Both the position numbers and the translations under genes were made by a program. DNA of 48,515 nt from Bacteroidota bacterium (GTDB lineage: Bacteria; Bacteroidota; Bacteroidia; Bacteroidales; JAAUTT01): positions 1 through 48,515 of the forward strand of contig JAJYAG010000027.1 in NCBI GenBank assembly GCA_021779665.1. The letters run 5' to 3'. The notes under the pieces were generated by a model. That model worked only from the letters and a program-made list of their open reading frames with translations, did not search any database and was not told the origin of the DNA. Within the stretch, counting starts at the first letter, position 1. Each line of letters starts with the position of its first letter. Shown piece by piece: positions 1 to 48,515 of this stretch.

Positions 1-208
1 CATTCAATGCCAAAATTAAAGCTTTCCGATCTTGCTTTAGGGGTGTTGGCAATATTAGTTTTTTCCTTTTCAGACTAGCAAACATCTATGCTTAGGATCT
101 CCCCAGAAATTCTGACTGATCCGTATTTTTCACGTCAACGGTAATAGCAAATAAAAATGCAACTTGAAAAAAAATTGCCTAACTTGTCGGCACTTAACTT
201 TCTACGCT
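1..208. other. left edge, no confident gene
   Basis: Two frames run in from the left edge on the plus strand, ending at a TAG at 76-78 and a TAG at 93-95. Either could be the tail of an upstream gene, but about 25-30 codons are too few to decide. From about 96 to 208 the sequence is AT-rich and probably holds the leader of the following operon. A TTG at 164 is in frame with the next gene, but the 15 codons it would add do not look like part of a signal peptide. No clear promoter box is seen. Confidence 0.4.
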
Positions 209-2296
209 ATGATGCAAAAGCGTTTGCTTTACTGCCTTATTCTGCTGCTAATCTATCTAACCTTGCCGGCTCAGACAAATCTGGGCTTTGAACAGGGAAA
301 CTTCAACAACTGGGTGGGATATACCTGGCTGTACAGCACCGATGCTACCTATGTAAATACACAACCCGTTCCGGGAATAGTTACCCGCCGCCACACCATC
401 ATGTCCGATACCTCTGCCTACGATGCCAACACAGGATTTAAACTCAGAAAAATACCAAAAGGCTATAAATATAGTGCCCGGCTTGGTGATCAAATCATTT
501 CAACTACTGATAGAAATCCCCGCGCCTGGCAGCAGAGTTTGCGTTACACCATGAAGATCGATTCATCCAATGCTTTACTCATCTTTAAGTATGCACTGGT
601 TTTGCAATATGCAGCCAATCACACCGAAAAAGTTGAAGCCCGGTTTAAACTCACGCTTTATGATAAAGATGGCAATGTTATTCCCGATTGTTCCAATTAC
701 GATGTTTATGCAAGCAACCAGCTCGTAAAGGGATTTAACCTGTATACCCCTACAAGCTCCACAGGAAGCAATACACCTGTAAACTGGCGCGACTGGACAA
801 CTGTTGGCGCCAACCTCATAAAGTATCTGGGCCAAACCATAACCATCGAGTTTATGGCTACTGACTGTACAGGTCGTTATCATTATGGTTATGCTTATTT
901 TGTTGCTGATTGTCAGCCCTTAAACATTACTGTAAAATATTGTGCAAAGGACTCAGTGGCCGCACTTACCGGTCCAATAGGTTTTGAATCGTATAAATGG
1001 CGGAATAAGGACAATGTTTTACTGGATTCATTACAAACCCTAAAACTTCCAAAACCTTCAGAAGGTGAAACATTTACATGTACAATGCAGTCGGCTACCG
1101 GATGCTTGGTTTCTCTCAGTTCCACTATCGCCAAATTCGTCCCTAAAGCAGACTTTACGGCCTATATAATAGATTGCAAAAGTAACACGGTTCAATTTAC
1201 CAATCTTTCGACATCTACAAGAGGAACATTGCAATACAAATGGATTTTTGAGGATAGTGTGACATCCCTTCAGAAGAATCCACGATATAAGTTTAAGACA
1301 TCGGGACTTCATCCGATGTCGCTGATTGTCAGAAACCATCCCTCCACCTGCGCTGACACCATAAAACAGGTGGTGGAATCATTTTCGCCACCGTTAGTCG
1401 GAATAAAAGGTGATTCAACCTATTGTCCCAATTCAACTGCAGTTTTGAATGCCTATGGCGCCTACCGGTACGATTGGAGCAACGGATCCAAAGCAGGAAC
1501 TTTAGAGGTTTCGCATCCGGGAGGAACTTTTTGGGTAGTAGGACATTCCAGCACAGGTTGTCATTCCGATACCATTTACAGAACGGTTAAAGAAGATCCC
1601 TACTGGGAATTTCTTTCGGAAAGTGATACAACGCTTTGTACCGGATTCACTTCCATGCTAAAGGTGTCAGGAGCAACAAAATATAAATGGAATACTGGAG
1701 ATACAATAAATTCAATTACTGTAAAAACTCCGGGCAACTACAATGTTACCGGATACAATAAAAGAGGCTGTGAAAAATCTTTTTCGTTTAATGTGTCAGA
1801 ATATCCTATTCCGGGGGTTATTTTTTCTACCTACCCTTCCACCCTCAACAGCAAATATAACCAGCTAAAGGGCTCCTTAACGGCCGAAACGGGGGTAAAC
1901 TACCTCTGGGAAATGGGCGACGGATCCTATGAAAAAGGCTCTTCCATCAACCATGATTACAACATAACCAACTACGCTTTGCAATATAAGGTAAAGCTTA
2001 CTGCTGTAAGTCAGTACGATTGTGCAGATTCAGCCATAAAAATAATCAATGTGGTTCCTTTTGTTCCCAATGTTTTTACTCCGAATGGCGACGGGGTAAA
2101 CGATCTTTTTATGCCCGGACTGGAAATTCAAATATTCGACAGGAATGGTTTGCTTCTTTATCAGGGAAAAGACGGCTGGGATGGTCAGTATAAAGGACGT
2201 CCCATGGATCCTGACACTTATTTCTATTCTATCCGGTATTCGTACGACGAACAGGAAATTCACTCACAAAAAGGCTTCATAACTTTAATCCGATGA
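209..2296 (+). CDS. PKD-repeat surface protein with gliding-motility (type B) T9SS C-terminal domain
   Basis: This is a predicted exported, cell-surface or released protein of about 695 residues. An ATGATG at 209-214 opens a good signal peptide (basic MQKR, then a hydrophobic run ending LPAQ), so I start here and not at the in-frame TTG at 164. Residues about 20-240 form a first domain of unknown type. They are followed by Ig/PKD-like beta domains rich in paired Cys and motifs such as YKWIFED and YLWEMGDGS. The last 80 residues are a gliding-motility (CHU_C, type B) sorting domain: VPNVFTPNGDGVNDLF, then IFDRNG, GWDGQYKGRP and a terminal GFITLIR. Family knowledge says such domains route proteins through T9SS and need a PorP/SprF partner, which is the next gene (4-bp ATGA overlap). 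The ligand is unknown. Confidence 0.85.
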   Translation: MMQKRLLYCLILLLIYLTLPAQTNLGFEQGNFNNWVGYTWLYSTDATYVNTQPVPGIVTRRHTIMSDTSAYDANTGFKLRKIPKGYKYSARLGDQIISTTDRNPRAWQQSLRYTMKIDSSNALLIFKYALVLQYAANHTEKVEARFKLTLYDKDGNVIPDCSNYDVYASNQLVKGFNLYTPTSSTGSNTPVNWRDWTTVGANLIKYLGQTITIEFMATDCTGRYHYGYAYFVADCQPLNITVKYCAKDSVAALTGPIGFESYKWRNKDNVLLDSLQTLKLPKPSEGETFTCTMQSATGCLVSLSSTIAKFVPKADFTAYIIDCKSNTVQFTNLSTSTRGTLQYKWIFEDSVTSLQKNPRYKFKTSGLHPMSLIVRNHPSTCADTIKQVVESFSPPLVGIKGDSTYCPNSTAVLNAYGAYRYDWSNGSKAGTLEVSHPGGTFWVVGHSSTGCHSDTIYRTVKEDPYWEFLSESDTTLCTGFTSMLKVSGATKYKWNTGDTINSITVKTPGNYNVTGYNKRGCEKSFSFNVSEYPIPGVIFSTYPSTLNSKYNQLKGSLTAETGVNYLWEMGDGSYEKGSSINHDYNITNYALQYKVKLTAVSQYDCADSAIKIINVVPFVPNVFTPNGDGVNDLFMPGLEIQIFDRNGLLLYQGKDGWDGQYKGRPMDPDTYFYSIRYSYDEQEIHSQKGFITLIR

Positions 2297-3240
2297 AAAG
2301 ATATTTTTTTATTCTGATCGCCATTACTCTTTCATCGGTTAAAACGGTTAAGGCTCAATCGGATATTAACATGGCCACCCACTGGTATAACCGGACAAAT
2401 TATAATCCTGCTTCCATTGCCAAAGTAAATTATGCTTACTTTTTCTCAAACTACAGGCAACAATGGATAGGTGTTGACGGGGCTCCACGGGTTTTCAATA
2501 TTCAGGCTTCGGAATACATTCATAAGTATCGTTCGGCAGTTGGATTTTCGCTTGTTGCGGACAAATTAGGGGTCACAAGAGCTTATAATCCTATGCTTAC
2601 TTATGCCTACCGTTTGGCAAAAAGCAGAGGGTGGTCGGTTTCAATGGGATTGTCGGCCGGAGTTTTCTCCCGTCTTATAGATGGAACAAAATTCGAAGCC
2701 GAAACGACCACAGATCAATATATTACCTACCAAAGAGAAAGTACAGTTTCTCCCGACTTTAATGCAGGTATAGAATTGCAAACAACACATTTCATTGTTG
2801 GTCTGTCCTCCACACACCTGGCGGCTATAGCCAAACCGAACAGCGATTTCCTGAATACCAATCATCACTACGGCTACCTGATTTATAAAAACACCAATCT
2901 TACATCCATCAACTACAATTTAGGAACACAGGTGGTGAATCGCCATAATCTCACAATACTGGAGCTAAATACCAGTATTCGCTTCAAAAAGGGTACAGGC
3001 CTTATGGATGGCGCTAAAGAAATTTTCGATTTAGGCTTTTCCTATAGAACATCCAGACAGGTGGCTCTTCTGGCTGGAATTAACATCCTGCCTAATGCCC
3101 GGATTGCTTACGTTTACGAACAAAGGTTTCAGAATGGATATTTCAGGAATAACACCCACGAAATTGCCATCGAATGGAGAATTCTCAACAAGGCCGCTTC
3201 AGACCACAATCCCTGCGACAATGAATTTTGGTATCATTAA
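2293..3240 (+). CDS. PorP/SprF family type IX secretion-associated outer-membrane protein
   Basis: Predicted outer-membrane beta-barrel of 315 residues. It has a signal peptide (MKRYFFILIAITLSS...KAQ) and the family hallmark start of the mature part: NPASIAK followed by YRQQWIGVDGAPRVF. Alternating hydrophobic strands and an aromatic C-terminal region fit an outer-membrane barrel. SprF-like members are known to be needed for secretion or surface attachment of specific type B cargo. The start codon overlaps the stop of the preceding cargo gene in an ATGA, suggesting translational coupling and that the two form a cognate pair. This cognate role is inferred from position. A core PorP role is less likely because a second paralogue sits 4.4 kb downstream. 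Confidence 0.85.
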   Translation: MKRYFFILIAITLSSVKTVKAQSDINMATHWYNRTNYNPASIAKVNYAYFFSNYRQQWIGVDGAPRVFNIQASEYIHKYRSAVGFSLVADKLGVTRAYNPMLTYAYRLAKSRGWSVSMGLSAGVFSRLIDGTKFEAETTTDQYITYQRESTVSPDFNAGIELQTTHFIVGLSSTHLAAIAKPNSDFLNTNHHYGYLIYKNTNLTSINYNLGTQVVNRHNLTILELNTSIRFKKGTGLMDGAKEIFDLGFSYRTSRQVALLAGINILPNARIAYVYEQRFQNGYFRNNTHEIAIEWRILNKAASDHNPCDNEFWYH

Positions 3241-3252
3241 GATATATTGCCT

Positions 3253-6200
3253 ATGAAATTTTTTATACTCCGACTAAATCTGCTAATTGTCTTCACTCAT
3301 ATTTGCTTTTCGGCCTTTGGTCTCTCAGCTAAATTTACCTATACCAAAAGAAGTAACTGCGCTCCTACTGTTGTTGAATTTACAAATAATTCAACGCAGG
3401 GAGCCGGAATAACTTATGAATGGGACTTTGGACTGGGTGCGGTTATTACCACAAGCGACCCGTCGAAAAAAGAGCAGATTTATACCAAGCCGGGAAAATA
3501 TACGGTTACACTCAAAGTTTATGATGGAGTCACCACGGAGACCACAAGCACAACGGTAACAATTTCACAGGGACCAACTGCCAGTTACAGCACCAATATA
3601 ACCAGTGGATGTGTACCTCTCAATGTAAGCTATAACAGCACATCTGCACAAGGTGATACAGCAATTGCCAGTACGAACTGGGATTTCAGAAATGGTGATT
3701 TTAAGTCAGGTACAACAGTGCAGTACACCTACAACAAAATTGGGAAATATGGAATTTTGCTGAAGGTGACCGATAAAAACGGATGCTCGGCTTTTGTTGA
3801 GACAGATAGTTTGATAAAGATAGTGAACACGCCTGTTGTGAAGTTTATGGCCAGTGATACTGCGGCATGTAACCCTCCTTTGAATGTCAGTTTTACAAAT
3901 TTTTCGACCGGGGCATCTGATTTGACATATCTCTGGGAGTTTGGAAACGGAAAAACATCAACTGAAGTCAGCAACTCCACAACCTATGAATCCAAAGGTC
4001 AATTTGATGTAAAATTGACTGCTACCGACCAGTTTGGCTGTTCTTCGGCACTCGAGAAGAAAGGATTGATAAATATAGGAAATCCCACCGGAACCATTTA
4101 TGTACTCGATTCCCGGAAAAACACTGTCACAGGTACACGCCTCTGCAGCGGCACATATACTTTTGGATTTTCGGGCGGTAATTTGCCGGTTTGTACTTGG
4201 ACCATTGCGGACAATAATAAGACCACAACTGTTTCAGGAACTAACACGATCACATATACGGTTAAAGACACAGGGACCATCAAGGTGAACTTTGCATATG
4301 GCACCAGCTTAACTTGTACTGATGTAATTCAGAAGACTTTCGTGAAAAGCAACATTAAAGCAGATTTTACAGTTGATCTGAATCTTTTCTGCTCCCTGCC
4401 CCAACAAATAAAACTTACAAATGTATCAGTAAACCCGAATACCTATTCGTGGTACATTTCAAAGAAATTGTTTTCAAACTCAGCCAGTCCTGACTACACC
4501 ATTACTGCTTCCGATGTACCAGAGAAAACATACAAGCAGCTTTACAATCATGAAGTTGATTCGGTTTTGCTGCCCATTAAGTTAATTGTTACCAATAGCG
4601 ACGGTTGCTCCGATTCCCTTATCCGGAATACATGGCTTTCCGCACCAGTAGCCCGATTTTTGCCCGACAAAACCTCAGGATGCGCACCTTTACCGGTGGT
4701 TTTTTCCGACAGCAGCCGCTGGTCGTCCAAAATAGACTCTTATACTTACTTAATAGATGGTAAAACAATTACATCTGCCAATAAAACCCAAAGCTATACA
4801 TTTGATAAGCCGGGTATTTACGATATAAAAGAAATCGTAAAAAGCGGCGGATGTACTGATACCTCTCACATTGTACAAATTGCAATCGGCACAAAGCTGA
4901 AGCCCGATTTTACAGTTTCGCCTTCAGAGGTTTGCAATGGGGACAAAATCAGGATTATTGGCAATTCTGATAATGATGCAGCCATCCGAAGCTGGCGGCT
5001 GAAATCGGCCGGAATATTTGATTTTAAAGCTTATCATAATCCCGACACATTTGTTACTGTTGACTCGGACACCGCAGGGTTAAAGAGCATTACCCTGCAG
5101 GTGGATTATAACGGATGTTTCTCCGATACAACCAAAAAGAATATTTATAAAATTGTGGGTCCTGTCGGGAATTTCTTCGAATCGTTTTCGTGCGATTCTG
5201 CCTTGATTTACCGCTTCAAATCTAAAATTACGCCTGCAACCTCACTCACCTGGAATATCGATACTGCGGTAATAACTGACAAAGATTCGGCGCGGCATAA
5301 ATTTAAAAAGAGCGGCGATTATGATATAAAGCTTACCGCTGTCGACAATCTTACGAGCTGTTCTTTAAAGCGCTCCAAAACAATTAAAGTGCGGCAAATA
5401 AAAGCCGGTTTTGTCCTGGAGGATACAGTTTTTTGCGCAGGCGATTCGGTAAAGATGAATGCTTTGTCTTCCGTTGACTATATTAACTCGTGCTATAACG
5501 AGGGTTTTCTCTGGTATTTTGGGGATGATTCTCCTCCGCGACGAGTTTCAACTCCAAAATACAGCCATGTTTACACTGCAAGAGGGAAATTCAAGCTGTT
5601 GCTTATTACAACTGCTGATAATGGCTGTATCGACTCTACGAAACAGTATGTTAACATTAAAAAGCCCAAGGCTACTTTTACGGTTGATAAATACTCAGGA
5701 TGTGTTCCCAACTTCCTTGTCAATTTTACAAATACCTCGACCGACAGCACTATTGTCAATGCCGTATGGGATTTTAACGATGGTGCCATTGATAATTCCC
5801 AGGCAAAAACTATTGCCCACACTTTTGTCAGTGACAAGCAAAGAACTTTTTTACCCACGCTCACAGTTTACGATGCCTACCAATGCCCGGGCGATTATAC
5901 CTCATCAGTCAGATTGGTTGCTGTAAACAGCGATTTTCAGGCAGATGATAATGCAATATGTGCCGGTCATAAGGTTACATTTACACCGGTCGACAACAGC
6001 CTGGACAGTGTCATCTGGAATTTTGGTGAGGGGCAGACCTCTAAAACTATTAATTACCATACTTACAACAACAAAGGTTTATTTACGCCAAAACTGACAG
6101 CTTATAAAAATGGATGCAGCGCTACTGTATCTAAAATGAATTATTTAAGTGTGGAAAAGGCTGACGGCGCTTTTTGGGTAAGTGACAGCATTTTGAAATG

Positions 6201-7644
6201 CTACCCTGATACTATCAATTTTATTCACCGAAACACCAACGGAAGTCCGGTTGTTGAGCGCAGCTGGATAATCAATACAAATGGATTAACCAATGATAAC
6301 GACACCATTAAATATGTATTTTCGAAACCCGGCAACTACAATGCACAGCTATTTGTAAGAACGTTAAACGGATGCGAGGCAAACAGCTCAAAAATAATTG
6401 CTATAAGCGGACCATCAGCAAAATTCGGATTTTCACCAACAAAAATCTGTTATGGGGAATATGTTGATTTCCAAATGAATTCTCCACAAGAGGTAACTCA
6501 GTGGAAATGGTTATTTGGCGATGGCAATACATCGGCAGAAAATCCTGTTTCGCACCGGTATACATCGCGTGGAAAATTAATTCCGGCAATTACCCTTATA
6601 AATAAGGATTGCAGCGTGACACTTCCTATGGATACACTGCTGGTAGATCCTGTGAGAGCAGCTTTTATTCAGAAGGACAGTGTCGCCATATGTTTTGGCA
6701 GCAAGGCAAGTTTTACAAATAAATCGTTGTTCTCAGAATACTGGACATGGAAGATCAATGGGGTATTTAAAAACAATGAGCAGGATTTAAAAGATGTTCT
6801 ATTTACGGGCAAAGGCCAAAACACCATTACTTTAATTGCTTCGAGCGACGATTGCAGCGATACACTGGTGCGCAACTACACCGTTTATGCCAACCCTGTG
6901 TTTAAGATTAATGGCGATTCAGTTCTCTGTAAAGGCCAGAATTCTATTCAATTAAGTGTTAATAAGCTGGACGGATGGAAAATAAAATGGTCGCCCACTT
7001 CGGGAATTGATAATTCAACGGCATTCACGGTAGCTGCAAGTCCCACGGCTACAACAACCTACCTGGCTACTGTAACCGATGCCTATGGATGCACTTCTAC
7101 AAATGGCAAAACAATACTGATAAACCAACTTGCTAATTATTTAAGGGTTCCACGCGCTGATACAACCATCAGCATTGGCGATAAAATTAATTTATCGATT
7201 ATAACCGGCAGTCCTGATATAACTTACTCCTGGTCGCCCCAATACAATATATCGTGTACCGATTGTAACAATCCGCTTGTAAATCCCACCAAAGATGCTA
7301 GTTACACTGTCCAGATCAAAAACAACTGCGTGGATTTTACCGAAAAGTTCAACATCAAGGTAATTTACGATTTTTACCTTGAAGCACCATCAGCCTTCAC
7401 TCCCAACGGAGATTCGAATAACGACGTTTTCAGTTTCGAAGAAACAAATATCCAAACCTTTGAATTGAAAATTTTCAACCGCTGGGGCCAACTGGTATTT
7501 TCCACCAACGATTTGAATGAGGGTTGGGATGGAACATTTAAAGGACGCGTGCAGAATGCCGATACCTACACCTATATGGTGAAAGCCGAAACCGTGAAAG
7601 GTTATAAATTTGAAAAGAGTGGTAATTTTCTGTTACTTAAATGA
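3253..7644 (+). CDS. giant multi-PKD surface protein with gliding-motility (type B) T9SS C-terminal domain
   Basis: A 1,463-residue exported protein. I use the ATG at 3253 (MKFFILRLNLLIVF, a clean signal peptide); an in-frame TTG at 3247 would add two residues only. The mature part is an array of about a dozen divergent PKD/Ig-like domains of 85-95 residues. They show the repeated pattern of a Cys-Pro start, a W-x-F-G/D-G strand (YEWDFG, YLWEFGNGK, WKWLFGDGN) and a G-x-Y closing strand. The end is a CHU_C/type B sorting domain: AFTPNGDSNNDVF, IFNRWGQLVF, GWDGTFKG, GNFLLLK. By analogy with SprB-like adhesins it should form a long surface filament or adhesin. It starts 12 bp after the first SprF-like gene and ends 3 bp before the second. 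No enzyme domain is seen. Confidence 0.88.
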   Translation: MKFFILRLNLLIVFTHICFSAFGLSAKFTYTKRSNCAPTVVEFTNNSTQGAGITYEWDFGLGAVITTSDPSKKEQIYTKPGKYTVTLKVYDGVTTETTSTTVTISQGPTASYSTNITSGCVPLNVSYNSTSAQGDTAIASTNWDFRNGDFKSGTTVQYTYNKIGKYGILLKVTDKNGCSAFVETDSLIKIVNTPVVKFMASDTAACNPPLNVSFTNFSTGASDLTYLWEFGNGKTSTEVSNSTTYESKGQFDVKLTATDQFGCSSALEKKGLINIGNPTGTIYVLDSRKNTVTGTRLCSGTYTFGFSGGNLPVCTWTIADNNKTTTVSGTNTITYTVKDTGTIKVNFAYGTSLTCTDVIQKTFVKSNIKADFTVDLNLFCSLPQQIKLTNVSVNPNTYSWYISKKLFSNSASPDYTITASDVPEKTYKQLYNHEVDSVLLPIKLIVTNSDGCSDSLIRNTWLSAPVARFLPDKTSGCAPLPVVFSDSSRWSSKIDSYTYLIDGKTITSANKTQSYTFDKPGIYDIKEIVKSGGCTDTSHIVQIAIGTKLKPDFTVSPSEVCNGDKIRIIGNSDNDAAIRSWRLKSAGIFDFKAYHNPDTFVTVDSDTAGLKSITLQVDYNGCFSDTTKKNIYKIVGPVGNFFESFSCDSALIYRFKSKITPATSLTWNIDTAVITDKDSARHKFKKSGDYDIKLTAVDNLTSCSLKRSKTIKVRQIKAGFVLEDTVFCAGDSVKMNALSSVDYINSCYNEGFLWYFGDDSPPRRVSTPKYSHVYTARGKFKLLLITTADNGCIDSTKQYVNIKKPKATFTVDKYSGCVPNFLVNFTNTSTDSTIVNAVWDFNDGAIDNSQAKTIAHTFVSDKQRTFLPTLTVYDAYQCPGDYTSSVRLVAVNSDFQADDNAICAGHKVTFTPVDNSLDSVIWNFGEGQTSKTINYHTYNNKGLFTPKLTAYKNGCSATVSKMNYLSVEKADGAFWVSDSILKCYPDTINFIHRNTNGSPVVERSWIINTNGLTNDNDTIKYVFSKPGNYNAQLFVRTLNGCEANSSKIIAISGPSAKFGFSPTKICYGEYVDFQMNSPQEVTQWKWLFGDGNTSAENPVSHRYTSRGKLIPAITLINKDCSVTLPMDTLLVDPVRAAFIQKDSVAICFGSKASFTNKSLFSEYWTWKINGVFKNNEQDLKDVLFTGKGQNTITLIASSDDCSDTLVRNYTVYANPVFKINGDSVLCKGQNSIQLSVNKLDGWKIKWSPTSGIDNSTAFTVAASPTATTTYLATVTDAYGCTSTNGKTILINQLANYLRVPRADTTISIGDKINLSIITGSPDITYSWSPQYNISCTDCNNPLVNPTKDASYTVQIKNNCVDFTEKFNIKVIYDFYLEAPSAFTPNGDSNNDVFSFEETNIQTFELKIFNRWGQLVFSTNDLNEGWDGTFKGRVQNADTYTYMVKAETVKGYKFEKSGNFLLLK

Positions 7645-7647
7645 TAT

Positions 7648-8703
7648 ATGCTCATGATATTAAGTTTCAATAGCAGCAACCGAAGAAGGCTTTTTTACCT
7701 ATTAGCTGTTTTGATGTTGTCTTTCCCGCCAGGACTAAAGTTAATGGCACAGGAAGCTCATTTCTCGCAGTTTTACACTACGCCTTTGCTGACTAACCCT
7801 GCAAATACCGGGATGACTGATAATCTGCGTTTTGCTAATAATTACCGCAATCAATGGGCAAAAATCGGGGTACCTTATAAAACACTGTATACTTCGCTCG
7901 ATTCTAAAATTGCCATAGCCGGGAAATCTTTCGGAATTGGAGCCATGATAGTTCACGATCAGTCGTCGGCTTACAATCTGGCTGCCGATCAGTTTCTGGT
8001 TTCATTCAGCTACTCGCGGATAATCAATAACCATCAGTTTACCGTGGGCATTCAGCCGGGATTTGTATCAAAAGCTTACAATACCAATGGATTAACCTTT
8101 GGAAGCCAGTTCGACGGAACCAGTCAGCAGTATAATCCGCGACTCACCAGCTACGAGAATTACCTTTCCAACAATATGGGCTTTTTCGATCTGAATGCAG
8201 GGGTTTACTGGAGAACACTTATCAGGAATTTTATGCCTTCAGCGGGGTTTTCAGTAAGTCATATCAACAGCCCAAAAGCTTCTTTTTCGAGTTCGGCTGA
8301 AGCAACCCGGTTGCCTTTAAAGTTTACTTTCAACAGTCAGGTCGACATTCCACTTAGCAAACGATTTAATATTGTCCCGGGAATGCTTTACAGTTATGTT
8401 TCCGGAGCCAATGAACTGCTTTTGGGTGGAACGGAAAATTATGCCATCACCGACTTCTTCATTCCGGCCAAAAAGATTTACGCCATTACTTATGCCCGTG
8501 TAAATCCCTTCCAAAACCTCGATGCATTGATTCTTGGCGGAGGTATTAAGTTTGCGAAGTTCGACATCGGTCTTTCGTACGATATCAACATTTCGCCTTT
8601 GGCACAGGCTTCGAATTTTAACGGGGCTTTTGAGCTATCGCTGGTTTATACCGGGGCGGGTAAATCAAAAAGAAACATTCACGAACCGTGCATTATTTAT
8701 TAA
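7648..8703 (+). CDS. PorP/SprF family type IX secretion-associated outer-membrane protein, second copy
   Basis: A 351-residue barrel protein. The signal peptide follows a basic SNRRR stretch and ends at LMAQ; the mature start EAHFSQFYTTPLLTNPANTG is the PorP/SprF signature, followed by YRNQWAKIG. It resembles well-known PorP/SprF members more closely than the copy at 2293. It begins 3 bp after the giant PKD gene and its stop is 1 bp before the next start, so it belongs to the same transcript. By position it is the likely outer-membrane partner of the 1,463-residue cargo. A later in-frame ATG at 7654 could also be the start. The family assignment is secure; the partner assignment is inference. 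Confidence 0.9.
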   Translation: MLMILSFNSSNRRRLFYLLAVLMLSFPPGLKLMAQEAHFSQFYTTPLLTNPANTGMTDNLRFANNYRNQWAKIGVPYKTLYTSLDSKIAIAGKSFGIGAMIVHDQSSAYNLAADQFLVSFSYSRIINNHQFTVGIQPGFVSKAYNTNGLTFGSQFDGTSQQYNPRLTSYENYLSNNMGFFDLNAGVYWRTLIRNFMPSAGFSVSHINSPKASFSSSAEATRLPLKFTFNSQVDIPLSKRFNIVPGMLYSYVSGANELLLGGTENYAITDFFIPAKKIYAITYARVNPFQNLDALILGGGIKFAKFDIGLSYDINISPLAQASNFNGAFELSLVYTGAGKSKRNIHEPCIIY

Positions 8704-8704
8704 G

Positions 8705-10783
8705 ATGAAGAATAAAATAATACTCATAATTACACTGCTGTTCGTCGTTTCGGATTTTGCACTTTCAGGAATGGTTTCCCGGAACGATTCTATTGAGAAA
8801 CTGGCTGCCGAAATGAAATCGAAAGCTGCAAAGTTCGACCGGCAAAACGATGTTTACAATGCCATTTATTATTATAGCCGGTATCTCACTTACAAACACA
8901 AGGATATAAAGCTGAATTACCGTTTGGCTAACCTGTACTTCAATACACGCGAATATCGGAAAGCTTATCAGTATTACGATTCGGTGATTCATCTGAGCAA
9001 AACCAAATATCCTTTAACCTATTACTACAAAGGAATTGTTTGCATGAACCTCGAAAAATATGACGAAGCCATAGAGGTCCTGACCAAATTCAGAAAGTTA
9101 TACAAGGAAAACAAAAAAGATAATTACCGGCGACTGGCAACCGTTTACATCGAAAGTGCCACCTGGGCAAAGAACCAGCCGGAAGCAGACGGTGGTATTG
9201 TAGTCAGTCATCCCGGAATGGCCCTGAATCATTCCAATATCGACTTTGCCCCATTTCCCCTCGATGACAATACGTTACTTTATGGTTCGGTTTACAGCGA
9301 CACCGCAAAAAAAATTGGTCCGGTACGTCAAATCTTCAAAGCAGTTAAAACCGATGAAGGCTGGAAACCGACAGGCTTATTTGAACCAGCAATTAACGAT
9401 CAGGCCTTTAATACAGGCAATGCGGTAATATCCGGCAACGGAAAGAGTCTTTATTTTACCAGAAGCAGAAAAAACTGGCAAAACGCAGAGATCAGCGAAA
9501 TTTTCGTGAGCAGGCTTGTGGACGATGTATGGCAAACGCCCGACAAACTTCCCTATCCGGTGAACGATGAAAACTATACAACCACTCAACCGGCTGTAGG
9601 TCGCAATATGAGAACCGGCAACGAAATACTGTTTTTTGTATCGAACCGTTCAGGCGGAAAAGGCGGTCTCGATATCTGGTTTACAGAGTTCGATAAAAAA
9701 GCAAACGCCTGGAAAGAACCTCAGGATCTGGATAAAAACGTAAACACCGCAGATGACGAATGCTGCCCGTTTTACGATGTTTCCACATCAACGCTTTATT
9801 TCAGCTCCAAAGGCCGTAAAACCCAGCTTGGCGGCTATGATATCTTTAAAGCCACCGGTTCCACAAAAAAATGGACCGAAGCCCTGCCCATGCCTAAGCC
9901 TGTAAACTCGCCCTTCGACGACTATTATTTCTCAATTCTTCCCAATAACAAGGAAGGATATTTTACATCGAACCGGCCAGGCTCTGCAAACCTGGACAAT
10001 GGCAGTTGTTGCGACGATATCTATACTTTCCGCATCAACGAATGTTCAATGGTATATGCCCTGGGAACAATACGCAGTTCGGTCAACTACGATGTTTATG
10101 ATGAACTTAACAAGAAATACCACCTCAATCTTGAATATCCGAAAGACAGCAGCGTTTTAAACAATGTACCGGTTGAACTCTATATGGCCGGCGATTCTCT
10201 TGAAGATGAAATACTTGTTTCGCAAACGCAAACGGATGAAACCGGTAAATACAATTTCAACCTTGAAAAAAACAGGAATTATAAAGTACTTGTCAAGAAT
10301 TACGGCTATTTCGAAAAGAAAGTACCCGTCAGTACTGTTGGTTTTAACTGCAACGATACGCTCAAAATTGGTTCAACCCACATCAGCTACCTTCCTAAGG
10401 TAAATATCAGAATTAACATCTATTATGCCCATAACGAGTACCGACTTTCGTACGATGCCAAAGCAACGATTGATACCACCCTGGTGCCTTTGTTCGAGTT
10501 GTTTCCAAATGCGATCATCGAAATTGGTTCGCATACCGATAGCACAGGAACCGATCAGTATAACATCAAACTTTCGCAGAAAAGGTCGGAGAGTGTGGTT
10601 AATTACCTGATTACAAAAGGAATTTCGAGCGAAAGATTAGTTGCGAAGGGATATGGAATGCGTTTGCCTGTAGCTCCTAATACCAATTCCGATGGTTCTG
10701 ACAATCCTGAAGGAAGACAACTGAACCGGAGGACCGAAATAAAAATTGTTGGCGAAATCTCAGCTTTTAACAACGAAGAATAA
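8705..10783 (+). CDS. PorE-like TPR / beta-propeller / carboxypeptidase-regulatory-like / OmpA protein
   Basis: A 692-residue periplasm-facing protein. I start at ATG 8705, giving MKNKIILIITLLFVVSDFALS as signal peptide; the upstream extension to 8534 lies inside the previous gene and is spurious. The domains in order are TPR-like helices (about residues 30-150, with repeated YYKGIVCMNLEKYDEAIEVL-type pattern); a PD40/beta-propeller (about 175-440, strands like LLYGSV, LYFTRSR, LYFSSKGR, GYFTSNRPG); a carboxypeptidase-regulatory-like domain (about 485-545); and an OmpA C-terminal peptidoglycan-binding domain (about 565-690, EIGSHTDSTGTDQYN and LSQKRSESV). This is the domain plan of PorE, which anchors the T9SS machinery to peptidoglycan. 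Location directly after two cargo/SprF pairs supports a T9SS-linked role. Whether it is the core PorE or a dedicated paralogue cannot be told here. Confidence 0.85.
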   Translation: MKNKIILIITLLFVVSDFALSGMVSRNDSIEKLAAEMKSKAAKFDRQNDVYNAIYYYSRYLTYKHKDIKLNYRLANLYFNTREYRKAYQYYDSVIHLSKTKYPLTYYYKGIVCMNLEKYDEAIEVLTKFRKLYKENKKDNYRRLATVYIESATWAKNQPEADGGIVVSHPGMALNHSNIDFAPFPLDDNTLLYGSVYSDTAKKIGPVRQIFKAVKTDEGWKPTGLFEPAINDQAFNTGNAVISGNGKSLYFTRSRKNWQNAEISEIFVSRLVDDVWQTPDKLPYPVNDENYTTTQPAVGRNMRTGNEILFFVSNRSGGKGGLDIWFTEFDKKANAWKEPQDLDKNVNTADDECCPFYDVSTSTLYFSSKGRKTQLGGYDIFKATGSTKKWTEALPMPKPVNSPFDDYYFSILPNNKEGYFTSNRPGSANLDNGSCCDDIYTFRINECSMVYALGTIRSSVNYDVYDELNKKYHLNLEYPKDSSVLNNVPVELYMAGDSLEDEILVSQTQTDETGKYNFNLEKNRNYKVLVKNYGYFEKKVPVSTVGFNCNDTLKIGSTHISYLPKVNIRINIYYAHNEYRLSYDAKATIDTTLVPLFELFPNAIIEIGSHTDSTGTDQYNIKLSQKRSESVVNYLITKGISSERLVAKGYGMRLPVAPNTNSDGSDNPEGRQLNRRTEIKIVGEISAFNNEE

Positions 10784-10799
10784 AGAAAACATAAAATAT

Positions 10800-11654
10800 A
10801 TGGCCCGTCTGAAATATACTTTGATTTCCATGCTGGTTCTTATCAGCTTTTCGTCGAAAGCCCAGTTTGCGCTGCCCGACAGAGTGGCTGGCACTCCCTC
10901 CTACCTCGACGAAATTGTGAAGAATTACACCGACGAAAAAGCTTATCCGTTTAGTTTAAATACAGCTGATTTAAATGCAAATGTCCCCATTCGCATTCAT
11001 ATTATAAAAAATAGCAAAGGATTAACAGGGGTTAAGACTTCAGACATCCAAAGCAGCATTACTTTGGCGAACAGCTTCTTTTTGAATATCGGAATCAGGT
11101 TCTTTATCGATTCGGTAAATGTTATAAACGATTACAACTATGGTTTTATAACGAATAACCATCTTAAAAAGGAACTCCTGACCTTGTATGCCGCTCAAAA
11201 CAAGATAAATCTGTTTCTGGCCGATTCAATTCAGACAGGCAGCGAAAAAACCTACGGCTTTACTTATTTCCCTACCGATGCAGATAGTAACTTTATTTTT
11301 CTGGATAAAAGATATGCAAAAGGCAACTATCTAACCACCATGCTGGGGCATTTTATGGGGTTACTATCCACACATGAGAGCGGAAAGGGCCGGGAACTGG
11401 CGAGTGAAAAAAACTGTTCCACTGCTGGTGACTTTATTTGTGATACCTATGCCGATCCTGATCTGTTCGGTCAGGTCGACAGTACCTGTAACTATTCAGG
11501 CAGCGTAAGAGATAATGAAGGAAAGTATTTTATACCTACCGTGGCCAATGTCATGTCTAACTCGCCCGATGCATGTAAATGTATTTTCACTCCACTTCAA
11601 TATAAGCGCATGTACTACTATTTTTTAAAGTACAGACAAAAATTGAGATTCTAG
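10800..11654 (+). CDS. pappalysin/M43-like protein with a degenerate zinc site (probable pseudoprotease)
   Basis: A 284-residue exported protein. The start at ATG 10800 gives a signal peptide ending SSKAQ; 17 bp separate it from the PorE-like gene. The C-terminal half has the layout of pappalysin-type (M43B) metalloproteases: the helix where HExxHxxGxxH is expected, then CSTAGDFICDTYADPD, then a Met-turn NVMSNSPDACKC followed by FTPLQYKRM. The expected zinc helix reads T180-M-L-G-H184-F-M-G187-L-L-S190, so the first His, the catalytic Glu and the third His are replaced (by Thr, Met and Ser) while H184 and G187 stay. The gene is otherwise intact, so loss of catalysis with retention of the fold is the simplest reading. 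A binding or structural role in the T9SS operon is inferred. Confidence 0.7.
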   Translation: MARLKYTLISMLVLISFSSKAQFALPDRVAGTPSYLDEIVKNYTDEKAYPFSLNTADLNANVPIRIHIIKNSKGLTGVKTSDIQSSITLANSFFLNIGIRFFIDSVNVINDYNYGFITNNHLKKELLTLYAAQNKINLFLADSIQTGSEKTYGFTYFPTDADSNFIFLDKRYAKGNYLTTMLGHFMGLLSTHESGKGRELASEKNCSTAGDFICDTYADPDLFGQVDSTCNYSGSVRDNEGKYFIPTVANVMSNSPDACKCIFTPLQYKRMYYYFLKYRQKLRF

Positions 11655-11943
11655 AACTACCAAATCTCCTATCAATAGTTTCAAAATTTTCATCCTTTTC
11701 ATCCTTTAATTTTGATCATTAATCAGATATTTATATCCGTATATCCAAATTTTGAAACCAAATTAAAAACGGCTATAACAAAAAGAAGAAAAGGTTGTTT
11801 ATTTGCAAAATAAGATTTAAATATCTGTTAATATTAAAACTGCAAAACCGGGTAAATTCCGTTAAGTATTATTTTCAAGTTAAGCTAAATCTGAATATGT
11901 AATTGGTCTGTGCTGTTCGTATGTTTAACTTAAAATAGCTACT
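11655..11943. other. AT-rich intergenic region with a spaced inverted repeat
   Basis: This 289-bp gap separates the T9SS operon from the multicopper oxidase gene. A 12-bp exact inverted repeat (GTTTCAAAATTT at 11678-11689 and its complement at 11747-11758) lies just after the operon stop, with a 57-base spacer. It could be the remnant of a long terminator hairpin, but there is no T-run right after it. The rest is AT-rich leader. A weak TATGTTTA box near 11920 could serve the oxidase gene but lacks a correctly spaced TTG, so I do not call it. Confidence 0.4.
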
Positions 11944-14364
11944 ATGAAACATCTTTACCACCTGACTTTCACAACGGTGCTGCTATTTTTAGCCACCCTT
12001 CATTCACTGGGACAAATAACTCCGGCCCAGGTACCGATTAAGCCTAATAAAGTCCCTCAGTTTGTCGATCCGCTGCCACATTTTGCTGGTAATCGTATTG
12101 ATGCTTCCGGCGGAAAACTTTACATTAAGTACGTCCCCGTTCCCGATCAGATTGCAGTTTCAACCGGAACACAACTTGCTACCGGGAAAGTTGGTGTTAC
12201 CCCTAACGCTGGTAAAGCAAGGTTCTGGGGGTATTCCGTTTCGACTGACAATATTAATTTTACAAAACCCAATTGGCCTGCTTTTACGGTTGTAGCCAAG
12301 AAAGGAGTTCCCGTTGATGTGGTTTACTCAAACGAATTGTATAACGAAACTTATGCAAATGTAAATCTGATAGTTGATCAAACCGTGCATTGGGCTGCTC
12401 CTCTTGGAATGGACATGATGAATATGATGCCCTACATGGGACCTGTTCCTGTGGCTCCCCATCTCCATGGTGGCGAGGTGGCGTCTGAATCGGACGGCGG
12501 ACCAGATGCCTGGTTTACTCCCGGATATCAGATAAAAGGCCCTTCCTGGCAAAATGGTGTCGATGAAAATTACCATTATCCCAACACGCAGGAAGAAGCA
12601 ACTTTATGGTATCACGACCATGCTTTGGGGGCTACCCGCCTGAATGTTTATGCAGGACTTGCAGGTTTTTACTTTTTGAAAGGAGATAACGAAGAAAATG
12701 CCAAACTCCCGGGATGGTCTGGTGACGACCTTGTTCAGGAAGTTGCTCCGGTTGGTAAAACAGGTGTTTTCAACCCCCAACCTTACCTACCCGAAATTGA
12801 AGTTGTATTTCAGGACAGGATGTTCGATACCAACGGGCAGCTCTATTATCCCAATTTGCCTACCAACCCGATGATTCACCCTTACTGGACACCAGAGTTT
12901 CTGGGTGATATCATTACCGTAAATGGAAAAACATGGCCTTATCTGAGCGTTGCTCCCAGGAAATATCGTTTCAGACTGTTGAACGGATCGAATGCAAGAT
13001 TCTATCAAATTTGGCTTCAGGATGTTGGCTCTGGAGCAAATGGCCCTGCAATAATACAGATAGGAACTGACGGTGGTTTACTGGATAGTCCGGTCATTGT
13101 AAACGGAAAACTGCTGCTGGCACCCGGTGAACGTGCCGATGTGATTATTGATTTTACGAATTCCGCACCAGGACAAGTATGGACCGTCCGTAATTCGGCC
13201 CGTGCCCCCTTCCCTGCAGGGGCTCCTGCATCAGCAGCTACAACAGGACGATTAATGCAGTTTGTTGTAAACGGGAAAATGGTGTCGAAGGCTAATCCGG
13301 CTCTTGCCGGATCTGACAAAAGTCTGCTACCTGCAGCCTTACGTCCCACGCCTCTTGTAAAACTTACAAACTTTGCAGGAGTTACAAATGTTATCCCCGA
13401 CTTAAAACGACAAATTACTTTAAATGAAGTAATGGGCATGGGTGGCCCTCTCGAAGTGTTGATGAATAACACAAAATGGATGGATGCTGTTACCGAGAAT
13501 CCCCAGGAAGGAACAACAGAATTATGGCAAATTATTAACATGACAGCCGATGCACATCCCATTCATCTTCACCTGGTTCAGTTTCAGCTTGTAAGTCGTC
13601 AGGCCTTTGACATGAAAAGGTATACGCCTGTTTACAATGCAGCTTTCACGGGAGGAATGTATATACCATCCGTAGGATCGCCACTTCCTTATAATACTAA
13701 GAATGCAGACCAGGCCGTTGGTGGTAATCCAGCCATCACTCCATTTCTCGTTGGACCTGTAAAACCCGCTTTACCTAACGAAATGGGATGGAAAGATACT
13801 TACATTGTATATCCGGGTGAAGTAACAACTTTTGCAGTCCGGTTTGCTCCAACTGATTTACCTCTGACTACACCTCAAGCTGATCTTCGCTTTGCTTTCG
13901 ACCCGAGTGCAGGTCCTGGATACGTATGGCATTGTCATATTATCGACCACGAAGACAATGAAATGATGCGGCCTTATACAGTGGTAAGAAATCCGGGATT
14001 AGCAGCCAAATCGAACTCCAACAAGGGCAAATATACTCCTGAGGGTGGCACTTCTGCTGCTAAGCCGGAAGCTATTCAATACAATAAGATTGACCTTACT
14101 TCAAATACAGTATTGTATCAGAATTATCCTAACCCATTCAATAACGAGACGGAGATCAGATTCAATATTCCCGAAGATGCCCATGTACGGTTAACTTTGT
14201 TTAATCAGCTCGGACAAAAAGTTAAAGTGCTGATTGATGCAAATGCACCTGCCGGAAGCAATTTTGTAAAACTTTACAGGGTTAACCTTACAACCGGGGT
14301 TTATTACTATCAGTTAGAAACCGGAACATTCAAGGATGTAAAGAAGATGGTTGTAGCTGATTAA
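11944..14364 (+). CDS. CotA-like multicopper oxidase with type A T9SS sorting domain
   Basis: An 806-residue secreted copper oxidase. The signal peptide is residues 1-24 (ending SLGQ). All copper motifs are present and arranged as in CotA/bilirubin oxidase-type enzymes: HLHGG (H173, H175), LWYHDHALGATRLNVYAGL (H224, H226), HPIHLHLVQF (H538, H541, H543) and WHCHIIDHEDNEMM (H663, C664, H665, H669, axial M674). It should oxidise phenolic or tetrapyrrole substrates or metal ions while reducing oxygen to water; the substrate is unknown. Residues about 720-806 are a type A T9SS tail (YQNYPNPFNNETEIRF, LTTGVYYYQLETG, KKMVVAD), so the enzyme is exported by T9SS. A Met-rich patch (MDMMNMMPYM, residues 156-165) precedes the first copper motif. 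The gene stands alone, with a terminator just downstream. Confidence 0.92.
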   Translation: MKHLYHLTFTTVLLFLATLHSLGQITPAQVPIKPNKVPQFVDPLPHFAGNRIDASGGKLYIKYVPVPDQIAVSTGTQLATGKVGVTPNAGKARFWGYSVSTDNINFTKPNWPAFTVVAKKGVPVDVVYSNELYNETYANVNLIVDQTVHWAAPLGMDMMNMMPYMGPVPVAPHLHGGEVASESDGGPDAWFTPGYQIKGPSWQNGVDENYHYPNTQEEATLWYHDHALGATRLNVYAGLAGFYFLKGDNEENAKLPGWSGDDLVQEVAPVGKTGVFNPQPYLPEIEVVFQDRMFDTNGQLYYPNLPTNPMIHPYWTPEFLGDIITVNGKTWPYLSVAPRKYRFRLLNGSNARFYQIWLQDVGSGANGPAIIQIGTDGGLLDSPVIVNGKLLLAPGERADVIIDFTNSAPGQVWTVRNSARAPFPAGAPASAATTGRLMQFVVNGKMVSKANPALAGSDKSLLPAALRPTPLVKLTNFAGVTNVIPDLKRQITLNEVMGMGGPLEVLMNNTKWMDAVTENPQEGTTELWQIINMTADAHPIHLHLVQFQLVSRQAFDMKRYTPVYNAAFTGGMYIPSVGSPLPYNTKNADQAVGGNPAITPFLVGPVKPALPNEMGWKDTYIVYPGEVTTFAVRFAPTDLPLTTPQADLRFAFDPSAGPGYVWHCHIIDHEDNEMMRPYTVVRNPGLAAKSNSNKGKYTPEGGTSAAKPEAIQYNKIDLTSNTVLYQNYPNPFNNETEIRFNIPEDAHVRLTLFNQLGQKVKVLIDANAPAGSNFVKLYRVNLTTGVYYYQLETGTFKDVKKMVVAD

Positions 14365-14384
14365 TAAATGGCTCTCAATAATAG

Positions 14385-14419
14385 AAAAAGGTCGTGCAAA
14401 CATTCGCACGACCTTTTTT
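14385..14419. terminator. bidirectional intrinsic terminator between the oxidase gene and rnpB
   Basis: An 8-bp perfect stem (GGTCGTGC at 14390-14397 with GCACGACC at 14406-14413) has an 8-base loop. It is followed by TTTTTT on the plus strand and preceded by AAAAA, which is a T-run on the minus strand. It can therefore stop both the oxidase transcript and rnpB, whose genes converge here. Confidence 0.85.
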
Positions 14420-14428
14420 CTTAAATAA

Positions 14429-14815
14429 AAAGCAGACCTGTAAGCCGGGTTCTGTTTCACGCCGAAGCGTGATCCCTATCATTTATCTCGGTTGCGGATC
14501 ACTCCGCAACTCCAGCGGCCTACCCCTCACCACAACCAGCTTTCGCCGGAACCAGAGCGGGCAGCCCTGTTTCTCCGAAGAGAAATGGTGATGTACATGG
14601 CCTTACAACCCATGAGACATACGGCTACCGATATTGCTACCGGTACCGGTGGGCTCTTACCCCGCCTTTTCACCCTTATCGTGCCAGAGGCGCGACGGTT
14701 ATTTTCTGTTATGCTCCTATACCCTCGCGGATATCTTCCCGTTAGGAAGCATGGTACCCTGTGTTGCCCGGACTTTCCTCCACGCTTAACACGTGACGAT
14801 AGAGCAGCCTGCTTT
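14429..14815 (-). ncRNA. rnpB: RNase P RNA (bacterial type A)
   Basis: This is the catalytic RNA of ribonuclease P, which trims the 5' leader of tRNA precursors. Read on the minus strand it carries the universally conserved GAGGAAAGTCCGGGC (plus-strand 14766-14780) near the 5' end and ACAGAACCCGGCTTACAG (14439-14456) near the 3' end. Its two ends can pair as helix P1 (AAAGCAGGC at 14807-14815 with GTCTGCTTT at 14429-14437). The length of about 387 nt is normal. The ends are set by P1, by the promoter box just outside the 5' end and by the terminator after the 3' end, so they may be off by a few bases. The apparent reading frames in this region are chance products. Confidence 0.95.
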
Positions 14816-14819
14816 GCCG

Positions 14820-14827
14820 CAAAGGTA
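14820..14827 (-). promoter_or_regulatory. promoter -7 box of rnpB
   Basis: Minus-strand TACCTTTG is an exact match to the Bacteroidetes TAnnTTTG box. It lies 5 bp outside the 5' end of rnpB predicted independently from helix P1, the correct distance for a transcription start. The -33 element is weak (TCG at 14849-14851, 21-bp spacer). Confidence 0.6.
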
Positions 14828-14912
14828 GCCAAAATAGCTCTAAGTTGACGAATAATAGTTTAGTGTGGAGATTTTATTATATTCACGGAAACATTTTTAA
14901 ATGCCAACATAA

Positions 14913-16886
14913 ATGAAAAACATTCTGCTAACCTGCTTTGTGATTTTCTTGTTAAGTTGTTCGGATAACAAGCAAAATAACATTCCAGTAACCGTCAAAC
15001 TTTCTGATGACGATCCTTTTGCAAAAAACATGATTGAAAGTGAATTTCTTAAGAAAGATGTTACTGAAAACTGTTTTTTGGAAAGCAAAGCAGGAACCTT
15101 TGTTTTTATTCCGGAAGGTGCTTTTGTAGATCATCGTGGAAAGCCGGTAAAAGGAAACATCGATATTGAAATTGCCGAAACAAATGAACCTGCGGACTTA
15201 ATTCTTTCGAACCTGGTGATGAACAATCCTCAGAACGTAATTCGGCAGGAAAAGTCCTTTTTTATAAACGCTACCCAAAACGGTAAACAATTAGCCATCA
15301 ATCCCGATAAGCCGTTGTACATAGAAATATCAGCCGGAAATAAACCTCTGCAGATTTACCATGGAACACGGGAAGCAAATGGGGATATGGTTTGGAAAGA
15401 AGTTACAAAGCCAGTTCAATATCTTATTCCTGTGCCTTTGGATATGCTCGATTTTTTACCTGAAGGATTCAGAGCAACTGTAGAAAGCGGAATGCCATAT
15501 AAAAACCATAAAATTGCCACCAACAAGTTAGTAGACAGTCTTTACTATAGCTTTTCGTTTATTGAGCAACAGAAACCAGGCTATACTCGCTGGGAAATGA
15601 TCAACCTGAGTTTGCCAATATCCCTATTGAAGAAAGTTGATTCCGATACTACCGAACAGGACATTGTTATGCGAGGCATCGATCCGGCTTCTATCAAAGC
15701 TATACGTAGTAAAAAATTTCAAAACACACTCATATCTACACGAGAGTTTGAAACGAGACTTCAGGCGATATTCAAGACCTGCGACAATGAAATACTTGAA
15801 TTATATGTGAGGAATCTGAGTAAGAATCTTTGGGAAATAGATTCGCTTGCCGCTGATAAGCTGGGGAAATCAAACCAGATGTATCAAACATTCAGGGATT
15901 TTTCGAATTTGAGACAAACAACCGTAAAACTGTCGGATGAACAAGCGCAAGCGCTCGCCCAGGAGTTTTACAACCAACGTAAAAAGATAGAGGATGAACT
16001 TCAAAAAATTCGTGAAGAAAACCAGAGAAGGCAGGAACGAAAAGAAGCTTTTGTTCAGGAGAAAGCTGAGAAATATAAAAATCTTCTTGAAAAGCGTCAT
16101 GAATACAGGATGCATAAATTTGGCTTTGAGCTGACAAACACCGGATGGTATAATGCCGCTGAAAAGATTAGTCTGCCAGAGGTTAAAACCTTTGAAATGA
16201 ACACGACAGTAAAAAACGGAGATAAGTTTGACAGAACTTTTGTTTACATTGTGAATCCACAGATTAAGAGTATTTTTTCACTCCTTTCCGATGATAATAT
16301 TCATTTTGTTTATAAAGAGGATCCTGATCTGCTGCTTTGGGAAAACCAAAAGTTTAATGCAGTTGGAGTTGGATTTAACAAGGACCAGGTAGCTTACAGT
16401 ATTTCAGAGCACACTCAGCAACCTGTCACCAACATAGAATTTGAACTTAAATACGGAGATATTAAAAAGATTAAGGAAGAATTAAAACCTTTTACCAGAA
16501 ATTACTCGAAAGAAAATAAAATTCTGGTTGATCTGGAATATCAGGCATTTCTTCAAAGCGAAATCGAAAGAAAGGCAATTCTTAAGAAGGAAGAATTATT
16601 TCAAAAAAAACTTCTGATGAAAGTATTTCCGTGTTACCCAATTTTTCTGGAGTTTAAACATGCCGGAATGGAAGATGTGTTAAATTCGCTTTCATTTTTA
16701 TATAATGTTTCCTTTCAGATAACTGACAAGGCCATGCTACAAATGTATTTCTACGGTTATTTTAATATAAATGAAGAGCCTATAGAAAGAGCATTGAATA
16801 CAATTTCACTAGCTGCTGATATTGATTTCTATTTACAAAATGGGCAATATTTAGTATCGATCAACAAAAAATCACAAAAGAAATAA
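14913..16886 (+). CDS. lipoprotein with central coiled coil and STN/DUF4974-like C-terminal domain
   Basis: A 657-residue lipoprotein with lipobox FLLSC (Cys16). Residues about 55-150 contain GTFVFIPEGAFVDHRGKPVK and a long beta region, a pattern I know from uncharacterised Bacteroidetes surface lipoproteins and somewhat like ZU5/carboxypeptidase-regulatory beta domains. Residues about 345-400 are strongly charged and helical (EFYNQRKKIEDELQKIREEN onward), a probable coiled coil. The last 85 residues (MEDVLNSLSFLYNVSFQI, then GYFNINEEPIERALNTI, then YLVSINKK) resemble the small STN/DUF4974 domain found in secretins, TonB receptors and FecR proteins. Its function is unknown; a role in envelope protein-protein contact is plausible. 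The gene runs toward the serine protease 46 bp downstream and may share its transcript. Confidence 0.7.
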   Translation: MKNILLTCFVIFLLSCSDNKQNNIPVTVKLSDDDPFAKNMIESEFLKKDVTENCFLESKAGTFVFIPEGAFVDHRGKPVKGNIDIEIAETNEPADLILSNLVMNNPQNVIRQEKSFFINATQNGKQLAINPDKPLYIEISAGNKPLQIYHGTREANGDMVWKEVTKPVQYLIPVPLDMLDFLPEGFRATVESGMPYKNHKIATNKLVDSLYYSFSFIEQQKPGYTRWEMINLSLPISLLKKVDSDTTEQDIVMRGIDPASIKAIRSKKFQNTLISTREFETRLQAIFKTCDNEILELYVRNLSKNLWEIDSLAADKLGKSNQMYQTFRDFSNLRQTTVKLSDEQAQALAQEFYNQRKKIEDELQKIREENQRRQERKEAFVQEKAEKYKNLLEKRHEYRMHKFGFELTNTGWYNAAEKISLPEVKTFEMNTTVKNGDKFDRTFVYIVNPQIKSIFSLLSDDNIHFVYKEDPDLLLWENQKFNAVGVGFNKDQVAYSISEHTQQPVTNIEFELKYGDIKKIKEELKPFTRNYSKENKILVDLEYQAFLQSEIERKAILKKEELFQKKLLMKVFPCYPIFLEFKHAGMEDVLNSLSFLYNVSFQITDKAMLQMYFYGYFNINEEPIERALNTISLAADIDFYLQNGQYLVSINKKSQKK

Positions 16887-16932
16887 TCCAAAACAACTAT
16901 ATTTAAACCCGTTAAACGATCAAACGAACCTA

Positions 16933-18498
16933 ATGAAAAAACTCTTTTTTACAGCAGTTGCAATCCTGAGCACATCAATGCTTTGGGCACAGGAGAATTC
17001 AATTAACAGTTTTAAACCTGAACAAATTAACTGGTATAACAAGGATATTAAAACCGACAAAATCCTGGGTACAGGTGTCGATAAAGCGTATTCGACCCTG
17101 CTAACCAATCTCAAACCTAAAAAGACAGTTGTGGTAGCCGTAATAGACGGTGGTGTGGATATTAATCACGAGGATCTTCAGGGCAAAATATGGGTCAATA
17201 CCAAAGAGATTCCCGGTAACAATATCGACGATGACAATAACGGATATGTTGACGATATTCACGGATGGAATTTCATAGGCAACAGAACAGGAGAAAATGT
17301 TATCTATGAGAACTATGAATTTACCCGAATTCTAAGACAGGAAAACCATGCCAGTTACAACAAGGCGAAGGAACAATATGAAAAAGAACTGAAAAAAAAT
17401 CAAACCGAAAAGCTGAATATTGGAAAGTTTGAGGATTTGTATTACAAACTCAAATCAATAATCAAAGAGGGTACAGGTATAGATGTTACGAACGAAAACG
17501 ATCTGGCTAAGGTTAACTCTAACGATGAAATGGTTAAGAAAGCCAAAGACTTTCTTGCCGAAAGATATAAAATGGGCTTTACTGAATCTATGCTTACCAG
17601 GATTAAAGAAAGAAACTATGAAGTTTCCACCTATTTTCTCAATAAAGATTTTGATGCCCGCAAAATTATTGGCGACAATCCAGCCGATATTAACGACCGC
17701 AATTATGGCAACAACGATGTAAAAGGTCCGCGGGCTAACCATGGAACTGGCGTTGCTGGTTTAATTGCCGCTAACAGGAACAACAACATTGGAATAAACG
17801 GTGTTACCAGCAATGTGCTTATTATGGCCATCCGCACCACTCCCAACGGCGACGAGCGTGACAAAGACGTGGCTTTGGGTATTATTTATGCAGTCGACAA
17901 TGGTGCCGATGTTATCAATATGAGTTTCGGAAAGGCATTTTCGCCCCAGAAAGAATTGGTTGATCAGGCTGTAAAATATGCCGAGTCGAAAGGGGTGCTT
18001 ATGGTTCATAGTGCAGGTAATTCTGGCGAAAATATTGATGTTACCGAAAGTTTCCCAACTCCATACTACAAAACCGGCGGAAAAGCCACCAACTGGATTA
18101 CCATTGGAGCTTCCGAAAATAAATTGGGAAAGACTACTCCGGCTGTATTTTCGAATTATGGAGCTAAAAATGTCGATCTTTTTGCCCCGGGCGTTGACAT
18201 TGTATCTCTTGATACAACAAACACTTACAGCATGAACAGTGGAACAAGTTTTTCCGGTCCGATTGTTTCGGGAGTTGCAGCTTTGCTGTTATCGTATTAT
18301 CCTGAGTTAACTCCTCAGCAAGTGATTGAAATCCTGATGGAAAGCTCTTTCAAACCTAAACGTCCAAAGATGCTTATTCCCAACGAAGAAAGCGATAAAA
18401 GGTCCAAAGCAAAGTTTAAAACACTCTCGGTAAGCGGTGGCCTTGTAGATGCTTATGCTGCTTTACAACTTGCAGAAAAAAAATACGGCAAGAAATAA
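16933..18498 (+). CDS. S8 (subtilisin-family) secreted serine protease
   Basis: A 521-residue peptidase. The signal peptide ends at MLWAQ. The catalytic triad is complete and in subtilisin order: D72 in VAVIDGGVDINHEDL, H270 in NHGTGVAGLIAANR and S439 in NSGTSFSGPIVSGVAAL; the oxyanion Asn lies in VHSAGNSGE. The D-to-H spacing of about 200 residues is far longer than in subtilisin. It contains a lysine- and glutamate-rich insert (about residues 130-240), a feature of several Bacteroidetes S8 proteins. No T9SS tail or Ig-like domain follows the catalytic domain, so it is probably periplasmic or exported to the surface by another route. It ends in a lysine-rich tail. A strong terminator follows. 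Confidence 0.92.
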   Translation: MKKLFFTAVAILSTSMLWAQENSINSFKPEQINWYNKDIKTDKILGTGVDKAYSTLLTNLKPKKTVVVAVIDGGVDINHEDLQGKIWVNTKEIPGNNIDDDNNGYVDDIHGWNFIGNRTGENVIYENYEFTRILRQENHASYNKAKEQYEKELKKNQTEKLNIGKFEDLYYKLKSIIKEGTGIDVTNENDLAKVNSNDEMVKKAKDFLAERYKMGFTESMLTRIKERNYEVSTYFLNKDFDARKIIGDNPADINDRNYGNNDVKGPRANHGTGVAGLIAANRNNNIGINGVTSNVLIMAIRTTPNGDERDKDVALGIIYAVDNGADVINMSFGKAFSPQKELVDQAVKYAESKGVLMVHSAGNSGENIDVTESFPTPYYKTGGKATNWITIGASENKLGKTTPAVFSNYGAKNVDLFAPGVDIVSLDTTNTYSMNSGTSFSGPIVSGVAALLLSYYPELTPQQVIEILMESSFKPKRPKMLIPNEESDKRSKAKFKTLSVSGGLVDAYAALQLAEKKYGKK

Positions 18499-18524
18499 GT
18501 TGATAAGCTTAAACTTATAAATTG

Positions 18525-18558
18525 ACCCGGGGTTCAGCATCTGAGCTCCGGGTTTTTA
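18525..18558 (+). terminator. intrinsic terminator after the S8 protease
   Basis: A 13-bp stem (ACCCGGGGTTCAG with CTGAGCTCCGGGT, two G-T pairs) closes a 3-base CAT loop and is followed by TTTTATTTT. It lies 26 bp after the protease stop. Confidence 0.9.
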
Positions 18559-18633
18559 TTTTCAGTGTGGTGTTGAAACATTTATTTTCTCCATTCATTT
18601 TTTTAGCTGAATTTTAGAAAAAATAATAACCCC

Positions 18634-19014
18634 ATGAAAATACAGCATATCGCTATCTATGTAAAAAACCTCGAAATCGCCAAACAGTATTACTGCGATT
18701 ATTTTGGCGGAATATCGAACGAAATGTATCACAACCCTAAAAAACAATTCTCTTCCTATTTTATAAGGTTTGAGGGAGATTGCAGCCTGGAATTGATGCA
18801 TCAACCTTCAAGGGTTCTACAAAATTCATATGATAATCTTGGATGGCATCATTTGGCCTTTTCAGTTGGTTCGCGCGAAAGAGTTGATGAAATGACAAAT
18901 CTGTTCCGGAGCAAAGGTTTTGTAATATATGGAGAACCACGTGTAACCGGCGACGGTTATTACGAAAGTGTTGTACTGGACCCGGATGGAATCCTGGTTG
19001 AAATAACAGAATAA
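18634..19014 (+). CDS. VOC-family (glyoxalase/dioxygenase fold) metalloprotein
   Basis: A 126-residue single-module cytoplasmic protein with the beta-alpha-beta-beta-beta fold of the vicinal oxygen chelate superfamily. It opens MKIQHIAIYVKNLEIAKQYY and closes with SVVLDPDGILVEITE. Likely metal ligands at the usual places are H5, E53, H73 and E123, the H/E/H/E pattern seen in glyoxalase I-like enzymes, so it is probably catalytic rather than a binding protein. The exact substrate (methylglyoxal hemithioacetal or another small molecule) cannot be read from the sequence. It begins 76 bp after the protease terminator, so it has its own promoter; a TTG at 18573 with a poor -7 element 19 bp on is the only candidate. 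The SnoaL-like gene follows 98 bp later. Confidence 0.85.
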   Translation: MKIQHIAIYVKNLEIAKQYYCDYFGGISNEMYHNPKKQFSSYFIRFEGDCSLELMHQPSRVLQNSYDNLGWHHLAFSVGSRERVDEMTNLFRSKGFVIYGEPRVTGDGYYESVVLDPDGILVEITE

Positions 19015-19112
19015 CATCCTCTGAACAAGTTGCAAATTAAGATGTTTCAATGGTATATTCAGAAACTTCATTCAATCAACGCTTCAGAAATATTAAACCA
19101 AAACATCTGCAA

Positions 19113-19568
19113 ATGAAAACAACATTTATTACCCTGCTGCTTTTCTTCAGTGTATTTACATTAAGTGCGCAGATCAGCGATTGTGATACGATGATGCAAA
19201 CCCTGGAAAAGAATAAGAAAATGGTCGCCCGCTTTTACCAGGAACTATTTGGTGATAAAAATATTGAAGCAATCGACAAGTATATCGGTGACAAATACAT
19301 ACAGCATAACCCTCTCCTGCCCGATGGCAAAGAACATTTGAAGGAAGCCGTAAAGGTTTGGTTCAAAGGAGCTCCTAAAGAAAAAGTCGACATTCAGCGC
19401 ATAGCTGCCGACGGGGATTTGGTTTACCTGCACATTAGGGCTAAAGCAGGCGATAAAGTAAGGGCCATTGTGGATATTTTCCGAATCGAAAACGACAAAA
19501 TAGTTGAACACTGGGATGTTATACAGGAAGTGCCGGAGAAATCAGCGAATAATCATCCGATGTTTTAG
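19113..19568 (+). CDS. exported SnoaL-like (NTF2-fold) protein
   Basis: A 151-residue protein. The ATG at 19113 gives a signal peptide MKTTFITLLLFFSVFTLSAQ; the upstream extension to 19050 would bury it and is rejected. The mature part matches the predicted SnoaL-like polyketide cyclase/aldol-condensation family: VARFYQELFGDKNIEAIDKY, KYIQHNPLLPDGKEHLKEA, then IVDIFRIENDKIVEHWDVIQ. The NTF2 fold forms a conical pocket; family members range from ester hydrolases and isomerases to binding proteins, so activity is not assigned. It is exported, unlike most relatives. It shares direction with the VOC gene and may be co-transcribed. A long array of degenerate repeats begins right after its stop. 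Confidence 0.8.
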   Translation: MKTTFITLLLFFSVFTLSAQISDCDTMMQTLEKNKKMVARFYQELFGDKNIEAIDKYIGDKYIQHNPLLPDGKEHLKEAVKVWFKGAPKEKVDIQRIAADGDLVYLHIRAKAGDKVRAIVDIFRIENDKIVEHWDVIQEVPEKSANNHPMF

Positions 19569-19570
19569 GT

Positions 19571-19801
19571 TAGTCGATAGACGATAGTCGATGGTCGATG
19601 GCCAATACAGAATGCAGGTCAATAGACGATAGTAAATAGTCCATGGCTAATACAGGATACAAGTCGATAGACGATGGTCGATAGTCCATAGCTAATACAG
19701 AATACCGGCAGTCTTTTGGCTGTTTTTATTGATTATGGACTATCCACTATTGACTCAAATGGCTGTTTTTTCTATCGACTATTGACCATTGACTATGGAC
19801 T
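19571..19801. repeat. intergenic inverted-repeat element of GTCGATAG-type words
   Basis: The left part repeats a roughly 55-bp unit three times, each with GTCGATAGACGATAG-like words followed by AATACAG-A-TAC. A central CTTTTGGCTGTTTTTATTG follows. The right part has the complementary words (GACTATCCACTATTGAC, a second GGCTGTTTTTT, then CTATCGACTATTGACCATTG). The two halves are therefore inverted copies of the same vocabulary and could fold back on each other. Related elements lie at 38839, 39159 and 48178. No reading frame is present. Confidence 0.75.
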
Positions 19802-19823
19802 TAACATACTAAAAACTTAATCC

Positions 19824-20891
19824 ATGCTTCCACGCGAAATTATTAACCTCCGTTTATACAATCAGTTACTCCTCAATAATCCAAAAAAAGGTCCTGAAGA
19901 GGTGGTTGGCCACATGTGTGCCATGCAGGCGCAGGATTATCTGGCCTCGTTATGGGCTGTCGCGCTGCGCACGGAATCGTCTTCTGAGAAAGATATTGAA
20001 CAGGCTATTGCCGATAGAAAGATTGTCCGTTCATGGCCTATGCGCGGAACTTTACACTATGTTTTATCCGAGGATCTGAAATGGATGCTCAAGTTAATGA
20101 CTCCACGCATTCTTTCGGGACAGACCAAACGTTTTTTGCGTGAATTCGAAGTTGATGAGAATGTATTGAAGCAATGCCGGAAAATACTTGAAAATAAGCT
20201 CCAGGGCGGTAAAGGACTCACACGGAATGAAGTGTACAGGGCATTGGAAGAAGGTGGCGTTGCGGCAACCGGATCACGAGGTTTGCATATTATCTGGTAT
20301 CTCGCACATGAGGGATTGCTTTGTTTTGGTCCCCGGGAAGGCAAACAGCCTTCTTTTGTACTGCTTGACGAATGGATTCCGCAATCCAGGGAACTCACCA
20401 CCGAAGAGGCTCTTGCTGTGATTTTTTACAGATATGTAGCCAGTCGCGGACCAGTAACACTCGCCGACTTTATATGGTGGACAGGCTTGACAACTACTTC
20501 TGCCAAAACGGCTCTGGAACTTGTAAAACCGAAACTCACCAGCTTCAAACTTGAAGACAAGGAATACTGGTTGACTACAAGCAACGAGTCTGTAAAAACC
20601 CCTCAAAATCTTTATCACCTCCTGCCCTCTTTCGACGAGTACCTGATAGCCTATGCCGACCGGTCGCTGATGCTCGGCGCCTACACATTAAAGGATGTTG
20701 TACCGTTTTCGAACGGTATGTTTTTCCCGATTATAGTTGAAAATGGCATGTTACTGGGAACATGGAAAAGAACAATTCAGAAAAAAGGAGTGAAGATTGA
20801 TTTTGCTCCTTTTAAACCAATTTCAAAACAGCAGGAGAATTTTATTTTAGAGATATCAGCGCGTTATGAGAGATTCTGCTTTCAGAGCTAG
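19824..20891 (+). CDS. winged-helix protein of the AlkZ-like DNA glycosylase family
   Basis: A 355-residue cytoplasmic protein of the HTH_42 / COG3214 family. N-terminal residues 1-120 include the family core VVGHMCAMQAQDYLASLWAV and SWPMRGTLHYV. The Q35-A-Q37 triplet matches the catalytic QxQ of AlkZ, a glycosylase that removes bulky or crosslinked alkylated purines. Tandem winged helices follow (about residues 120-260), and the C-terminal part has the usual LLPSFDEYLIAYADRS and a late beta domain. Most relatives are uncharacterised, so the DNA repair role is by family only. The gene stands alone between a repeat array and convergent unknown genes. Confidence 0.8.
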   Translation: MLPREIINLRLYNQLLLNNPKKGPEEVVGHMCAMQAQDYLASLWAVALRTESSSEKDIEQAIADRKIVRSWPMRGTLHYVLSEDLKWMLKLMTPRILSGQTKRFLREFEVDENVLKQCRKILENKLQGGKGLTRNEVYRALEEGGVAATGSRGLHIIWYLAHEGLLCFGPREGKQPSFVLLDEWIPQSRELTTEEALAVIFYRYVASRGPVTLADFIWWTGLTTTSAKTALELVKPKLTSFKLEDKEYWLTTSNESVKTPQNLYHLLPSFDEYLIAYADRSLMLGAYTLKDVVPFSNGMFFPIIVENGMLLGTWKRTIQKKGVKIDFAPFKPISKQQENFILEISARYERFCFQS

Positions 20892-20969
20892 CTATTAATT
20901 GCATTTTTGGCAAGGTTAAACATATGTATGATCAGACCATAACAATTGGACTGATCATATATTTATTCA

Positions 20970-21419
20970 TTATTCCTTTTTTATATAGATAGTTCCCAAA
21001 AGTGTTGGGGTTGTTTGGAATTTATCGTCATTATAGTATAGCTCTACTTCTTTTCCTATTATGCTTTTAAATTCATTAGCAAAATATTTTGCCGGATATG
21101 ATATCGTGTCTTCCACAGTCTTATCAGCGTAATACCCCCCGATACGGAATAAAAGTTTACCATTTTCCTTAAATACTATTCTAGCCTCATATTCCTCCCG
21201 GTTTCTAAAAGTGAATTTTAGGTTTTTCATCTTTTGCCACTGGGCTATATCGATGATTACCCTAGGCCTTTCAGAGTATCTTAAATGAGCGTTGCCGACT
21301 AAAATCAGGCTATCATCCATAAACACTTTCCAGTCGGAAGAGTCCGGTTTCTGACAAAACAATTTTGAAGTAAACATTGTAAAAATCAGAAGAATATAAA
21401 TATTTCTCCTGAGTATCAT
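20970..21419 (-). CDS. unknown exported protein, tandem duplicate (downstream copy)
   Basis: A 149-residue protein with a signal peptide ending SKLFCQ. I do not recognise a family. It is clearly a paralogue of the gene directly upstream (21416-21856): both share KVFMDDSLIL-GN-HLR, ERP, KENGKLLF-type and VGKEVE-YY-DDKFQ motifs and the tail PTLLGTI-IKKE. Predicted mainly beta with no transmembrane segment after the signal. Its start overlaps the stop of the upstream copy in an ATGA, so the pair is translationally coupled. Similarity is patchy (strong at both ends, weak in the middle), suggesting an old duplication. Confidence 0.75.
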   Translation of the reverse strand: MILRRNIYILLIFTMFTSKLFCQKPDSSDWKVFMDDSLILVGNAHLRYSERPRVIIDIAQWQKMKNLKFTFRNREEYEARIVFKENGKLLFRIGGYYADKTVEDTISYPAKYFANEFKSIIGKEVELYYNDDKFQTTPTLLGTIYIKKE

Positions 21420-21856
21420 TCCTTTTTTATATTGATGGTTCCCAAAAGCGTAGGAGTTGGCTGGAATTTATCGTCATAATAATAAATTTCAACTTCCTTC
21501 CCAACAATCTTACATTGTTTCGAAAAAATTTCACTGTATACGGTTATGGTATCTCCTATAGCTATCCTTTCTGAATTACACTTTAAAATATCAAAAAGTA
21601 ATTTTCCCTTTTCTTTGAACTCTATCCTTACTTCATTAGCTCCATGATTAAAATATATGAATTTCAAAAATTTCATATTTCTCCATTCAGACAAACCAAT
21701 TGCTGCTTTTGGCCTTTCATAATTTCTTAAATGAATGTTACCAGCTAAAATCAGGCTATCATCCATAAAGACCTTCCAACCATTTTGATCAGACTCCTGA
21801 CTTAACAATTTGGATGTAAGACTTATAAAAAACAAAAGAGTAAATAACATTTTCAT
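21416..21856 (-). CDS. unknown exported protein, tandem duplicate (upstream copy)
   Basis: A 146-residue protein with a signal peptide MKMLFTLLFFISLTSKLLSQ. It is homologous to the following gene along its whole length, sharing GWKVFMDDSLILAGN-type, GKLLF and YYYDDKFQPTPTLLGTINIK motifs. Its function is unknown. It is the first gene of a two-gene unit; no recognisable promoter box lies upstream. Conserved acidic and aromatic residues (MDDSLIL, YYDDKFQ) are the best handles for a family search. Confidence 0.75.
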   Translation of the reverse strand: MKMLFTLLFFISLTSKLLSQESDQNGWKVFMDDSLILAGNIHLRNYERPKAAIGLSEWRNMKFLKFIYFNHGANEVRIEFKEKGKLLFDILKCNSERIAIGDTITVYSEIFSKQCKIVGKEVEIYYYDDKFQPTPTLLGTINIKKE

Positions 21857-22063
21857 AATATGGAAAAAAAGAAATTAGCTTTTTTACTCATTCGTGATCC
21901 GTTTAAAAGTAAGATTTCAGTTTGGGCAGGAATTAGCGTGAAGCGAGCCGGGCTCACAGCTGTTAAAACCTATTTACTTATTCTTTTAAATTTTAAGGAT
22001 CAAAGATTTGGTCTATTGTTTTTAAAATTTGGATTAAATTTTATCAAATGTATTTAAATTATG

Positions 22064-22108
22064 AACAAAAAAAATCCTAATAAGAAAATAAGTTTTTCTC
22101 ATTAGGAA
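22064..22108 (-). terminator. intrinsic terminator of the carboxylase operon
   Basis: On the plus strand TCCTAATAAG and CTCATTAGGA form a 9-of-10 bp stem around 13 bases; a run of A residues to its left is a U-run on the minus strand. It lies just beyond the stop of the carboxyltransferase gene. The 200 bp between it and 21857 hold only a doubtful 65-codon frame. Confidence 0.75.
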
Positions 22109-22131
22109 ATCAGATAATCAAATTTCTTCTT

Positions 22132-23670
22132 TTACAGAGGAATATTTCCGTGTTTCCGTGGCGGGTTCGTTACCGATTTGGTGCGGGTAAGCTCCAGTGC
22201 CTGGAATATCTTATACCGGGTTTCGCGGGGCATGATAATTTCATCCACATATCCAAGTTCGGCAGCACGGTAAGGATTGGCAAAGGTATCGCGATATTCG
22301 TCAACCTTTTGCGTTCTTTCCTTTTCGGTTTTGAGCTTATTGCGATAAATAATATTTACGGCTCCTTCCGGTCCCATTACCGCAATTTCTGCGGTTGGAA
22401 AGGCGTAGTTGATATCCGCGCCAATATGTTTGCTCGACATCACATCGTAAGCCCCGCCATAAGCTTTGCGGGTGATAACAGTAATTTTAGGCACGGTAGC
22501 TTCAGTAAAAGCATATAAAAGCTTAGCACCATGCTTGATAATTCCGCCAAGTTCCTGGGTAGTTCCGGGTAAAAATCCGGGTACATCCACAAAAGTAACT
22601 ATCGGAATATTGAATGCATCGCAGAACCTCACAAAACGGGCGGCTTTCACGGAAGAATTAATATCTAAAACTCCGGCAAGTATATTGGGTTGATTGGCCA
22701 CAAAGCCAACTGATCTGCCTCCTATCCGGCCAAAACCTACAATGATATTCTGTGCATAATGCGGCTGAATTTCTAAGAAGTTATTATTATCCACCACGCT
22801 CTGGATAAGCTCTTTCATATCGTAAGGCTTATTCGGATCTACGGGTACAAGGGTCTGAAGCTTTTCGTCCTCGCGTGTAACCTCATCGGTGATGGGCTTT
22901 ACGGGAGGATCTTCAAGGTTGTTGGAGGGCAGGAAGCTGATAAGTTCGCGCACCATCATCATGGCCTGCTCGTCGTCATCGGCCATCATGTGGGCCACGC
23001 CACTTTGTGAGTTATGGGTGAAAGCGCCACCGAGGTCTTCTTTGGTAACTTCCTCATGCGTAACAGCTTTGATAACTTCCGGACCAGTTACAAACATGTA
23101 GCTCTTTTCTTTCACCATCAGGATAAAATCGGTCAGGGCTGGCGAATACACAGCGCCTCCGGCACATGGACCCAGAATAGCCGAAATCTGCGGAACAACT
23201 CCTGAAGCTTTTACATTTAACTGAAAAATATCGGCATAACCGGCCAGACTTTGCACTCCTTCCTGGATACGGGCACCACCCGAATCATTCAATCCAATCA
23301 CGGGAGCTCCCATCTTCATAGCCATCTGCATCACCTTCACCACTTTGTCGGCGTTGGCACGGCTCATCGTACCCCCAAAAACTGTAAAGTCCTGGGCAAA
23401 AACAAAAACAGTGCGGCCGTCAATTTTTCCATGGCCGGTAACCATACCATCCCCGGGGATTTTATTATCGCCCATCCCAAAATCGGTTGTACGATGAACA
23501 ACCAGTTTGTCGAGTTCGACAAAAGTTCCGGGATCGAGCAGATCAATAATACGTTCGCGGGCAGTTTTCTTACCTTCGGCGTGTTGTTTGGCGATTCGCT
23601 CTTCGCCTCCGCCTAACTCGGCCTGAAGGCATTTTTCAGTATAAATTTTGTATTTGTCTTCTAAGTTCAT
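22132..23670 (-). CDS. acyl-CoA carboxylase, carboxyltransferase (beta) subunit; propionyl-CoA carboxylase-like
   Basis: A 512-residue carboxyltransferase of the PccB/MmdA family that moves CO2 from carboxybiotin to an acyl-CoA, most often propionyl-CoA giving methylmalonyl-CoA. Visible family marks are [33 protein letters not shown], the first oxyanion loop [25 protein letters not shown], and the second-half [20 protein letters not shown] and MGPEGAV. It is the last gene of a minus-strand operon with biotin carboxylase and biotin carrier protein. That argues for an ATP-driven carboxylase rather than a sodium-pumping decarboxylase, although methylmalonyl-CoA decarboxylase subunits are close relatives. 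Acyl chain specificity is not fixed by reading alone. A 105-bp spacer with repeats separates it from the carrier gene. Confidence 0.9.
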
Positions 23671-23690
23671 GTATTGTAAATATTTATTAT

Positions 23691-23766
23691 TAGTCGTAAG
23701 TCGTAAGTATTAAGTCGTAAGCAACGGCTGTTTGCCTTGCTACCTGGTACTTAGTACTCCGTACTA
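23691..23766. repeat. intergenic repeat inside the carboxylase operon
   Basis: Three GTCGTAAG words at 23693-23731 are followed by AACGGCTGTTTGCC and then TACTTAGTACTCCGTACTA. The plan (short words, GGCTGTTT core, roughly complementary words) is the same as in the GTCGATAG elements, though the words differ. It lies between the carrier and carboxyltransferase genes, in the transcribed spacer. Confidence 0.65.
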
Positions 23767-23775
23767 ATTTTCTCA

Positions 23776-24285
23776 TTACTCCAGCGTTATAAGTGGCTGA
23801 TGTCCCGTAACCGTGTCGCCTTCTTTTACCATAATCTTTTTAATTACAGCTTCACGGCCTGCTTTGTATTCACTTTCCATTTTCATAGCCGAAATCACAA
23901 TAACGGTATCGTTTGCCGCTACTTTTTGTCCTACTTTTACTGGTATCCGGACAATCTTACCCGGCATGGGCGTCGAAATAACATTCTGCTCGTTATTGAG
24001 ATCGTTTTTATTCCGGTTTTGAAGATAGCGCGATTCTGCATCAACAATTTCCAGGTCGTAATTCTTATAAATTGTATTTACAAAATACTTTTTATTGGTT
24101 TCGCCTGGTATGATCTCAATGTTATGCGATTTTCCCTCGTGAAGCACAGAGTATACATGATCTTCGACCATATGCACATCGAGGCGGTATGCAAATCCAT
24201 CGACATCGACAACAACATGATTTTTATTTCGTGATATCAGTTTAACCCTGGCTAAACGTTTATCGAGTTTTATATCCAATTCCAT
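23776..24285 (-). CDS. biotin carboxyl carrier protein of acyl-CoA carboxylase
   Basis: A 169-residue carrier. The C-terminal 75 residues are a biotinyl domain (STPMPGKIVRIPVKVGQKV, then ISAMKMES, with K135 the biotinylation site, and GDTVTGHQPLITLE). The first 95 residues form the extra N-terminal part seen in propionyl-CoA carboxylase-type carriers, probably the contact to the other subunits. It sits 11 bp after the biotin carboxylase stop and before the carboxyltransferase. It should shuttle the carboxyl group between the two enzymes in the cytoplasm. Confidence 0.92.
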   Translation of the reverse strand: MELDIKLDKRLARVKLISRNKNHVVVDVDGFAYRLDVHMVEDHVYSVLHEGKSHNIEIIPGETNKKYFVNTIYKNYDLEIVDAESRYLQNRNKNDLNNEQNVISTPMPGKIVRIPVKVGQKVAANDTVIVISAMKMESEYKAGREAVIKKIMVKEGDTVTGHQPLITLE

Positions 24286-24296
24286 GAAAGATGTAG

Positions 24297-25808
24297 TTAT
24301 AAACGTGATAAATTATTCCTTCTGCCATATTGCTTCCATCCTGAAGTTTCAGGCGTTACAGGTGACGCTTTTTCTGATTTCCCGATCTTTTCGATGTAAT
24401 CAAGAAAAGCCGTGATAATGGCAATATCTTCGCAATGAGGGTCGCATTTTTGTTTTTCGGCCATCAGGCTCTCCATGTGTTTTTCGATGAAATGGGTATC
24501 GTATTTACCATCTACAAAATCGCTGTTATTCATTATATTCTGAAGAAAACGGATGGAAGTTTTCACCCCTGAAATTTTATATTCCGAGAGCGCCCTTTTC
24601 ATCCTGTCGATAGCTCCTGCACGTGTTCTTCCCCACACTATAAGTTTTGAAATCATGGGGTCGTAATAAATCGGAATTTCGTAGCCCTTGTAAACATATC
24701 CGTCCGTACGCACTCCAAGTCCTGTAGGTTCGGTAATATGACGTATCAACCCCGGACTCGGCATAAAATTATTATCAGGATCTTCGGCATAAATACGACA
24801 CTCGATGGCATGTCCCAACTGTCTTAAGTACTCCTGCTTGTAAGCAAGGGGTTCGCCATTGGCAACCCTTATCTGCTCTTTCACAAGATCGACGCCCACC
24901 ACGCGCTCGGTAATAGGGTGTTCCACCTGTAAACGGGTGTTCATTTCCAGAAAATAGTAATTCAGATTATTATCCACCAGAAACTCCACTGTGCCAGTAC
25001 CTTCGTACTTAACAGAGCGGGCAGCTTCCACAGCGCTACGTCCCATTTTTTCGCGTAATTCAGGTGTTAATATGGGTGAAGGAGTTTCTTCAATAACCTT
25101 TTGATGCCGCCGCTGAATTGAGCACTCACGCTCAAAAAGATGGATAATATTACCATGCTTGTCGCCTAACACCTGGAATTCGATATGATGCGGCGATTCA
25201 ATATACTTCTCGATATATACTGAGTCGTCGCCAAAAGCAGTACGTGCCTCAGATTGAGCAGCTTTAACAGCATTGAGAAGCTCCGATGCTGAATGCACAA
25301 GCCGCATCCCTTTACCTCCCCCTCCTGCCGAAGCTTTTACCATAAGCGGTAAGCCTACCTCTTCCATTACCTTTTTAGCTTCAGCATCGGTTGTGATTTT
25401 ACGGTTGGTACCAGGAACCACAGGAACACCGGCGTTGATCATGGTTTGGCGTGCAGTGATTTTATCGCCCATGGTAGCAATGGCATGCGGCGAAGGTCCA
25501 ATGAAAATGATACCTTTTTTGCCGCATTGTTTGGCAAACTCGGCATTTTCTGACAAAAAACCATACCCGGGATGAATGGCATCGGCACCCGACTTTTTAG
25601 CAACTTCCAGAATTTTATCCATTTTGAGATAACTCTCCGAGGATGGCGAAGGGCCAATGTAGTAAGCCTCATCAGCATAGCGGACATGCATGGAGGTTCG
25701 GTCGGCTTCGGAATAAACGGCTACGGTTGAAATGCCCATCTCACGACAAGAGCGCATAATTCTGATAGCTATTTCTCCGCGGTTAGCAACAAGTAATTTT
25801 TTTATCAT
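24297..25808 (-). CDS. accC: biotin carboxylase subunit of acyl-CoA carboxylase
   Basis: A 503-residue ATP-grasp enzyme that carboxylates biotin with ATP and bicarbonate. It starts MIKKLLVANRGEIAIRIMR. It shows the standard IHPGYGFLSENAEFA, the glycine-rich ATP loop KASAGGGGKGMRLVHS, HIEFQVLGDKHGN, ERECSIQRRHQKVIEE, EFLVD and EMNTRLQVEHPITE. Beyond about residue 445 it has a 55-residue tail that is longer than in E. coli AccC and may contact partner subunits. It is the first gene of the operon with the carrier and carboxyltransferase; the symbol is by family and the complex may act on propionyl-CoA. The 185 bp upstream are AT-rich, with no exact promoter box. Confidence 0.93.
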   Translation of the reverse strand: MIKKLLVANRGEIAIRIMRSCREMGISTVAVYSEADRTSMHVRYADEAYYIGPSPSSESYLKMDKILEVAKKSGADAIHPGYGFLSENAEFAKQCGKKGIIFIGPSPHAIATMGDKITARQTMINAGVPVVPGTNRKITTDAEAKKVMEEVGLPLMVKASAGGGGKGMRLVHSASELLNAVKAAQSEARTAFGDDSVYIEKYIESPHHIEFQVLGDKHGNIIHLFERECSIQRRHQKVIEETPSPILTPELREKMGRSAVEAARSVKYEGTGTVEFLVDNNLNYYFLEMNTRLQVEHPITERVVGVDLVKEQIRVANGEPLAYKQEYLRQLGHAIECRIYAEDPDNNFMPSPGLIRHITEPTGLGVRTDGYVYKGYEIPIYYDPMISKLIVWGRTRAGAIDRMKRALSEYKISGVKTSIRFLQNIMNNSDFVDGKYDTHFIEKHMESLMAEKQKCDPHCEDIAIITAFLDYIEKIGKSEKASPVTPETSGWKQYGRRNNLSRL

Positions 25809-25992
25809 ATAAAACTTCTTTCAGCTACATCAAACAACAGGTTTTGTGTTTTGTTTAATTTTCAGTTAAGAAGTTGGGATTTTTTTCGATAAAGAGTTAA
25901 ACAAAAGAATTTTAAGGCATTCAAATAAGAACTTTTGATGCATAAAAATATTGGCATATGTTTGCTCCGCTAAAATTTAATTCGGAATGAAT

Positions 25993-26037
25993 AAAAAAAA
26001 TTGGACGAAGTGATTCAATCCAATCAACTTCGTCCAA
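25993..26037 (-). terminator. intrinsic terminator after the fasciclin gene
   Basis: An 11-bp perfect stem (TTGGACGAAGT at 26001-26011 with ACTTCGTCCAA at 26027-26037) is followed on the minus strand by eight U residues (A-run at 25993-26000). It lies 26 bp after the stop. Confidence 0.9.
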
Positions 26038-26063
26038 CACATTTGAAAACATGAGTGTTATTT

Positions 26064-27380
26064 TTATTTTGGAATAAGCACCTGGTCAACTGCGTGAACT
26101 ATTCCATTTATTCCCTGGATATCGGTAGCAACAACTTTGGCCGATGTGTTAATTGAAACAGTTGAACCAACATTTACATCAATCTGCCCGTTCAGAGTGG
26201 TGACTTTGCCACTTGAAAGGCTTCCTGAACGAACATTCGACTGAACAACATGATAAAGCAGGATTGGCGTAAGCTGTTCTTTTGTGAGTGCTTCAACACC
26301 CGAAACCTTTAAAGTTGCGAATAAAGCTGAGAATGCATCGTTGGTTGGTGCAAATACCGTAAATGGTCCGCTGCCCGATAATGTTTCGGCCAAACCAGCT
26401 TTAACAACAGCCTGAACAAGGATACTGAAATTTGGATTTTGTTGAGCGATTGCCACTACCGAAGGCTGAAATATAACATCATCGATAATATGAACCACAC
26501 CATTTATACCAGTTATATCTGCTTTAACCACTTTTGCCGAATTGTTTATTTTTACTTCAGGAGTGGTTATTATCTTCATCGAAACCGGATATTCTCCAAA
26601 TTTACTCAAGGTGTTGTAATAACCTGTTGTTAAGCTGCCACTGTAATTTTTACTCCCAACTACATGATAAAGCAAAAGCGATTTTACATCGGCAGGTAAA
26701 CTCGAATGTTTTGCAAAACCAGCATTGTTGGGCGCAAAAACTGTAAAGGTTCCGTTTTTATCCGTCAGGGCGCTTAACAAATTTTGGCCTACTACAGCAC
26801 TAGCCAGAGAACTGAGGTCAGGATTTACTGCAACCAGTTCACCAACGCTCAAAGGAGTGATAACCTTGTCGATAACATGAATAACTCCGTTATCGGCCAT
26901 TACATCAGCAATAGTAACATTAGCACTGTTGTTTATTTTGACTCCGGAAGCTTTTTCAATGAAAATGGACAAGAATTTGTCGTTATCCACAGGACTGATT
27001 GTTGAAACATAACCAGTTGAAACTGCCGAAGACATAACTTTGTCACTAACTACATGGTAAAGAAGAATTGGTTTTAAAACATCGTTAGGCACGTCTTCTA
27101 TTTTTGAAAACCCTGCTGAGGACAAGAATGTTGTGAAGGCTGCATCAGTGGGCGCAAATACTGTGAATGAACCACTTTTCGAAGCCAGTGCTCCGGCTAA
27201 ATCAGTTTTTATAAGAGCTTTTTCAAGGATGGTAAAACGATTATCAGATACCACAACATCGGCAATTGTTTTAGAAACCATTGTTGAATCATTTTCATCT
27301 TCATCCTTGCAAGCGGTGAAAGTCATAGCTATGCCTAAAAAAGCTACTAGCAAATACCTGGGGTGGAATTTTGTTTTCAT
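26064..27380 (-). CDS. lipoprotein with three fasciclin (FAS1) domains
   Basis: A 438-residue outer-envelope lipoprotein. I start at ATG 27380 (MKTKFHPRYLLVAFLGIAM...), which places lipobox FTAC at Cys24; an upstream extension to 27419 is not needed. Three FAS1 domains of about 135 residues follow (about 35-170, 172-305 and 308-438). Each shows the FTVFAPT/N motif, LLYHVV and the closing VIHVID- or VHAVDQVLIP-type motif. FAS1 domains mediate adhesion to polymers or other cells; Bacteroidetes often carry tandem forms at the surface. It is monocistronic, with a strong terminator downstream and a very AT-rich leader upstream. Confidence 0.92.
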   Translation of the reverse strand: MKTKFHPRYLLVAFLGIAMTFTACKDEDENDSTMVSKTIADVVVSDNRFTILEKALIKTDLAGALASKSGSFTVFAPTDAAFTTFLSSAGFSKIEDVPNDVLKPILLYHVVSDKVMSSAVSTGYVSTISPVDNDKFLSIFIEKASGVKINNSANVTIADVMADNGVIHVIDKVITPLSVGELVAVNPDLSSLASAVVGQNLLSALTDKNGTFTVFAPNNAGFAKHSSLPADVKSLLLYHVVGSKNYSGSLTTGYYNTLSKFGEYPVSMKIITTPEVKINNSAKVVKADITGINGVVHIIDDVIFQPSVVAIAQQNPNFSILVQAVVKAGLAETLSGSGPFTVFAPTNDAFSALFATLKVSGVEALTKEQLTPILLYHVVQSNVRSGSLSSGKVTTLNGQIDVNVGSTVSINTSAKVVATDIQGINGIVHAVDQVLIPK

Positions 27381-27849
27381 ACGTTTTTGTTTTGAGTTAT
27401 GCATATAAAAACTAGACAAAAACTAAATTGTTTAATATAAATATATAATATTTAAACAAAATGTTGCTGAATCTAAATAAGGAACTATTTAAAGCCAATA
27501 AAAACAAGCCAATACCTGAATTAGATCAAAATAACAGATATAATAAAAATGATATGATTTCTGATTTGACTTTTAATCTTGGGTTAGCGCGTTTTTAACG
27601 GTATAAAATAAACCCACTACTTAAATACTTGCTAAGTAAATAGAGTTCGGTAACAACTTTTAAGAAAAACACGACTACAAATCCGCGCCAGCTTTCCCAC
27701 CCACATACGCGCTAGCGGGTGTAAAACAGAGAACCTGCGCGGTTTCTTTGTTCTATCCTATACAGTAGCAAATGCTACCCAAATACCCCAGCGTAACAAA
27801 TGTTACGCCGAACGCTCCGATTTATAAGTTACGGCAAACTGGAGTGCGG
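27381..27849. other. 469-bp intergenic region with palindromes
   Basis: The first 220 bp are extremely AT-rich leader of the fasciclin gene. From about 27654 comes a REP-like direct repeat with a hairpin. Two palindromes with AA loops follow: GTAGCA-AA-TGCTAC at 27765-27778 and GCGTAACA-AA-TGTTACGC at 27791-27808. The region is GC-richer here than its surroundings. No gene is seen in any frame. Confidence 0.6.
27654..27720. repeat. REP-like direct repeat, left copy
   Basis: A 39-bp block (starting CAACTTTTAAGAAAAACACG and ending CAAATCCGCGCCAGC) is about 90 percent identical to the block at 28445-28484. Both are followed by a short hairpin-forming segment containing AGCGGG. The two copies are in the same orientation and flank a single gene. 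Confidence 0.75.
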
Positions 27850-28386
27850 CTATCTGGGGATTCTTTGTTTTGAAAATCTTTCAATAATAATTTCACCAGA
27901 CTCACAGTCAGTATAACAATTAATACCATTTATTAAAAAAAGATATATTGCACTATTAAGATTCAAATTGTCAGGCATTTTTCCTGCTTTTAACAAAGAT
28001 TCTTTAACTCCCGTTTTTTCGTATTTATTAACTAAATTCATATTAACAATGTTTGGCTCTAATATCCTGTACAGATGCTTATTCACCTTGATTGACCAAT
28101 CATTTTTTATTACTTCATTTATCCATAATGTATATATAGGGCTGAAAAAGTATAGTTTACTTTTCTCCATATATAAAGTTTTATAAAGACTCATATTGCC
28201 TTCCACGATTGTATATTTTTCTCCATTTAACTTTATATCTAAATAGATAAAGTGACTGCCGGTGCTAAAGTCTGTCAAATTACAATACGGAACAATATTA
28301 TTCTTCGTTATAAAGAAGTACTTAGATACCAATACTGAAATAAATATTGACAATAATATAACTGAATATAAAATTACTCTTTTCAT
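27850..28386 (-). CDS. orphan membrane-anchored or exported protein of unknown function
   Basis: A 178-residue protein with one N-terminal hydrophobic segment (residues about 4-27) and no lipobox, so a signal anchor or uncleaved signal. The rest is soluble, rich in Asn, Tyr and Ile, with Cys at 35, 157 and 161 (CYTDC). I do not recognise a family. The coding sequence is more AT-rich than its neighbours and is bracketed by two direct copies of a REP-like repeat, so it may have been acquired or moved as a cassette. It has no operon partner. Gene status rests on length, signal-like start and intact frame only. Confidence 0.6.
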   Translation of the reverse strand: MKRVILYSVILLSIFISVLVSKYFFITKNNIVPYCNLTDFSTGSHFIYLDIKLNGEKYTIVEGNMSLYKTLYMEKSKLYFFSPIYTLWINEVIKNDWSIKVNKHLYRILEPNIVNMNLVNKYEKTGVKESLLKAGKMPDNLNLNSAIYLFLINGINCYTDCESGEIIIERFSKQRIPR

Positions 28387-28444
28387 TTATTATGAATTAT
28401 GGTTTATTCAGTCTTAAATTTTGCTGCGAAAGAGTCCTTGCAAA

Positions 28445-28516
28445 CGACTTTTAAGAAAAGCACGGATTACAAATCCGCGCCAGCATACCCGCTCGAACAT
28501 GAGCGTTAGCGGGGCT
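28445..28516. repeat. REP-like direct repeat, right copy
   Basis: The block at 28445-28484 matches the left copy at 27654 and is followed by ACCCGCT...AGCGGGG, a hairpin. It contains GGATT-ACA-AATCC, a small palindrome that the left copy has lost. It ends 4 bp before the stop of the OmpA-family gene, so it lies in that gene's 3' end region. Confidence 0.75.
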
Positions 28517-28519
28517 AAT

Positions 28520-29863
28520 TTATTTTATATCAAGTTCTACTCTCCTGTTTTTGGCCCTGTTTTCTTCTGAGTTATTGGGAGCAATGGGTACTTTAAAGGC
28601 TTTACTGTAAATCTCCATCTGAGAAGAGGGAACTCCTTCCTTCGAAAATAAATGACGTACTTTCCTGGCCCGTTTTAATCCTACTTTATAATTCGCATTG
28701 TACGATCCGAGGTTACATGTATGACCGGTAATTATAAGGGTTATGTCTGGATTCCTTTTCAGAATATCCGCCAGGGCAGCTATCTTTTCAGGTTCAGGAT
28801 TGAGTACTTCATCCGAATTGAGCTTAAACTGAACTCTGATTTCGTTCACCAGCTTCATTGCTTTTTGATAATCTGTTTCAGGGATAGAATCGGAAATAAC
28901 GGTTTTATTCTCCGAAGGAAGATGTCCATTCCTGGATGCTAATTTCTCTTCAGGAATTTTTTGAAGATTCTGGTTCATTGACACCGAGTCAACTTTGTCC
29001 GGTTCAAATACCGGATAAAGTGATTCTTCATTAAATTCTTTCACCTTTTTCCTGAAAGTCCAGACGATTCCAACTTTTACACCCACAGCAACAGGTTTGA
29101 CATTGTCGGTCAACGCCGACCGCAAAACTCCGTTGTATGCTCCGTCACCTTCATAAACGGGTTTCTTCTGATCATTAATTGTATTGTTCAATCCCTGATG
29201 GTAGTATCCTCCGGCATACAGGCTAAATGTTTCTGTAAGTGAATAAAGAACCCCTAACTCACCAAAAGCCGAAAAAGCTGTTTTTAAAGAAATATCCCCT
29301 TGCGGATGCGAGGTTAAGGTGGTAAATCCATGCTGTGGCATATTTTTCAGTTCGACATTCCACTGGCTGTAATACCCGGTGGTTGTAATGGAACCATCTT
29401 TCACTTTAAACTCGCTGTTTGTTGGAAAAGACGCCATCAATCCTACAGATGTCTGTAAAGTAAACTTTTTCCAAAAGAGTCGGTTCTGAAAAGCAACAGG
29501 GATGTCAATCAACATGGTTTTCTGCTGTTCCTTCCAGTTGCTGAAATAATTCCTGAACTCGTAATCTACACCTTCGGAATCGACCGATGGCAATCCTAAC
29601 ATAAAATTATCAAGAGAAGCTTCTGCCTTCATCGATTTAACACCTAAACCCGAAGAAAAGCCCCAGTTACGATGAAAGAAGTATCCATATCCGGCATTTA
29701 TTGTAAAACCATTACCGTTTTCGTATTTCCCCTGGGTTAACGGGTACGATATGTTATGCATACCACCTCCCCCATTCAGGTAAAAATAATGACCGGCTGG
29801 TTGCTGGGCAAAACCAACCATGAAAATGAAAAGAACAATATTGATCAGAATTATTTTTTTCAT
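28520..29863 (-). CDS. OmpA-family protein with N-terminal outer-membrane beta-barrel
   Basis: A 447-residue outer-membrane protein. The ATG at 29863 gives MKKIILINIVLFIFMVGFAQ as signal peptide; an ATG at 29875 is an alternative. Residues about 25-270 look like an 8-strand or larger barrel (HYFYLNGGGGMHNISYPL, GFTINAGYGYFFHRNWGFSSGLG, LYAGGYYHQG). A linker follows, then an OmpA C-terminal domain (about 340-447, DITLIITGHTCN, KVGLKRARKVRHLF, NRRVELDIK) that binds peptidoglycan. It starts 52 bp after the giant adhesin gene on the same strand, so it probably shares the transcript and may anchor or support it. Confidence 0.85.
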   Translation of the reverse strand: MKKIILINIVLFIFMVGFAQQPAGHYFYLNGGGGMHNISYPLTQGKYENGNGFTINAGYGYFFHRNWGFSSGLGVKSMKAEASLDNFMLGLPSVDSEGVDYEFRNYFSNWKEQQKTMLIDIPVAFQNRLFWKKFTLQTSVGLMASFPTNSEFKVKDGSITTTGYYSQWNVELKNMPQHGFTTLTSHPQGDISLKTAFSAFGELGVLYSLTETFSLYAGGYYHQGLNNTINDQKKPVYEGDGAYNGVLRSALTDNVKPVAVGVKVGIVWTFRKKVKEFNEESLYPVFEPDKVDSVSMNQNLQKIPEEKLASRNGHLPSENKTVISDSIPETDYQKAMKLVNEIRVQFKLNSDEVLNPEPEKIAALADILKRNPDITLIITGHTCNLGSYNANYKVGLKRARKVRHLFSKEGVPSSQMEIYSKAFKVPIAPNNSEENRAKNRRVELDIK

Positions 29864-29915
29864 TGGAGACTTCATTTCTTTTAAGCGAAAAAAGTTAGGA
29901 AAATACGACATCTTA

Positions 29916-32900
29916 TTACTTGGTTATAGTTATTTTCTGATTGATTACATTACCATCTGCAGTATCAAGTCTTACAAAATAAACACCTGCAGTGTTTCCC
30001 GAGGTTATTGAATTTACAGTTTTCACATCTGCTGAGGACGAAATCTTTTCTCCAAGGTTACTGAAGACCGTCAACACAGCGCCTTTAAGCTGTTCATCGC
30101 TCAATCCGTCAATTTCGATATTGACTGTATTGCCTGTGAAAGCCGGATTTGGATAAGTCTTTAAGGATACCACTGACTTTATTGTAGCTGTGCTGAATGT
30201 CACCGGACAAATCTCCAACGTTTGGCCGGATACTGTTGTGACCACAGCATGGTATGTTCCCGATAAACCCTGAAGATCGTTGTAGAATTGGCCATTGGCT
30301 CCACCGATGATGGTTCCGTTTTTATACCATTGGTAAGAAGTAAATCGGTTTGAACTGTTATCAACCAGAATAACATCATTGAATTTTTTCACCAGATAAG
30401 CAGAAGTCAGATTGATTGTAAAGGTAAACTTATAAAGGTCGCTCGACACAATATCATTCTTAACCTGGAGAAAGGCATCGTAAGTACCATCTTTAACACC
30501 TTTGGGAATAGCGATTGAAACCGCATTTCCTGAAGGAAGCTGTGTAAAACCGATGTTTGAAAAACCGGCAGCCAAAGCTGCATCCGAAAATACAATTCTA
30601 TAACTGTTGGCTGAACCTTCGAGTATGGTATATGGCAGCTGAAGGGCACCCCCATCGCAGCCGGGTTTAGGATTTTCCAGACTTAAACTGAGTTTTAATA
30701 TAATGCTTGCGCCTGTAATTACATCGTTAACGGGAGCTATGTAATTACCAGCACCACTTCCTGTCAATGTATATGCAACCGTTATGGTTTTATTGTCACC
30801 TACAGAAGCATCGTTATAGTTAGCTGTTGCGGAAACCGAAACCTTGTCTTCCTCTCCCGTTACTAAACCACTTAACTGCCCCAGAGATATAATAGCAGCC
30901 GTGGTATTGCCATCATAATCCTTGCTTGTAACAACAACCGGATCGCTGATGGTTAACTGTTTGGCTGTGATGATTCCTGTATTCACAACATAACTGGCAG
31001 GTGTCTGATAATTTCCTTTGTCAGCGCCGGTTAAAACGTAGCTTACAGTTATTGCCTTACCTGTACCAACATTTGCATTATCGTAAAAAGCTGTAACTTC
31101 CAAATGGACATCCGCCCCCGAAGGTATTCCGCTGATTGCTCCCGGAGTTATGAATGCAACATTATTTCCATCGTAAGTTTTACTTGTTGTCAAAACAGGG
31201 GCTCCGATAGACAGCGATGCCTTATTGATGGTTAACGTTCCGTTTACATAATTGAAGCTGTAATTATTATCACTGCCGCCTGATACAACAATGGTATAGG
31301 TTCCGGCATTTACCGGGACAGATTCAACCGAAATTACAGGTTCGCTATCCAGTACCGAAGCATTTTCTCCATTTACAAAACCGCTGTATTGATAGGTTAA
31401 AGGAGGAACTGAACTGCCGTAAGTAATTTGAATATTATCCGCAGTAACGGTTAAGGATGCTTTGGCGACATTGATTGCAACGCTTTTCGAAACCACCTGA
31501 TAGTTTACCAAATCGTCGGGAGTAAAAGTAACACTGAGCGATTGGGCATTTCCGGCACTTAAAATAGCTCCTGAGGCAGGTGTATAGGTAAATGTACCTG
31601 CAATGTTAGAAGTGGCGTTTAACTGGGCATCGCCAAGGGCTGTTCCATAAGTAATATCCACAGGTGAATTCCAGGTAAGAACAGGAAGTGCTTTTGCAAT
31701 TGTCAGCGTTCCGTTTACATAATTGAAGCTGTAATTATTATCACTGCCGCCTGATACAACAATGGTATAGGTTCCGGCATTTACCGGGACAGATTCAACT
31801 GAAATTACAGGTTCGTTATCCAGTACCGAAGCATTTTCTCCATTTACAAAACCGCTGTATTGATAGGTTAAAGGAGGAACTGCAATTCCATATGTAATTT
31901 CAATATTATCCGCCGTAATGGTTAAGGGCGCTTTGGCGACATTGATTGTAACGCTTTTTGAAACCACCTGATAGTTTACCAAATCATCAGGAGTAAAAGT
32001 GACACTGAGTGTCTGGCCATTTCCGGCATTTAAAATTGTTCCGGCAGCCGGAGCATAGGTAAATGTTCCGGCAATATTCGATGTGGCATTTAACTGCGCA
32101 TCGCCCAGGGAAGTTCCATAAGCAATATCAGCTGGCGTATTCCAGGTAAGAACAGGAACAGCTTTTGTAATGGTCAGCGTTCCGTTTACATAATTGAAGC
32201 TGTAATTATTATCGCTGCCACCGGATACAATAATATTATAGATCCCGGCATTTACCGGAACAGATTCAACCGAAATTACAGGTTCGTTATCCAGTATCGA
32301 AGCATTTTCTCCATTTACAAAACCGCTGTATTGATAGGTTAAAGGAGGAACTGCACTGCCGTAAGTAATTTGAATATTATCAGCAGTGACGGTTAGAGAC
32401 GCTTTTGTAACATTGATTGTAACGCTTTTCGAAACAACCTGATAATTTACCAAATCTTCGGGTGTAAAAGTGACACTGAGTGTCTGGCCATTTCCGGCAT
32501 TTAAAATTGTTCCGGCAGCCGGAGTATAGGTAAATGTCCCGGCATTGTTAGAAGTGGCATTTAACTGCCCATCGCCCAGAGCGGTTCCATAAGTGATATC
32601 GGCGGGCGTATTCCAGGTAAGAACAGGAACAGCTTTTGTAATGGTCAGCGTTCCGTTTACATAATTGAAGCTGTAATTATTATCGCTGCCTCCGGAGACA
32701 ACAATGGTATAGATTCCGGCATTTACCGGAACAGATTCAACCGAAATTACAGGTTCGCTATCCAGTACCGAAGCGTTTTCTCCATTTACAAAACCGCGAT
32801 ATTGATAGGTTAAAGGAGGAACAGTACTTCCAAATATAATCTCAATATTATCAGCTGTAACGGTTAGAGATGCTTTTGTAACATTGATTGCAACGCTTTT

Positions 32901-34964
32901 TGAAACCACCTGATAGTTTACCAAATCGTCGGGTGTAAAAGTGACACTGAGTGTTTGGCCATTTCCGGCGATTAAGATCGTTCCGGCAGCAGGAGTATAG
33001 GTAAATGTCCCGGCAATATTGGATGTGGCATTTAACTGCGCATCGCCAAGGGCTGTTCCATAAGTAATGCCGGCTGGCGTATTCCAGGTAAGAACAGGAA
33101 GAGCTTTTGTAATGTCTGCGGTAAGACCGGTTGGCTGCTGCAAAGTATAATTGTCGATTACCGAAGCATCGCCTGTAAGTGTAAATCCAATAACCGTGAC
33201 AGGTTTGTTTGTTCCGGCAGTTGCATCGGTGAAATTAGCTGCAGGTGTTCCCGAAAGCGTAACATTGTCGGGCGCTACTACGCCTGAAAGAACTGCTGTT
33301 CCGTTAAGAGTGGCTTGGGTGGTTCCGTCATAAACCTTGTCTTCTGCCGACAGGCCCTCAATAGTAAGTGTTTTCGGCTTTACGTTAAACGATTGTTCCA
33401 CGGAAGGAGCCGGCCTAAATGCATGGTTACCCGGCTGACGGGCAATGATGGTGCATGTTCCGACAGATTTAAATGTTGCCTCATCGCCCGAAACGGTGCA
33501 AACATCGGTTGTCATGCTTATAAAAGTTACTGGCAGACCTGAAGAAGCTGTTGCAGAAAGCTTAACTACTGAGCCATAAACCTGATCGCCCGGATTATTA
33601 AAACTGATGGTTTGGCTACAGGTCGGTGTGACGCTATTCGACGGAGCAGATGCAGGTCCTTCGCCGTTTGCATTGGTCGCCGTTACTGTAAAGGTATAGC
33701 TCGTGCCATTGGTTAATCCAGTAACAATAATGGATGTAGAGGTTCCTTCAGCAATAATCCCGTCATTCGATTTCACTGTATATTTAACAATAGGAGAACC
33801 TCCGTCGGATATGGGAGGTGTAAAACTAACGGTTGCCTGCCCATTGTCAGCTGTAGCGGTTACATTGGCAGGTGCTCCCGGAACCCCGCTTAAAATTTCA
33901 AAAGTCTGCGACACCGTAGGAGCTGCCAGGTAAGTATCATTTCCGGCCTGGTCGGCATCAATTGTGCAGTTACCCGGCTTTAAAAAGGTCAGAATACCAT
34001 CGGTTGTTACCGTACAAACGTCAGACGTAGCTGAAGTAAACACAGGATCAAGCCCTGATGTTGCAGTAGCAGTGAGCCTCGGAGACGTACCCATGGTTTG
34101 GCTTCCCGGATTATCAAAAGAAATGGTCTGACTTAATTTGCAATAAGTAAATTTATCCTTGTCGGTGATTTCACTGGTGCCATTGGCCGTGATAACGGTA
34201 ACATCAACAGTGCCGGCGGATGCGGCGGGACTTACGGCTGTGATACGTGTTGCAGAATTTACAGTAAAGCTTTGAGCATTTATACTTCCAAACTTAACAC
34301 CCTTTACACATTGAAAACCTGTACCATCAATAGTAACTGTAGTACCTCCGGTTACAGGTCCATTATCAGGTGATACTGATGAAACACAAAGAGGCTGATG
34401 AACATTGCTTATACCAACATTGTCGAGTGCTATCCAGTAAGTATAATTCCCGCAACAGGCATCTTTAGTTGATGATGTGATTTCAACACTGGTAATGTTT
34501 TTAAAAATGGCTTTTGCTGATAAGTCTATGGTTTTACCCTGTGAAGGAGTAAAACATATGGTAACACTTCCTTTCACATCCGATCCGTTTTTTGCTGTAA
34601 GTACAAGGTTCAGATTTGAACTATGCCTTTCCTGTATATCTATTTTATCCAGATTAAAACGTTCGCCGCTGGCTAAGAAAAGAGTTATCTTCTTTATACA
34701 ATCACTCTTTGTGGTTACAACGTTTCCATTAAATCCCTTGTAAGGTGAAGTAATCCATGCCACAGGTTTCAGGTGCAGGTTAACTCCTTCGCTTTTCACC
34801 GAAAGCGTGTTATTGCCTTTCATATGAGAAATTACCGGAGTAATGTTACCTGTAACATTACCTGTAAAGTCAAACGTTTGAGACAACAAAGGAGAATTAA
34901 ACAGCACGAAAATTGACAAAGAGATGGTAATTCTCGATTTTATTATACTTAAGAACTTGTTCAT
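29916..34964 (-). CDS. giant MBG/YDG-repeat adhesin with type A T9SS sorting domain
   Basis: A 1,682-residue secreted surface protein. The signal peptide ends LLSQ (start at 34964; 34970 also possible). The domains are a unique N-terminal part (about 25-180), an IPT/TIG domain (VSPDNGPVTGGTTVTIDGTG), Ig-like SQTISFDNPG modules, a fibronectin III domain (GAPANVTATADNGQATVSFT) and a YDG domain. Then come four nearly identical 157-residue units (about 617-1245), each with an ITYGTALGDAQLNATSN module and an MBG module. Two further YDG domains, an Ig-like part and a C-terminal type A T9SS domain (KTYPNPAFTGNTVNIEI, GVYFVRLDTADG) complete it. MBG/YDG arrays form stiff stalks in adhesins. The function is inferred as adhesion; no enzyme domain is present. 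Confidence 0.9.
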   Translation of the reverse strand: MNKFLSIIKSRITISLSIFVLFNSPLLSQTFDFTGNVTGNITPVISHMKGNNTLSVKSEGVNLHLKPVAWITSPYKGFNGNVVTTKSDCIKKITLFLASGERFNLDKIDIQERHSSNLNLVLTAKNGSDVKGSVTICFTPSQGKTIDLSAKAIFKNITSVEITSSTKDACCGNYTYWIALDNVGISNVHQPLCVSSVSPDNGPVTGGTTVTIDGTGFQCVKGVKFGSINAQSFTVNSATRITAVSPAASAGTVDVTVITANGTSEITDKDKFTYCKLSQTISFDNPGSQTMGTSPRLTATATSGLDPVFTSATSDVCTVTTDGILTFLKPGNCTIDADQAGNDTYLAAPTVSQTFEILSGVPGAPANVTATADNGQATVSFTPPISDGGSPIVKYTVKSNDGIIAEGTSTSIIVTGLTNGTSYTFTVTATNANGEGPASAPSNSVTPTCSQTISFNNPGDQVYGSVVKLSATASSGLPVTFISMTTDVCTVSGDEATFKSVGTCTIIARQPGNHAFRPAPSVEQSFNVKPKTLTIEGLSAEDKVYDGTTQATLNGTAVLSGVVAPDNVTLSGTPAANFTDATAGTNKPVTVIGFTLTGDASVIDNYTLQQPTGLTADITKALPVLTWNTPAGITYGTALGDAQLNATSNIAGTFTYTPAAGTILIAGNGQTLSVTFTPDDLVNYQVVSKSVAINVTKASLTVTADNIEIIFGSTVPPLTYQYRGFVNGENASVLDSEPVISVESVPVNAGIYTIVVSGGSDNNYSFNYVNGTLTITKAVPVLTWNTPADITYGTALGDGQLNATSNNAGTFTYTPAAGTILNAGNGQTLSVTFTPEDLVNYQVVSKSVTINVTKASLTVTADNIQITYGSAVPPLTYQYSGFVNGENASILDNEPVISVESVPVNAGIYNIIVSGGSDNNYSFNYVNGTLTITKAVPVLTWNTPADIAYGTSLGDAQLNATSNIAGTFTYAPAAGTILNAGNGQTLSVTFTPDDLVNYQVVSKSVTINVAKAPLTITADNIEITYGIAVPPLTYQYSGFVNGENASVLDNEPVISVESVPVNAGTYTIVVSGGSDNNYSFNYVNGTLTIAKALPVLTWNSPVDITYGTALGDAQLNATSNIAGTFTYTPASGAILSAGNAQSLSVTFTPDDLVNYQVVSKSVAINVAKASLTVTADNIQITYGSSVPPLTYQYSGFVNGENASVLDSEPVISVESVPVNAGTYTIVVSGGSDNNYSFNYVNGTLTINKASLSIGAPVLTTSKTYDGNNVAFITPGAISGIPSGADVHLEVTAFYDNANVGTGKAITVSYVLTGADKGNYQTPASYVVNTGIITAKQLTISDPVVVTSKDYDGNTTAAIISLGQLSGLVTGEEDKVSVSATANYNDASVGDNKTITVAYTLTGSGAGNYIAPVNDVITGASIILKLSLSLENPKPGCDGGALQLPYTILEGSANSYRIVFSDAALAAGFSNIGFTQLPSGNAVSIAIPKGVKDGTYDAFLQVKNDIVSSDLYKFTFTINLTSAYLVKKFNDVILVDNSSNRFTSYQWYKNGTIIGGANGQFYNDLQGLSGTYHAVVTTVSGQTLEICPVTFSTATIKSVVSLKTYPNPAFTGNTVNIEIDGLSDEQLKGAVLTVFSNLGEKISSSADVKTVNSITSGNTAGVYFVRLDTADGNVINQKITITK
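31231..33114 (-). repeat. four tandem 471-bp coding repeats
   Basis: Four units with an exact period of 471 bp (157 codons) start near 31231, 31702, 32173 and 32644, as measured from the shared CGTTCCGTTTACAT word at 31236, 31707, 32178 and 32649. They differ only by scattered substitutions, no indels. All lie in frame inside the adhesin gene. Confidence 0.92.
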
Positions 34965-34996
34965 AATCATTAGAAGAGATAAGTTAGATTCTGATG

Positions 34997-35018
34997 CAAG
35001 TGTGCCTTTGCACTTGCT
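34997..35018 (-). other. stem-loop near the 5' end of the adhesin mRNA
   Basis: GCAAGTG and CACTTGC form a 7-bp stem around 8 bases. With the -7 box at 35027 the transcript would begin at about 35020, putting this hairpin at the very 5' end, where it could protect the message. Confidence 0.4.
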
Positions 35019-35026
35019 TTGTGATC

Positions 35027-35034
35027 AAAAATAA
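35027..35034 (-). promoter_or_regulatory. candidate -7 box for the adhesin operon
   Basis: Minus-strand TATTTTTG is an exact TAnnTTTG match 63 bp upstream of the adhesin start. No TTG lies at the usual 19-21 bp spacing, so the call is tentative. Confidence 0.4.
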
Positions 35035-35113
35035 GCCAAATGAGAGCCCAATGGACTAAATTATTTGATCAAAGTATCAATTTTGTACACTTACGTATGT
35101 TTACAGAGGTTTT

Positions 35114-35146
35114 TTTATTTGGACCGTTATTAACGATCCAAATAAA
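35114..35146. promoter_or_regulatory. 33-bp near-perfect palindrome in a divergent promoter region
   Basis: TTTATTTGGACCGTTA and TAACGATCCAAATAAA are complementary at 15 of 16 positions around a single central T. It lies between two divergently transcribed genes, so it is not a terminator for either; an operator is the best reading. Confidence 0.5.
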
Positions 35147-35241
35147 ATTATGAATATAGTGAATATGGAAATTCGTATTCCTAAAATTTTGCTAAATTTA
35201 AATCGCAAAGATTGTTAGCTCATTAAACTTTTAATTGTGAT

Positions 35242-36285
35242 ATGTCCCGGAAACTTTTTCTGCTGCTTTTTATAGTTTTTCTTCAAACGAAAGTTATTTA
35301 TTCCCAGGACACAGCTAAACCTTGTGAAGGGTTATTTTGCTCCGAAACTCCGCTTAACCTTCAGCTTGAGCTTTATTTCGATTCGCTTCTGGCGGGAGGC
35401 GTTTCTGAAGCCACCCGATATAATGCCGTGCTTAAGATTTTCGATAATAATAAACTGGTGAAAACCATGCATATTGAATTATCGAAACGCGGACATTTCC
35501 GGAAATTTCCGAATATCTGCGATTTTCCGCCATTAAGAATGCATTTCGACCAGGAACAGGCAAAAGGAACCGTTTTCGAAAACCTGAATAAAATTAAAAT
35601 TGTGACCCATTGTCAGAATAACGATTCGGCTTTTGACCAGTATGTTGTTCAGGAATATCTGATTTACAAGGCGTATAATTTAATTACCGATTTCAGCTTT
35701 AAAACCCGGTTGGCAAAAATCAGGTATGTCGATTTAAGCAAGAGCTTCCCCGATGTTGAAACCTATACATTTTTTATTGAAAACCCCGGAAGTCTTGAAA
35801 AGAGACTGAAAGGAACCTGTATTGATACAAAATATATATGGCCTAAAAATCTGGATCAGAAACAATATGCCCTGATGACGATGTTTCAGTACATGATGAT
35901 CAACCAGGACTGGTCGGTTTCCCTGGCTCATAATCTTGAATTATTTGCGCTTAAGCCCGATTATAAAATTCTTCCCATTCCTTTCGATTTCGACATGTGC
36001 GGCATTATTGCCATCCCTTATAAAAGTCCTACGGTACCCTTCAAAAAAGGCGTAAAACCTGAAAGAACCTTTATGGGAAAAGATATTTCGAAAGAAAACA
36101 TTATGGAAGCTGTAGAGATTTTGCGGAAACACAAAAACGAAATCATCAGAATTTTCAACACTTCGCCTTTGTTAACGCCACAAAACCGCAAAAATATAGT
36201 AAATCATCTCACCGATTTTTACGACAGTGTCTCCGATGCCAGTCAGATTGCCCGTTTATATGTAGGGCAGGATACCAATTACTGA
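35242..36285 (+). CDS. secreted CotH-kinase-like conserved protein
   Basis: A 347-residue exported protein (signal peptide ending IYSQ). It belongs to a conserved family, usually annotated as hypothetical, that I recognise from ELSKRGHFRKFPNICDFPPL, KGTVFENLNKIKIVTHC, QYVVQEYLIYKAYNLITDFSF and the block FQYMMINQDWSV...HNLEL...PIPFDFDMCG. The last block, with Asn-x-Asp and an acidic DFD after a proline-rich strand, resembles the catalytic and metal-binding region of CotH-type atypical protein kinases, so a kinase-like fold is proposed. Catalysis is not shown. It diverges from the adhesin operon, sharing the palindrome at 35114, and converges on the helicase gene with only 2 bp between stops. 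Confidence 0.6.
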   Translation: MSRKLFLLLFIVFLQTKVIYSQDTAKPCEGLFCSETPLNLQLELYFDSLLAGGVSEATRYNAVLKIFDNNKLVKTMHIELSKRGHFRKFPNICDFPPLRMHFDQEQAKGTVFENLNKIKIVTHCQNNDSAFDQYVVQEYLIYKAYNLITDFSFKTRLAKIRYVDLSKSFPDVETYTFFIENPGSLEKRLKGTCIDTKYIWPKNLDQKQYALMTMFQYMMINQDWSVSLAHNLELFALKPDYKILPIPFDFDMCGIIAIPYKSPTVPFKKGVKPERTFMGKDISKENIMEAVEILRKHKNEIIRIFNTSPLLTPQNRKNIVNHLTDFYDSVSDASQIARLYVGQDTNY

Positions 36286-36287
36286 GG

Positions 36288-38816
36288 TTATCTCCACTCG
36301 TGCTTAGGATAGCGACCTTTCAACTCTTTTTTAATATCGTGATAGGAGTTTTTCCAAAAATATTCCAAATCTCTGGTAATCTGCACTGGACGGCGACTAG
36401 GGGCCAATAACTCAAAAACCACGGGTACCTTTCCTTCTGCAACCGTTATGGGCAGAGGACAATCGTATAAAGCCTGTATTGTTTCCGACAAAATTACATC
36501 CCCTTTTTCATCATAGCGCAGTTTTACAGGCTTTTTACGATGAGGCAGCATTACAAATTCAGGGGCCACCACATTCACAGCCTCCGCTTGCTCATAACTG
36601 AGCCAGGATTTCAGAGCAGGCCAGATATTGCATTTCTGGATTTCTTTCAAGCTGCGGCATCTGTAAACACACTGTTGTATGATAAAATCCTTTTCTTCCT
36701 CATAAATTGCCGGAATACCATAATGCGGAGCATGTTGGGCAGCAAAATTTACTCGTCGGACATAATGTTCCACTTCCTCATCCCACTGCGAAAATGCTAT
36801 TTCACTGTTGTGAATAGCTTTAGCGATTACCTGGGCAGCAATATCGTTGTCATCTATTTCGGCGTACTCCCTTTTTAAAACAAGTTGATTCCTTGATAAT
36901 TCTATGGTCTTGACAACACGGTTTGTCTCTTTATTAAAAGAATAGGAAATAGTTTTATCTATATTGGAAAGAAACTCTTCCGATAACCATTCCGGTTCAA
37001 TTGCTGTCACTTTTCGCAAAAAAGTCTGAGTTCCGGTAGGCGATTTGGTCTCTTCAATGTCGTTCACCACCATAAACCGGGCATCCTGCACCGAACTGTC
37101 GCGGTGGAGCTGACCGCTGCGTCCTTCCATCATCTGACAGGTTGGGGAGTTGAGCCGGTGCCTGATAGCCAGGTAATCGCTAAACCCTGCAAATATACAT
37201 TTACGCAGCTTGAAAGCCTCCGTGTGATCAATTCGTTCTTTTGGTAAGTCGTGTTTTTTTACTGAAGCTTTATCAAGGATCTGAATTGCCAGTTTACCAA
37301 TATCGCGTGCTTTTGCTGAATTAATTCCCAGGCGGCTGCAATCGGACGACCTAAACTGGTGAGCACCTGCCCAAAGCCATGCATTTAATTCAAAAATCAG
37401 ATCGGAACCACTGTGACCAAACAAATCGAGCCGTTCCTGCTTAAATACCGTATCATTCAACGGATTTATGAAACCCGACGATTGTGCAATGGCAACCAAC
37501 AAAGCAGCAGAGGCAAGACATTCCTCTTTTTCTGCTTCAACCAGCATCCGGGCAAACCGTGGATGAACTTTTAAATATGCCATTTTATGGCCCAAAGTAG
37601 TAAGTCTGCCATTGCTGTCTACAGCCGTTAACTGTTGAAGCAATTTAAAGGCATTGTCTAAAGCTGTTTTTCCGGGAGCTTCAATCCATGGAAAACTTTC
37701 CGGATTCTCATCTGCTGCAAGTAAACCTAAAATTGTTTCGGACAAATCCAACCGGTGAATCTCAGGAACATTGCTCTCAGCCCGGTGTTCGTGACTGAAT
37801 TCGGACCAAAGTCTAACCGATACTCCAGGAGCAACACGGCCAGCTCTTCCTGAACGCTGGTCGGCCGAGGATTTGCTTATTTGTTCCGAAAACAAGGTAT
37901 TGAGTCCTCTTTTTGGATCGAAACGGGAGATCCGGGCCAATCCGCTGTCGATTACCAGTGTTATCCCTGGAATGGTAATGGATGTTTCGGCCACGTTGGT
38001 TGTTACAATAATTTTTCGTCCTCCGGTTTGTACAGCCTTGTCCTGCTCCGATCCAGGCAGCGAACTATACAATGGGTAAACTTCTAGGTGAAGCAATCGC
38101 GTTCGGGTCCGGATAGCATCGATTGTTTTTTTGATTTCGTAAACTCCCGGCATAAACACCAGCGCGCTGCCTCCGGTAAATTCTGGTAAAACCAATTCCA
38201 AAGTATTCGCAGCCGATTCCCACACTGCTTCATGAGGTTTAGGCTGATGATATTTGAGTGTTACGGGATAATGCCTGCCTTCGGCCTTTAATATAAATGC
38301 ATTTGTAAGCATATTGCTCACTTGGGCTATATCGAGCGTCGCCGACATGACGATTATTTTCAGATCCGGTCGTTTTTCCTTCTGCAACTTAATTGCAAGC
38401 GCCAGACTCAAATCTGTTTCAAGATGCCGCTCGTGAAACTCATCGAAAACCAGAGCGCCAATATCAGTTAATTGATCATGATTGAGCAAACGGTTTAATA
38501 AAATCCCTTCAGTAACAAACAAAATGCGGGTATTGGCCGACTGTCTGCTTTCGAGTCTTACCTGATAACCAACTTCCTGTCCGGCAGCACCCCCTCTTTC
38601 ACCGGCAATAAAATTCGCCAGCATACGGGCAGCAATCCTACGCGGCTGCAACACAATTACATTTTTCGACGCAGGTAAAACATCATCAATCAGGAATTGT
38701 GGCGTGAGCGTAGATTTACCGGAACCTGTGGGAGCAAACATGATTAATTGATTTGTCTCCTCCATTTTCTGGCAAAACTCCTGGCGTATTTTGAAAAGGG
38801 TAAGATTTTCTTCCAT
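36288..38816 (-). CDS. hrpB: HrpB-type ATP-dependent DEAH/RHA helicase
   Basis: An 842-residue helicase. I start at ATG 38816 (MEENLTLFKIRQEF); an in-frame TTG three codons upstream is not needed. Motifs are Walker A APTGSGKST (28-36), motif Ia LQPRRIAARMLA, motif II DEFH (125-128, the HrpB variant of DEAH), motif III SAT (158-160), NVAETSITIPGI and motif VI QRSGRAGR. The long C-terminal part includes the HrpB-specific domain (LLAPSRRPVQITRDLEYFW and PKHEWR at the very end). HrpB helicases are thought to act on RNA, but their substrate is poorly known. It is a single gene; the 5' end faces a repeat-rich spacer. Confidence 0.93.
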   Translation of the reverse strand: MEENLTLFKIRQEFCQKMEETNQLIMFAPTGSGKSTLTPQFLIDDVLPASKNVIVLQPRRIAARMLANFIAGERGGAAGQEVGYQVRLESRQSANTRILFVTEGILLNRLLNHDQLTDIGALVFDEFHERHLETDLSLALAIKLQKEKRPDLKIIVMSATLDIAQVSNMLTNAFILKAEGRHYPVTLKYHQPKPHEAVWESAANTLELVLPEFTGGSALVFMPGVYEIKKTIDAIRTRTRLLHLEVYPLYSSLPGSEQDKAVQTGGRKIIVTTNVAETSITIPGITLVIDSGLARISRFDPKRGLNTLFSEQISKSSADQRSGRAGRVAPGVSVRLWSEFSHEHRAESNVPEIHRLDLSETILGLLAADENPESFPWIEAPGKTALDNAFKLLQQLTAVDSNGRLTTLGHKMAYLKVHPRFARMLVEAEKEECLASAALLVAIAQSSGFINPLNDTVFKQERLDLFGHSGSDLIFELNAWLWAGAHQFRSSDCSRLGINSAKARDIGKLAIQILDKASVKKHDLPKERIDHTEAFKLRKCIFAGFSDYLAIRHRLNSPTCQMMEGRSGQLHRDSSVQDARFMVVNDIEETKSPTGTQTFLRKVTAIEPEWLSEEFLSNIDKTISYSFNKETNRVVKTIELSRNQLVLKREYAEIDDNDIAAQVIAKAIHNSEIAFSQWDEEVEHYVRRVNFAAQHAPHYGIPAIYEEEKDFIIQQCVYRCRSLKEIQKCNIWPALKSWLSYEQAEAVNVVAPEFVMLPHRKKPVKLRYDEKGDVILSETIQALYDCPLPITVAEGKVPVVFELLAPSRRPVQITRDLEYFWKNSYHDIKKELKGRYPKHEWR

Positions 38817-38838
38817 AATTCGCAAAGATAGGAAAAAT

Positions 38839-38947
38839 GGATAGTCGATAGTCCATAGTCGATAGTTGATAGAAAACAGCCAAAAAGATTATCGACCTGA
38901 ATTTTTGCACTGGTATCGATTTTAGACTATCGACCATCGACCATCGA
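38839..38947. repeat. intergenic inverted-repeat element, GTCGATAG type
   Basis: The left arm has ATAGTCGATAGTCCATAGTC words. A centre AAAACAGCCAAAAAG (complement of the GGCTGTTTT core) follows, and the right arm has GACTATCGACCATCGACC words. The arms are complementary in register, so the element can fold into an imperfect hairpin. It lies between the divergent starts of hrpB and the CBS gene. Confidence 0.75.
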
Positions 38948-39060
38948 GGCTCTGTTGTATATTATTGTTGATATTAATAGAATCACAATTGCGGCGATAT
39001 TAAGCATAAAGCCCTTTTTAGCATTTTTTCACGCCGCCAAAAATAATTCAATTTGATTAA

Positions 39061-39115
39061 CCCAGGGCGCCGCTTCGCTTTGCCCCGGGCTGAATTACCC
39101 AAGGCCTTCAGCCTT
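39061..39115. repeat. intergenic GC-rich double hairpin repeat
   Basis: CCCAGGGC with GCCCCGGG and, just after, AAGGC with GCCTT followed by AAAAAA form two hairpins in a row. The GGGCTGAATTA and GGCCTTCAGCC segments resemble a repeat I know from several Bacteroidetes intergenic regions. It is much GC-richer than its surroundings. No gene is present in 38817-39353. Confidence 0.6.
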
Positions 39116-39158
39116 AAAAAACATAAAAACAAAACTACATTTCTGTACAACATAGCCA

Positions 39159-39260
39159 CCGTCGACCATTGTCAATCAACTTGTATATGTATTGGGCCAT
39201 CGTCTATCGACTTGTATTCCGCATTCGGCCGTGGTCCGTTGTCTGTCGACTGTCGGCTGA
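39159..39260. repeat. intergenic GTCGATAG-type element, reverse orientation
   Basis: Words such as GTCGACCATTGTC, CGTCTATCGACTTGTATTC, GGCCGTGGTCCG and GTCTGTCGACTGTCGGC are the reverse complement of the unit seen at 19571 and 48178 (TACAG-AATAC, AAGTCGATAGACG, GGCC). It lies 90 bp upstream of the CBS gene. Confidence 0.65.
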
Positions 39261-39297
39261 ATTATTCTCCCATTTTAAACTTCAGGCAAAAAAATTT

Positions 39298-39313
39298 GTT
39301 ATATGCATATAAC
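39298..39313. promoter_or_regulatory. 16-bp perfect palindrome upstream of the CBS gene
   Basis: GTTATATGCATATAAC is a perfect 16-bp palindrome 40 bp before the start codon, where an operator would be expected. No regulator is known for it. Confidence 0.35.
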
Positions 39314-39353
39314 TTGAAAAAGCCTTCTGAAATACTAATTAAATTTTTTACCC

Positions 39354-39791
39354 ATGGACAAAGTACGTGATATACTTAAAAGGAAAGGATCGGACTATTT
39401 TTATGTTCAGCCTGAGAATTCTGTTTTTGAAGCGCTTGAAACGATGGCCAGGAAAGATATTGGTGCCGTTATGGTGGTCGAAAACGGTGAATTGGTCGGT
39501 ATGTTTACGGAAAGGGATTATGCCCGGAAGATTGTGCTGCATGGTTATACATCGAAAGAAGCCAAGGTGGGCGACTTTATGACAAAAGCACTTTATACGG
39601 TTTCGTCGGAGACAGGTATAAACGACTGTATGGAAGTAATGACGGCTAAAAGAATACGGCATTTACCGGTTTTGGACAAGAACAGAATTGTGGGTTTGAT
39701 TTCTATCGGCGATGTGGTTAACTCACTTATTCACATGCAAGGAGAGACTATCAAGGACCTTGAAAATTATATTTATGGAGGAAAGATGTAG
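39354..39791 (+). CDS. CBS-pair (Bateman module) protein
   Basis: A 145-residue cytoplasmic protein made only of two CBS domains: residues about 7-65 (FYVQPENSVFEALETMARK, MVVENGELVGMFTERDYAR) and about 72-135 (GDFMTKALYTVSSETGIND, RIRHLPVLDKNRIVGLISIGD). Such stand-alone Bateman modules bind adenosine nucleotides and regulate partner proteins in trans; the partner is not evident here. It is a single gene, with its own palindrome upstream and a hairpin (AGATGTAG/CTACATCT, 39784-39805) overlapping its stop codon. Confidence 0.9.
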   Translation: MDKVRDILKRKGSDYFYVQPENSVFEALETMARKDIGAVMVVENGELVGMFTERDYARKIVLHGYTSKEAKVGDFMTKALYTVSSETGINDCMEVMTAKRIRHLPVLDKNRIVGLISIGDVVNSLIHMQGETIKDLENYIYGGKM

Positions 39792-39805
39792 GTTTTACTA
39801 CATCT
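39784..39805 (+). terminator. hairpin overlapping the CBS gene stop
   Basis: AGATGTAG (including the TAG stop) pairs perfectly with CTACATCT across a 6-base loop. It is followed by TCCTTCCTTATTTTA, a poor U-tract, so it is a weak terminator at best. Confidence 0.45.
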
Positions 39806-39832
39806 TCCTTCCTTATTTTATAAGGCCTAAGG

Positions 39833-40879
39833 CTACTTTTTACTGAAAGCTTCAAACTCCCGGTTCATATATTTATCATCGGCAAAACCACCAGCTTTGA
39901 TCAATACCAAATGCTTAAAGGTAACCGATTCTCCTTTTTTCAGATTCATAAATCCTTCGGCATCAGCAGAGTTATAAACTTTGCTTCCGATGTTATTTAC
40001 CGAAAACAAACCATAGCCGCGGGCATGCCAGTGAGCCGGATAGCCAAAGTTTTTGGGATGATCGAACATGCAAATCGAAATGGAATCTTTATCCTTCACT
40101 GCCGACAAAGCAACCCATTTTCCCCTCGTTCCCCAAACATCATCCTTTTCTTTGCCTTCGCTGCTGCGATAAGCTCCGTTAACACCTTCATTATTTAAAA
40201 CAGGAACTTTGGTAGGTTTGCCTGAAGCATCTGTAAACACCTCGGGTTTATTACTGGGTTGTTCAAAAGCTCTGTCAACGCGCATGGCATACATACCTTC
40301 CTTGTTATCGCCAAATTTCACATCGGTATTGGCAGTAAGTTTTGTAATGCGTATGATTCGGCGGGTTTTGCTGTCGCCTGAAAAAACAAACGATGTTTCT
40401 TCAGTTAGCAAAATATTTTTGTTAATATCCACCCAGTTGCACTGAACTGTTAAGGTTCCTTCCTTAGCACCATTAGAAGCTTTCACAACTTTGGTATGGA
40501 CAATCGATCCAAACTTGGGTTTGTCTTTCTCAGCAATGGCATAGGAGTTATTCCAGAAATCGAGTCCATTTACATCGCCGTAATTGAACCACAAACCCAC
40601 ATGATGCGGATGGTCAACTCTTTCGCCCGGTTTTGGATCAAGAGGGAAACCACGGGTTACAGTTGTACCCTTTGAAGTTGCAATAGGCCATAGAACAGGC
40701 TTCTCGAGTGTAGTTGGATAAATATAGGATGTGAAAAGTTTCCCGTCCACATAAACTTCCACTTTCCGGTCCTTGTCGAGTGTCACAAAACTAACACCTT
40801 TGCTGCTGACTTTATTTTGCTGCGCAAAAAGCGGAGAAATACACATCAGAAGCATTATAGCAAAATATAATTTTCTCAT
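39833..40879 (-). CDS. exported PmoA-like (DUF6807) protein of the keto-sugar operon
   Basis: A 348-residue exported protein (signal peptide ending PLFAQ). It matches the so-called methane-oxygenase PmoA family, DUF6807, named by a database accident and not a methane enzyme: YIYPTTLEKPVLWPIATSKG, GERVDHPHHVGLWFNYGDVN, DFWN and AHWHARGYGLFSVN. The conserved HPHH and HWHARGY clusters suggest a metal- or sugar-binding beta-sandwich. It is the third gene of a minus-strand unit with a DUF1080 protein and an oxidoreductase, a combination common in Bacteroidetes glycan loci. Its exact reaction is unknown to me. A 10-bp hairpin at 40911-40946 in the spacer may tune its expression. Confidence 0.8.
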   Translation of the reverse strand: MRKLYFAIMLLMCISPLFAQQNKVSSKGVSFVTLDKDRKVEVYVDGKLFTSYIYPTTLEKPVLWPIATSKGTTVTRGFPLDPKPGERVDHPHHVGLWFNYGDVNGLDFWNNSYAIAEKDKPKFGSIVHTKVVKASNGAKEGTLTVQCNWVDINKNILLTEETSFVFSGDSKTRRIIRITKLTANTDVKFGDNKEGMYAMRVDRAFEQPSNKPEVFTDASGKPTKVPVLNNEGVNGAYRSSEGKEKDDVWGTRGKWVALSAVKDKDSISICMFDHPKNFGYPAHWHARGYGLFSVNNIGSKVYNSADAEGFMNLKKGESVTFKHLVLIKAGGFADDKYMNREFEAFSKK

Positions 40880-40910
40880 ATTGATAGTATTAGATGTTGA
40901 ATTACAAACA

Positions 40911-40946
40911 AAGAATCGGCATATCCCAAAGGTTACGCCGATTCTT
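40911..40946 (-). other. hairpin between oxidoreductase and PmoA-like genes
   Basis: AAGAATCGGC and GCCGATTCTT form a perfect 10-bp stem with a 16-base loop. On the minus strand there is no clear U-run after it, so it looks more like an attenuator or mRNA-processing hairpin than a full terminator. Confidence 0.55.
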
Positions 40947-40959
40947 GAAGCATTAATTC

Positions 40960-42318
40960 TTAGTATTTGAAAACTTTATCACCAGCCATTACCTGCTGGG
41001 TCTTTTCGTCGAAAGTTGTTCTCATGCCAGTACGGAAGGCTGCATTGGCCATGATACATGCAATTGCATGATTGAAACCAGCTTCTACAGGAGCGTGAGT
41101 TTTAACATTATTTGCGCGTACGCACTCCATGAAATTACGCATGTGTCCCGAGGTTAAGCTGTCGCCACTGGTATTGGCAGCTGTTTCAACCGAAACTTCA
41201 GGTAATTTAAACGATTCGAGCTTATTTGCTTTCATGTTCATGGCTTTGGCTTCTCTTTCGGACAAACCGCCTTCAGAAGAAATCATATTGGTATCGAGGT
41301 TTAACATCCCACCGTTGGAGTAGTAAAGTTCCTTGGTACCGCCTGCAGAGTTGCTGAAACGGGATGAATAAACTACCTGGAATCCTTTTTTCTTATCGTT
41401 TGCAGGACCATAGTCGAACACTGCTGTCAGGGTATCGGCATTTGATCTGCCGTCCTGCCACTGATAAATACCACCGTTTGCTGCTACGCTGCGCGGATAA
41501 GATAAACCTGTGAACCAATGCACTGTGTCAATCTGGTGACTCATCCATTGTCCGGGAATACCCGATGAATATGGCCAGAAAAGACGATACTCGAGATATT
41601 TACGAGGATCCCAGCTCTCAGCAGGACGGTTCATTAAAAAGCGCTTCCAGTCGGTATCACTTTCTTTGATAGTAGCTACAAGTTCCGGTCTTCTCCAGCG
41701 TCCCGGCTGATTTACATTCCAGCACATTTCAACCATCACAATATCGCCGAATTTACCCGATTTGATATAATCGTTAGCAGCAATATAGTTAGCGCCACTT
41801 CTGCGTTGAGAACCAATCTGAACAACAATTCCGGCTTCTTTAACTGCTTTAAGAGCAGCTTTTGCATCATCCATGGTTTCGGCAAAAGGTTTTTCGCAAT
41901 AAGCGTGCTTCTTGTTTTTTGCAGCCTCCGCCAGATGTAATGCATGTTGAAAGTCGGCAGTACTTATAATAACAGCATCAATGTCTTTTCTTTGGTAAAG
42001 CTCGTCGTTATTTCTGCACAAGGCAAGATCCCAACCGGCTTTGTTTTTGATGTGCGCTTTTCCTTCCTCACGACGAACACTCCAGAGGTCGCTCAATGCT
42101 ACCATTTCGAAGTTAAGTTCTTTGGCATGATCCATAAAACATGGGAAGAGCGTACTTCTGAAACGGTCGGAAAATCCGACTATTCCTACTCTAACCTTGT
42201 CGTTGGCACCCAGAATTTTGCCATAACTTTTAGCCGAAAAGCCGTAGGCTGCTCCGCCAACTGTAACGCCAGCCGCACCCGCAGCTACTTTTTTAATAAA
42301 ATTTCTTCTGTTTTCCAT
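40960..42318 (-). CDS. Gfo/Idh/MocA family oxidoreductase with Tat-type signal
   Basis: A 452-residue NAD(P)-dependent dehydrogenase. The N-terminus NRRNFIKKVAAGAAGVTVGG is a twin-arginine-like signal, so it is likely exported folded. The Rossmann domain follows (VRVGIVGFSDRF, DAVIISTADFQHALHL, and the family Lys in CEKPF). The C-terminal domain carries GQWMSHQIDTVHWF with the usual His. Family members oxidise the C3 or other hydroxyl of sugars and sugar derivatives. Its place directly after a DUF1080 (3-keto-glycoside hydrolase-type) gene suggests a glycoside 3-dehydrogenase that makes the keto substrate. Specificity is inferred from context. Confidence 0.9.
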   Translation of the reverse strand: MENRRNFIKKVAAGAAGVTVGGAAYGFSAKSYGKILGANDKVRVGIVGFSDRFRSTLFPCFMDHAKELNFEMVALSDLWSVRREEGKAHIKNKAGWDLALCRNNDELYQRKDIDAVIISTADFQHALHLAEAAKNKKHAYCEKPFAETMDDAKAALKAVKEAGIVVQIGSQRRSGANYIAANDYIKSGKFGDIVMVEMCWNVNQPGRWRRPELVATIKESDTDWKRFLMNRPAESWDPRKYLEYRLFWPYSSGIPGQWMSHQIDTVHWFTGLSYPRSVAANGGIYQWQDGRSNADTLTAVFDYGPANDKKKGFQVVYSSRFSNSAGGTKELYYSNGGMLNLDTNMISSEGGLSEREAKAMNMKANKLESFKLPEVSVETAANTSGDSLTSGHMRNFMECVRANNVKTHAPVEAGFNHAIACIMANAAFRTGMRTTFDEKTQQVMAGDKVFKY

Positions 42319-42340
42319 TGTTGTGGTGTTTATCTAGTAG

Positions 42341-43705
42341 TTAAAGATTTCTGATTTTCATGTTTCTGAAGGAAACAAGGTTGCCATGATCCTGCAAAAG
42401 GATTCTGCCCTTGGGAGCTTCTCCGAAATTAGGTTTATCCTTGAATTTGCTTAAAGCTACTATATCGCGGAATTCTTTGCTTCCTCTTTCATATTCCAAA
42501 ACTTTAAAACCATTAAGCCAGTGTTCCACATGGTTGTTTTTAGAAACAATGCGGGCCTGATTCCAGTTGCCGATAGCATTTGGACGTTTACCTTTGGCAG
42601 CAGGAATCAAATCGTAAAGTGAGGCGAGGGTGCGGTTACCATCGCGCCCCATTTTAGCGTCGGGATGCTTGGCATCGTCAAGCACCTGATATTCCAGTCC
42701 AAGAGCTCCACCCTGCTCAACTACATAGTATTTCAATCCGCTGTTGGCACCTTCAGTAAGTCTGAATTCGAATGTCAGTTCAAAGTTGCCATATTCGTCA
42801 ACTGTTACAATATCGCCACCACCATCACCGGGGAAAATAGACAGGGTGCCGTCTTTAATTTCCCATCCATTTTCGGGAAACTTATCTTTATTAGCTCCTC
42901 TCCATCCTTTTGAGGATACGCCATCAAACAACAGCTGCCATCCATTTTTCTTTTCGTAAGCAGTAAGCGTGTTTGGAATATAATTTAACTGAGCTATTTC
43001 AACTTTATCTTTTTTGCGGTTAGCTTCAAGATTTTCAGTCATAATCCGGATGTTTCTCCATTTAACCTGAGTTCCGGGTTTTTTATTAGCGCCAATCCCG
43101 TGAACCTGAAGTGCAATAAAACCGGTTGCAGTAAGATTATCAACGATGTCAGCCGTTGGTATTCCGTTTATCCATGTTTTAATGTTAGAACCAATGGCTT
43201 CAACCCTGTATTTATTCCACTGATTATTTTTGAATGCCTTTTTTCCTTCAGGATTGCTTTCCATGGTGTATAGCCAACCACGGCGGCCTTCATCATAAAT
43301 TCCACCGCTCCAGGCACGTTTGGAAGGGTCAACCTCCACCTGGTAGCCATGCACCCTGCCATTCTGGTATTCGGGCATACTGTTGCTGCGGAACTGAACT
43401 CCCGAGTTCATGGATGTATCCACCATTAACTCAAGCTCAAGAATGAAATCGCCATAATTCTTCTCAGTACATAAGAAACTGTTTGGAGAATTTGAAACAG
43501 TAGTCCCGACAATCACGCCATTTTCTACAGCATATTTGGCTGTTCCTCCCTTCTGTGTCCAGCCGGAAAGATCTTTACTATTAAAAAGTTCTATCCATCC
43601 CTTTTTCTGAGCCGATAATGTTAATGCTGAAGATAGCATCGTTAGTACCAAAATCCATTTATTAAATCTGATTGAATTGTTAAAAACCGAAATGAGTCGT
43701 TTCAT
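42341..43705 (-). CDS. double-domain 3-keto-glycoside hydrolase-like protein (two DUF1080 domains)
   Basis: A 454-residue exported protein (signal near residues 16-32, ending LSAQ). It contains two DUF1080 jelly-roll domains. The first is at about 36-225 ([62 protein letters not shown]) and the second at about 255-454 ([40 protein letters not shown]). DUF1080 proteins include periplasmic hydrolases or lyases that cleave 3-keto-glycosides after oxidation by a Gfo/Idh/MocA dehydrogenase, here the next gene (22 bp away). The two domains differ in sequence, so they may divide labour. It is the first gene of the operon, 42 bp after a large palindrome. Confidence 0.88.
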
Positions 43706-43746
43706 ACAGTTAAATTAATTAATAGTTTTATTTAGTAAATCTCTCA

Positions 43747-43780
43747 TTATGAAAGTCGTGTGCGTACACGAGTTTCATAA
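43747..43780. promoter_or_regulatory. 34-bp palindromic operator upstream of the keto-sugar operon
   Basis: TTATGAAAGTCGTGTGC and GTACACGAGTTTCATAA are reverse complements at 15 of 17 positions with no spacer. The core TCGTGTGCGTACACGA has the symmetric centre typical of LacI-family operators. It lies 42-75 bp upstream of the first codon of the DUF1080 gene. Confidence 0.65.
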
Positions 43781-43842
43781 AATCATAATTCCTAATGTAG
43801 AAAAAAACCTTTTATAATAATTGAAGTAGGGAATAATTTTCA

Positions 43843-43878
43843 ATAAAAAAGAGATAAAGTTCAGAACCTTATCTCTTT
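43843..43878 (-). terminator. intrinsic terminator after the small lipoprotein gene
   Basis: A 9-10 bp stem (AAGAGATAA with TTATCTCTT) with an internal GTTC-AGAAC has an A-run on its left, giving U residues on the minus strand 24 bp past the stop of the lipoprotein gene. Confidence 0.8.
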
Positions 43879-43901
43879 CTTTTAATTTCTTTGAATAATA
43901 G

Positions 43902-44366
43902 CTAAAGAGGAGTAACTGTAAATTCCAGATCGTTAAATGAACCACCGCTGATTGCTAAAGGTATTATAGCTAAACCAGAACAAGTAAAGTCGAATGTTCC
44001 GGAAATCTTCCTGTTAGCCATATCAACTTTTGTAAGAATTACCTTTCCGGATATGCCCGTATAAATATCGCTTGCCGAGGAATTAATTCCTGCTTTTTTA
44101 TAAACCAGGGCACATTTTTGTTCATTTATGCTGAATTCATATGTATCCGGTGTATCTCCAAAAATTGTCATAACAACCATTTCTCCGGTTAAAGATGTTC
44201 CGGTGATTGTAAATACACTTCCCGTAAGATTTGTGACCCTGATATTTGCAACCCAGCTTTTCCCGCTTATTTTAGCACTAAGCTTATTAATTGTATCCGA
44301 ATCTTTTTTACACGACGCCATTACCAAAGTAACAGCAACCAGCAATACCACTAATTTTTTCCCCAT
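43902..44366 (-). CDS. small lipoprotein, DUF6252-like
   Basis: A 154-residue lipoprotein with lipobox VMASC (Cys19). The mature part is a beta-rich domain with the pattern of the DUF6252 family: LSAKISGKSWVANIRV, FTITGTSLTGEMVVMTIFG, GKVILTKVDMANRKISGTFD and a closing GGSFNDLEFTVTPL. The family has no known function; members are single-copy envelope lipoproteins of Bacteroidetes. It stands alone and ends in a terminator. The assignment rests on pattern recall, so the DUF number is tentative. Confidence 0.7.
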   Translation of the reverse strand: MGKKLVVLLVAVTLVMASCKKDSDTINKLSAKISGKSWVANIRVTNLTGSVFTITGTSLTGEMVVMTIFGDTPDTYEFSINEQKCALVYKKAGINSSASDIYTGISGKVILTKVDMANRKISGTFDFTCSGLAIIPLAISGGSFNDLEFTVTPL

Positions 44367-44428
44367 ATCATTTGTGTTAAAATATTTCCTGATACGGCGA
44401 AAAAAAAATTTCGTTGCTTTTTAGACCG

Positions 44429-44647
44429 TTAATCTTGTTTTACCGACTTTTGAGGTGAAAACACCCAGATAAATCCCATCAGAGCACCTATAAACATACT
44501 ATTCAGTGGCTTACTTGTTAAAGGGCATGTACCCGATGTACATCCAATAAAATAGTAATATAAAAATCCTATCCCTGCTCCTATTCCAATACCCATTCCG
44601 TATTTCAAAGGTTTTCTGTCGTTTATATATGCAAATAATTTTTTCAT
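44429..44647 (-). CDS. small membrane protein of the DUF6132 family
   Basis: A 72-residue inner-membrane protein with two hydrophobic segments (about residues 16-34 and 47-64) flanking the conserved YFIGCTSGTCPLTSKPLNS loop with two cysteines. That Cys-x-Ser-Gly-Thr-Cys-Pro motif is the mark of DUF6132, often found near sulfur, thioredoxin or rhodanese genes. No such neighbour is present here. An exact -7 box (CAAATATA on the plus strand, 44678-44685) lies upstream, without a spaced TTG. Confidence 0.8.
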   Translation of the reverse strand: MKKLFAYINDRKPLKYGMGIGIGAGIGFLYYYFIGCTSGTCPLTSKPLNSMFIGALMGFIWVFSPQKSVKQD

Positions 44648-44727
44648 AACATATTTACTTATTTAAATATTTACATGCAAATATACGAAGTTTTACCCAA
44701 ATGGAAATTAATAATCACAGGTTAAAA

Positions 44728-46224
44728 TTAAATAGCTGTATCCTTGAGAATTACATCGTGAGCGCCACCTTCGACAATAGAAGTGGAAGATACCAGTGTA
44801 ATTTTGGCTTTTGACTGCAGTTCGGGCAAAGAGACCGAGCCACAGCTGCACATCGTAGATTTTATTTTACCAATGGTAATTTCAAGATTGTCTTTTAATT
44901 TACCGGCATAAGGAACGTAGCTGTCAACTCCTTCTTCAAATTTAAGACTGTCGCTTCCACCAGAATCGTAACGTTGCCAGTTACGGGCTCTGTTGGAACC
45001 TTCGCCCCAGTATTCCTTTACATAGTTGTTGCCAATTTTCAGTTTTTTGGTCGGACTTTCGTCAAAGCGGGCAAAATAGCGGCCCATCATCAAAAAGTCG
45101 GCACCCATTGCCAAAGCCAGAACCATATGGTAATCCTGTACAATGCCTCCGTCGCTGCAAATTGGGACGTAAACGCCTGTTTTTTCAAAATATTCATTCC
45201 GGGCTTTAGCAACTTCAATAATTGCAGTAGCCTGTCCACGGCCAATACCCTTCTGCTCGCGGGTTATACAAATGGAGCCGCCACCAATTCCAACTTTAAT
45301 AAAATCGGCGCCTGCATCCACCAAATACTGGAATCCATCCTTGTCAACAATATTTCCGGCACCAATCTTTACTTCACCGTTGTATTTTTCTTTCACATAT
45401 TTAATGGCCTCGTATTGCCACTCCGAAAATCCGTCGGATGAGTCGATACATAATATATCTGCACCTGCTTCCACCAGGGCAGGAACTCTTTCTTCATAGT
45501 CGCGGGTGTTAATCCCTGCTCCTACCATGAGTTTTTTATTTACATCGAGCACCTCGTAAGGGTTTTCTTTGTGGTCGTCGTAGTCCTTACGAAAAACAAA
45601 ATATTGAAGGTTCTGATTTTCATCTATGATTGGAAGGGTATTCAATTTGTGGTCCCAGATAATATCGTTGGCCTGGCTAAGTGATATTCCAATCTTACCA
45701 ACTATGAGGCTGGAATAAGGAGTCATGAATTCACTTATCTTTTTTGAAGCGCGATCGGTATCAACACGATAGTCGCGACTGGTAACTATGCCGAGGAGCT
45801 TTCCATTGGAGGTTCCATCGTGCGTAATACCAATAGTAGAGTGACCGGTACGGGCTTTTAGCCTGATTACATCTTCCAGGGTATTTTCGGGTGTAAGATT
45901 TGCATCGCTGATAACAAACCCTGCTTTGTATTTTTTTACTTTCCTTACCATCTCTGCCTGGGTGTCGATGGGCTGAGAACCAAATATAAACGACAACCCT
46001 CCATTACGAGCAAGGGCAATTGCCAGATTATGGTCTGAAACTGACTGCATTATAGCCGAAACAAAGGGTATATTTAACTCTATTGCCGACTTTTCGCCAT
46101 TTTTAAACTTCGCAATTGGTGTTTTTAACGACACATTTCCAGGGGTGCAGTTCTTCTTCGTTAAATCGGGGATGAGAAGATATTCGCTGAAGGTTCGAGA
46201 AACCTCGTTTATATAATGAGCCAT
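44728..46224 (-). CDS. guaB: IMP dehydrogenase (divergent type)
   Basis: A 498-residue enzyme that oxidises IMP to XMP, the first step to GMP. The TIM barrel carries [22 protein letters not shown]-type start motifs, the phosphate-binding and catalytic loop [20 protein letters not shown] with C319, [20 protein letters not shown] and the flap. A CBS pair is inserted at about residues 105-220. The loop reads [13 protein letters not shown] rather than the common GPGSICTTR, which marks a divergent IMPDH subgroup found in several phyla; a second, canonical copy may exist elsewhere in the genome. It is a single gene with an excellent promoter 23 bp upstream. Confidence 0.88.
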
Positions 46225-46246
46225 ATGGGTAAGTATAAAAATTTCG

Positions 46247-46277
46247 CAAAGTTAATTCTATAGAAATTAACTGGCAA
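46247..46277 (-). promoter_or_regulatory. Bacteroidetes-type promoter of the IMP dehydrogenase gene
   Basis: On the minus strand, TTG (46275-46277), a 20-bp spacer and TAACTTTG (46247-46254) match the full TTG-N19-21-TAnnTTTG consensus. Transcription would begin near 46241, about 17 bases before the start codon. Confidence 0.7.
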
Positions 46278-46325
46278 ATGGATTTTAAATATTATTTCGG
46301 AAGAACACAGATTAATATAAAAACA

Positions 46326-46350
46326 AACGGCGGAATTGCGCTCCGCCGTT
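46326..46350 (-). terminator. intrinsic terminator after galT
   Basis: AACGGCGGA and TCCGCCGTT form a perfect 9-bp stem with a 7-base loop. On the minus strand it is followed by UUUGUUUUUAUAUUA. It lies 6 bp after the galT stop. Confidence 0.85.
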
Positions 46351-46355
46351 AAATA

Positions 46356-47393
46356 TTATCTGTCTTTATAATGAACTGTTGAAGCAGCCCTTAAACGTTC
46401 GGCAGCCTCTTCGGGCATAACCGGATTGATTATATTTCCTCCGCCCGATTCAAAACCTGCGAGATATTTAAGTTTATCGGGCGAACGCAGCGGCGGATAA
46501 AATTCGATATGAAAATGAAAATCGTTATTCTCCGGGGTATTTTCAGTGGGTGCATTGTGCATCATGGTAATATTAGGGAACGACATCTCGAAAAGATTAT
46601 CGAACTTCACAATCATATCCTTATGCATCTGAGCCAGAGATTTCAGTTCTTCATTTGTAAATTCGGTAATGCGCGCTACATGGCGCTTCGGAACAATATA
46701 GGTTTCGTAAACAAAACGTGCAAAGAAAGGTATAAATGCTACAAAATGATCGTTCTCATGAACAATACGATTCTCTCCCATTTCATACTTTACCATGTCG
46801 CAGAATAAACAGCCGCCCTTTTCCTTCCGGTAAATTGCAGTTGACTCTACTTCTCTTTCCAGAATTTTAGGTACATAACCTGTTGCATAAATCTGACCGT
46901 GGGGATGAGGATTGGAAACACCAATAGCTTTTCCTTTATTTTCAAAGATCAATACATTTTTAATAATCGGATTTGATGCCAGTGTTTCATATTCAGTGCG
47001 CCACAGCTCATAAACATCCTCGATTTCGGAAAGCGACATCTCAGCAAGTGTTGTATTGTGCTTTGGAGTAAAACAAATTACACGGCAAGTTCCAAAAACA
47101 GGCTCCACGTGCTCGAAGTGTCCAATACGGTGAACCGCGGGAGCATCGAACGAAAAGGATGCAAAGTCGTTAGTGAATGCATAAGGCTTTGTGTAATTGG
47201 GGTTTTGATTTCCCGAAGCTCTGGTAACGCCAGGGCATAAGTAACACTTGGGGTCAAAATCGGGTTCCTTTTCTTCCGACTGGCTCACACGTGCTCCTGA
47301 CCATGGGCGTTCGTTTGTAGTGGCTGCAATTATTACCCACTCACGTAAAACAGGATGCCACCTGCGTTCCCAGTTGTTTTTTAATTCGGCCAT
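46356..47393 (-). CDS. galT: galactose-1-phosphate uridylyltransferase
   Basis: A 345-residue enzyme of the Leloir pathway that swaps UMP between UDP-glucose and galactose-1-phosphate. The nucleophile motif is NPHPHGQIYA with H165 the uridylylated residue. A metal site is seen in CYLCPG (C50, C53). Other family blocks are RRWHPVLREWVIIAATTNERP, CRVICFTPKHNTTLAEM, ENKGKAIGVSNPHPHG and HFHIEFYPPLRS. Length and order are normal. No galactokinase or epimerase is adjacent, so it is a scattered Leloir gene. A -7 box lies 48 bp upstream. Confidence 0.93.
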   Translation of the reverse strand: MAELKNNWERRWHPVLREWVIIAATTNERPWSGARVSQSEEKEPDFDPKCYLCPGVTRASGNQNPNYTKPYAFTNDFASFSFDAPAVHRIGHFEHVEPVFGTCRVICFTPKHNTTLAEMSLSEIEDVYELWRTEYETLASNPIIKNVLIFENKGKAIGVSNPHPHGQIYATGYVPKILEREVESTAIYRKEKGGCLFCDMVKYEMGENRIVHENDHFVAFIPFFARFVYETYIVPKRHVARITEFTNEELKSLAQMHKDMIVKFDNLFEMSFPNITMMHNAPTENTPENNDFHFHIEFYPPLRSPDKLKYLAGFESGGGNIINPVMPEEAAERLRAASTVHYKDR

Positions 47394-47440
47394 AAATTTA
47401 TGTTTTTGAGACTTATAAACTTTTATAATTTTAAAAACTT

Positions 47441-47448
47441 CAAAAGTA
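47441..47448 (-). promoter_or_regulatory. candidate -7 box of galT
   Basis: Minus-strand TACTTTTG is an exact TAnnTTTG match 48 bp upstream of galT. No TTG is seen at 19-21 bp. Confidence 0.4.
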
Positions 47449-47503
47449 TCAATTTTTACAGTAACGAAAAATATCAGCTCCCCTGCTATTTAAACAATTT
47501 GTA

Positions 47504-47511
47504 TATTTTTG
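47504..47511 (+). promoter_or_regulatory. candidate -7 box of the PAP2 phosphatase gene
   Basis: TATTTTTG is an exact TAnnTTTG match 16 bp before the start codon, with CTG at 47483-47485 as a poor -33 (18-bp spacer). It is divergent from the galT box. Confidence 0.45.
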
Positions 47512-47527
47512 AGAAAAAAAGTTTACT

Positions 47528-48178
47528 ATGTTTTCGACACTCAAAAATAACCGCTGGTTTTTTATCCCCTATCTTCTCACAGCATTGTTAAGTTTTTCCA
47601 TAATCCTTATATTCTCAAAGGCTTCTGTACATTTGTATTTAAATTCGTTCTATTCTGATTTTGCTGATTTCTTCTTCAAATACCTGACCATCTTAGGAGA
47701 TGGAATAATTATTCCTTTCCTTATAATAATACTGGTTTTTATACGCTTCCGGTATGCTTTTTACCTGCTGTGTTCCTATGCAGTCTCGGGAATCTTCACT
47801 CAAATATTGAAAAGAAGTTTTTTTATGCATGAACCCAGACCAACCAGATTTTTTGAAGGAATTGCACAACTCCACCTGGTTCCGGGAGTAGACCAGTTGA
47901 GTATGAAAAGTTTTCCATCGGGACATTCAACCACAGCTTTTGCCATCATGGTATGCTTTGCCTTGCTGGTCCGGAACAATGCTTTGAAACTCCTGTTCTT
48001 TGTTTTTGCTGCATTAATAGCATATTCGAGAGTTTATCTGTCGCAGCATTTTTTAAATGATATTCTTGCTGGATCGTTTATAGGTACATTTACAGGTTTG
48101 TGGCTGTATCAGGTAGTCATGCCTTTACAATGGAACTGGCTGGACAGGAATGTGATGAGTTTGAAAATGGTTAGATAG
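47528..48178 (+). CDS. PAP2-family membrane phosphatase
   Basis: A 216-residue inner-membrane phosphatase with about six hydrophobic segments. The three PAP2 motifs are complete and in order: KRSFFMHEPRP (motif C1), SFPSGHSTTA (C2) and SRVYLSQHFLNDILAG (C3), the last with the nucleophilic His. Relatives dephosphorylate lipid substrates such as phosphatidylglycerol phosphate, undecaprenyl diphosphate or lipid A. Without close lipid genes next to it, the substrate stays open (PgpB- or LpxE-like). It is monocistronic, with a -7 box close upstream and repeat elements right after the stop. Confidence 0.9.
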   Translation: MFSTLKNNRWFFIPYLLTALLSFSIILIFSKASVHLYLNSFYSDFADFFFKYLTILGDGIIIPFLIIILVFIRFRYAFYLLCSYAVSGIFTQILKRSFFMHEPRPTRFFEGIAQLHLVPGVDQLSMKSFPSGHSTTAFAIMVCFALLVRNNALKLLFFVFAALIAYSRVYLSQHFLNDILAGSFIGTFTGLWLYQVVMPLQWNWLDRNVMSLKMVR

Positions 48179-48372
48179 GATAGTCGATAGACGACAGACT
48201 TCAGTCGATGGCCAAATACAGAATATAAATAGTCGATAGACGTCAGACGTCAGACGACGGTAAAATGCAGAATTCAAATAGTCAACAGTCCACAGACTTC
48301 AGTCGACAGCCAAATACAGAATACCAATAAGTCGACAGACGTCAGACCACAGTCGACAGTAAATACAGAATA
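48178..48372. repeat. intergenic GTCGATAG-type tandem element, right edge
   Basis: At least four units of about 45-60 bp: GTCGATAGACG followed by ACAG-like words and CAGTCGATGGCC, then AAATACAGAATATAAA. The same AATACAGAATA tail and GTCGATAGACG head occur at 19571 (forward) and 39159 (reverse). No central inverted part is visible, so it may be a half-element. Confidence 0.7.
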
Positions 48373-48515
48373 TAAATGTCCAGGGAGGCTATGTTGCATA
48401 GTAATGTAGATCAAATACAATGCTCTTGTCCTTTTGTCATGACACAAAAGGACCAAAAAGTCTAGGCTTCCTGGAAATTTGCTAAAAATAATAGTTTTGG
48501 CTACTGCGGGGGTAA
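48373..48515. other. right edge with a palindromic segment
   Basis: GTCCTTTTGT and ACAAAAGGAC (48428-48453) form a 10-bp stem around CATGAC, followed by CAAAAAGTCTAGGCT. This segment resembles a repeat that I recall from other Bacteroidetes intergenic DNA. Just before it, AGGCTATGTTGCATAGTAAT (48386 onward) resembles 38946-38975 after another repeat element. No gene is seen before the window ends. Confidence 0.5.

Follow-up and report, generated by a model that had tools for sequence, protein, structure and literature searches.

A composite type B cargo operon of the T9SS that ends in a pappalysin-like gene with lost catalytic residues

The operon described here is a composite, in which a conserved module of a type B cargo (K), its PorP/SprF-like shuttle (S2) and a PorE-like anchor (E) stands together with an unrelated cargo/shuttle pair (C1-S1), and its last gene (M) encodes, as read from its sequence and predicted model, a pappalysin-fold relative with lost catalytic residues. 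By analogy with known systems, its likely task is to export two proteins to the cell surface and to fasten one of them, or both, to the cell wall. We think it fairly probable that this is a surface-assembly system which works on the cell's T9SS with its own carriers and wall anchor, and in which M has turned into a binding factor. A broader proposal, close to an even call and made tentatively, is that type B cargo modules in Bacteroidota own a fourth, so far undescribed component, a cargo-specific periplasmic pappalysin, which was turned repeatedly (at least seven times, with regain excluded) into a non-catalytic binding subunit beside the cargo; M of the operon would then rank among the most strongly changed forms, within a composite that had acquired a second cargo/shuttle pair.

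The window, i.e. the whole stretch analysed, is a complete contig of 48,515 nt (JAJYAG010000027.1), and the operon begins near the contig start (Table 1). An earlier note on this DNA had listed six head-to-tail genes at 209-11654 with these identities, and ORF coordinates, junctions and domain calls all agree with it. The ORFs are joined by a 4-nt overlap and then by gaps of 6 (12 from the ATG), 3, 1 and 16 nt, and we infer that they form a single transcript; a scan for sigma-70 promoters and terminators gave no more sites than in shuffles.

Table 1. Genes of the operon in the window
Gene	Product	Position	Strand	Features
1	Cargo 1 (C1), 695 aa	209..2296	+	Leader, unassigned N-terminal region, PKD domains, type B CTD
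2	Shuttle 1 (S1), PorP/SprF-like barrel, partner of C1	2293..3240	+	
3	Cargo 2 (K), 1463-1465 aa	3247 (or ATG 3253)..7644	+	Ten PKD_4 stretches, type B CTD
4	Shuttle 2 (S2), PorP/SprF-like barrel of the K module	7648..8703	+	
5	PorE-like anchor (E), 692 aa	8705..10783	+	TPR, PD40 propeller, weak CarboxypepD_reg-like match, OmpA
6	Pseudo-pappalysin (M), 284 aa	10800..11654	+	Sec-like leader, HExxH and tyrosine switch lost

Both cargoes score above the TIGR04131 cut-off for a type B CTD (35 bits), C1 with 54.2 bits and K with 60.7 bits, and both match PKD_4 (1.6e-15 and 1.6e-68) and CHU_C (5.3e-14 and 4.6e-17), while the AF2 model of C1 is poor (pLDDT 49.7). The shuttles belong to the PorP/SprF family by PF11751 (S1, 1.5e-40 and 139.9 bits; S2, 7e-39 and 134.4 bits; cut-off 22.3) and by TIGR03519 (154 and 159.9 bits; cut-off 90.55), and the order C1-S1, K-S2 bears out that each type B cargo is followed by its own SprF-like gene. 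E combines TPR_1 (1e-7), PD40 (1.9e-9) and a C-terminal OmpA domain (6.4e-16) in one protein and is PorE-like in this wider sense. It lies far below the cut-off of 600 for core PorE (NF052230 T9SS_PorE, 214.9 bits) and below that of 620 for the CHU_0125 family OmpA-like proteins, its best NCBIfam match (NF053607, 269.8 bits).

The six-gene order is not chance: it recurs on the same strand in five other loci, of which L077 carries a complete copy, while in L120, L130, L137 and L142 the fetched sequence stops within gene 1 and lacks its far end. A seventh case, from genome G010, is split over two contigs (L304 and L080). The order, which had been suggested as something to seek in other genomes, is thus not strain-specific. 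Complete K homologues of about 1300-2050 aa also stand beside SprF and PorE-like genes in other genomes.

The two cargo/shuttle pairs have different histories. In a quick SprF tree, the six S1 sequences form their own group on a long branch, whereas S2 belongs to a module-SprF group with 49 rows, outside which 11 other SprF from the same genome are placed, and both groups have support 100 on starred branches (starred meaning well supported). S1 and S2 share 25% identity over 207 residues (E 5e-5). Besides, C1-S1 stands alone in G004, a genome of the same genus in which neither M (at 1e-4) nor module E (at 1e-150) was found among the 3-7 candidates at most that were scored a genome, and C1 of the window is 59% identical to this stand-alone copy and 60% identical to the L077 copy. 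Because C1-S1 is an unrelated pair that stands by itself in a genome of the same genus, tandem duplication is rejected as the source of the second pair, and the duplication implied by the earlier term "doubled pair" does not hold.

The module itself is not defined by M. We summarized 20 fetched module-E contexts without M beside them, some on short contigs and with E called by score rather than placed in the tree: 14 keep K, S and E together, 3 have S and E only, and 3 have E only. Eighteen come from genomes without a full short M, while L289 and L290 belong to genomes G126 and G242, which carry M elsewhere.

As to the anchor, the genome has a separate core porE on C76 (G000:C76, NF052230 721 bits against the cut-off of 600), and in a quick tree a starred branch with support 100 divides 53 module E sequences, gene 5 being in their group, from core PorE and a further nine relatives within the genome. 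The question whether a separate core porE exists is thereby answered positively. The SprA translocon gene lies on C153, also outside the operon, so the description of the operon as self-contained has to be dropped.

SprF trees do track cargo CTD trees, as had been proposed for co-evolution. In double loci, the two shuttles and the two CTDs fall into matching separate groups, with the CTD tree built on few columns. Across 48 loci, correlations between the distances for S, CTD, E and M lie at 0.69-0.90. The S-E correlation (0.90) is tighter than that of S and CTD (0.77), and therefore much of the co-variation is shared descent; the partial Mantel correlation of SprF and CTD given the PorE-like protein is 0.47 (p 0.001, 48 loci). 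L228 was omitted from the SprF/CTD pairs, its CTD protein being of another kind.

A cargo/SprF/PorE-like operon by itself is already known, since five operons of this type are described in Flavobacterium johnsoniae, including Fjoh_3952-3951-3950 (PMC12618676). Like the operon in the window, they put a type B cargo, its cognate SprF-like shuttle and a PorE homologue together, but as described in PMC12618676 each has one cargo and one shuttle, with no mention of an M43-like gene. In Porphyromonas gingivalis, PorE, PorP and PG1035 form a complex, in which PorP binds the type B protein while PorE binds PorP and reaches the peptidoglycan (PMC9143113). The TPR, propeller and peptidoglycan-binding C-terminus of PorE (PMC9143113) are also seen in gene 5; by the account in PMC9143113, P. 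gingivalis has just one PorP and one type B protein, whereas the module copies of the window group apart from core PorE and from other SprF.

We infer the export route and the static anchoring from such homologues. Both C1 and K would cross the outer membrane through SprA, and a dedicated SprF-like barrel would collect each of them at the translocon via the type B CTD. The K-S2 complex would then be held still by E, whose OmpA domain may grip the peptidoglycan. C1-S1 may be a separately evolved pair that was recruited into the gene block, so that both surface proteins would be made together. It is quite unlikely, in our judgement, that both cargoes are instead gliding-type mobile adhesins of a motility operon without a static anchor. 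Type B CTDs and SprF-like partners do serve the mobile SprB as well (PMC9143113, PMC12618676), but among the operons described in PMC12618676, F. johnsoniae SprB, Fjoh_4750 and Fjoh_1123 are not in PorE-like ones, while the static Fjoh_3952, whose CTD gives static anchoring, has a PorE homologue two genes on. The K module also has its own PorE-like group, although C1-S1 alone could still be mobile, or C1 could use another anchor.

For M, the match to Peptidase_M43 is below threshold (E 0.004; 17.5 bits, cut-off 23), while the predicted model (AF2, pLDDT 87.8, pTM 0.85) has the fold of a pappalysin catalytic domain, with a Foldseek E of 8.1e-10 to ulilysin (2j83) and a VIA-align Z of 21.6 over 243 residues at 3.0 A to proulilysin E229A (8cdb). 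M reads TMLGHFMGLLS where HExxHxxGxxH is expected, which lacks the zinc motif and catalytic Glu of an active M43 protease, and its Met-turn reads MSN, without the tyrosine switch, the Tyr that stands two after the Met-turn Met in pappalysins (PMC11674741). A paralogue on C305 has HQFGHFLGLYH and the Met-turn MSL. Compared with the lower pappalysins of family M43 (ulilysin, mirolysin, cytophagalysin; PMC11674741), M shares the catalytic-domain fold, the Met-turn methionine and conserved cysteines, but in the window form HExxH is lost, and so are the third zinc ligand and the tyrosine switch. It is highly improbable that window-type M is a changed enzyme, catalytic or metal-dependent via other residues: of the motif, a histidine and the glycines remain, and the active-site helix shows strong conservation in its altered form, but the protein has lost two of its three zinc ligands along with the general base and the tyrosine switch, and pappalysins are commonly inactivated by replacing just the Glu (E229A and E225A entries; the Ala form in PMC11674741).

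One search for relatives kept the best 80 of 499. Among 72 unique short M loci, 67 have K, S or E within 3 kb, compared with none of the 52 longer M43 proteases (Fisher 1.4e-29), although the tree separates short from long forms with weak support (68/96). The 72 loci exclude L103, L114, L117, L121, L139, L091, L076 and L045, which share contigs with L077, L082, L083, L084, L086, L078, L089 and L090, respectively, and the further duplicates L210, L211, L214 and one of two L241 copies. Five loci with none of K, S and E in the vicinity (L089, truncated by the end of its contig, L235, L237, L241 and L243) are counted in the 72 and stand outside the 67 and the M tree.

At the level of genomes, a clear short M occurs in 13 of the 295 genomes of the order, these 13 all carry module E, and module E occurs in at least 43 of the 295 (overlap, hypergeometric 2.3e-12); these counts are lower bounds, with at most 6, 3 or 7 candidates scored a genome. 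From the scan with up to 6 candidates a genome, every match with a frame of up to 350 aa was fetched except G481:C36 (300 aa, contig start). The short frames at contig ends in G158 (303 aa, E 1.5e-10) and G087 (327 aa, E 7e-12) did not enter the short M class or the 13, neither genome being among the 43, and a 231-aa frame cut at the contig start in G051 was left unclassed. Since gene 6 is missing from many genomes that carry a related module (30 of the 43 show no full short M), it is accessory, and K-S-E as such does not need M.

The earlier note had called this protein an inactive protease, and the loss of catalytic residues proves wider than the window: HExxH is intact in 33 and lost in 34 of the 67 short M with module neighbours. 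The Met-turn Tyr is kept in 0 of these 34, whereas among the 33 with HExxH it is present in 27, absent in 4 and unaligned in 2. Seven independent contrasts on starred branches gave four to five in the direction of coupled Tyr loss and never the opposite (sign test, median p 0.06), so the 0 of 34 partly reflects shared descent. The M tree holds 10-11 changes of catalytic state, seven of them forced by starred branches, and the best tree needs 12 losses if regain is excluded. The careful tree has a starred branch that leaves the window clade, the L038 clade and L088 on the side of the outgroup; therefore, the deepest splits are mostly among dead forms, and reading the deep changes as losses rests on regain being implausible.

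Dead M near the window is kept under purifying selection, with dN/dS about 0.1. In three close pairs of the window clade (among L120, L130 and L142) it is 0.08-0.11, compared with 0.10-0.20 for S, 0.09-0.12 for E and 0.12 for K. Seven aligned dead M of this clade are 55-62% identical to that of the window, the stretch T[ML]LGH[FY]MGLL[SA] is nearly invariant in nine rows, and the cysteines are preserved. These values and the kept predicted fold speak against M being a decaying passenger, that is, a gene which K-S-E does not need, whose residues erode under relaxed selection and which is finally lost in many lineages. We regard this account as unlikely, although it would fit the module-E genomes without a full short M, the 14 M-less contexts with K, S and E, the frequent changes of catalytic state and the existence of a very degraded copy at L242. 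Besides, the rate of dead M exceeds that of both S and E in L232/L234 and in L229/L216, and that of E in L093/L094.

Under the favoured account of a binding factor, M would descend from a pappalysin-type protease belonging to the K module. We place it tentatively in the periplasm, as suggested by a Sec-like leader (read by eye) and by the finding of neither a CTD nor a lipobox. In other lineages, M with an intact site, as in the HEFGHFFGLLH type, would most likely trim K or its partners, or check their quality, ahead of export or in its course. In the lineage of the window, M most likely does binding only, because its active site is gone yet the protein is constrained like its neighbours, and it may serve K or the S2-E anchor as a chaperone, a cap or a structural subunit.

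Our literature search found no report of SprF with pappalysin, of a T9SS pseudoprotease, of a pappalysin pseudopeptidase or of an inactive-metalloprotease pseudoenzyme in Bacteroidetes, and neither the recurrent pseudoprotease nor the composite operon was found in the literature searched. T9SS research has yet to settle how type B cargo is retained on the cell surface, and a module with its own cargo, carrier and anchor groups and with M from intact to dead offers natural experiments, for the same module can be compared between settings in which M is active, has Glu changed to Gln or is fully dead. Should M bind the cargo or its anchor, the T9SS anchoring machinery would gain a new component, and M would also be a clear case of repeated change from enzyme to pseudoenzyme in one gene neighbourhood.

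The position of M varies along with its state: HExxH is lost in 20 of 20 loci with M last, kept in 19 of 24 with the order K<M>S>E> and kept in 3 of 8 with E<S<K<M>. As only three contrasts are independent, we do not claim position as a driver of catalytic loss. A CGT-like cysteine-switch pattern is seen in 18 of 67 short M and 35 of 52 long M43 proteins. The degraded M copy at L242 reads KFLLKTMGMPA.

Six genes occupy the first 11.65 kb of the window on the + strand: C1 (cargo 1), S1 (SprF-like shuttle), K (PKD cargo 2), S2 (a second SprF-like shuttle, S in other loci), E (PorE-like) and M (pseudo-pappalysin). They are spaced by a 4-nt overlap and then gaps of 6 (12 from ATG), 3, 1 and 16 nt, and a 289-nt gap separates the operon at its 3' side from a multicopper oxidase gene. 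The window is a complete contig (C287) of a 6.9 Mb draft genome. Other features with coordinates are collected in the table.

Features located in the window and in compared loci
Feature	Position	Strand	Remark
Multicopper oxidase with type A T9SS tail (Por_Secre_tail)	window 11944-14364		directly after the operon
1684-aa ORF, then OmpA-family protein gene 4 nt on	window 28520-34970	-	
Paralogous second module, same genome	C305 (L038) 2773-11234		K divergent, S-E-M on the other strand
Longer M43 without motif	L149 3383-4888		501 aa
Longer M43 without motif	L156 766-2199		477 aa

M is present in four of five genomes of the window's own family. Across the order, 46 of 295 genomes had matches at E<=1e-6, and 13 of these clearly carry the short form (E<=1e-29, frames of at most 312 aa). 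In two further genomes the short frames run into contig ends and were left unclassed; the remaining matches are longer proteases or pieces of them. The wider samples were the best 80 of 499 relatives in a contig search and 395 genomes in a class search, and the short-M set comprised 72 loci (frames up to 350 aa, repeats removed). Most of them (67 of 72) have K, S or E within 3 kb, and 52 of 72 have all three within five ORFs either side. The 52 longer M43 genes that these searches also gave all lack K, S and E within 6 kb. The six-gene order is complete in the window and L077; L120, L130, L137 and L142 show it too, but there the fetched stretch ends inside C1, so that its far end is missing. 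G010 has the order divided between two contigs (L304 with C1-S1 and the start of K, L080 with the end of K-S-E-M), and L104 and L115 end before the order could show. Records titled Bifidobacterium breve, Candidatus Scalindua and a unicellular cyanobacterium (L099, L107, L163) hold M43 genes close to Bacteroidota ones and are possibly mis-binned contigs.

Module E occurs in at least 43 of the 295 order genomes (E<=1e-150), and all 13 clear short-M genomes fall among them (p 2.3e-12, excluding the two unclassed frames); a profile search at 1e-10 found no full short M in the other 30. K and S still stand beside E in 14 of 20 module-E contexts without adjoining M, which makes K-S-E the core and M an accessory. 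Three genomes of one family (L287, L288, L289; f5) show a tandem doubling of module E beside one S and one K.

The two cargo/shuttle pairs come from separate sources. In a quick SprF tree, a branch well supported at 100 divides 49 module SprF (43 from single loci, 6 from double ones) from 11 other own-genome SprF and six S1. These S1 are themselves a group with equally good support of 100, whose long branch lies among the other SprF. The tree of the type B C-terminal domains (CTD) of the cargos agrees, placing pair 1 on one side of a branch with support 93, on few columns. G004, of the same genus, has C1-S1 as a two-gene locus and lacks module E and M. Hence the operon combines a separable cargo/shuttle pair with a K-S-E-M module. 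In a quick PorE-like tree, with long-branch warnings on own-genome rows, 53 module E likewise split at a well-supported 100 from core PorE and from nine further relatives in the window's genome.

Elsewhere in the genome there are 14 PF11751 places and 32 places matching NF052230, some being parts of one gene; only one of the latter passes the core PorE cut-off (contig C76, 721 bits), and SprA is located on C153. The second module shares 36% (E) and 37% (M) identity with the window's, and its M carries a natural Glu-to-Gln change (HQFGHFLGLYH). The same HQ appears in the PAPP-A2 chain of 8sl1, where it is an engineered change.

By its AF2 model (pLDDT 87.8, pTM 0.85), M is of the pappalysin kind, with matches to ulilysin, mirolysin and PAPP-A (the best with Z 21.6 over 243 residues at 3.0 A); its active site has been lost. 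HExxH is kept in 33 of 67 module loci and gone in 34, and is kept in 50 of 52 longer M43. The residue two after the Met-turn Met, which PMC11674741 names the tyrosine switch in mirolysin and ulilysin, is tyrosine in 27 of the 33 (two unaligned, four with another residue) and in none of the 34. Six rows have Asp as the third ligand, and the three of them with HExxH are without Tyr, which makes 33 the maximum number of active forms. Near the N-terminus, just 18 of 67 short M but 35 of 52 long M43 show a CGT-like cysteine-switch pattern, so zymogen control may be missing even from intact short M. The two longer M43 without the motif (they read RQxGHYxSLYP, followed by a short insert) have lost it as well and are a pseudo-M43 line outside the K module.

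An M tree built without active-site columns requires 10-11 changes of catalytic state, 7 of them forced by well-supported branches, and bootstrap trees require 11-13; excluding motif regain gives 12 losses on the best tree. The window clade falls on the outgroup side of a well-supported branch, as do the L038 clade and L088, so the polarity of the early changes depends on this no-regain assumption.

Is M without HExxH simply decaying? The window clade (nine rows, well supported at 100/100) shares T[ML]LGH[FY]MGLL[SA]. For pairs among L120, L130 and L142, dN/dS is 0.08-0.11 for M, 0.10-0.20 for S, 0.09-0.12 for E and 0.12 for K, and measurable intact M pairs give 0.05-0.19. Between the window and L077, where synonymous sites are saturated, the dN values are similar (M 0.28, S 0.27, E 0.26, K 0.35). 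Less in favour of constraint are L232/L234, where dead M has a dN/dS of 0.10 versus 0.04 for S and E, and L229/L216 and L093/L094, where M is faster than E. Overall, a retained non-catalytic role fits better than plain decay.

Over 48 loci, the distances in the S, CTD, E and M trees are correlated (0.69-0.90). The partial correlations over these loci (S-CTD given E, 0.47; M-CTD given E, 0.37; E-CTD given S, -0.02) agree with S as the direct partner of the CTD, although much of the co-variation is due to shared descent.

Cargo/SprF/PorE operons are already known. Neither a composite with two unrelated pairs nor a recurrent pseudo-M43 component was found in the open-licence PMC literature searched, which does not prove absence. 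According to PMC9143113 and PMC12618676, type B cargo exits SprA on an SprF-like carrier; the proposal there is that a PorE-like partner anchors this carrier to peptidoglycan, so that the surface protein is static. By analogy, K-S2-E would form such a static unit, and C1-S1 would be a second pair made together with it. M would be periplasmic, because it has a Sec-like leader (read by eye), domain searches matched no CTD on it and no lipobox pattern fits; a loose lipobox pattern fits 3 of 72 short M. Among the module parts, K has the closest tie to M: it adjoins M even in loci that show no S or E close by (e.g. L096, L100, L209), so K or a K-carrier complex is favoured as M's partner. A second large cargo matching the K profile lies no more than a few genes from the module in L084, L097, L232 and L234.
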